From an uncultured Anaerofilum sp. (GTDB taxonomy: Bacteria > Bacillota > Clostridia > Oscillospirales > Ruminococcaceae): a stretch of 35,549 nucleotides of DNA. The first letter of the stretch is position 1, and each line of letters starts with the position of its first letter. The position numbers and the translations under genes were made by a program. Below the pieces are notes generated by a model. It had not been told where the DNA came from. It was given only the letters and a program-made list of their open reading frames with translations, and made no database searches. Where the stretch lies: contig CALWZD010000055.1 in assembly GCA_944385945.1 (NCBI GenBank), positions 1 through 35,549 on the forward strand, read 5' to 3'. Below, one piece after another: positions 1-35,549 of the stretch.

Positions 1-194
1 CCGGCATTCTGGCAAACATCAGCGAGGACGGACGTGTGATGAATGTTTCGGGCGGTACCGCTGTTATGAAAGACCGTGAGGGCTACCGCAACATCAGCCG
101 TGATTGGATCCAAGGCTGGGGACAGGGGTTGGCATTGGCATTCCTGTCGGGCATTTTGAACTACGACAATGTGCGCAGCGACGGAGCACTTTAA
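1..194 (+). CDS. GH105-like unsaturated rhamnogalacturonyl hydrolase, C-terminal fragment
   Basis: An open frame enters from the left edge (first complete codon at base 3) and stops at 192-194, leaving 63 residues. The fragment carries a VSGGTAVM motif followed by a WIQGWGQGLALAFL segment. This resembles the end of the (alpha/alpha)6 barrel of GH105/GH88 enzymes (YteR type), where a GG-containing loop and a GQG helix close the active site. These enzymes remove the unsaturated galacturonyl residue left by rhamnogalacturonan lyases, in the cytoplasm. It lies 10 bases upstream of the next gene and is probably in the same operon. The catalytic Asp lies outside the window, so the family call rests on this tail and on the pectin-type neighbours. 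Confidence 0.6.
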   Translation, partial: GILANISEDGRVMNVSGGTAVMKDREGYRNISRDWIQGWGQGLALAFLSGILNYDNVRSDGAL

Positions 195-204
195 ACGATT
201 GATT

Positions 205-1896
205 ATGAAAACAAAAATTGAACTTTCTCTGCAAAACGGGAACGAGATAGAATATTCCAAACAGGGATTTGGCATTGTCGATGGCAAAGAGTGGGCAGAG
301 AACAAAGCACTTTCGGTGTCGGAACTAAATTGCGGATTTGTTCCGGCATGGTGGTACACAGGTGCTTGTTTGGAAACGGTCGACAGCAACCAAAATGGTG
401 CAGGTGTGTCTGCGGCATCGTCTGTTTTGGCACAAGACCTGCAAGACAGGGAGCTTCCGCTTTGGTTCAAAGCCGACGTCCCCAAAGGACAGTATCGCAT
501 TACGGTAACATTAAACTGCGAAACCGATTGTGACAATGTGTTACTGTTTTTCAGCCGTCGACGGCTGATGTGGAAAGGCAGCTTACACGCAGGGGAAACG
601 GTCACATATAGCGGATTGTGCGATGTTTCCCCCATCATTCCAAGAGGAACGGAATTAGTACAAGAGGATACCAGTGTAGATGTCACACTGGTTGGGGCAG
701 GAGTACGGCTGGGAAAAGTGCGTGTGGAACCGGTCGATACAAAAATGATTTACATTATGGGCGACTCTACCGTTGCCGACCAAAGTGCAGACATTCCATA
801 TGCACCTGCGACCAGTTATTCCGGTTGGGGACAAATGTTGTCCTATTTTACCGCCAACGATTGGTGTGTGTCGAACCATGCGCATTCGGGGCTTACTACC
901 GAAAGCTTTCGACAGGAAGGACACTACGATATTCTGCGTCAACTGATAAAAAAAGGTGACGTAGTGCTAATGCAGTTTGCACATAACGATCAAAAGCTGG
1001 CACATCTCAAGGCAAAAGAGGGATACCGCCAAAATCTGGTGCAGTATATTCAAGAAATTCGCAGCTTCGGTGGAGTGCCGGTTCTGGTCACTCCGCTTGC
1101 CCGAAATTCGTGGAGCGACCCGCAGAATTACAACGATTTGTTGACCGAATACGCACAGGTGGTGCGTGACTTAGCAAAAGAATACGACACGCCGTTGGTA
1201 GACCTGCATATGCGGATGAAGCAGGCAATTTTTCAGGTAGGTTTGGACGATGCGAAAAAATGGTTCTACCCCTGCGACTACACACATACCAATGACTTCG
1301 GTGCGCTGATGGCAGCCGGATTTGTAGCAGAAGACCTGCAAAAGGCAGGTATTCTCAAACAAATCCCCGATTGGCACTGGCAGCGATACGGTGCGGTTCA
1401 ACCGATGAATCCGCCTGAACATACCACTGTCACACCTCCGCAAACAGCGAATGAATGGAGCGAATACGAAACTGTTCGCCCTGATGAAGCAATTACCCGT
1501 GTGGAAGCAATGGAGATCATCATTCGTACCTTGCACTTTTTCCCCATCAATGTTTACAACGACCTGTACGAGGACGTCGTAGGGCATGAAACGTATGCAG
1601 GTACGGTACAATGTGCAGCGCAAAATCAGCTGATTCCGGCGGATTTTGTAGAAAATAATCAGTTGCACCCCAGCAAAACGGTATCGCTTGAGGATTTTCT
1701 GCGTATGTTGATGGCAGGTTACACCGCAAGAAGCAGCGTTACACCGTCGCAGCAGATTCCGGACGGCGTTTCCGAACAGGCGATGCAGGCGGTACAGCTG
1801 GCACTGGGGGCAAACCTTGTGCAAAAAGAGGAAGCATGGACTTGCGAACTAAGCCGAAAACAGGCAGCAGCTATCTGTAAAAAGGTCAAGCTGTAA
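205..1896 (+). CDS. CE12-like SGNH rhamnogalacturonan acetylesterase with SLH-like C-terminus
   Basis: 563 residues from ATG 205. This start is preferred to ATG 169, which lies inside the upstream gene and has no ribosome site; even at 205 the site is weak (GGAG at 183-186), so coupling to the upstream gene is likely. Residues 1-180 form a beta-rich N-terminal domain typical of clostridial CE12-like proteins. The SGNH esterase follows: GDST with Ser about 188, FAHNDQ with Asn about 261, and DYTHTND with Asp about 358 and His about 361. Such enzymes remove acetyl groups from rhamnogalacturonan I. Residues about 430-505 resemble one to two degenerate S-layer-homology repeats. There is no signal peptide, so an SLH-like tail on a seemingly cytoplasmic enzyme is odd. 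The esterase class is confident; the substrate is inferred from family and context. Confidence 0.82.
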   Translation: MKTKIELSLQNGNEIEYSKQGFGIVDGKEWAENKALSVSELNCGFVPAWWYTGACLETVDSNQNGAGVSAASSVLAQDLQDRELPLWFKADVPKGQYRITVTLNCETDCDNVLLFFSRRRLMWKGSLHAGETVTYSGLCDVSPIIPRGTELVQEDTSVDVTLVGAGVRLGKVRVEPVDTKMIYIMGDSTVADQSADIPYAPATSYSGWGQMLSYFTANDWCVSNHAHSGLTTESFRQEGHYDILRQLIKKGDVVLMQFAHNDQKLAHLKAKEGYRQNLVQYIQEIRSFGGVPVLVTPLARNSWSDPQNYNDLLTEYAQVVRDLAKEYDTPLVDLHMRMKQAIFQVGLDDAKKWFYPCDYTHTNDFGALMAAGFVAEDLQKAGILKQIPDWHWQRYGAVQPMNPPEHTTVTPPQTANEWSEYETVRPDEAITRVEAMEIIIRTLHFFPINVYNDLYEDVVGHETYAGTVQCAAQNQLIPADFVENNQLHPSKTVSLEDFLRMLMAGYTARSSVTPSQQIPDGVSEQAMQAVQLALGANLVQKEEAWTCELSRKQAAAICKKVKL

Positions 1897-2024
1897 TTTG
1901 GCTAAAATGCAAATCCTGCATATGCAAAAGGGGAGGAATGGGAAAAGGTCGGTTTTCCGATTCAACTTCAACACAACCAGAACACAACACATTTGATAGG
2001 CAAAACAGCCGAAAGGAACAAATT

Positions 2025-4181
2025 ATGCAAACAGAGAAAAAAGGAGGATTTACCCTGCCGGGTGAGTCCGGATTGGAAAAATTGACCTTGGAATTGGCGG
2101 AAAAATGGGGTGCCGACGTCATCCGTGACAGCGATGGTACCCAGTTGTCGGACGAGATCTTACAGTCCGGCTACGGAATTTATTCCACCATCTGCATCAT
2201 TCGTGACCACAACGAGTGGGCAAAGCAGCATCCGGAGTGCTTGCAACAAAGCTTTTTGAGCACTCCCCCGCAAACTGCCTGCGAAAGTACCCTGAAGATT
2301 GCGGTCATGGATGCGTATTTCAACGAACAATTTCGGGTGAACGACAGCGAAAAAACCATGAAATATTGGCAGGTATGGGATCGCACAGCAAACTGTCTGG
2401 TAGATTCTGCCGATTGGAGCTATGACCCTGCGACCCAAACCGTGACTATCGAGAAAGCTTCACCTTTCCATAACTACACGGTAAGCTTTTTGGCATACCG
2501 CATCTGGGAAGAAATCTCGATGTACAACCATGTCACCAATAACTGGCAGAAAGAGCATCTGATGCCGGTAGACCCCCGTCGCCCCGAAGCACAGGAGTAT
2601 ATGTATCAGTGGCTGAAAGATTGGTGCGAAACCCATCCGCATACCACAGTGGTACGCTTTACCAGTATGTTCTATAATTTTGTGTGGATGTGGGGTTCCA
2701 GTGAAAAGAATCGCTATCTGTTCTCGGATTGGGGCAGCTACGATTTCACTGTGAGCGAGCAGGCGTTGGAAGACTTTGAAAAAGAGTACGGATATGCCCT
2801 CACAGCGGAGGACTTCATCAATAAGGGCGACCTCCATGTGACCCATATGCCGGCAGATGCCCATAAAAAAGATTACATGGAGTTTACCCAAAAGTTTGTT
2901 TCCAGTTATGGCGCACGTCTGGTAAAGCTGGTACAAAGCTACGGCAAAAAAGCGTATGTATTTTACGATGACAGCTGGGTAGGCGTCGAGCCTTATGGCA
3001 AGCATTTCCCCGAGTTTGGCTTCGATGGAATGATCAAATGTGTATTCTCGGGCTATGAAGTGCGTCTGTGTGCGGATGTTCCTACCGAAACCCACGAACT
3101 GCGCCTGCATCCTTATCTGTTCCCAGTTGGGTTGGGTGGTGCGCCTACCTTTATGGAGGGCGGCGACCCCACCCGTGACGCAAAGCAATACTGGAACAGC
3201 GTCCGTCGTGCGTTGCTTCGTGCAAAAATCGACCGCATCGGTTTGGGCGGATACCTGCATCTGGTACAGGATTTCCCTGATTTTGTCGAGTATATCGCAA
3301 AAATCGCCGACGAATTCCGCACTATCCGCAGTCTGCATGAGCATGGTGAGGTTTACGCACTGCCGCTGCGTGTAGCTGTTCTGCATAGCTGGGGAAGTCT
3401 GCGTCCTTGGACTTTGTCCGGACATTTCCACGAAACGTATATGCACGACCTCATCCATATCAACGAGGCACTGTCTGGTCTGCCTGTCGATGTGCGCTTC
3501 ATCAATTTTGAAGATGCCAAGGCAGATGGTTTGAAAGGTGTGGATGTTGTCATCAACGCAGGTCGTGCAGGTACTGCATGGAGCGGTGGCGATGCATGGG
3601 CAGACCCCGCACTGGTCGCAGCTCTCACCCAGTGGGTATATGAGGGCGGTGTTTTCTTGGGAGTCGGTGAACCGTCGGCAATCGCCGGTTATGGCGAGTT
3701 CTTCCGTATGGCACACGTTCTGGGCATCGACCGTGATACAGGTGCTCGTGTTTGTCATGGTCGTTGGAGCTACGACCTGCAAACGGTCGAGGGCTTGCTG
3801 CCTGCAAATGTAGCGGTGAAAGGCATCGACAACCTGATGCTGACCGATGGAAATGCGATGGTACTGGCAGAAGAAAACGGTCTGCCCACTATCACGGCAC
3901 ATACATTCGGAAAAGGTATGGGTCTTTATATGAGCAGCTTCCAAGTAAATAATCAAAATACCCGTATGCTGCTGAATCTGATGCTGTGGGCAAAGAAATT
4001 GCCGTTGCAGCAGGATTTCCTGACCAATAACCCCGAAACCGAATGCGCTTACTATCCCATCGACCGCCGTCTGATCGTGATCAACAACAGCGACCAAACC
4101 CAAGAAACCACGGTAACGGCAGGCGGAAAGGAAATTTCGGTCACACTCGAAGCATACGACACCGCAATTTTGCAGTTGTAA
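2025..4181 (+). CDS. GH112 beta-galactoside phosphorylase (galactosyl-rhamnose or lacto-N-biose type)
   Basis: 718 residues from ATG 2025, with AAGGA at 2013-2017. An in-frame ATG at 1938 would add 29 residues, but its GGGGAGG lies almost against the start codon, and 718 residues is near the usual GH112 length. Hallmarks are the N-terminal WGADVIRDSDGTQL, then RFTSMFYNFVWMWG, VFYDDSWVGVEPYG, ETHELRLHPYLFP, RIGLGGYLHLV and an AGTAWSGGDAW segment. GH112 enzymes split a beta-galactosyl bond with phosphate and give galactose-1-phosphate. Known members act on lacto-N-biose/galacto-N-biose or on beta-1,4-galactosyl-L-rhamnose. Flanking pectin enzymes favour galactosyl-rhamnose, a branch point of rhamnogalacturonan I, but no specificity residue was assigned here. 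The enzyme is cytoplasmic, as the family requires intracellular phosphate, and no signal peptide is seen. Confidence 0.92.
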   Translation: MQTEKKGGFTLPGESGLEKLTLELAEKWGADVIRDSDGTQLSDEILQSGYGIYSTICIIRDHNEWAKQHPECLQQSFLSTPPQTACESTLKIAVMDAYFNEQFRVNDSEKTMKYWQVWDRTANCLVDSADWSYDPATQTVTIEKASPFHNYTVSFLAYRIWEEISMYNHVTNNWQKEHLMPVDPRRPEAQEYMYQWLKDWCETHPHTTVVRFTSMFYNFVWMWGSSEKNRYLFSDWGSYDFTVSEQALEDFEKEYGYALTAEDFINKGDLHVTHMPADAHKKDYMEFTQKFVSSYGARLVKLVQSYGKKAYVFYDDSWVGVEPYGKHFPEFGFDGMIKCVFSGYEVRLCADVPTETHELRLHPYLFPVGLGGAPTFMEGGDPTRDAKQYWNSVRRALLRAKIDRIGLGGYLHLVQDFPDFVEYIAKIADEFRTIRSLHEHGEVYALPLRVAVLHSWGSLRPWTLSGHFHETYMHDLIHINEALSGLPVDVRFINFEDAKADGLKGVDVVINAGRAGTAWSGGDAWADPALVAALTQWVYEGGVFLGVGEPSAIAGYGEFFRMAHVLGIDRDTGARVCHGRWSYDLQTVEGLLPANVAVKGIDNLMLTDGNAMVLAEENGLPTITAHTFGKGMGLYMSSFQVNNQNTRMLLNLMLWAKKLPLQQDFLTNNPETECAYYPIDRRLIVINNSDQTQETTVTAGGKEISVTLEAYDTAILQL

Positions 4182-4202
4182 TTTAAAAGGAAAGTATGTA
4201 TG

Positions 4203-4243
4203 ATTAAGGCAACACTGCAAAACGGTGTTGCCTTAATATTTTC
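4203..4243 (+). terminator. Strong hairpin between the GH112 and esterase genes
   Basis: A perfect 13-bp inverted repeat (4203-4215 with 4225-4237, core AAGGCAACAC/GTGTTGCCTT) encloses a 9-base loop and runs into a short TATTTTC tract. It sits 22 bases after the GH112 stop and about 27 bases before the next start. The U-tract is weak, so partial termination or 3'-end protection of the upstream mRNA is as likely as full termination. Confidence 0.6.
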
Positions 4244-4263
4244 AAGAAAAAAGAGGGAAGTAT

Positions 4264-5367
4264 ATGCAAATAGCAACCATCAGCGAATTGCCACAAGTAA
4301 AGGTGTTGGGAAGAATTGCAAGGCGCACCCAGCCACAGCCGCTTTTTTGGGCTGCAAGCGGATTGGATTTTGTGTTTAGCGGTAGCGAACTTTGGGTGCA
4401 GTTCGATGCATCGTTCAATGTTTTGGAGCCGTGGATCTGTGTAGAAGTGAACGGTGCATGGATTATGCGAATGCCGATTCTGGAAAAAGGGCAGTGGGTG
4501 TGTCTGTTGCGCAATCTTGCCCCCGGAGTGGAAAAACGAGTTCGCATTTTTAAGGATTGTCAGGCAATGAACGGGGATACCGAACACCTTTTAAGTGTAG
4601 TAGCACTGAAATGGGAGGACGGAGAGATATTACCCCCACCCGATGCAGATTTGAAAATCGAATTTGTAGGCGACAGCCTGACCAGTGGCGAAGGAACCAT
4701 TGGTGCTGTGCAGGAAACCGATTGGGTCACTTCCTTTTTCAGCAGTATGCCTTGCTTTACAAAGAAAACCGCCGATTTGGTAAATGCCGAGTTCTGCACC
4801 ATTTCGCAGGGTGGATGGGGCATTGCAGCCGGTTGGGACAATAACCCTGCTACTGTTATCGTGGATATTTACGACAAAGTATGTGCTTGCGCCAAAAGCC
4901 AACAGGCGATTTCACTGGGGGCTGGTGAACAAGCCGATGTGCAGGATTGGAAAGCAGATGTGGTAGTTATCAATCTGGGTACCAATGATTACAGTGGATT
5001 TTGCAATGAAGCATGGGTAGACCCCTACACCGGTGAACGGTATAAGCTGCACAAAAACGAAGACGGAAGCTTTGCCGAGCAAGACGCTGCATTGATTCGT
5101 CGAGAGATGGGCAGACTGCTGCGCAAGATCCGTGCATTGCATCCTGATGCAAAGATGGTTTGGTGTTATGGGATGATTCCGGGAGAACTGGCACCGCTGC
5201 TGCAACAAGGGCTTGCCCAATATCAACAGGAAACTGGAGATTTTTGCGATTTTTTACGCCTTGTTGAGGTCACCGAAAAAACGATGGGCGCACGGTGGCA
5301 CCCGGGTGCCGAGTGCCACGCACAGGCAGCGCAGCTGTTGGCTAATTGGATTCGCAGCCATCGCTAA
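4264..5367 (+). CDS. CE2-like SGNH acetylesterase
   Basis: 367 residues from ATG 4264, preceded by an AGAGGGA ribosome site. Residues 1-125 look like the beta-sandwich found at the N-terminus of CE2 esterases. The SGNH domain follows: FVGDSLTSGEG with nucleophile Ser138, SQGGWG with Gly184, NLGTNDY with Asn241, and RWHPGAECH with His346. No Asp stands in the usual place just before the His; known CE2 enzymes often work with a Ser-His dyad, so this need not mean loss of activity. Family members remove acetyl groups from plant oligosaccharides. There is no signal peptide. The gene lies between GH112 and GH35, which suggests it deacetylates imported oligosaccharides before they are cut. The exact substrate is unknown. 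Confidence 0.8.
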   Translation: MQIATISELPQVKVLGRIARRTQPQPLFWAASGLDFVFSGSELWVQFDASFNVLEPWICVEVNGAWIMRMPILEKGQWVCLLRNLAPGVEKRVRIFKDCQAMNGDTEHLLSVVALKWEDGEILPPPDADLKIEFVGDSLTSGEGTIGAVQETDWVTSFFSSMPCFTKKTADLVNAEFCTISQGGWGIAAGWDNNPATVIVDIYDKVCACAKSQQAISLGAGEQADVQDWKADVVVINLGTNDYSGFCNEAWVDPYTGERYKLHKNEDGSFAEQDAALIRREMGRLLRKIRALHPDAKMVWCYGMIPGELAPLLQQGLAQYQQETGDFCDFLRLVEVTEKTMGARWHPGAECHAQAAQLLANWIRSHR

Positions 5368-5421
5368 AACATAAGGTTGCAAAGCATTTCAATTAAAAAA
5401 CAAAAATAGGAGAAAACGGCG

Positions 5422-7662
5422 ATGATTTATCAATTTATCCATCAGACACAACTACCTATTTTAAAAGGGCATCTGAATTTGGGAGGAGAAAACAAAACAA
5501 CCTCCATTCAGGTCAACAGCCGTTATTTCGAAAAGAACGGCGAATGCTGGATACCCATTATGGGCGAGATCCATTTTTCACGCTTACCTCGCAGCGAGTG
5601 GAAGCGGGAACTGCTGAAAATGAAAGCAGGTGGCATCACTAGCGTGTCGGTGTATGTCATCTGGATCTACCACGAAGAACAAGAGGGTGTTTTTCGCTTT
5701 GACGGCGACCGTGACTTGAATGCTTTTGTTCGAACGGTAAAAGAATGCGGTCTGGATATGGTCTTGCGCATTGGTCCGTGGATTCACGGCGAAGTGCGCA
5801 ACGGCGGATTTCCCGATTGGCTGCTCAAAAAAGGCTGTCCTTTGCGCAAAGATAACGAGCAGTATCTGGCATTGGTCAAGCGATATTGGCAGCAAGTCTA
5901 TTTGCAGGTGAAAGAATTTTTGTTTGAGCAAGAGGGACCGATTTGGGCGATCCAGTTGGAAAACGAACTGACCGATGGTGCCGACCATCTGCTCACCTTA
6001 AAAAATCTGGCAAAAGAAGTAGGTTTAAATGCGCCTATTTACACGGTTACGGGTTGGAATGCAGCATTTGGTGCAGAGATTCCCGAAACCGAGGTCGTTC
6101 CCGTGTTTGGCGGTTATGCCGAAGCACCTTGGACAGGGCATACCCATGCGCTTGAACCTTCTTCACATTACTTTTTTCTGCCCGACCGCAACGATTCCGC
6201 CATCGGTGCCGACCTGCTTGTAAAAAAGGAAACGGAAACAGCGGATACTTTCCGCATGAAATATGAGTGGTATCCGTTTGCTACCTGCGAGTTGGGCGGT
6301 GGCATTCAGGTAACGCACCACCGTCGACCCATCATTCAGGGCGATGATGTGGCAGCCGTGTCGATGGTGGCTTTGGGATGCGGAAACAATCTGCCCGGTT
6401 ACTATATGTATCACGGCGGAACCAATGCGATCGGAAAATGTTCGACCTTACAGGAGTCCAAAGCAACAGGCTATCCCAACGACGTACCGGTAAAAAGCTA
6501 CGATTTTCAGGCACCGCTTGGCGAATATGGTCAGGTGCGTGACCAGTTTGTAAAATTCCGAATGCAGCATCTGTTTTTGCAGTCGTTTGGCAGTGGATTT
6601 GGAAAAATGGATGCCTATTTTGCCAAAACACAGCCCGAAAGCCGACAGGATACTGCCTGTCTGCGATATAGTTTGCGCACCAACGGAAAGCAGGGCTTTG
6701 TATTTTTCAACAATTATCAACGCATTTGTGAAATGCCTCCTCATGCCGATGTACAGTTCGAAGTGCCGGTAGAGGAGGGGAACATGGTATTTCCCAAAAC
6801 ACCTATCACCATCGCACCCAACACGTATGGATTCTTCCCCTACCGAATGGAGTTGGAGGGAGCAGTTTTGGAATATGCAACTGCACAGCCCTTGGCAAAA
6901 AAGGACGATACGTGGTTTTTTGCAGCACATAAAGGCATTCAGCCTGAATACTGCATCGACGGAAAATGCTATCATGCAGCCGGTACAGGTGTAGAAGTGC
7001 TGGTAGTTGCCACAAAACAGGGAGAACGCAAAATCGTTACCTTGTCACCGCAACAGGCATTGCGATTTTGTTCGGTCGCAGACCGATTCTATTTGGCAGA
7101 TGGCGTTTTGACCGAGCAGGACGGACAACTGATGTTGGAGTGGACGGGAGAAAATGCTGCGGTCGAACGATGGGAAGAAAACGGTTTTGTTTGTCTGCAA
7201 ACGCTGAAAGCACAAGCCCCCACCTGTTCGGTCGAATGTCGGAAAATCACCCGAAACGAACCCTATCCACAAGGTGCCGAGGAAGTGGCTTTGTCGGGCG
7301 AAGCAAAATGCAAAATGTGGCAACTGGTGTTGTCGATGCCGCAGGGATTTGCAGCAGCCGAAGACATTTTGCTTACTATCGAGTATACCGGCGATCTGGC
7401 ACAGCTTTATCTCAACCAAACACTGGTCGCCGACGATTACAACAAGGGAACGAAATGGCAGGTGAGCCTCAAGGCATTGCAGCAAGCGGCACAAGAGATG
7501 GAAAATGTCGATTTGTCGTGTGACTTTGCGGAATTGCTCATCACCGAGAACATCGGGGCTCCGGTGTATACCGAAAGCGAGGCAGCCGCCAAACGAGGAC
7601 TGGAATTGCTGCGCATCCAGCCTGAGTTTATTTATCGTTCGCCCATCACACAGCAATGTTGA
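5422..7662 (+). CDS. GH35 beta-galactosidase
   Basis: 746 residues, with AGGAG at 5408-5412. The N-terminal TIM barrel (about 35-375) shows the GH35 signatures: GEIHFSRLPRSEW, IGPWIHGEVRNGGFPDWL, the acid/base glutamate in IQLENE (Glu182), and the likely nucleophile in the CELGGG motif (Glu290), followed by YYMYHGGTN. Residues after about 400 form beta-rich accessory domains, including a late jelly-roll-like part. GH35 enzymes release terminal beta-linked galactose with retention. With no signal peptide it is predicted to act in the cytoplasm on imported galacto-oligosaccharides, here most likely galactan side chains of pectin. It is the last gene of the first enzyme block; no clear terminator was seen directly after it. 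Confidence 0.93.
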   Translation: MIYQFIHQTQLPILKGHLNLGGENKTTSIQVNSRYFEKNGECWIPIMGEIHFSRLPRSEWKRELLKMKAGGITSVSVYVIWIYHEEQEGVFRFDGDRDLNAFVRTVKECGLDMVLRIGPWIHGEVRNGGFPDWLLKKGCPLRKDNEQYLALVKRYWQQVYLQVKEFLFEQEGPIWAIQLENELTDGADHLLTLKNLAKEVGLNAPIYTVTGWNAAFGAEIPETEVVPVFGGYAEAPWTGHTHALEPSSHYFFLPDRNDSAIGADLLVKKETETADTFRMKYEWYPFATCELGGGIQVTHHRRPIIQGDDVAAVSMVALGCGNNLPGYYMYHGGTNAIGKCSTLQESKATGYPNDVPVKSYDFQAPLGEYGQVRDQFVKFRMQHLFLQSFGSGFGKMDAYFAKTQPESRQDTACLRYSLRTNGKQGFVFFNNYQRICEMPPHADVQFEVPVEEGNMVFPKTPITIAPNTYGFFPYRMELEGAVLEYATAQPLAKKDDTWFFAAHKGIQPEYCIDGKCYHAAGTGVEVLVVATKQGERKIVTLSPQQALRFCSVADRFYLADGVLTEQDGQLMLEWTGENAAVERWEENGFVCLQTLKAQAPTCSVECRKITRNEPYPQGAEEVALSGEAKCKMWQLVLSMPQGFAAAEDILLTIEYTGDLAQLYLNQTLVADDYNKGTKWQVSLKALQQAAQEMENVDLSCDFAELLITENIGAPVYTESEAAAKRGLELLRIQPEFIYRSPITQQC

Positions 7663-7728
7663 AAAAAGTATTTTTGCGATAGAGCGAATAAAAAGGAAGC
7701 CATACCCCAAACGGCGAAATTTGATTTC

Positions 7729-7758
7729 TTGACAGGTCAAAGAAAAGTTTGTTATAAT
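7729..7758 (+). promoter_or_regulatory. Sigma-A type promoter of the mutase/isomerase operon
   Basis: Consensus TTGACA (7729-7734) and TATAAT (7753-7758) are separated by 18 bases. Transcription would start near 7765, giving a leader of roughly 185 bases before the phosphohexomutase gene. Confidence 0.8.
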
Positions 7759-7764
7759 TTTCTC

Positions 7765-7948
7765 AATAGTATGTGTTTGTAAGGTCGTGTGTGAATCATG
7801 ATTCCTGCCGCAATGTTGAGAAATCAAAGCACGGTCTATGTGAGATGCACATAGGCTGTGCTTTTGCTTTACGACCGAAAATACGGCGAAACCCCTTGCA
7901 ATCCTTGCGAATACTGCTGTTTCAGAATGAAAGAGAGGACGAAAGCGT
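7765..7948 (+). promoter_or_regulatory. Structured 5' leader of the mutase/isomerase mRNA
   Basis: The leader contains an outer stem (7783-7789 with 7870-7876, core GGTCGT/ACGACC) that encloses a short palindrome (GAATCATGATTC, 7793-7804) and a long hairpin (7826-7842 with 7848-7864). The long hairpin is 17 bp including two G-U pairs, has an AGATG loop and is followed by TTTTGCTTT. The arrangement resembles a three-way junction or an attenuator. I do not recognise T-box, SRP, glmS, preQ1 or cyclic-di-GMP signatures. An overlapping open frame from GTG 7773 lacks a ribosome site and is not called. Confidence 0.45.
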
Positions 7949-9637
7949 ATGCAAGTGAAAGAAATTTTTGAACGCTGGCTGAATTTGGCAACCGAAGATG
8001 CAGATGTGGCAGCGGAACTGGTACAGCTGAAAGAAAAAGACGATGTAGACGGGATTCAAGACCGTTTTTATCGTGAACTGGAATTCGGTACAGGCGGTCT
8101 GCGTGGTGTGATCGGTGCAGGCAGTAACCGTATGAATATCTATAATATTCGCAAAGCGACACAGGGATTGGCAAATTATCTGAATGCGACCGATCTGCCC
8201 AAAAAAGTAGCGATCGGTTACGATAGCCGTATCAAAAGTGATGTATTTGCACGTGAAACGGCTCGTGTTTTGGCAGGCAACGGCATTACCGCCTTTTTGT
8301 ATCCCCGTTTGCAGCCCACTCCGGCACTCAGTTGGGCGGTACGCTACCAGCAGTGCGGTGCAGGTGTGTGCGTAACGGCAAGTCATAACCCTGCAAAATA
8401 CAACGGCTACAAGGTATACGGTGCTGACGGTTGTCAGATCACTTTGGAAGCTGCTGAAAAGATTTTGACACAGATCAACAGCGTGGATTGCTTCGACGAT
8501 GTAAAACGGGCAGATTTCGAAGCTGCTTTGCAGGCAGGTACTATTCAGTATACCTCGGAAGAATGCTTGGATGCATTCGTAGATGCTGTTTATGCACAGC
8601 GTGTAGGCAACGGCGAGGGGATCGAAGATTTGAATCTGGTCTATACCCCGTTGAACGGTGCTGGCTTGGAGTGCGTGAAAAAGTTGCTGGCTAAACTGGG
8701 CGTGACCCACTGCACCGTTGTTCCCGAACAGGAAAAACCCGACGGAAACTTCCCCACCTGCCCCTATCCCAACCCCGAGATTCGTGAAGCGATGCAAAAA
8801 GGTTTGGAGCTGTGCGAGCAGGTAAAGCCCGACCTGCTTTTGGGTACCGACCCCGACTGTGACCGCTGTGGTACAGCAGTACCCGACGGCAAGGGTGGTT
8901 ATCGCCTTATCAACGGCAACGAAATGGGAATTATTTTGTTGGATTACATCTGCCGTACCCGCAAAGCACAGGGAACCATGCCCGAACGTCCGGTAGCCGT
9001 TACCACCATCGTTTCCACCGATATGGCAACTCCGCTGTGTGAGAAGTATGGTGTAGAACTGCGTCGCACTTTGACCGGCTTTAAGTTTATCGGCGAGCAG
9101 ATCGGTCTGTTGGAGCAGGAAGGTCACCCCGAACGCTATATTTTCGGCTTTGAAGAAAGTTACGGCTATCTGTCCGGCGCACACGTGCGTGACAAAGATG
9201 CCGTAAACGCCACTTTGCTGATTTGTGAAGCAGCCGCTTGGTATGCAAAACAGGGCAAAACCCTGCTGGATGCCATCAATGCACTGTACGATGAATTTGG
9301 CTGGTATAAAAACGGTTTGCTCAGCTTTGCTTTCGAGGGCGAAAGCGGAATGCACACCATGCAGCAGCTGATGGCACGTCTGCGCAGCGATGCACCGAAA
9401 GAGATCGCTGGTCTGGCAGTCGAGTCGATCGTAGACTATTCGGCAGAAGGCACCGGTCTGCCCAAAGCAGATGTACTCGAATTCCGTTTGCAGGGCAACG
9501 CAAAATTCATGGTTCGTCCCTCCGGCACCGAGCCGAAAATCAAGGTATACCTGTCTGCTGTCGGCAGCAGTGAGCAAAAAGCAGACGAGATCAACGCTGC
9601 AATGGCAAAAGCTGCCGAGCAGCTGATGAAGCCCTAA
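7949..9637 (+). CDS. Phosphoglucomutase/phosphomannomutase (alpha-D-phosphohexomutase family)
   Basis: 562 residues, with AGAGAGG about 10 bases upstream. It shows all four active-site elements of the phosphohexomutase superfamily: the phosphoserine loop VTASHNP (Ser145), the metal loop DPDCDR (Asp301, 303 and 305; Cys replaces the usual Ala), the sugar-binding loop FEESYGY (401-407) and the phosphate-binding loop RPSGTEPK (523-530). Length and FGTGGLRG near the N-terminus match the PgcA-like bacterial branch, which interconverts glucose-1-phosphate and glucose-6-phosphate and sometimes mannose phosphates. In this locus it would take glucose-1-phosphate, made from galactose-1-phosphate by Leloir enzymes not present here, into glycolysis. 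It is co-transcribed with the following mannose-6-phosphate isomerase gene (34 bases apart). Confidence 0.92.
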   Translation: MQVKEIFERWLNLATEDADVAAELVQLKEKDDVDGIQDRFYRELEFGTGGLRGVIGAGSNRMNIYNIRKATQGLANYLNATDLPKKVAIGYDSRIKSDVFARETARVLAGNGITAFLYPRLQPTPALSWAVRYQQCGAGVCVTASHNPAKYNGYKVYGADGCQITLEAAEKILTQINSVDCFDDVKRADFEAALQAGTIQYTSEECLDAFVDAVYAQRVGNGEGIEDLNLVYTPLNGAGLECVKKLLAKLGVTHCTVVPEQEKPDGNFPTCPYPNPEIREAMQKGLELCEQVKPDLLLGTDPDCDRCGTAVPDGKGGYRLINGNEMGIILLDYICRTRKAQGTMPERPVAVTTIVSTDMATPLCEKYGVELRRTLTGFKFIGEQIGLLEQEGHPERYIFGFEESYGYLSGAHVRDKDAVNATLLICEAAAWYAKQGKTLLDAINALYDEFGWYKNGLLSFAFEGESGMHTMQQLMARLRSDAPKEIAGLAVESIVDYSAEGTGLPKADVLEFRLQGNAKFMVRPSGTEPKIKVYLSAVGSSEQKADEINAAMAKAAEQLMKP

Positions 9638-9671
9638 AGCTGATTGTTAATCAAAAAGGAGTGTGCTTTTT

Positions 9672-10601
9672 ATGGCGATTCTGAAATTAAAACCTGCCTG
9701 CAAAGATTATCTTTGGGGTGGCAGCAAACTGCGTGAGCAGTATCATGTGGAATCGGATTTGAACCCTCTGGCAGAGGCTTGGGTGCTTTCCTGCCATAAG
9801 GACGGCCCCAGCGTCATCGTGAACGGGGAGGATGCAGGTAAGACCCTGCCTGAGTACATCGAAAAACATGGAAAAGGTGTATTGGGCACCAACTGCGAAA
9901 AATTCGAAGATTTCCCCATCCTTACAAAGTTTATCGACGCAAAGGGTAATTTGTCCATTCAGGTACATCCCAGCAACGAGTATGCGCTCGAGCATGAGGG
10001 ACAGTATGGCAAAACCGAAATGTGGTACATTTTGGAAGCAGAACCCAATGCATTCTTGTATTATGGATTCAAGCACGAGATCTCTCCCGAAGAATACAAA
10101 GAACGCATCGAAAACAACACCCTTACCGAGGTTTTGAATGCGGTGCCGGTGAAAAAAGGCGATATGTTCTTCATTCCGTCCGGTACTCTCCATGCGATCT
10201 GTGAGGGCATCGTGATCGCTGAGGTGCAGCAGAATTCGAACGTCACCTATCGTGTATACGACTATGGTCGTGTCGGTGCCGACGGAAAACCCCGTCAGCT
10301 CCACGTTCAGCAGGCGTTGGCAGTGACCGAGTGTGTACCTCCCCGTTCCGATTGGGACTTCGAAGGTCACCTGGTCAAGTGCGAATATTTCACCGCTGAT
10401 GTCGTAGACGGCGAGGGCAAAGGCAACTGCAAGCAAGACTCTTTCACCAGTTTTTTGGTGGTAGAGGGAAGCGGAACGTTGCAGTGTGGCGACGAAACGA
10501 TGGAGATGACCAAAGGCGACAGCCTGTTCATGCCTGCCGGCAGTGGTGATTGGAGCATCACCGGCGGTGCAAAAGTGCTGGTAACACAGGTTGGTACCTG
10601 A
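9672..10601 (+). CDS. manA: Mannose-6-phosphate isomerase, class I
   Basis: 309 residues from ATG 9672, with AAGGAG at 9656-9661. A GTG three codons earlier fits the ribosome site less well. Zinc ligands of type I phosphomannose isomerases are visible: IQVHP (Gln97, His99), KTEMWY (Glu116) and GTLHAI (His174). The N-terminal LWGG motif is also typical. It is the short Firmicutes form, about 310 residues, with a C-terminal cupin-like half. The enzyme interconverts mannose-6-phosphate and fructose-6-phosphate in the cytoplasm. It could process mannose released by the GH38 mannosidase after phosphorylation by a kinase not encoded in the window. A long bidirectional terminator follows at once. 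Confidence 0.95.
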   Translation: MAILKLKPACKDYLWGGSKLREQYHVESDLNPLAEAWVLSCHKDGPSVIVNGEDAGKTLPEYIEKHGKGVLGTNCEKFEDFPILTKFIDAKGNLSIQVHPSNEYALEHEGQYGKTEMWYILEAEPNAFLYYGFKHEISPEEYKERIENNTLTEVLNAVPVKKGDMFFIPSGTLHAICEGIVIAEVQQNSNVTYRVYDYGRVGADGKPRQLHVQQALAVTECVPPRSDWDFEGHLVKCEYFTADVVDGEGKGNCKQDSFTSFLVVEGSGTLQCGDETMEMTKGDSLFMPAGSGDWSITGGAKVLVTQVGT

Positions 10602-10607
10602 GCGGAT

Positions 10608-10663
10608 ACAAGAAAAAACCGAGGTCGGCTGCATTTTTGCAGCCGACCTCGGTTTTTTCTTGT
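10608..10663. terminator. Long bidirectional terminator between manA and the sensor kinase gene
   Basis: A 26-bp perfect inverted repeat (10608-10633 with 10638-10663) has a TTTT loop, an A-run on the left and a T-run on the right. It serves both convergent genes, whose stop codons lie 7 and 2 bases away. Confidence 0.93.
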
Positions 10664-10664
10664 G

Positions 10665-12506
10665 CTAACACACCCAACCGTCGTCGAATTCGTCCCAAAA
10701 CGGTTCACTGGGAAGATGGATGCAGACTTGGTTTTCAAAAAAGGGAATAGAGGAAAAGGTGATGTCTACATCTCCGTAAAATGCACACAGTCGGGAATAA
10801 ATATTGTTTAGTCCAATGTGGCGGTCGCTTTTGCCGTCCGGATGTTTGTTGTGCATGATTTGGTTTGCACGTTCGATGTCAATGCCGACACCGTTGTCGG
10901 TAATGCAAATCAGCAGTTCTTCCTGTGTAAGTTGCATCGAGATTTCCAGTTTTGGCAAAATTGGGTAGTTGCAATTTTTGTCGATCGAAAAACCGTGCTT
11001 TAAAGAGTTTTCCACAAGCGGCTGCAAGATGCATTTGGTGATTTTTTTATGGCGCAGCTGCTCGGGTACATCAATCACCACATGGATATTGCTGCTGAAG
11101 CGAGAACCCATAATGTCGATGTATGCCATAACGTGTTCCAGCTCTTGCGAGATGTAAAGCTGATTGTCCCCACAAGAGAGGGTGATACGGGTGAAATCGG
11201 CAAGGCTGGTGATCATTTTGGAAGCCGTTTCGCCGTGTCCCTGAAACACTTCCATATTGATAAACTCTAGGGTGTTGTATAAGAAATGCGGATTGATCTG
11301 TTCGGTCAACAGCTGCATTTCTGCATTGCGCTTTTCCACTTCTTCCCGCCGGATCTCCTCGATTTGGGTTTGGATCGTGCGGTACATGGATTGGATCGAC
11401 TGTTCCAGCTGTGCAACTTCGTCCTGTGTGTCGATTTGTGTTTTGCCGTCGTAACATCCCTTTTGAATGCTATGTACCACATTCATCAATCGCTGCAAGG
11501 GACGGGTGACGAACAGAGAGATAAGCAAACAAATCACCGTAACTGCTACGACACTGCTTACGGCTACGATTTGCAATACCCAGCGCAATGCATTGGCAGA
11601 AGAAGAAAATTTATCGACGGGTACGATATTTACAAGATATAATTCGGCAGAACGTATTTTGGAAAGATAAATATAGTTGTTTTTGTAATAAAAGCCGGAA
11701 TGCCCTGTTTTTGTGGATTCCACAAGTGTTTGTTGCAGGTCGGGATCGTTGTAATATTTAAAGTCGTTATTCGAATCCAGTGTGAGGCTGTTTCCTTCGT
11801 TATCAATCAAAAAAATCGTTCCCTGCGAATCGTCGTCACAATATAGTTCAAAGTATTCATTCACAACGTCTGCGTCCAGAAAGAGATAGAGGATAAAATC
11901 GCTTTGTTCGATGCTGTCGGAAATCAACAGTCTGGACGAATTGAACCGCAAAGGAATAACGAGTGGAAGCACATTGGCGTAGTTGCGAAACGGGCTTTCG
12001 GTGTTGGCAAGAAGGGTAAGACCGTTGACGTCTTGCAAATCGTACCCAAGGTCGTAGTCGGGATTGGGGTTGTGCAGCGTGAATGTATAGGGGGCAAATA
12101 CCATTGGCTGTCCATCGGTTCGACCGGTTTTGGAAATGATGGAAAATTGTACCAAATTGCTCATTTGGATATACTCACTTAACAAGTCCTGTGCTTGAAT
12201 GTTTGCGTATACATATTGTTCGGGAGTACAGGAAGCCAATACCTGATAAGTGTCTAAAAAGTCGATCGAAGAAGTTTTAAGTACAAATCGAACCAAAAGG
12301 TTTTCGTATGTTTCGGAAAATTTCGAACTGAGGGAATCGGTGTCCTGCTGCGCATTTTCGATGCTGCTTTTCAGCAAAAATGTGTTTACGTAAATAGATA
12401 AAAATATAATGATGAGCAAAAAAATGAAAAGTACCGGCACAACGGTAGCAATCCAGATTTTATAGGAAAGATGGGAAGAAAAAAATTTTTTGATTTGTGT
12501 AACCAT
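10665..12506 (-). CDS. YesM-like sensor histidine kinase
   Basis: 613 residues with a lone ATG start at 12506. Membrane helices lie at about 17-41 and 308-335, bounding a ~265-residue extracytoplasmic sensor region. A HAMP-like stretch (about 333-388) and the LytS/YesM His-kinase motif EQINPHFLYNTLEF (His407) follow. The ATPase domain shows LQPLVEN (Asn500), DNGVGID and IGLNNIYSRL. YesM-type kinases sense extracellular sugars or sugar-bound proteins and phosphorylate a YesN-type AraC regulator. The response regulator gene is 50 bases upstream on the same strand. The pair is divergent from the sugar importer, a standard layout for plant-polysaccharide loci. The sensed ligand is probably the oligosaccharide the importer carries. 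Confidence 0.93.
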   Translation of the reverse strand: MVTQIKKFFSSHLSYKIWIATVVPVLFIFLLIIIFLSIYVNTFLLKSSIENAQQDTDSLSSKFSETYENLLVRFVLKTSSIDFLDTYQVLASCTPEQYVYANIQAQDLLSEYIQMSNLVQFSIISKTGRTDGQPMVFAPYTFTLHNPNPDYDLGYDLQDVNGLTLLANTESPFRNYANVLPLVIPLRFNSSRLLISDSIEQSDFILYLFLDADVVNEYFELYCDDDSQGTIFLIDNEGNSLTLDSNNDFKYYNDPDLQQTLVESTKTGHSGFYYKNNYIYLSKIRSAELYLVNIVPVDKFSSSANALRWVLQIVAVSSVVAVTVICLLISLFVTRPLQRLMNVVHSIQKGCYDGKTQIDTQDEVAQLEQSIQSMYRTIQTQIEEIRREEVEKRNAEMQLLTEQINPHFLYNTLEFINMEVFQGHGETASKMITSLADFTRITLSCGDNQLYISQELEHVMAYIDIMGSRFSSNIHVVIDVPEQLRHKKITKCILQPLVENSLKHGFSIDKNCNYPILPKLEISMQLTQEELLICITDNGVGIDIERANQIMHNKHPDGKSDRHIGLNNIYSRLCAFYGDVDITFSSIPFFENQVCIHLPSEPFWDEFDDGWVC

Positions 12507-12556
12507 ACAAAATCCTTTCGGTGCGCTGTCTGCAAACGAGAAAAAATCTTAGCGGT

Positions 12557-14116
12557 CTAGCCTTGGTTTTGGTATTCGGAAGGGGTCATTCCGGTTTCGT
12601 TTTTGAACGCACGGGAAAACGAACGATAATCTTGGTACCCTGTCTGGTAGGCAATCTCGCTGATGTTTACGTTGTGGCTTTTCAGCAGCTGTTTGGCAAG
12701 CTGCATCCGTGCTTTTAACAGATAGTCACGGAAGTTGATACCGGTTTTGTCTTTGAAATAGACAGTAAAGTAACTTTCGCTTAGGTTGATATGTGCAGCA
12801 ACGTCTTTTGCTTTTAGGTTTGTACTTAAATTTTGTTGGATGTACTCTTTTGCGGATTGGATAATGGCATTTTGGTCGCCGGAGTTGTCTTTCAGCATTT
12901 CGCTATACTGAATGAAAAATGCCGTCATCCACCCTTGAATCGCTTCGACCGATTCCAGTGCGTTGATCTCGTCGTATGAAAAATCGAAAGAAACACTGCT
13001 GTCGGGCTGGGTGAGTGCTACCTGCTTTTGGGTGTTCAGAATCAGGTAAATGCACATACCGATCAAAAAGCTGGGCGGTGACATGGATTTGAACAAAAGC
13101 GAGCGGAAAAAGCCTTCGCAGTATTCTGCGATGCCATGATTATCGTGCTGAAGAATGCTGTCTACAAGCGGTGCAAAGTCGATGCTTTCACGGGAGAAAG
13201 CAGGCTTTTCCTTGCTGAACAGGCTGCTGTCAAAAATTTCGACGTTGGGGCGGTAGATGCGATAGGAAAGTGCCTCCAATGCACAGGAAAAGGATTTTCC
13301 GGCAGAGGAAAGGTCACGAACAGGGTCACCGAGTGCTACAAAAGCGGTGATGGAATGGGATTGCAGCAGTTGCATTCCCATGTGCAGCAGTTGCCGTACT
13401 GCATCGTCGGTGATTTGTGCGACATTGAACAAAACAGCGATCTGTGCTGATTCACACATCCAACTTTCTGCACCATACTTTTTGAATAAAGGACGCAAGA
13501 GTTTGCGTTCGATTTCCTCGACAGGGATGCAAAGATGGGTATCGGCACTCGGAAAAGCGTACACGGCAACACGACAAGCGGATTGTGTAATGTCCAACCC
13601 CAACGAACTGAGGCTGGTGGTGATGTAAGCAGAGTCGGCACGATTCTGGACCAGACGATTCAGAAATAAGGTGCGAGAAGAATCTACCAGCTGCGAAAGC
13701 GTTTCGTTGCTTTCGATTTGCTGATTGTGCTGCGCTTGGATCTCCTGACATTGCTGCAAAAAGACGGTGCGAAATTCGTCAATGTTCAACGGCTTGAGAA
13801 AATACGATTTGACACCGTAGCGGATCGCCGTTTGAGCATAGGAAAAATCTTCGTATCCACTTAAAATGAGAAAGCGTGTGGAAAGATTCTTTTGCTGTGC
13901 GTGTTGTATCACAGAAAGCCCGTCCATTACAGGCATATTGATGTCCATTACGGCGATGTCGATACGCATTGTAGAAAGTAGTTGCAAGGCTTCCATTCCA
14001 TTGGTAGCGCAGCCGGCAATTTCCAGCTCGATGGGCAAACGGGAAACCACTTCGCAAAGGCCCGTGCGAATGGCAGCTTCATCGTCTGCGATCAAAACGG
14101 TAAGCTTACCGGACAA
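12557..14116 (-). CDS. YesN-like response regulator with AraC DNA-binding domain
   Basis: 519 residues if started at TTG 14116, which has GAGGTGA (14129-14123) six bases upstream. The longer frame starts at GTG 14125, but that GTG is part of the same ribosome site. The receiver domain (about 1-120) has the acidic pair in IADDE and the phospho-acceptor in MDINMPVMDG (Asp58). A ~290-residue middle region as in YesN relatives follows. The C-terminal ~100 residues are an AraC double helix-turn-helix (motifs LKAKDVAAHINLSESYF and ISEIAYQTGYQDYRSFSRAF). It should activate the divergent importer genes and perhaps the enzyme blocks. ATGTTACATA repeats in the intergenic region are candidate sites. Confidence 0.93.
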   Translation of the reverse strand: MSGKLTVLIADDEAAIRTGLCEVVSRLPIELEIAGCATNGMEALQLLSTMRIDIAVMDINMPVMDGLSVIQHAQQKNLSTRFLILSGYEDFSYAQTAIRYGVKSYFLKPLNIDEFRTVFLQQCQEIQAQHNQQIESNETLSQLVDSSRTLFLNRLVQNRADSAYITTSLSSLGLDITQSACRVAVYAFPSADTHLCIPVEEIERKLLRPLFKKYGAESWMCESAQIAVLFNVAQITDDAVRQLLHMGMQLLQSHSITAFVALGDPVRDLSSAGKSFSCALEALSYRIYRPNVEIFDSSLFSKEKPAFSRESIDFAPLVDSILQHDNHGIAEYCEGFFRSLLFKSMSPPSFLIGMCIYLILNTQKQVALTQPDSSVSFDFSYDEINALESVEAIQGWMTAFFIQYSEMLKDNSGDQNAIIQSAKEYIQQNLSTNLKAKDVAAHINLSESYFTVYFKDKTGINFRDYLLKARMQLAKQLLKSHNVNISEIAYQTGYQDYRSFSRAFKNETGMTPSEYQNQG

Positions 14117-14484
14117 AAAAATCACCTCGTATCAAAAATTAAAGAACAAAATTGCCGGTACAGATAGAAGAAAACGTACCGACAAAGCTGTATTGGATTG
14201 GTTTTTTTCATTATAACACGAACTGTACGCAAAACCAACCACCTTAAAAAATGTTACATAAAAAGGAAATAAGCCAACGAAAAATTCATAATAGATGTTC
14301 AATATGTACAAAAATATACTGTTTTGTTTGTGGTTGTTTACTTATATACACGAAAATATCGTAAAAGATGTTACATATCTATGAAAAAGTGTCCTGTATT
14401 TTTCTGCAAAAAAACGGTAAGCTAAATACATCAGGAATGCGAGAGATTCCGGACAAACAACCAAGCAAGAGGGGAGAAAAAATT
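14117..14484. promoter_or_regulatory. Divergent control region between regulator and importer
   Basis: This AT-rich region carries no gene. On the minus strand a promoter for the regulator/kinase operon is visible: TTGGTT (14238-14233), 17 bases, TATAAT (14215-14210). Two exact ATGTTACATA copies, each containing an ATGT-T-ACAT palindrome, lie at 14251-14260 and 14368-14377. The left copy is just upstream of the minus-strand -35 and the right copy is about 108 bases before the importer start. They are candidate operators for the YesN-like regulator. A TATATACA stretch at 14343-14350 may be part of the plus-strand promoter, but I see no convincing -35. Confidence 0.55.
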
Positions 14485-15903
14485 ATGAAAAACGCACGCA
14501 ATCTGGGCATTAAAATTACCGCTGCTGCTTTGTCGGTAGGTGTACTGGCAGGCTGTGGTGCAAGCAGCTCCAGCACTGCTACCAGCACTTCCGGCGGTGC
14601 AGAAAGCACTGGCTCCAACGGTGATGTTACTACCATCGAAGTTTGGTCGAACAACCGTCACGACGAAGCTTACATGACCGAGGTCATCGAAAAGTTCAAC
14701 GCTGAAAACAGCGATGTTCAAATCAAGTACACCATTATGACCGACGACTACTGGAATTCCATCCAGCTGGCATATCAGGCAAACACTGCTCCTGATATTG
14801 CTGCAATCGCAGCATCGGACGGTATCGTTTTGAATGACTACGTAAACGGTGGAATGTTCGAAAGCCTCACTCCGTTTATCAACGAAGATGCCGAGTATCA
14901 GAAAGTCAACGAAACCGCCGACCATATGTACGAGGGCTTGAACTCCATCGGCGAAGACATTTACTGGGTGGCTTCGGGCGTTCGTTCGGGCAGCCGTATT
15001 CAGTACAATGTTGAAATGCTGAAAAACGCAGGCTACGAAACCTTCCCCACCACCTTTAGCGATATGGTAGCAGCTGCACAGGCTGTGACCGATCCCAGCA
15101 GCAACGTATACGGCATTGCTACAACTTCTTCTGCTCCGTTCGTACGTTGGCTGGAAGGCATCGGTGAGATGAGCGGTGCTGCTCATATGGGTTATGACTA
15201 CACCACCGGTACTTACGATTTCAGCAGCTGGAAGCCCGTTATCGAGGAGGCTGCAAAGCTGTTCACCAATGGCTCGGTTCTGCCCGGCTCCGAAACACAG
15301 GGCGTAGATAACGGTCGTGCATTGTTTGCACAGGGTGCATTTGCAATCTGGGGCAATGCTTCGCAGGAAGCAGGCGTATTCACCGAGCAGTTCCCCGTAT
15401 CGTTTGATTGGGGCGTAGCCGAGCTGCCCACTATGGACGGCGAAGTAAAGGGTGCGCTGAGCTGCACACCGAACTATGGTTACACCATGCTGACCTCCTG
15501 CGAGGACAAAGAGGCAGCTTGGAAAGTTATCAGCTACCTGCAGGGCGAAGAAGTTCTGAAAGGCTACTTCGAGGGCGGTTACAGCCTGCCGATGTCCAGC
15601 TATATGGCTGATCTGTACGACTCCAGCAAGGTTGGTCGCTTGGCAGATTTCGCTTTGACCGACTATGAAGATGTTTACCCCAGCACCCCCGCTGTTACCA
15701 TCGAAGGTGATGACTATCAGGTAACTTTGTGGAATGCAGTTATGGGCAATGTAAGTGTAGATGATGCAATTGCAGATTTGAACGAGCGTTATAATGCTGC
15801 TTTGGAGCGTGGTCTTGCAAACGGCAGCTGCACCCGTGTAGTGATTGCTGATTTCGATCCCATGAATCCTTCCGCAGGTACCGCTGAATACCTCACCGAG
15901 TAA
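14485..15903 (+). CDS. CUT1-family ABC sugar transporter, solute-binding lipoprotein
   Basis: 472 residues from ATG 14485, with AGAGGGGAG eight bases upstream; the 39-codon extension further upstream lacks signal features. The N-terminus is a lipoprotein signal, with a hydrophobic stretch (about 8-22) and lipobox VLAGC (Cys24), then a Ser/Thr/Gly-rich linker (25-46). The remainder is a family 1 extracellular binding protein: TTIEVWSNNRHDEAYMTEVI, KFNAENSDVQIKY, and late ALSCTPNYGY and SYLQGEEV elements. It should capture oligosaccharides outside the membrane and deliver them to the two permeases that follow. No ATPase gene is present; Firmicutes CUT1 systems commonly share one encoded elsewhere (MsmX type). 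Substrate is inferred from context as pectic or galactose/mannose-containing oligosaccharides. Confidence 0.93.
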   Translation: MKNARNLGIKITAAALSVGVLAGCGASSSSTATSTSGGAESTGSNGDVTTIEVWSNNRHDEAYMTEVIEKFNAENSDVQIKYTIMTDDYWNSIQLAYQANTAPDIAAIAASDGIVLNDYVNGGMFESLTPFINEDAEYQKVNETADHMYEGLNSIGEDIYWVASGVRSGSRIQYNVEMLKNAGYETFPTTFSDMVAAAQAVTDPSSNVYGIATTSSAPFVRWLEGIGEMSGAAHMGYDYTTGTYDFSSWKPVIEEAAKLFTNGSVLPGSETQGVDNGRALFAQGAFAIWGNASQEAGVFTEQFPVSFDWGVAELPTMDGEVKGALSCTPNYGYTMLTSCEDKEAAWKVISYLQGEEVLKGYFEGGYSLPMSSYMADLYDSSKVGRLADFALTDYEDVYPSTPAVTIEGDDYQVTLWNAVMGNVSVDDAIADLNERYNAALERGLANGSCTRVVIADFDPMNPSAGTAEYLTE

Positions 15904-15930
15904 TCTCTGAGGATTTATCTCGGATTGGCT

Positions 15931-15964
15931 GCCCGCCCTCGGCGTCCTCTGCTTGGGGGCGGGC
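15931..15964 (+). promoter_or_regulatory. GC-rich intercistronic hairpin after the binding-protein gene
   Basis: A 10-bp stem (15931-15940 with 15955-15964, core GCCCGCCC/GGGCGGGC) and a 14-base loop lie 27 bases after the stop codon. There is no T-run after it. Hairpins in this position typically stabilise the binding-protein mRNA so that it exceeds the permease mRNA. Confidence 0.65.
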
Positions 15965-15997
15965 AAAGAATGAGTTTAAAGAGGAGGAACAAACAGA

Positions 15998-16924
15998 ATG
16001 AGCAAACCAAAGGCAAAAGAAAAGTTCAGCTTTAAAAAATCGCTTGCAAACGGCGATGTTACCGCAATGGTCATGCTGATCCCCGCAGTGCTGATGCTTG
16101 CAGTCGTTTCCATTTATCCGTTTTTGTGGATGTTCCGCTATTTGATGTACGATTATAACGGCATGACGTCCTATTTTAGCGGCACCTATAACTTTACCCG
16201 AATGCTGGAGGACAAGATCTTTTGGGAGAGTGTAGGGCATACTTTCGAATATGCGGCTTTGAAACTGGTGTTCATCATTCCTTTGTCTTTGATCATGGCA
16301 GAGCTGATGGTGCAAAAAATTAAAGGCTCCGGCATTTTCCGTGTTATTTACTTTATGCCCACCATTATCTCCACAGCGATTTCTGCGTTGGTGTTCAGCT
16401 TCATTTTTGCAGCTTATAACGGCGTTTTGAATGCGGTGTTGCGAGCAACCGGCATCATTGACCAGAATGTTAACTGGCTGGGTGACAAAAATGTTGCAAT
16501 GTGGGCAGTTATCATTGTTGCGATTTGGGGCGGTTTTGGTAACTACATGATTTATTTCATGTCCGGTCTGTCCGGTATTTCCAAAGACGTGTACGAATCC
16601 GCAATGGTAGACGGTGCTTCTGGTTTGACTACCTTCTTCCGCATCACTTTGCCGATGCTCAGCCCCATGCTGAAGGTCATCCTGATGCTGGCGATCACCG
16701 GTGCATTCAAGGACTATGAGTCTATCATGGTTTTGACACAGGGTGGTCCCGACGACCGCACCCAGGTCATGTTCCTGTACATTTATCAGCTGATTTTTGG
16801 CACAGCGACCACTACTCCGCAGATCGGTTATGCTTGTGTTCTTAGCTTGGTTGCTGCTTTGATCGTGGGTATCGTTACTGCCGTCTATCTGCTGATTGCA
16901 AAGAAACTGGACGATGTTGTTTAA
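15998..16924 (+). CDS. ABC sugar transporter permease, MalF/UgpA type
   Basis: 308 residues, with AGAGGAGG upstream. Six membrane helices are apparent (first at about 24-44). The inner-membrane component motif near residues 197-225 (YESAMVDGASGLTTFFRITL) is the EAA loop that docks the ATPase. The N-terminus is a short Lys-rich cytoplasmic tail. It forms the channel together with the next permease and works with the lipoprotein encoded upstream. The next gene starts 17 bases downstream, so the two are co-translated. Nothing in the sequence sets the substrate. Confidence 0.94.
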   Translation: MSKPKAKEKFSFKKSLANGDVTAMVMLIPAVLMLAVVSIYPFLWMFRYLMYDYNGMTSYFSGTYNFTRMLEDKIFWESVGHTFEYAALKLVFIIPLSLIMAELMVQKIKGSGIFRVIYFMPTIISTAISALVFSFIFAAYNGVLNAVLRATGIIDQNVNWLGDKNVAMWAVIIVAIWGGFGNYMIYFMSGLSGISKDVYESAMVDGASGLTTFFRITLPMLSPMLKVILMLAITGAFKDYESIMVLTQGGPDDRTQVMFLYIYQLIFGTATTTPQIGYACVLSLVAALIVGIVTAVYLLIAKKLDDVV

Positions 16925-16941
16925 GAAAGGAGCATAGCATC

Positions 16942-17811
16942 ATGAAAAAATCTTCTGGCGAGGTAATGTCGACCGGTACAAGAATTTCCCGTGCGCTGCT
17001 ATTCTTGTTCATGCTCATCATTGCGGTGCTCACGCTGTATCCGGTTCTGTATGTTGTTTTTGGCTCCTTCAAACAAAATGCCGAGCTTTTGGTAGGTGGT
17101 ACAAATCTGCTGCCCAAAGTATGGAGCATTCAAAACTTTATCGACGCATGGAATGGTGCCGATTTTGGTGTGTACACCATCAACAGTGTTCTGCTTGCAG
17201 TTGGCGTTATGGTTCTGTCGCTGTTCAACAGCAGCATGGCAGGATATGTGTTCGCACGAAAAGAGTTTCCCTTTAAAAAGCTTTTGTATGGTTTGTTCGT
17301 AGCATTCATGTTCATCAATGTTGGTTCGGTTTCGCTGCGTCCGCTGTTTGAACTGGCAATTTCCTTGAACATGAATACTTCGCTCATCAGCGTTATCATT
17401 ATCTCCGCAGGTGGCGCACAGGCTACTTACATTTTCTTGGTAAATGGTTATATGCGTACCATTCCCAAGGAACTGGACGAGGCAGCTACCATTGACGGCT
17501 GCACCTTCTTCCAGATTTACTACAAGATCATTCTTCCGGTGCTGCGCCCCATCATGGCGACCGTTGCGCTGCTTTCCTTCCGTGGAGGCTGGAACGAATA
17601 CATCCTGCCGTTGGTATTTACCATGACCCAAGCTGAAAAACGCCCCCTGACCGTAGGTGTTACCATGCTGAAAAACGCAGGCGACGGTGCAGCTGCATGG
17701 AATATCATGTTTGCCGGTGCTACCATTTCCATTATCCCCATCTTGCTCATCTACATCTTCTCCAGCAAGCACTTCATCGAGGGCTTGACCGGTGGTGCAG
17801 TAAAGGGGTAA
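16942..17811 (+). CDS. ABC sugar transporter permease, MalG/UgpE type
   Basis: 289 residues, with GAAAGGAG before the start. It has about six membrane helices (first at about 13-34) and the EAA motif PKELDEAATIDGCTFFQIYY at about residues 175-194 for coupling to the ATPase. The C-terminus ends with FIEGLTGGAVKG, the usual ending of this permease type. It pairs with the MalF-type permease just upstream. A strong hairpin follows 45 bases after the stop, marking the probable end of the importer transcript or a partial stop before the NifU-like and mannosidase genes. Confidence 0.94.
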   Translation: MKKSSGEVMSTGTRISRALLFLFMLIIAVLTLYPVLYVVFGSFKQNAELLVGGTNLLPKVWSIQNFIDAWNGADFGVYTINSVLLAVGVMVLSLFNSSMAGYVFARKEFPFKKLLYGLFVAFMFINVGSVSLRPLFELAISLNMNTSLISVIIISAGGAQATYIFLVNGYMRTIPKELDEAATIDGCTFFQIYYKIILPVLRPIMATVALLSFRGGWNEYILPLVFTMTQAEKRPLTVGVTMLKNAGDGAAAWNIMFAGATISIIPILLIYIFSSKHFIEGLTGGAVKG

Positions 17812-17855
17812 CAAAAAATAATATGTTTGTTCCTTTCAGTTAGTTGTGTTGTGTG

Positions 17856-17893
17856 CCTGAACACCGGTTCGAATATGCGAGCCGGTGTTTAGG
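17856..17893 (+). terminator. Hairpin after the importer operon
   Basis: A 16-bp stem (17856-17871 with 17878-17893, two G-U pairs, core ACACCGG/CCGGTGT) has the six-base loop AATATG. The following sequence TGTGTTATAAAA has no proper T-run, so it may be a leaky terminator or an mRNA-end stabiliser rather than a full stop. Confidence 0.6.
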
Positions 17894-17922
17894 TGTGTTA
17901 TAAAAAAATCGAGGTGAAAAGA

Positions 17923-18159
17923 ATGAAAGAGTACATTGAACGTGCCATTATGCCTCGCCTGCAAGGTGACGGCGGTTGGTTGGACGTTTTAAGCGAGAAC
18001 GACAACGTTTTGCAGGTACAGCTGCAAGGCGAATGCTCAAAGTGCAACATTGCCGACCGTTGCATGGATTGGATCTGCCAAGAGATCAAACGAGATCTGG
18101 GCAAAGATGTTACGATCAAATATCGCCGTAAAAAGCCCTTTTTCTGGGATATGCAATAA
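17923..18159 (+). CDS. Small NifU-like (C-terminal NifU domain) protein
   Basis: 78 residues from ATG 17923, with GAGGTGAA upstream; an upstream in-frame start at 17893 lies inside the hairpin. The sequence follows the NifU C-terminal domain pattern: an N-terminal helix (MKEYIERAIMPRLQGDGG), a beta stretch (LQVQLQGEC), then C-x2-C (Cys43 and Cys46 in GECSKC), with extra Cys52 and Cys57. The C-terminus is basic and ends KKPFFWDMQ. NifU domains carry Fe-S clusters or act as scaffolds; the usual Thr-Leu-Lys part after the CxxC is replaced by DRCMDWICQ. It sits 21 bases before the mannosidase gene and is probably co-expressed. Why an Fe-S-type protein is in a sugar locus is unclear. Confidence 0.75.
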   Translation: MKEYIERAIMPRLQGDGGWLDVLSENDNVLQVQLQGECSKCNIADRCMDWICQEIKRDLGKDVTIKYRRKKPFFWDMQ

Positions 18160-18180
18160 AGGATACAGGAGGAAACCAAT

Positions 18181-21100
18181 ATGGCATTTGTTCAGGTGGT
18201 GCGCAGAAGTATGCGTCCCGAAGAATACACCGATCTTCGTTTCAACTGGTTGAAGCGTTACATTTACAAAGAGAAATACGAGATCACCGATTTGGTCGTG
18301 CGTGACGCACGTCAGCTGACCGAGGACACCTATCTGGATTCCCCCGAGGGATTCCGCCCTTTGCGCAAAGGCGATTTGTACTTTACGCCCGACGGAACCG
18401 CATTTTTTGAAGCAAAAGTAACGGTTCCCGAGCATCTGCGAGGACAGGAACTGTGGCTGTCGATGTGGACTGCTGCCGAAATTATTGTAAAAGTGAACGG
18501 GCATTACGTTGGCGGTATCGACCCCAACCGTGACCGTATGCTGTTGCCTGCACTCAACGGTAACAATGAGCTGTTTATCGAGATGGAGGGCTACAACCGC
18601 TCCAAGCCCGATGACGAGCGCAACCCCGACTCGATGCATCTGCGTGGATGCCGTCAGGAGTTCCAAGGGCTGTACCTTTCGACCATTCGTCACGACGTTC
18701 TGGATCTGTTCTACGATTTGCAGCTGCTTTTGGACGTTGCCAAAAGCGATTATTTCAACGAGGATTACCGCAAATTCCTCAATCGTGAACTGAGCCTTGC
18801 GCTGAACAATATCGACTTTGATACACTGCGTGAAAATATGTCGCCGGAAACCGGACTGCTGGATTTGACCGACGAGCAGGAGGCAATGCTGCATCAACAG
18901 GTAGGGCAGGCATTGAAGTACATCGAAGATGTCATCTATGCAAACGACGATTTCAAAGGCACAGGCGATGTTGCAGTGGTTGGTCACTCGCACCTCGACT
19001 TGGCTTACTACTGGAGAAGGATCCATACCGTACATAAAAACGCACGTACTGTTCTTATCCAGATGCGCTTGATGGACCAGTATCCCGAATACCGCTACAC
19101 CCATACCCAAGCGTACACCTACGAACTGTTGGAAAAATACTATCCCGAACTGTTCGAGGAACTGAAAGAAAAGGTTGCTTCCGGCAACTTTGAGCCGACC
19201 GGTGCAATGTATGTAGAACCCGATTGCAACGTTCCTTCGGCAGAAAGCCTGATTCGTCAGTTCCTGTACGGTCAGCACTACTTCCGTGAAAAATTCGGTA
19301 AGACCATCCGCAACTGCTGGTTGCCCGACGTATTCGGCAACAGCTGGATTTTGCCCCAGATCATGAAAAAGAGCGGTGTCGATTATTTTGTTTCCAACAA
19401 AATGTCCACTTGGAACGACACCAACCGTTTCCCCCACAATAACTTTATCTGGAAAGGCATCGACGGCAGCGAGGTATATGCTTGCGTACCGCCCACCCAC
19501 TTCATCACATGGAATATGCCCAGCCAGATTCAGGAAAACTGGGAAGCATATCAGGACAAGGAAACCGGTGGACAAACCCTGTCTATGTTCGGCTACGGCG
19601 ATGGCGGTTCCGGTGCGACCGAAGAAATGATGGAGCTGATGCGCCGTTTTGATAAACTTTCGGTGATGCCCAAGGTAGAGCACGTAGGTGCAGAAGAATT
19701 CCTGAGCAAAAACTTCGACGGCAACACCAAACTGGAAACATGGGACGGCGAACTGTATCTGGAGATGCATCGTGGTACCTTTACCACCAAGATGGATTTG
19801 AAAAAAGCAAACCGTGAGCTGGAGTTTGCTCTGCGTGATTGCGAATTGCTTTCGGTCGTGCGCAAGATGGCAGGCGAAGATTTCGATGCCGATGCATTCC
19901 GTGCAACCTATAAAAAATTCTTGCTCAACCAGTTCCACGACATTTTGCCCGGCAGCCATATCCACCCTGTCTTTGAGGATGCAATGGAAGACTATGCAGC
20001 CGTTCGCAAAGCGGTAGAAGATTACCGTGGAACCGGCAATCGTTGGTTCAATACCCTCAACTTCGAACGCAGTGCGCCCATTTTTGTACCGGATGAAAAG
20101 GGTGCGCTCCGTCGCTGTGGACAGCAGGGCCGTTTTGTGCAGCCGCACATTCCTGCATTCGGTACCGCAAGCGAACTGGCTGGCATGAAAGAAGTTGCCG
20201 GCTGGCTGAAGGTAGACGGCTTGAAAGTAGAAACTCCGCTGTATCAGGTAGAATTTGATGCCGACGGTAGCATTTTGCATCTGTACGACAAGCAGTTGGA
20301 GCGTGAATGGGTAGACGGTGTATGGAACAAGCTGCATTTGTATCAAGACCTGCCCGGAACCTACGATGCATGGGACATTCTGCCCAACTACAAGGAAAAA
20401 GAACTGACCCTGAACACTGCTTCTGCCTTGACCAAGACCTATGAAGATGATTCTGTGGCAGAGTTTATCAGCGTCATCACCACCGATAAGAGCGTTTGGA
20501 AACGCATCATCCGCCTGTTTGCTGACAGCCGTATGATCGAGGTAGAAAACGTTGTAGATTGGCACGAAACGCACAAACTGGCAAAGGCAGAGTTTGGTAT
20601 GAACATCCTCAGCCGTGAATTGGTTTGCGATACAAGTGCCGGCTTTATCCGCCGTGAAACTCATCGCAATACCACTTGGCAGAAAGCACGTTTTGAGGTC
20701 TGCTCGCATAAATGGTGCGATATGTCCGAAACCGACGCAGGTGTTGCACTGATGAACGAAGGCCAGTACGGTGTGGGCATCGACGAAAACCACATCACCC
20801 TCAGCCTGTTGCGTGCTACCATGCGTCCCGACATCACTTCCGACCGTGGTCACCACGAGTTCTGCTATCAGATCCTTCCTCACGAGGGCAACCATGTACA
20901 GGCTGGCATCAACCGCTTTGCAATGGAGCAAAACGTACCTCTTACCCAGCCGCAGCTGCCCGCAGAAATTCCTGCTGCACTGAGCAATCTGTTCAAAGAT
21001 TTGGAGAACGCCGGCAAGCGTCTGATGCTGCAAGCGATCAAGTGGAGCGAGGACGGCAAAAAGATCATCGTTCGTTTGTCCGAGCAGGATGGTCGCCGTG

Positions 21101-21228
21101 GAACGCTGAAGCTGAACAGCAGCGTACAGCCGGTTAATATGTTGGAAGATGCTTGTGGAGAGGCTGTAAGCGAGATCGCATACAAGCCTTTCGAGATCAT
21201 CAGCTTTGCATATGACCTGAACGCATAA
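18181..21228 (+). CDS. GH38 alpha-mannosidase
   Basis: 1015 residues, with an AGGAGG site. An N-terminal ~250-residue region includes a beta-sandwich (LWLSMWTAAEIIVKVNGHYV). The GH38 catalytic domain follows: VVGHSHLDLAYYWRR (metal ligands His271 and Asp273), WLPDVFGNSW with the nucleophile Asp383, then GYGDGG. A helical bundle and large C-terminal beta domains come after, with the FLLNQFHDILPGSHI element (His used in metal binding) near residue 590. The enzyme would hydrolyse terminal alpha-mannosides in the cytoplasm, with Zn or a similar metal. No signal peptide is visible. It follows the importer and the NifU-like gene, so it could use the same imported sugars. It fits with manA upstream for mannose catabolism. 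Confidence 0.94.
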   Translation: MAFVQVVRRSMRPEEYTDLRFNWLKRYIYKEKYEITDLVVRDARQLTEDTYLDSPEGFRPLRKGDLYFTPDGTAFFEAKVTVPEHLRGQELWLSMWTAAEIIVKVNGHYVGGIDPNRDRMLLPALNGNNELFIEMEGYNRSKPDDERNPDSMHLRGCRQEFQGLYLSTIRHDVLDLFYDLQLLLDVAKSDYFNEDYRKFLNRELSLALNNIDFDTLRENMSPETGLLDLTDEQEAMLHQQVGQALKYIEDVIYANDDFKGTGDVAVVGHSHLDLAYYWRRIHTVHKNARTVLIQMRLMDQYPEYRYTHTQAYTYELLEKYYPELFEELKEKVASGNFEPTGAMYVEPDCNVPSAESLIRQFLYGQHYFREKFGKTIRNCWLPDVFGNSWILPQIMKKSGVDYFVSNKMSTWNDTNRFPHNNFIWKGIDGSEVYACVPPTHFITWNMPSQIQENWEAYQDKETGGQTLSMFGYGDGGSGATEEMMELMRRFDKLSVMPKVEHVGAEEFLSKNFDGNTKLETWDGELYLEMHRGTFTTKMDLKKANRELEFALRDCELLSVVRKMAGEDFDADAFRATYKKFLLNQFHDILPGSHIHPVFEDAMEDYAAVRKAVEDYRGTGNRWFNTLNFERSAPIFVPDEKGALRRCGQQGRFVQPHIPAFGTASELAGMKEVAGWLKVDGLKVETPLYQVEFDADGSILHLYDKQLEREWVDGVWNKLHLYQDLPGTYDAWDILPNYKEKELTLNTASALTKTYEDDSVAEFISVITTDKSVWKRIIRLFADSRMIEVENVVDWHETHKLAKAEFGMNILSRELVCDTSAGFIRRETHRNTTWQKARFEVCSHKWCDMSETDAGVALMNEGQYGVGIDENHITLSLLRATMRPDITSDRGHHEFCYQILPHEGNHVQAGINRFAMEQNVPLTQPQLPAEIPAALSNLFKDLENAGKRLMLQAIKWSEDGKKIIVRLSEQDGRRGTLKLNSSVQPVNMLEDACGEAVSEIAYKPFEIISFAYDLNA

Positions 21229-21237
21229 AATCATACC

Positions 21238-21314
21238 ATACAGGAAAGCAGTGTTGAACCATCCTCTTTCCTGTATGCAAAAGTGTGGGAGTGATGGTGC
21301 TTCCGCACTTTTGC
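21238..21314 (+). terminator. Two tandem hairpins after the mannosidase gene
   Basis: Hairpin one has an 11-bp stem (21238-21248 with 21266-21276, ATACAGGAAAG/CTTTCCTGTAT) and a 17-base loop. Hairpin two has a 9-bp outer stem (21277-21285 with 21306-21314, GCAAAAGTG/CACTTTTGC) with further partial pairing inside. They abut with no gap. No T-run follows, so termination is likely but not certain. Confidence 0.55.
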
Positions 21315-21326
21315 TATAAGAAAAAA

Positions 21327-21356
21327 TTGTCAAATATCCAAGCTATATGATACAAT
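21327..21356 (+). promoter_or_regulatory. Promoter of the unrecognised-enzyme/KdgF operon
   Basis: TTGTCA (21327-21332), an 18-base spacer and TACAAT (21351-21356), about 65 bases before the start codon. It separates this two-gene unit from the mannosidase transcript. Confidence 0.65.
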
Positions 21357-21421
21357 AATTTCCGACAGAAGCTGCATCCTGCCTTGTGCAGCGGTGCCTT
21401 CGAAGCAGGAGGAAAATGAAT

Positions 21422-23851
21422 ATGAAATTTTCATTACACAACAATGGATTTATAACGCACTTTCTTACCACAGGAAAAAAAGAATCTGAATTTGCTACCA
21501 ACGAACAGGACAGCAATCAGCTGCGTTTCGAGCAAAAGCTGCGTGCAAGTGCTGCACAGCACACGCCTTTTGCCCCACCTGCATTGGAAACTCTCTGCCC
21601 TGGCAAACAAAGTCCGTTGGGACAGCCGTGGAAATACTACTATTCTCACGAAAACGTATTTTTAGACGATTCTTCGTTTTATATCGAACTGTGTCGTGTG
21701 GAACTTCATGCGGTGACAGGATTATATGCAGAACAAGACACAACGGTTACTCTGCGCTTGTGGAGTTACGCTGCCGCCGATGTATGGCTGAACGGTGAAT
21801 TGGTATGCACCATCGACAAACCTGTGTATAAACCAGTGCAGCACAAAGATTTTCAGGTACAGCTCAAAAAAGGCAACAATGCTGTGTACATCCGTTTGGA
21901 AACGATGGGCGTTCGTGATACTCATACCGCTTGTGCCTTGCAGGTGCTGCAAGGTGCAGAGCAAGTGCAGGTAGAACTGCCTTGTCAGGAGGGCTTGCAG
22001 CCGTATGAAGCCGCAGCAGAATTGCTGGATTCGGCACGGTTGGAGCAGGGAACGCTGCTTTTAAAAGGCACTTTGCCCGAAAACAGCACCATCGTTTATG
22101 ACACAGGCACCTGCGATTTCCGTAAATGGAACGAAAAATTCCTGTCAGTAGACGTTTCGGGAAAAAGCAGTGTCGAGCTGCAACGATATGCATGGCTGAC
22201 CTTGAAGATAAAAGTCGGCGAAACAGTGATGCAGCGTCATTTAGAGCAGGTAGAATTGCGTGTGCCGAACTATCTGAATACAACGCAGAAAAACAATCGG
22301 GAAACTGTTTTTGCAAAAATCGCCGAAGTTGCCTCGCTCATTCGAGAAGAAACCGATGGATTTGCCCTTTATCCCATGTTAGCACGTCGTTATCTGGGAC
22401 AGGACACAGAGGCTGACCGTGAGGAATTGAAGGTGACGCTGGAGCAGATCGAACGCCGTATGGACTGCGCCGACTTTATGACCTGCGCATTGGTTCGTCT
22501 GATGCGAGCCTACGGTGTGCCGGAGGAGATAAAACCGGAGATCCGCCGTGTGATGCTGAATTTCCGCTATTGGATGGACGAGCCGGGACAGGATTGTATG
22601 TGCTTCTGGAGCGAAAACCATACCTTGATGTTCTATCAAACTGCCTACTTCTTTGGCGAGGAATATCCCGACGACATTTTCGTGCGTTCTGGAAAAACAG
22701 GGCGTGAGATGCGTCAAGAAGCTCGTGAACGCCTGAAAGAATGGTTTGCAGATGTCAACGAAACCGGATTCGACGAGTTCAACAGCGGTGTATATTCGCC
22801 CATCACGTTTGCGGTGATGCTGAACATCGTTGACTATGCCGAAAAGGAACTTGCCGATGCAGCATGGAAAGCTTGCGATCAGCTGCTGCGCTGTATGTGC
22901 CGACACTACTTTAAAGGCATCGTGGTTTCCCCACAGGGACGTGTTTATCGTGGTGTACTTTATCCGTGGGCAGAATCTTTGCAGTCTTTGGTGCAGTTGG
23001 TTCGTCCTGAAGCACCGTATGTATACAGCGAGTGGCTCATCGCATTGGCGACCAGTCGCTATCAACTGCCCGAAAAAATGCAGGAATGGATGGACGAAAC
23101 AGGGGATGCTCAGTATAGCAGTGGCAATGCCGTCATCGACCTGTACAAAACGGGCGAGTATATGCTGACCAGTGTACGATCGCCTCGCCGTGACGGGGTA
23201 GAGCGAGTATGGCAGCGAGAAGAACGTGAAGAAATGAGCAAACATTTCAGCTATGTGAAATCGCTGAACGAACGTTTCCACGGTACTACTCAGATACAGC
23301 CGGGCGTGTTGGGGTATCAGCAGCATCTGTGGTATGCAGCACTCGACACCGATTTGATTGTTTTTGCAAACCATCCCGGTCAAAGCTGCGAGGCACTCAC
23401 CGAAGTTCGCCCCGGTTACTGGTTCGGCAACGGCACGATGCCGGCGTTGCGACAGGAAAAACAGGTGCTGGGGGCTGTGTATTCGATTCCGGACAGCGAC
23501 CCCATCCATTTCACCCACCTGTATTGGAATAGCCGAAAATTTGAGCAGATCGCAGAAAATGGAAACTGGTTGTTTGGTAAAAAAGGCGATAGTTATATCG
23601 GCGTTTGGTGCAGCCTGCCTCTTGTCGACCATGACGACATCGTGTTCGGCTGCGAAAAACGAGCATACGGCAGCCAGTGTGCTTATTTGGTGGTCTGCGC
23701 AAGCAAGCAGGAGATGGGCAGCTTCGAAGACTTCTGTACAAAAACGCAAAACAGAGAGGTTCGCTTCGACACCGAATCCAATACACTTTGCTGTGACGAA
23801 TTTAAGCTTGTATTCGTACCACATAGCAATCCGACCCAAATTTTAGAATAA
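21422..23851 (+). CDS. Unrecognised large protein, candidate carbohydrate-active enzyme
   Basis: 809 residues from ATG 21422, nine bases after AGGAGG (21407-21412); ATG 21416 is too close to that site. I cannot place it in a named family. Residues about 1-290 are beta-rich, with a sugar-enzyme-like stretch (AAADVWLNGELV). About 295-600 is alpha-helical with conserved-looking aromatic motifs: WSENHTLMFYQTAYFFG (about 396-412), GFDEFNSGVYSP (about 449-460), then GRVYRGVLYPWAESLQ. This resembles an alpha/alpha toroid. From about 600 to the end it is again beta-rich (VLGYQQHLWYAAL, YIGVWCSLPL). This order resembles several polysaccharide lyases (PL8/PL15/PL17/PL21 layout) and toroid glycosidases. 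No signal peptide is seen. It shares an operon with a KdgF-like gene 15 bases downstream, which suggests a role with unsaturated uronic acids. This is an inference only. Confidence 0.8.
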   Translation: MKFSLHNNGFITHFLTTGKKESEFATNEQDSNQLRFEQKLRASAAQHTPFAPPALETLCPGKQSPLGQPWKYYYSHENVFLDDSSFYIELCRVELHAVTGLYAEQDTTVTLRLWSYAAADVWLNGELVCTIDKPVYKPVQHKDFQVQLKKGNNAVYIRLETMGVRDTHTACALQVLQGAEQVQVELPCQEGLQPYEAAAELLDSARLEQGTLLLKGTLPENSTIVYDTGTCDFRKWNEKFLSVDVSGKSSVELQRYAWLTLKIKVGETVMQRHLEQVELRVPNYLNTTQKNNRETVFAKIAEVASLIREETDGFALYPMLARRYLGQDTEADREELKVTLEQIERRMDCADFMTCALVRLMRAYGVPEEIKPEIRRVMLNFRYWMDEPGQDCMCFWSENHTLMFYQTAYFFGEEYPDDIFVRSGKTGREMRQEARERLKEWFADVNETGFDEFNSGVYSPITFAVMLNIVDYAEKELADAAWKACDQLLRCMCRHYFKGIVVSPQGRVYRGVLYPWAESLQSLVQLVRPEAPYVYSEWLIALATSRYQLPEKMQEWMDETGDAQYSSGNAVIDLYKTGEYMLTSVRSPRRDGVERVWQREEREEMSKHFSYVKSLNERFHGTTQIQPGVLGYQQHLWYAALDTDLIVFANHPGQSCEALTEVRPGYWFGNGTMPALRQEKQVLGAVYSIPDSDPIHFTHLYWNSRKFEQIAENGNWLFGKKGDSYIGVWCSLPLVDHDDIVFGCEKRAYGSQCAYLVVCASKQEMGSFEDFCTKTQNREVRFDTESNTLCCDEFKLVFVPHSNPTQILE

Positions 23852-23866
23852 AAGGAGTGTACAATC

Positions 23867-24211
23867 ATGGAGAAACAGCATCAAGGTCAGCAGTGGGTAC
23901 CCCACGCAGAAATTCAGGCAGAGCCGGCAGGCGAGGGCGTTGTACGTCGTGTCATGGCATATTCCAAAGATGCGATGTGTGTGGAAAACTGCTTTGAAGA
24001 AGGCGCAGTAGGTGCAATGCATAGCCACCCCCACACCCAGATCACCTACGTTGCATCGGGACGTTTTCGTTTTACCATCGGCGAGGAGACCCGTGAAGTC
24101 AGTGCAGGAGATACCCTTTTAAAAGAGAACGGCGTAGTGCATGGCTGTGTCTGCTTGGAAAAGGGCATTCTGGTGGATTTCTTCACCCCCATGCGTGAAG
24201 ACTTCGTTTAA
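23867..24211 (+). CDS. kdgF: KdgF-like cupin, unsaturated uronate ring-opening protein
   Basis: 114 residues, with AAAGGAG upstream. It is a single cupin domain: motif one MHSHPHTQITYVASG carries His52, His54 and Gln58, and motif two ends with VVHGC (His92). This HxH...Q...H metal set matches KdgF proteins, which speed conversion of 4,5-unsaturated galacturonate or related monomers to the linear ketouronate in pectin and alginate breakdown. The surrounding pattern (VMAYSKDAMCVENCFEEG, SAGDTLLKENGVVHG) is typical of the family. It is the second gene of the operon with the unrecognised enzyme and closes the sugar region before a strong terminator. Product formation from GH105-type or lyase enzymes would supply its substrate. 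A plain cupin of another role cannot be excluded. Confidence 0.85.
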   Translation: MEKQHQGQQWVPHAEIQAEPAGEGVVRRVMAYSKDAMCVENCFEEGAVGAMHSHPHTQITYVASGRFRFTIGEETREVSAGDTLLKENGVVHGCVCLEKGILVDFFTPMREDFV

Positions 24212-24230
24212 ACCACAGACCCAACAATGA

Positions 24231-24275
24231 AAAAGGCGTATCTTTGAGCGAAATACTTCAAAGATACGCCTTTTA
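24231..24275 (+). terminator. Rho-independent terminator after kdgF
   Basis: A perfect 17-bp inverted repeat (24231-24247 with 24258-24274, core GGCGTATCTTTGA) has a ten-base loop, an A-run before it and TTTTATTT at its end. It closes the kdgF operon and the carbohydrate region. Confidence 0.9.
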
Positions 24276-24276
24276 T

Positions 24277-24305
24277 TTGCAAAAAGATGAAAAGTATAGT
24301 ACAAT
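24277..24305 (+). promoter_or_regulatory. Likely promoter of the cardiolipin synthase gene
   Basis: TTGCAA (24277-24282), a 17-base spacer and TACAAT (24300-24305), starting immediately after the kdgF terminator and about 70 bases before the start codon. Confidence 0.6.
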
Positions 24306-24378
24306 GTGGGAACAATGAATGGTAAAATGTCGAGGAATTTTGCAGTGTCTGCAAAATCGACTTGCAGGAGGTGCAGCG

Positions 24379-25938
24379 ATGAGCAAGCATACAAAAAACG
24401 TAAAGGGCTTATTTTCTTATTTATACAGGCGAACCTTTATTGTGGGATTCTCTATTTTGGTGCAAGCGGTCGTTTTGGTGTTGATGCTTGCAAAATTCAC
24501 AAGCTTTTTCCCTGTATTTTACGTAGCAAGCATCCTTGTGAGTGTAGCAGCTGTGCTGTGGCTTGTAAATGGTCGTTCCAATCCGGCGTATAAAATCGTG
24601 TGGATCTTGCTGATTATGGCAGTGCCGGTGTTTGGCGGTATCTTTTACCTGATGTTCAGCGGGAAACAGTTGTCGAAACACCAGCGACGCAAGATGCAGG
24701 CGATCTATGACAAGGTCACCAAATACTCTACCGCTTCGGCACAAGAGGAACTGTACCAGACTTTGCGGGCAGATTCCGAAACCGCTGCACGGCAAAGTCG
24801 GTATCTTGCTTTGGGGGCGATGGCTCCTCTTTACAGAAATACCAGCACAGAATATTTTTCGTTGGGGGAATATAAGTATGCTCGAATGCTGGAGGAACTG
24901 AAAAAGGCAGAGCATTTTATCTTTATGGAATATTTCATCATTCAAGAGGGAAAGATGTGGGATTCCATTTTTGAAATTTTGAAAGAAAAAGCAGCACAAG
25001 GGCTGGACGTTCGTTTGATCTACGACGATGTGGGATGTCTGCTTACTTTGCCGTACCGTTACCAGAATATCGTGGAACAGTCCGGTATCAAATGTTCGGT
25101 ATTCAATCCGTTCGTGCCGTTGCTGAATCCACGAATGAACAACCGTGACCACCGTAAAATCTGTGTAATCGACGGTTGGGTGGGATTTACAGGTGGCATC
25201 AATCTGGCAGATGAATACATCAACGAATATGAAAAACACGGTCACTGGAAAGATACCGGAATCATGCTGAAAGGCGACGCAGTCTGGAGCCTTACGGTAA
25301 TGTTTTTGTCGATGTGGGATTATCTGCGAGGCATCCAAGAAGACTTTGGACAGTTCATCCCAACACGTTATCAGCCAGCCCCTATCGAAAGTGCGGGTTT
25401 TGTTCAGCCGTACAGCGATACCCCATTGGACGATGAACCGGTGGGCGAAAATGTGTACCTGCATTTGATCTATCAGGCAAAAAAATATGTGCATATCTGC
25501 ACCCCCTATCTCATTGTGGACAATGAAATGGTGATGGCACTTTGCACGGCAGCCAAATCGGGCATCGAAGTAAAAATTATCACCCCACACAAAGCGGATA
25601 AATGGTATGTACACGCTGTGACAAGGGCATATTATCCTGTTTTGATGGAAGCAGGTGTACAAATCTATGAATATACGCCCGGTTTCATTCATGCAAAAAG
25701 TTTTGTGGTAGATGGAAAATATGCAACGGTCGGGACGATCAATATGGATTATCGCAGTCTGTATCTGCATTTTGAGTGTGGTGTTTGGATGTACAAAACG
25801 CCTTGCATTCAGGCAATGGAGGAAGACTATCAACAAACATTGCAAAAAAGTCAGCTTTTCACCAAAGAGGATTGCAAAACAACCTGGCGGGCAAAATTGA
25901 CCCAAAGCATCCTGCGCTTGCTCGCACCGCTGATGTAA
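24379..25938 (+). CDS. cls: Cardiolipin synthase (phospholipase D superfamily)
   Basis: 519 residues from ATG 24379, preceded by AGGAGGTG; an in-frame ATG 60 bases earlier has no ribosome site. The N-terminus has three membrane segments (about 20-38, 45-63 and 72-94). Two HKD catalytic motifs follow, as in all PLD-type cardiolipin synthases: NRDHRKICVIDG (His258, Lys260, Asp265) and FIHAKSFVVDG (His438, Lys440, Asp445), each with a downstream G[GT] serine or asparagine element (GGIN, GTINMD). The enzyme joins two phosphatidylglycerols into cardiolipin and glycerol in the membrane. It has its own promoter and is convergent with the ABC exporter genes. Length and layout match the family. Confidence 0.95.
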   Translation: MSKHTKNVKGLFSYLYRRTFIVGFSILVQAVVLVLMLAKFTSFFPVFYVASILVSVAAVLWLVNGRSNPAYKIVWILLIMAVPVFGGIFYLMFSGKQLSKHQRRKMQAIYDKVTKYSTASAQEELYQTLRADSETAARQSRYLALGAMAPLYRNTSTEYFSLGEYKYARMLEELKKAEHFIFMEYFIIQEGKMWDSIFEILKEKAAQGLDVRLIYDDVGCLLTLPYRYQNIVEQSGIKCSVFNPFVPLLNPRMNNRDHRKICVIDGWVGFTGGINLADEYINEYEKHGHWKDTGIMLKGDAVWSLTVMFLSMWDYLRGIQEDFGQFIPTRYQPAPIESAGFVQPYSDTPLDDEPVGENVYLHLIYQAKKYVHICTPYLIVDNEMVMALCTAAKSGIEVKIITPHKADKWYVHAVTRAYYPVLMEAGVQIYEYTPGFIHAKSFVVDGKYATVGTINMDYRSLYLHFECGVWMYKTPCIQAMEEDYQQTLQKSQLFTKEDCKTTWRAKLTQSILRLLAPLM

Positions 25939-25964
25939 AGTGAAAATAGAATTTTTTAATACAA

Positions 25965-25999
25965 AACGCACCCCTATGCAATGTGCAAGGGGTGCGTTA
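25965..25999. terminator. Terminator-like inverted repeat, left copy
   Basis: The element ACGCACCCCT...AGGGGTGCGT makes a 10-bp stem. It has AAAA on its left and no T-run on its right, so its U-tract is on the minus strand. It is suited to stop leftward transcripts from the exporter genes that read through the island. A near-identical copy lies at 26221-26256. Confidence 0.7.
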
Positions 26000-26051
26000 G
26001 GCTGTCGAAAAAATGCTTTTGTATTCAAAATTTCTTGCTTTTGCAGAAAAT

Positions 26052-26178
26052 CCCCTCATCAGTCACGCCGAGCGTGACAGCTTCCCCCCAGGGGGAAGCC
26101 AAAAAGAAACGCTGTTTCGCCAAAGAAAAAGCCTTCCCCTTGAGGGGAAGGTGGCTGCGTAGCAGTCGGATGAGGTGG
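26052..26178. repeat. GC-rich intergenic palindromic repeat (MITE-like)
   Basis: About 125 bases bounded by CCTCATC (26054-26060) and GATGAGG (26169-26175) as short terminal inverted repeats. Inside are four adjacent small hairpins, including GTCACGCCGAGCGTGAC, CTTCCCCCCAGGGGGAAG, and CCTTCCCCTTGAGGGGAAGG. It encodes nothing. From general knowledge, repeats with CTTCCCC...GGGGAAG and CCTCATC ends are scattered in gut Clostridia genomes. Mobility is inferred from structure only; no transposase is present. Confidence 0.7.
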
Positions 26179-26220
26179 AACAGATGCGTTTGCAATGCAA
26201 AATAGCCTTTTCTATAAGTT

Positions 26221-26256
26221 AACGCACCCCTATGTAATGCGCAAGGGGTGCGTTTT
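26221..26256. terminator. Terminator-like inverted repeat, right copy
   Basis: The same element as at 25965-25999, differing at two loop bases (ATGTAATGCG instead of ATGCAATGTG). Here TTTTGTGCTTT follows on the plus side, so it is oriented to stop rightward transcripts from the cardiolipin synthase gene. The two copies flank the palindromic repeat. No gene lies in 25939-26274. Confidence 0.75.
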
Positions 26257-26274
26257 GTGCTTTAGAAAAAAGAA

Positions 26275-28131
26275 TCAACCAACATCTTCGAACTGGCTGT
26301 TGTAAAGGTCGTAGTAGAACCCTTTCTTTTCCAGCAATTCGTGATGATTTCCGGTTTCTATAATGTCGCCGTCCTTCATGACCAAAATCACGTCAGCGTC
26401 ACGGATCGTAGAAAGACGGTGTGCAATGATGAAGCTGGTGCGTCCTTCCATTAGGTGATCCATCGCTTTTTGGATCAGTACCTCGGTACGGGTATCGACG
26501 CTCGAAGTGGCTTCGTCCAAAATCAAGATCTTCGGGTCGGACAAAATGGTACGGGCGATGGTCAAAAGCTGTTTTTGTCCTTGGCTTACGTTGCTGGCTT
26601 CTTCGTTCAGCACCATGTTATAGCCGTCGGGCAGCGTTTTTACAAAATGATGCACCTGTGCAGCTTTTGCAGCGGCGATCACTTCTTCGTCGGTCGCATC
26701 CAACTTGCCGTAGCGGATATTTTCCATGATGGTGCCATTATACAGCCATGTATCCTGCAACACCATACCGAACATACTGCGCAAACCGTTGCGAGTGAAT
26801 TGCTTGATATTGTGTCCGTCGATCAGCACAGCACCGTCGGTGACATCGTAAAAGCGCATCAGCAATTTTACCATGGTCGTTTTGCCGGCACCGGTAGGGC
26901 CTACGATGGCTACTTTCTGTCCCGGTTTTACAACGGTAGAAAAATCGTGAATGATGGTTTTTTCGGGAACATAACCAAATTTTACGTGCTCGAACGAAAC
27001 ACTGCCCTGCATATTGGCGGGACTTACAGCATTTTGAGGATCGGGAACTTCTTCTTCCTCCTCCAAAAATTCAAATACACGCTCGGCAGCGGCGGCAGTT
27101 TGCTGAAGGACGTTAGAAATATTGGCGATCTGTGTGATAGGCTGGGTAAACTGGCGGACGTATTGGATAAATGCCTGAATGTCACCCACCTGAATGGTTC
27201 CGTTCAATGTCAAGAAACCGCCCAAAATACAGATGGCTACATATCCCAGATTGCCCACAAAGTTCATCATGGGCATCATCAAGCCGGATAAAAACTGGCT
27301 TTTCCAAGCAGAGCGGTACAGGTTCTGGTTGATTTCTTCAAATTCCTGAATGCTGGTGGCTTCGCCGTTGAATGCTTTTACGACCAGATGCGCACCATAC
27401 ATTTCTTCTACGTGACCGTTTGCCATACCCAAATATTTTTGCTGACTTTGGAACAATGGCTGACTGCGTTTTACGACCTGCCCCACGATCAGCATACTGA
27501 TTGGAAGGATGAACAAAGCAACGATGGTCATGGATACGCTGATAGAGAGCATCATAATGAGAATGCCAAGAATCTGGGTAAAGCTTGTGACCATCTGAGA
27601 AAGACTTTGGCTGAGCGTTTGGGTAACGGTGTCTACATCGTTGGTGATACGGCTGAGGACATCGCCCGATTGCACACGGTCAAAGTAAGAGAGGGGAAGA
27701 CGATTGATTTTTTGACTGATCTCTTTGCGCATCGAATAGCTTACTTTGGTGGCGATGCCGGACATCAACCACCCCTGCAAAAAGGAAAGGGCAGTACTAA
27801 GCAGATAAAGCCCGGTGAGTGTAAGCAAAATTTTGCCGATGGCATCGAAGTCGATCGAGCCGGTGCCGGTAAGTTGTGCGATGATACCGTTTGCCAGTTC
27901 GGTGGTCGCCTGACCGGAAATTTTAGGGCCTACGACCAGAAAAACAGTCGAAGCGGCTGCCAGAATCAGGCTGAGAACGATCGCAATGCGAAAACGTCCC
28001 AGATAGTTCAACAGTTTGCGGATGGTGCCTTTAAAGTTTTTTGCCTTTTCACCCGGCATCATCCCACGGGGGCCACCGCCCATCGGCCCTCCCATGGGGC
28101 CACGATGTTGATTTTTATGGGAATTACTCAT
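26275..28131 (-). CDS. ABC exporter half-transporter (catalytic-site partner)
   Basis: 618 residues, with AAAGGAGG upstream of ATG 28131. The N-terminus is a Gly/Met/Pro-rich tail (about 10-27). The membrane domain (about 45-345) has roughly six helices. The ATPase domain follows: Walker A GPTGAGKTT (411-419), a non-canonical signature NVSQGQKQ in place of LSGGQ, Walker B ILILDEATSSVD with the catalytic Glu, and the switch His in IIAHRLSTI. It pairs with the gene immediately upstream in a heterodimeric exporter (TM287/288 or BmrCD type), as that partner has the reverse pattern of intact and degenerate motifs. The start overlaps the partner's stop (ATGA), so the two are translationally coupled. 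Substrate unknown; drug or lipid-like compounds are usual. Confidence 0.94.
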   Translation of the reverse strand: MSNSHKNQHRGPMGGPMGGGPRGMMPGEKAKNFKGTIRKLLNYLGRFRIAIVLSLILAAASTVFLVVGPKISGQATTELANGIIAQLTGTGSIDFDAIGKILLTLTGLYLLSTALSFLQGWLMSGIATKVSYSMRKEISQKINRLPLSYFDRVQSGDVLSRITNDVDTVTQTLSQSLSQMVTSFTQILGILIMMLSISVSMTIVALFILPISMLIVGQVVKRSQPLFQSQQKYLGMANGHVEEMYGAHLVVKAFNGEATSIQEFEEINQNLYRSAWKSQFLSGLMMPMMNFVGNLGYVAICILGGFLTLNGTIQVGDIQAFIQYVRQFTQPITQIANISNVLQQTAAAAERVFEFLEEEEEVPDPQNAVSPANMQGSVSFEHVKFGYVPEKTIIHDFSTVVKPGQKVAIVGPTGAGKTTMVKLLMRFYDVTDGAVLIDGHNIKQFTRNGLRSMFGMVLQDTWLYNGTIMENIRYGKLDATDEEVIAAAKAAQVHHFVKTLPDGYNMVLNEEASNVSQGQKQLLTIARTILSDPKILILDEATSSVDTRTEVLIQKAMDHLMEGRTSFIIAHRLSTIRDADVILVMKDGDIIETGNHHELLEKKGFYYDLYNSQFEDVG

Positions 28132-30374
28132 GCCAATTCCTCCTTTGAAAGCTGACTTTCAGCAATTTCTCGATAGGCATCACAGGTGTCTAACAGCTGC
28201 TGATGTGTGCCAATGCCAACGATTTTTCCCTCGTCCAGCACGATGATCTGCTCGGCGTGCATGATGGTGGAAACACGCTGTGCAACCAAAAGGACAGTGG
28301 CGTCGGCGGTGTCCTGTTTCAAAGCGGCACGCAGTTTGGCGTCGGTCTTGAAATCCAGTGCAGAGAAGCTGTCGTCAAAAATATAGATGGGGGCATTTTT
28401 GGCAAGCGCACGTGCGATGGAAAGGCGTTGACGTTGTCCGCCCGAAACGTTGGTGCCACCTTGTGCAATGTTGGTATCCAAGCCGTCGGGCAAAGTAGAA
28501 ATAAACTCGCTTGCCTGTGCGGTACTTGCGGCTTTGTTCAACTGTTCGTCGCTGGCGTTTTCTACACCGTAGCCAATGTTGGATCGAATATCGCCGCTCA
28601 ACAGCAACCCTTTTTGCGGAACGTAACCGATATTCTCACGCAGCTCGTGCTGGGAAAGTTCCCGCAGGTCGATGCCGTCGATGGTGATTTTGCCTTTCGT
28701 TACATCGTAAAAACGGGGGATAAGGTTGATAAGGGTAGACTTACCGCTGCCGGTAGAGCCAATAAATGCGGTGGTTTGACCGGGCAGAGCGGTAAAACTG
28801 ATGTTTTCCAAAACGTTTTCGTCAGCGTTGGGATAAGCAAAGCAAACATTTTCGAATTTTACAACACCTTTTGCGTGTCCGTTCTCAAAATGTTTGGGGG
28901 AAGCGGGGTCGTTGATGGTGCATTCGCTTTCCAGCAGTTCTGCGATACGGTCGGCAGAAACGGCTGCACGGGGAATCATAATGAACATCATCGAAATCAT
29001 CAAAAAGCTGAAGATGATCTGCATACTGTATTGAACAAATGCCATCATATCGCCAACCTGCATTGCCATATCCGAAATCTGATGACCGCCAAACCACAAA
29101 ATCAGCAAAGTGGTGATGTTCATAATCAACATCATCATCGGCATCATGGTCACCATAACACGGTTGACGAACAGAGTATTTGCGGTGAGGTCTTTGTTGG
29201 CTTTGTCGAAGCGGTCTTCTTCGAATTTTTGGGTAGAGAATGCACGAATGACCATCATACCGGAAAGATTTTCACGGCTGACCAAGTTCAGACGGTCGAC
29301 CAAAGGCTGCATCCGTTTGAAACGGGGCATAGCGATAGAAACGATGGTGATGATAACACCCAGCAAAAGGATCACAGCCAATGCCAAGATCCACGCCATG
29401 CCGGACGATTTGCGCAGTGCCATCACTGTACCACCGATAGCGATGATGGGAGCATAGCAGACGATACGAAGTCCCATGATAATGAGCATCTGCACCTGAT
29501 TGATGTCGTTTGTGCTGCGGGTGATAAGGCTGGCAGTGGAGAAATGGTCAAATTCGGCATTGGTAAAACTGCTTACTTTGCGGAAAACACTGCTGCGCAG
29601 ATCACGGGAAACGCCTGCACCTACTCGGCTTGCACAAAGTCCGACCAGAACAGAACATCCCATCAGCCCCAAACTGAGCAACAGCATGATACCGCCTTCC
29701 GAAAGAATATAGCGGGTCTGGATAGCGTCGGTGTCGGCACCAAGCTGCACATAAAAGCTTTTTACAAAAACACTGGCAGTCTGGCTGGTGATACTGTCAT
29801 CCATTTTGGAAGCAAGGTCGATCGAACTTTGCAGCATCTCTTGTGGGATCATGCTCATCATCGGTAAAAATTCCGACAATCCCGAAATATCAACGGTCTT
29901 GCTTTCGGTGTCGCCACCCATCGGATTTTCACTTTGCTCTCTCGAAGCATTACTCTGCATGAAGTTCATAGCGGCATAGGTGCTGCGGCTGAAAATCTGT
30001 TCAAGACGGGAAAAAGTGTCTTTGTCCGACAGGGTCTGCTCGCTCAGGTACAAGGTGGGAATCGTTTCGGCATTGGGCCACTCGGACAAAAATTCTTCTC
30101 GGTCACTGCCGGTAAGTTCATCGGCAGACAGATACAAACTTTCGGCGAAGGTGCGATCCTGTTCGGGCATAAAATAGCTCAACAGCGAAAAAGCGTCCTG
30201 TGAGATGGCTTTGGGGGCTGCTTCGGTGATACCACCCTGTTGAATACCGGTATTGACGATGTTGCTCATCATGTTGGGCAGATTCAGGTCGAGGGTCGCC
30301 TGAATAAATAATAGCACCAACGCAACGAGCAGCGTTTTAGTGAAAGGTTTTAGGTAACGTGCAAGTTTTTTCAA
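28128..30374 (-). CDS. ABC exporter half-transporter with large outer loop and degenerate ATP site
   Basis: 748 residues if started at TTG 30374, which overlaps the regulator's stop (TTGA) and lies nine bases after GGAGG; the longer TTG at 30383 touches the ribosome site. Helix one (about 14-30) is followed by a ~190-residue extracytoplasmic insertion (about 31-220) rich in Ser, Glu and Asp, absent from the partner. The rest is the normal exporter fold. The ATPase domain has Walker A GSTGSGKST, intact signature NVSGGQRQR, but Walker B IFDDSFSALD with Asp for the catalytic Glu, and AQRVSTI with Gln for the switch His. These mark the degenerate nucleotide site. Paired with the partner's intact Glu/His and odd signature, one working site remains. 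The gene follows a MarR-type regulator in the same operon. Confidence 0.94.
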   Translation of the reverse strand: MKKLARYLKPFTKTLLVALVLLFIQATLDLNLPNMMSNIVNTGIQQGGITEAAPKAISQDAFSLLSYFMPEQDRTFAESLYLSADELTGSDREEFLSEWPNAETIPTLYLSEQTLSDKDTFSRLEQIFSRSTYAAMNFMQSNASREQSENPMGGDTESKTVDISGLSEFLPMMSMIPQEMLQSSIDLASKMDDSITSQTASVFVKSFYVQLGADTDAIQTRYILSEGGIMLLLSLGLMGCSVLVGLCASRVGAGVSRDLRSSVFRKVSSFTNAEFDHFSTASLITRSTNDINQVQMLIIMGLRIVCYAPIIAIGGTVMALRKSSGMAWILALAVILLLGVIITIVSIAMPRFKRMQPLVDRLNLVSRENLSGMMVIRAFSTQKFEEDRFDKANKDLTANTLFVNRVMVTMMPMMMLIMNITTLLILWFGGHQISDMAMQVGDMMAFVQYSMQIIFSFLMISMMFIMIPRAAVSADRIAELLESECTINDPASPKHFENGHAKGVVKFENVCFAYPNADENVLENISFTALPGQTTAFIGSTGSGKSTLINLIPRFYDVTKGKITIDGIDLRELSQHELRENIGYVPQKGLLLSGDIRSNIGYGVENASDEQLNKAASTAQASEFISTLPDGLDTNIAQGGTNVSGGQRQRLSIARALAKNAPIYIFDDSFSALDFKTDAKLRAALKQDTADATVLLVAQRVSTIMHAEQIIVLDEGKIVGIGTHQQLLDTCDAYREIAESQLSKEELA

Positions 30375-30865
30375 AAGTGACAACCTCCTTTGGGCGTATG
30401 TTCGCTCGGGTCAGTATGAAAAGATTGGAGAATATCGGCAAATTCGTTTAAAAGCTGAATCATTTGAACTGTCTTTTCCTGTCCAAAGCGTTCGAAAATA
30501 TAGGCGACCTGCGATTCAAAGCCGGCAAGTGTTTTGCTCACCAGTTCATCGCCCTTTTCGGAAAGGCGGATATAACACACACGCCGGTCGCTTTCGGACA
30601 CGATGCGCTCGATCAACCCATCCTGTTCCAGTGCGTTGATTTTTTGGCTGATGCTTGCCATGGTCTGGTTCATGTCATGTGCCAGATCGCTCACACGGGC
30701 TCCGCTTTGCTGAGGATTGTTCTTGCAGATGCGGCGAATAAACATCAAAATGCCGAAATAGGATTTTTTCAGCGATTGATTGGGCATAAATGCAAACCAT
30801 CCACGGCGTACTTTATCCATCGTTTCGAAAAACTCCATCGGTTTGACGGTAGAAGGATCTTTCAT
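30371..30865 (-). CDS. MarR-family transcriptional regulator of the exporter operon
   Basis: 164 residues from ATG 30865, with AAGGAGTGA upstream. The winged helix-turn-helix spans about residues 55-115, with an alpha-helical dimer region on either side. Recognition-helix motif QTMASISQKINALEQDGLIERI and the wing SESDRRVCYIRLSEKG are typical MarR features. MarR proteins usually repress an adjacent efflux gene until a drug-like ligand binds. The gene is first in the operon, its end overlaps the first exporter gene, and a palindrome lies between promoter and start, so self-repression of the whole operon is likely. The C-terminus HTPKGGCHF is short and carries one Cys, perhaps not significant. 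Confidence 0.92.
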   Translation of the reverse strand: MKDPSTVKPMEFFETMDKVRRGWFAFMPNQSLKKSYFGILMFIRRICKNNPQQSGARVSDLAHDMNQTMASISQKINALEQDGLIERIVSESDRRVCYIRLSEKGDELVSKTLAGFESQVAYIFERFGQEKTVQMIQLLNEFADILQSFHTDPSEHTPKGGCHF

Positions 30866-30912
30866 GCAGTCACTCCTTACTTGATAAAAATTGAAAATTA
30901 AGATGGTGAATA

Positions 30913-30965
30913 ATTAATATACTTAATCTTTTTGGTAGTTTAACAGAAACAAGATGCTTTGTCAA
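30913..30965 (-). promoter_or_regulatory. Promoter and candidate operator of the MarR/exporter operon
   Basis: On the minus strand TTGACA (30965-30960), 17 bases, then TAAACT (30942-30937). Downstream of it, at 30927-30913, lies ATTAAGTATATTAAT, with perfect ATTAA/TTAAT arms around five bases, the size of a MarR box. A repressor bound there would block transcription from this promoter. Confidence 0.65.
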
Positions 30966-30968
30966 GCA

Positions 30969-31004
30969 AAAAATGACCCCAAACAACAAAAATATTGTTT
31001 GGGG
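30969..31004 (-). terminator. Terminator of the hydroxyacid dehydrogenase gene
   Basis: A 10-bp perfect stem (30977-30986 with 30995-31004, CCCCAAACAA/TTGTTTGGGG) has an eight-base loop. On the minus strand a T-run (30975-30970) follows. It lies just after the dehydrogenase stop codon and directly upstream of the MarR promoter. Confidence 0.88.
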
Positions 31005-31010
31005 CTACAA

Positions 31011-31979
31011 TCAAAAAACGCCGTTTATGATATTTTCGGGCGCACCGTTTACAAAACTGATGAGGTTACTGCAAACACAGCTCGCCAAACGTTTCAACGC
31101 TTCGGGGGTCGTCCAAGCGATATGCGGAGTCAGCAGCGCATTGGGCAAGCTGCGCAGTACACAATCGGCAGGTGCGGGTTCCGTATAAGCAACGTCAGCA
31201 CCATAGAAAGCAAGATGCTTACTGGTCAGAGCGTCTGCGAGGTCTGCTTCATTCACCAGTGTTCCACGTGCCGTGTTGATCAGAAAAGCACCTTTTTTGA
31301 ATCGCTTCAAAGATTCGGCACAAATCATGCCCGCTGTTTGCGGTGTGGAAGGACAATGCAGTGATACGATGTCGCTTTCGGCATATAGTTGTTCCAAAGT
31401 GACGAAACGTACAGGATGCTGTGCATATTCTTGCCGAACAGTACGAGTATGCACCAAAATATTCATGCCGAATGCATGGGCGATGGATGAGACCTGCTGC
31501 CCGATTTCGCCGTAGCCAACGATTCCGAGGGTCTTGCCGTACAGTTCCATGGGGACAGCCGGTGAAAGTTCGGGTGGAACGTCCAACTGCCAATAGCCTT
31601 CACGCACAGCACGATTGTGTTCCAAGACCTGCTGGCAGCCACAAAGCAACAATGCGAAGGTAAGCTGTGCCACGGCACGGGTGGAATAAGAGGGAACGTT
31701 TGCTACGGCTACTCCATGCCGACGGCAAGCTTCGACGTCCAATGAATCGGTACCGGTAGCGGTGACGCCGACCCATTTCAGATTGGGACAGGCAGATAAA
31801 ACGGCTTCGTCGATGCGGCATTTGTTCACGATTACAAGTTCGGCATCTCCGATGCGGGCAGCGATTTGATCGTAGGGCGTACGGGGATAACAGACCATAC
31901 TTTCCACAACAGTTTCCAAAGCAGACCAATCCAAATCGTTGGGAACAAGAGCGTAGCTATCTAAAATCACAAGTTTCAT
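31011..31979 (-). CDS. D-isomer-specific 2-hydroxyacid dehydrogenase
   Basis: 322 residues from ATG 31979; the frame is open further upstream, but those 33 codons hold the promoter region and lack family sequence. The Rossmann NAD-binding loop is GIVGYGEIG (about 152-160). Catalytic residues are Arg238 in NTARGTLVN, Glu267 in VAYTEPAP and His286 in LTPHIAW, the R-E-H triad of this family. The length and the SYSTRAVAQLTFALLL helix are typical of glycerate/hydroxypyruvate-type members. The enzyme would interconvert a 2-keto acid and D-2-hydroxy acid with NAD(P)H in the cytoplasm. It stands alone, with its own promoter and terminator. Exact substrate cannot be read from the sequence. Confidence 0.92.
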   Translation of the reverse strand: MKLVILDSYALVPNDLDWSALETVVESMVCYPRTPYDQIAARIGDAELVIVNKCRIDEAVLSACPNLKWVGVTATGTDSLDVEACRRHGVAVANVPSYSTRAVAQLTFALLLCGCQQVLEHNRAVREGYWQLDVPPELSPAVPMELYGKTLGIVGYGEIGQQVSSIAHAFGMNILVHTRTVRQEYAQHPVRFVTLEQLYAESDIVSLHCPSTPQTAGMICAESLKRFKKGAFLINTARGTLVNEADLADALTSKHLAFYGADVAYTEPAPADCVLRSLPNALLTPHIAWTTPEALKRLASCVCSNLISFVNGAPENIINGVF

Positions 31980-32048
31980 ATAGGAAACGATCCTTTCTGT
32001 TTCAACAGGTATCTTGTATATAGACGATGGTATACAAAATCCTTTATC

Positions 32049-32078
32049 ATTGTAACACAGTGCAGTATAATTGGGCAA
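32049..32078 (-). promoter_or_regulatory. Promoter of the hydroxyacid dehydrogenase gene
   Basis: On the minus strand TTGCCC (32078-32073), 18 bases, then TACAAT (32054-32049). The start codon lies 70 bases downstream of the -10. Confidence 0.55.
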
Positions 32079-32130
32079 TGGGGCAAATTGGCAGAAATTG
32101 TGTTTTTTAATGGATTTTTATTGAAGATGA

Positions 32131-32139
32131 TGGTATACT
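32131..32139 (+). promoter_or_regulatory. Candidate extended -10 promoter of the small membrane protein
   Basis: TGG-TATACT has the TGn-extended -10 shape and is 46 bases before the start codon. No good -35 box is seen at the proper distance. A second TATACT overlaps its right end at 32140-32145. Confidence 0.4.
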
Positions 32140-32184
32140 TATACTATGGGCTTTGCCCAAATTTTAGAGCCATGGAGATATACG

Positions 32185-32688
32185 ATGCAACAGCCCAGAA
32201 TTTTCCTAAGAAAGATACTGCTTGGTCTTGTGCTGGTGATTTTAGCAGCAGCGATCAGCCTTTTTATAAAAGATGCACTCGATACCAAAGAACCTACCGC
32301 AGCACTTCCTATTTTGACCGTGCGTTGCAACGGTGCCCCCATTTCTGTCGACTCGGTGTATATGGCAGAGTATCAATGGAATTTTTGGACGAGCGTCGAA
32401 CGTTTGGTAAATACGTACACCCCAACGAATATCCGTGAGCAGGTCATTGCTACGAATGTACTGCCAAATCTTCCAATCTCGATCGAATACAGCCGTGATG
32501 CCATCTCTACCACCGTAAGCCGTGCGGTTTCGGTGGACAGCACCGACTTTTTGACCGTAGAGCCGGATAAAAACGGAAATATTTATACACCGCCCATTCC
32601 AGGGAACTATATTTATAAGGTAGAGGCAAGCTTTGACCGTGGCTCTGTCATTTATTACTTTGCCATCAGTGTGACCGAGATGTATTAA
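32185..32688 (+). CDS. Small membrane-anchored protein of unknown function
   Basis: 167 residues from ATG 32185, with TGGAG seven bases upstream; the longer frame from 32146 lacks a ribosome site and places the promoter inside the gene. It has a basic N-terminus (QQPRIFLRK) and one membrane helix at about 11-28 (LLGLVLVILAAAISLFI). About 135 residues then follow, predicted outside the cell. The outer part is beta-rich and polar (YIYKVEASFDRGSVIYYFAISVT near the end resembles an Ig-like or sandwich end strand). No catalytic motif or Cys pair was seen. It stands between the dehydrogenase and PAP2 genes and shares a bidirectional terminator with the latter. I do not recognise a family. Confidence 0.8.
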   Translation: MQQPRIFLRKILLGLVLVILAAAISLFIKDALDTKEPTAALPILTVRCNGAPISVDSVYMAEYQWNFWTSVERLVNTYTPTNIREQVIATNVLPNLPISIEYSRDAISTTVSRAVSVDSTDFLTVEPDKNGNIYTPPIPGNYIYKVEASFDRGSVIYYFAISVTEMY

Positions 32689-32706
32689 CTTTCCAAAGCA
32701 ATCAAC

Positions 32707-32745
32707 AAAAAACCGACAGGTACCCGAAAGGTGCCTGTCGGTTTT
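32707..32745. terminator. Bidirectional terminator between the small membrane protein and PAP2 gene
   Basis: A 17-bp stem (32708-32724 with 32730-32746, one G-U pair, core ACCGACAGGTACC) has loop CGAAA, an A-run on the left and a T-run on the right. It ends both convergent genes. Confidence 0.9.
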
Positions 32746-32747
32746 TG

Positions 32748-33602
32748 TTATAATGCGGTCAGTCGGTCTTTTAAATGTCCAAGTGCGTTTTTCCACAGGG
32801 AGGTGTGTTGTACAGAGAGGTACAACACAAAAGCCAACAGTGCGCCTACAATGGTATCGGAGAAAAAGTGACGTCCAATTACCACACGGGAAATCCCCAT
32901 CAGGCAAATGTACAAAGTGCAAAAAACACCGCACACCCAACCGTGACGCTTTACCATCGGAAAAATATCCGCTGCCAGTAAAAGCAGCAACACCCCAGCT
33001 GCAGCTGCGGTATGGCCACTGGGAAAACTGGAGCCTCCATTGCCAAAAGGTAAGTACCACGGTGTGAACTGCTCGGAAAGCGTGCCGGCAGCGAGCATTT
33101 CGTCAAAGCGGGAGCGATTCCAAATCATCTTGACGACGTTGGTCACCAAATTGACCAACAGCATCATAAAAAATCCGCTGCAACACAGCAAACTCAAACG
33201 CATGGTAGTTCTTCTGTCCGGAATGCCGGCGAACAAAACAGAACAAACAAAAGTGACCGCAACAAAGGCGATCTCGACCCAAAGGGGGACTTGTGCGACC
33301 CATCCACGATTTTGCAGGTAGGAAAAGGTGGGCAACCACATGGCGCAAGCACTGCCTAAAGCAATCAGAGTTCCCCAAACGGAATGACCGTTTCGGCGAA
33401 GAAGGAATCCGCCCCATAACAGTCCCGGCAGATAAAGCACCCACCAGCCGAATGCTTCCATAAAAATCGCAAACCCCGAGTTAGGGGAATACAAGGTTTG
33501 ATTTATCGTCAGATCATATCGGGCGCAAATCCCCAGAAGTACGACCGCTGCAACCACTAGCAATGCGATAGCGATCTTGCGCACAAAATTTGTTTGCTGC
33601 AT
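32748..33602 (-). CDS. PAP2-family membrane phosphatase
   Basis: 284 residues from ATG 33602, with AAAGGA 12 bases upstream. Six or so membrane helices are spread along the chain. The three PAP2 active-site motifs are visible: KMIWNRSRF (Lys158, Arg165; the usual Pro after Arg is replaced), SSFPSGHTAA (PSGH at 194-197) and SRVVIGRHFFSD (Arg239, His245, Asp249). This class removes phosphate from lipid phosphates such as undecaprenyl-pyrophosphate or phosphatidic acid at the outer face of the membrane. It is divergent from the aldo/keto reductase gene and has its own promoter. Substrate is uncertain. Confidence 0.9.
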   Translation of the reverse strand: MQQTNFVRKIAIALLVVAAVVLLGICARYDLTINQTLYSPNSGFAIFMEAFGWWVLYLPGLLWGGFLLRRNGHSVWGTLIALGSACAMWLPTFSYLQNRGWVAQVPLWVEIAFVAVTFVCSVLFAGIPDRRTTMRLSLLCCSGFFMMLLVNLVTNVVKMIWNRSRFDEMLAAGTLSEQFTPWYLPFGNGGSSFPSGHTAAAAGVLLLLLAADIFPMVKRHGWVCGVFCTLYICLMGISRVVIGRHFFSDTIVGALLAFVLYLSVQHTSLWKNALGHLKDRLTAL

Positions 33603-33662
33603 CAATGAAACAAGTCCTTTCAATTTTATGGTCAACCACGGCAAATGCCGAATAACTTTATC

Positions 33663-33707
33663 ATTGTATCATACCTTATTGAAAACTGTAAAGGGGAGAA
33701 GTATAAT
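33663..33707. promoter_or_regulatory. Overlapping divergent promoters of PAP2 and aldo/keto reductase genes
   Basis: Rightward: TTGAAA (33679-33684), 17 bases, TATAAT (33702-33707). Leftward: TTACAG (33691-33686), 17 bases, TACAAT (33668-33663). The two -35 regions lie about one helical turn apart, so the polymerases would compete. Confidence 0.7.
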
Positions 33708-33776
33708 AAAAAAGAACATCACAAAAGATAAAATTTATGAAATGAATGGAAACAAGCAAAGAAAAGAGGAGAAAAA

Positions 33777-34784
33777 ATGGAATATAGAGAATTGGGAAAA
33801 ACAGGATTGAAAATTGCAAGGGTCGGTTTTGGCGGAATCCCCATCCAGCGAATCGACGTGGAAAAAACACGTGCTTTGATGCAGGAAATGGTAAAAAAGG
33901 GGGTCAACTACATCGACACAGCCCGTGGATATACCGTCAGCGAGCAGTATCTGGGCGAAGCGTTAAAAGGTATTCGGCATCATTTTGTGCTTGCCACAAA
34001 ATCTATGAGCCGTGATAAAGAGGGGATGCTGCGGGACATCGACACGAGCCTTGCCAATTTGCAAACCGATTTTATCGAGCTATATCAGTTGCACAACCCC
34101 AAGCTGGAAGAATTGGAGCGCATTTATGCCCCTGACGGTGCGATGCAGGCACTGATACAGGCAAAACAAGAGGGGAAAATCGGGCATATCGGCATCACGG
34201 CGCATTCTCTCGCCGTATTTGAAAAAGCGTTGGAGCTTGAAGAAATCGAAACCATCATGTTCCCTTATAATATTGTAGAAAATCAGGGTGAAGAACTGAT
34301 CGCCCGTTGCAAAGAAAAAAATATCGGCTTTATCTGCATGAAGCCATTGGCAGGCGGTGCCATCGAAGACGGTCGGCTGGCGATGCGCTATATCCTGCAA
34401 AACGATGCAGTAACCGTTGTCATTCCCGGAATGGCAGAACTTGCAGAATTGGAACAGAACGTACAGGCAGCCGAGGAACCCTCGAAACTGACTGAGAAAG
34501 AAGTAGACGCTATCCAACAGGTAAGACAACAGTTGGGGCAAAATTTCTGCCGTCGTTGCAATTATTGCGCACCCTGTACAGTAGGCATCAATATCCCGTC
34601 TGTATTTTTGTTTGAGGGGTACCTCAATCGCTATGGATTGGAAAAATGGGCAAAAGAGCGTTACGCTACTTTGTCGGTGAAAGCAAGTGCGTGTGTGCAA
34701 TGTGGCGTATGTGAAACTCGCTGCCCATATGAACTGCCTATTCGGAATATGTTGAAACAGGCAGCCGAAGCGTTTGGCGAATAA
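33777..34784 (+). CDS. Aldo/keto reductase with C-terminal 4Fe-4S domain
   Basis: 335 residues, with GAGGAG upstream. The aldo/keto reductase barrel carries the catalytic set Asp47, Tyr52 (YIDTARGY), Lys75 (ATKSM) and His106 (LYQLHNP). NADPH-site elements ICMKPLAGG and a VVIPGM stretch follow. After about residue 260 comes a ferredoxin-like part with two cysteine clusters: CRRCNYCAPC (CxxCxxCxxC) and CVQCGVCETRCPY (CxxCxxCxxxCP). Together these fit two clusters or one cluster plus structural Cys, typical of the Fe-S AKR family common in anaerobes. It likely reduces an aldehyde or ketone with reduced ferredoxin or NADPH. The next gene is 29 bases downstream and probably in the same transcript. 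Confidence 0.93.
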   Translation: MEYRELGKTGLKIARVGFGGIPIQRIDVEKTRALMQEMVKKGVNYIDTARGYTVSEQYLGEALKGIRHHFVLATKSMSRDKEGMLRDIDTSLANLQTDFIELYQLHNPKLEELERIYAPDGAMQALIQAKQEGKIGHIGITAHSLAVFEKALELEEIETIMFPYNIVENQGEELIARCKEKNIGFICMKPLAGGAIEDGRLAMRYILQNDAVTVVIPGMAELAELEQNVQAAEEPSKLTEKEVDAIQQVRQQLGQNFCRRCNYCAPCTVGINIPSVFLFEGYLNRYGLEKWAKERYATLSVKASACVQCGVCETRCPYELPIRNMLKQAAEAFGE

Positions 34785-34813
34785 GCCATCCACTATATTC
34801 GAGGGGGAAAATC

Positions 34814-35479
34814 ATGGCACCTGTTTTACCGAATCTGCCAAAACAGTTGGTAGAAGATGTTTGCTTGGAAGAAGTTTTATCGGATGCGCTGGAAAACGAT
34901 GAAACCTTGACAGGGCTGCACTTGCAGGGAGAGCGTTGGGTAGCCGAACCGATGAAAAAAGTGTGCTTTTCCAAAGCGGTGCTTACCGGGTGCCGCTTTT
35001 TGGAATGCCATATGGAACGGGCAGAATTTGTGGATGTTCGATTTGATCGGTGCGACTTTTCTTCCTCGTTTTTGCAGGGAAGCTATTTTTCACGCTGTCA
35101 CTTTGTTGGATGTAAGGGCATCGGGACACAGATGCAGGATGCAGTTTTTCGCAATGTTCGCATGGAAGACTGTAATTTCGAACTTGCAGCTTTTGACGAT
35201 GCCCTATTTTATCAATCCCAATTTTCAAACAGTCGATTTGCACAGGCATGGTTTTTGCAGTGCAGCATAAAAGGGCTGTTGTTGGAAAAATGTGATTTTA
35301 CAAAGGCAAGCTTTTTTCATACGGCACTGAAAGGGGTCGATTTCACGCAATGCGAATTGCAGGGGATTTCGGTGGCGATAGAAGATTTGAAAGGAATAAT
35401 CGTAAACCAATATCAGGCAGCACAGCTGGCAAAATTGCTGGATGTTTGCATAAAAGAGGACTGGAATGATATAAAATAG
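34814..35479 (+). CDS. Pentapeptide-repeat protein
   Basis: 221 residues, with GAGGGGGA upstream. Residues about 35-185 consist of repeated A/C(D/N)(L/F)xx units: CFSKA, CRFLE, AEFVD, CDFSS, CHFVG, CNFEL, CDFTK, VDFTQ and so on. These form a right-handed quadrilateral helix. It has an unusual number of Cys at the inward or corner positions (about a dozen). Pentapeptide proteins can bind DNA gyrase (Qnr-like) or be structural; this one has no other domain, so function is open. It follows the aldo/keto reductase gene with 29 bases between and no promoter. Not a Qnr by any feature I can name. Confidence 0.85.
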   Translation: MAPVLPNLPKQLVEDVCLEEVLSDALENDETLTGLHLQGERWVAEPMKKVCFSKAVLTGCRFLECHMERAEFVDVRFDRCDFSSSFLQGSYFSRCHFVGCKGIGTQMQDAVFRNVRMEDCNFELAAFDDALFYQSQFSNSRFAQAWFLQCSIKGLLLEKCDFTKASFFHTALKGVDFTQCELQGISVAIEDLKGIIVNQYQAAQLAKLLDVCIKEDWNDIK

Positions 35480-35549
35480 AACGTTGTTTCGAATAAAAAA
35501 TATACTTGCTGAAAAAATATAAAAAAATTCAAAAAAACACTTGCATTTT
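35480..35549 (+). other. AT-rich tail of the window, probably a promoter region
   Basis: No gene can be read. The last bases include a TTGCAT just before the edge, which could be a -35 element whose -10 lies outside. No terminator hairpin was seen after the pentapeptide gene. Confidence 0.25.

Follow-up and report, generated by a model that had tools for sequence, protein, structure and literature searches.

What does the long protein encoded beside a KdgF-like cupin in this Anaerofilum contig do? The window (the whole 35,549-nt stretch of DNA analyzed) carries its gene at 21416–23851 on the + strand: the start ATG is at 21416 or 21422, AGGAGG lies immediately 5′ of it, and the frame stays open up to the stop at 23851, for a product of 809–811 aa. 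This is no chance ORF, because full-length relatives of 51–59% identity exist. The original prediction had placed an enzyme-like protein at 21422–23851; those coordinates hold, and the three motifs quoted there, GRVYRGVLYPW among them, are present in the translation. A single copy was found in its own genome (assembly 80% complete).

Setting of the gene

On the + strand the gene is preceded by an ABC sugar importer (14368–17811), whose solute-binding protein (14368–15903) and two permeases (15998–16924 and 16942–17811) were recognized by Pfam, and by a GH38 alpha-mannosidase (18181–21228; Pfam and PDB matches), which also lies directly upstream of the target in locus L003. It is followed by a cupin gene (23867–24211, +) that had been predicted to be KdgF-like. 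Pfam and PDB searches bear this out, with phmmer matches to cupin 7zyb (E 5e-28), to the 'pectin degradation protein' entries 5fpx and 5fpz (about 5e-18) and to the solved KDGF 5fq0 (7e-16); matches to 5fpx, 5fpz and 5fq0 together span E 5e-18 to 1e-15. KdgF had also been called the only operon partner; that part is not upheld, as the importer and GH38 genes upstream, on the strand of the target, are likely partners too.

Two adjacent hairpins (21237–21314, +; RNA fold z −6.7, with 0/200 shuffles as good) separate GH38 from the target. Lying 3′ of them is a promoter-like site, TTGTCA-18-TACAAT with TG before the −10 (21327–21356, +), recognized by consensus match only. The scanned stretch held four such sites against 4.0 expected from shuffles, no excess. 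A putative promoter of the target's own is plausible here.

A family new to the libraries searched

No family could be named in the original prediction, and Pfam, NCBIfam and PDB sequence searches all likewise left the target unrecognized. Its best Pfam match, in a list extending to E 1, was DUF4268 at E 0.11, under the cut-off of that model; NCBIfam gave no match, and the best PDB E-value by phmmer was 0.48. When 33 varied members were scanned singly (the window row and five second-branch rows trimmed), the best E-values were 0.0028 in Pfam (Pentapeptide_3) and 0.034 in NCBIfam, each from one member and to an unrelated family. We rejected DUF4268, Pentapeptide_3 and the best NCBIfam match as stray, all being below cut-off or single-member. 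PDB searches with profiles of 9, 33 and 33 sequences reached E 0.44 at best, and with the limit at E 10 none of the chains matched was a lyase. The heparinase II/III models PF16889 and PF07940, the GH88/GH105 model PF07470 and PF10022 (DUF2264, which from its motifs we take to be GH154) gave no match, either to the target (list limit E 1) or to the 33 members (limit E 0.1). Literature searches found no paper on the family, which has no name to search by. The family is new to Pfam, NCBIfam and the PDB; a toroid-type beta-eliminase in an unsaturated-uronate operon is a known kind of enzyme.

With the target protein as query, members were found in 7 of 297 genomes of its own taxonomic family (one, G273, by the N-terminal part only); in its genus, one of the four genomes carries a member. 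These and the following counts include the window's genome where it is part of the set. A nine-sequence profile matched eight genomes when run across the phylum (398 genomes; three of the eight matches weak and partial), and 45 when run on a Bacillota family with large genomes, probably Paenibacillaceae (245 genomes). Of those 45 matches, 35 scored above 400 bits and the others below 70 bits; the five low-scoring ones that were fetched form a second branch, termed A4. Close relatives of the target are in L003 (59% identity), L017 (55%) and L002 (52%). A plasmid collection searched with a distant member gave 200 matching records, including 123 from Rhizobium, 40 from Pseudosulfitobacter, 12 from Sinorhizobium and 3 from the archaeon Haladaptatus; with the window protein itself it gave 199. 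Three scans of viral contigs found no relative. The family therefore spans Bacillota, alphaproteobacterial plasmids and one haloarchaeon, and it is labeled hypothetical protein in all eight annotated plasmid regions that we opened.

Gene neighborhoods

The neighborhood is the strongest line of evidence on function. The survey covered 36 members from 35 loci: the window, L002 and L003 plus six, four and twenty-two further loci. Loci whose match was below 300 bits (L023, L037, L067–L071) were left out; of the 35 strong matches in the large-genome Bacillota, 23 were fetched with wide flanks. The loci are partly non-independent, several coming from near-identical species. Neighbors were labeled with profiles built here and checked with Pfam for GH88 in L018, L019, L080, L082 and L090, for heparinase in L072 and L073, and for the cupin in the window, L017 and L088.

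In 13 of the 36 members a GH88/GH105 gene sits no more than 300 nt away, in the orientation of the target. At that distance and orientation KdgF was found in seven, always as the next gene downstream, heparinase II/III in five and GH38 in two, so the predicted linkage to kdgF recurs in other genomes. KdgF and GH88 never occurred together within the same 9 kb among the 36 members. Neither was within 9 kb in 15 members, some of them on short contigs; two of these have, among the matches listed, a GH88 gene that the ORF filter missed, 149 nt away in the case of G814:C34 and about 1.2 kb away in that of G922:C67. Since GH88 numbers 0–19 per genome in 29 genomes, we estimate the probability of chance adjacency at well under 1%. 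Solute-binding proteins were present in 29 of the 35 loci, and permeases likewise in 29.

In a 42-member tree, the KdgF-linked members together with those of L002 and L003 formed one clade of nine, with support 1.0. In five loci of this clade the operon consists of heparinase II/III, target and KdgF in that order, and GH88 is absent from the surrounding 9 kb. L002 ends at a contig edge, and in L003 a ROK kinase gene comes next after the target.

Plasmids gave a similar setting. Ten regions picked for variety were opened, eight annotated and two without annotation. GH88/GH105 was found in seven of the eight annotated regions, that is, in all seven bacterial ones (adjacent to the target in four, one gene away in two, about 6 kb away in one), KduI and KduD in four of the eight, and GH28 in all three annotated Rhizobium regions. 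The Haladaptatus region was without GH88/GH105, KduI, KduD and GH28; all it offers is a heparinase II/III gene at a distance of about 8 kb. The Shinella and Gemmobacter operons run GH88, kduI, target, importer, kduD. No lyase is listed in these two operons, in a gene table that is itself incomplete, which leaves the eliminase step unfilled there.

Conserved residues and domain layout

Conservation was scored in 42 sequences, the 33 members plus nine from plasmids, three of these being near-identical Rhizobium proteins. Sixteen residues are invariant in 42/42: D348, C349, D351, F352, E398, N399, H400, F420, G427, W441, E452, Y458, R507, Q633, P674 and H699. Among them, N399-H400 (22616–22621, +) is a candidate carboxylate neutralizer or acid/base, Y458 (22793–22795, +) a candidate catalytic acid/base, and the C-terminal H699 (23516–23518, +) a candidate second catalytic His; E452 (22775–22777, +) and R507 (22940–22942, +, in the motif GRxY) are equally fixed. 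The Asn-His pair and Tyr458, both proposed earlier as active-site residues, are thus upheld. Tyr405 and Tyr409, proposed along with them, are Tyr in just 11/33 and 22/33 members and were dropped.

The original prediction of a helical region flanked by beta parts was borne out by structural models, for the C-terminal part at very low confidence. The N-terminal beta part (residues 1–289; 21422–22288, +) resembles PA14/CBM35/GH2-type domains in Foldseek. The helical middle (residues 290–566; 22289–23119, +) was modeled with 12 helices at pLDDT 74.1 and pTM 0.79, with confidence dropping under pLDDT 50 at 454–456 and immediately ahead of N399; its helices make an alpha/alpha toroid likely. The C-terminal part (residues 567–809; 23120–23848, +), expected to be a beta-sandwich, had very low model confidence and aligns with the second branch. 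A full-length AlphaFold model from three sequences was poor (pLDDT 51.8, C-terminal part very low), and we discarded it for fold identity, its top matches being only sugar-binding or accessory beta domains and their carriers.

The N-terminal part is absent in 10 of the 36 members (612–750 aa), whose match begins at profile position 245 or later; the family core is therefore the helical plus C-terminal part. A4 aligns to the family across this whole core (hhalign 100%, E 2e-44), and in the joint set E398, N399, E452, Y458 and R507 are invariant in 33/33 rows. Four of the five A4 proteins have extra domains (fn3, Big_2, SLH, CARDB, LamG-like) and, by eye, look secreted. Leu replaces the His of the ENH motif in two multidomain relatives (L070 and L071), which may be inactive or work differently.

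Comparison with toroid enzymes

Heparinase II/III-like lyases (PF16889 plus PF07940; PL12, PL21; related PL15, PL17, PL35, PL39) have, like the target, a helical part followed by a C-terminal part. They share with it Asn(-His), then a Gly and, nine residues on, a Tyr that lies about 54–59 residues past the Asn(-His), and they are its operon partners in five loci (Pfam-checked in two). In lyases of PL35 and PL12, according to PMC12088678, the triad consists of Asn, a Tyr 54 residues further along and a C-terminal His, and in PL8 the arrangement is another one. In our family the order is N399-H400, Tyr 58–59 residues later, and a C-terminal His; Asn/His then Tyr sit on the helical domain in heparinase order, in a register seen in the hhalign alignments. 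The heparinase II/III partner proteins found here carry N183-H184 and Y237. Unlike these lyases, the target has a gap of 58–59 rather than 54 residues, an E452 one position off the heparinase Glu, an extra N-terminal domain, and no Pfam or significant direct profile match.

Profile comparison with 24 heparinase II/III proteins gave the family scores of 24–25.3, which 1/60 and 2/60 shuffles equaled (hhalign 0.5–0.7%), and gave A4 39–40, which 0/60 shuffles equaled in either of two runs (hhalign 24–26%), pairing NH with NH and Tyr with Tyr. With ten GH88 proteins the scores were 31.3 for the family and 33.1 for A4, each with 0/60 shuffles as good, although for the family the hhalign probability was only 4–6%. 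A profile tie specific to heparinase was rejected, since GH88 scores equally well against shuffles. Against 25 DUF2264 proteins the family and A4 stayed near shuffle level (4/40 and 1/40 as good), so kinship with GH154/DUF2264 is unsupported. We read the profiles as suggesting a weak and unspecific kinship with toroid uronate enzymes in general. It is the residue pattern, not the profile score, that points to a beta-eliminase.

Foldseek with residues 290–566 gave no significant match among the best 50 of 376 matches. The first was the PL33 hyaluronan lyase BT4410 (8r72, 8r70; E 0.22, TMq 0.35), which has no sequence match to the target; PL33 then PL39 ranked first among enzymes in the same best 50 of 376, with unrelated helical proteins interspersed. 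TMq values there were 0.47 for PL35, 0.42 for the unrelated complement C4b, and 0.40 for both GH88 3wux and 9o4u. The last, the glucuronate dehydratase BcGDH (formerly GH154), shares with the target the order Asn-x, Tyr, Arg, Tyr and the co-localization with GH88/GH105; it is shorter and has no sequence or profile link. The GH88/GH105 unsaturated uronyl hydrolases are themselves helical toroids in the same pathway and frequent neighbors of the target, with no Pfam match to it.

Proposed activity and alternatives

The prediction of a cytoplasmic oligo-uronide lyase or unsaturated-uronyl hydrolase is supported in its uronate direction by the GH88/GH105, KdgF and KduI/KduD neighbors; its hydrolase option is weaker than the lyase, because 13/36 members already have GH88/GH105 next door. 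Our own reading, to which we give even odds, is that the target is a cytoplasmic uronate beta-eliminase of an unnamed family, most likely an exo-acting oligo-uronide lyase. No signal sequence was seen by eye, which suggests the cytoplasmic location; we also infer catalysis, the residue roles, the substrate and exo action. Such an enzyme would combine a toroid-like helical domain with the C-terminal part and, in long members, an N-terminal sugar-binding-like domain. The ABC importer would bring in uronic-acid-containing oligosaccharides. Asn399/His400 would hold the uronate carboxylate while Tyr458 and the C-terminal His (H699), with R507 assisting, remove the C5 proton and expel the C4 substituent, leaving a product with a 4,5-unsaturated uronyl end. 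GH88/GH105 would then release the unsaturated uronate, to be processed onward by KdgF, KduI and KduD; in the window, GH38 would probably trim mannose off the same oligosaccharide.

A uronate dehydratase would give the same neighborhood, by taking water off a saturated non-reducing-end uronate with no glycosidic cut and so making a GH88/GH105 substrate. We think this rather unlikely but take it seriously as a rival, for it has two unrelated precedents in enzymes paired with GH105 or GH88: P29_PDnc (PMC8511951) and BcGDH (PMC12269599). BcGDH requires Asn176-Asn177, Tyr229, Arg285 and Tyr289 (PMC12269599), an order that N399-H400, Y458, R507 and mostly Y509 of the target follow, and 9o4u is among the structural matches noted above (best 50 of 376). 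BcGDH is, however, only about 385 aa, whereas our family retains a C-terminal part in which Q633 and H699 never vary; nor do its profiles link to DUF2264 or its sequences match 9o4u. We prefer the lyase because of the conserved C-terminal part with its His and the residue spacing. The history of GH154 may serve as a warning against that preference: its members counted as hydrolases up to the time when BcGDH turned out to be a dehydratase, the clue being frequent co-localization with GH88/GH105 (PMC12269599).

The five KdgF-clade operons with heparinase II/III and no GH88 nearby leave a place for a different enzyme, an unsaturated-uronyl hydrolase outside GH88 that would remove lyase-made unsaturated uronate and feed KdgF directly, and the slight resemblance of the family profile to GH88 above shuffles fits this too. 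It is nonetheless improbable: such an enzyme would be redundant beside the GH88 next door in 13/36 members, the invariant residues are identical in the GH88-linked and KdgF-linked groups, and GH88 genes exist elsewhere in the genomes of the window and of G089, with 3–17 apiece in the other five KdgF-linked genomes for which a count was made. Still more doubtful is a role in uronate oligosaccharide metabolism as some other glycoside hydrolase, or as a sugar-binding protein without catalysis. The lack of a significant fold or sequence match to any lyase family and the resemblance of the N-terminal part to sugar-binding domains speak for it, but a non-enzyme would hardly explain sixteen invariant residues, several catalytic in kind, across bacteria and an archaeon.

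Returning to beta-elimination, we consider it fairly probable that a new uronate beta-eliminase family of Bacillota, alphaproteobacteria and a haloarchaeon supplies the missing step between import and GH88/GH105, as lyase or dehydratase, where loci list no recognized polysaccharide lyase, and that the KdgF-coupled clade of the window has changed its downstream partner. If so, a hypothetical protein of 200 plasmid records (mostly rhizobia) and of gut- and soil-type Bacillota would make imported acidic oligosaccharides usable, would be the founding member of a new family of lyases or dehydratases, and would explain operons that have GH88/GH105, KduI and KduD yet no listed lyase. As to substrate, GH28 in rhizobia points to pectin-like chains and GH38 in the window to mannose-containing ones; xanthan may be a further candidate. 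By eye, NagA-like and NagB-like genes (L017:5472–7397) lie a few genes from the target in L017, hinting at an amino-sugar-containing substrate there.

Further observations

Four GH88 matches above cut-off, two of them strong, are on other contigs of the window's genome, so the GH88 step is available to this organism. The start of the window itself apparently falls within a GH88 gene, at its C-terminal end (1–201; match at 3–149, 25.1 bits against a cut-off of 26.6). At 99.5% identity, this 201-base stretch recurs at the end of another contig of that genome, C21, so that both contigs carry an end that is either repeated or was split in assembly.

A cluster with GDSL esterases, a lacto-N-biose-type phosphorylase (GH112), GH35 and phosphoglucomutase occupies 169–9634 of the window. 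It is followed on the − strand by a histidine kinase and an AraC-type response regulator (10668–14125), divergent from the importer and likely its regulator. The GH38 protein (18181–21228) is 1015 aa long, with about 260 residues ahead of its catalytic domain, and its best PDB matches are Ams1-type alpha-mannosidases.

Two tandem family members were noted at L035:7165–11319. In L023, among sugar-importer permeases, a 198-aa ORF (L023:7639–8235) matches the N-terminal domain of the family only, and is possibly a remnant or a free-standing domain.
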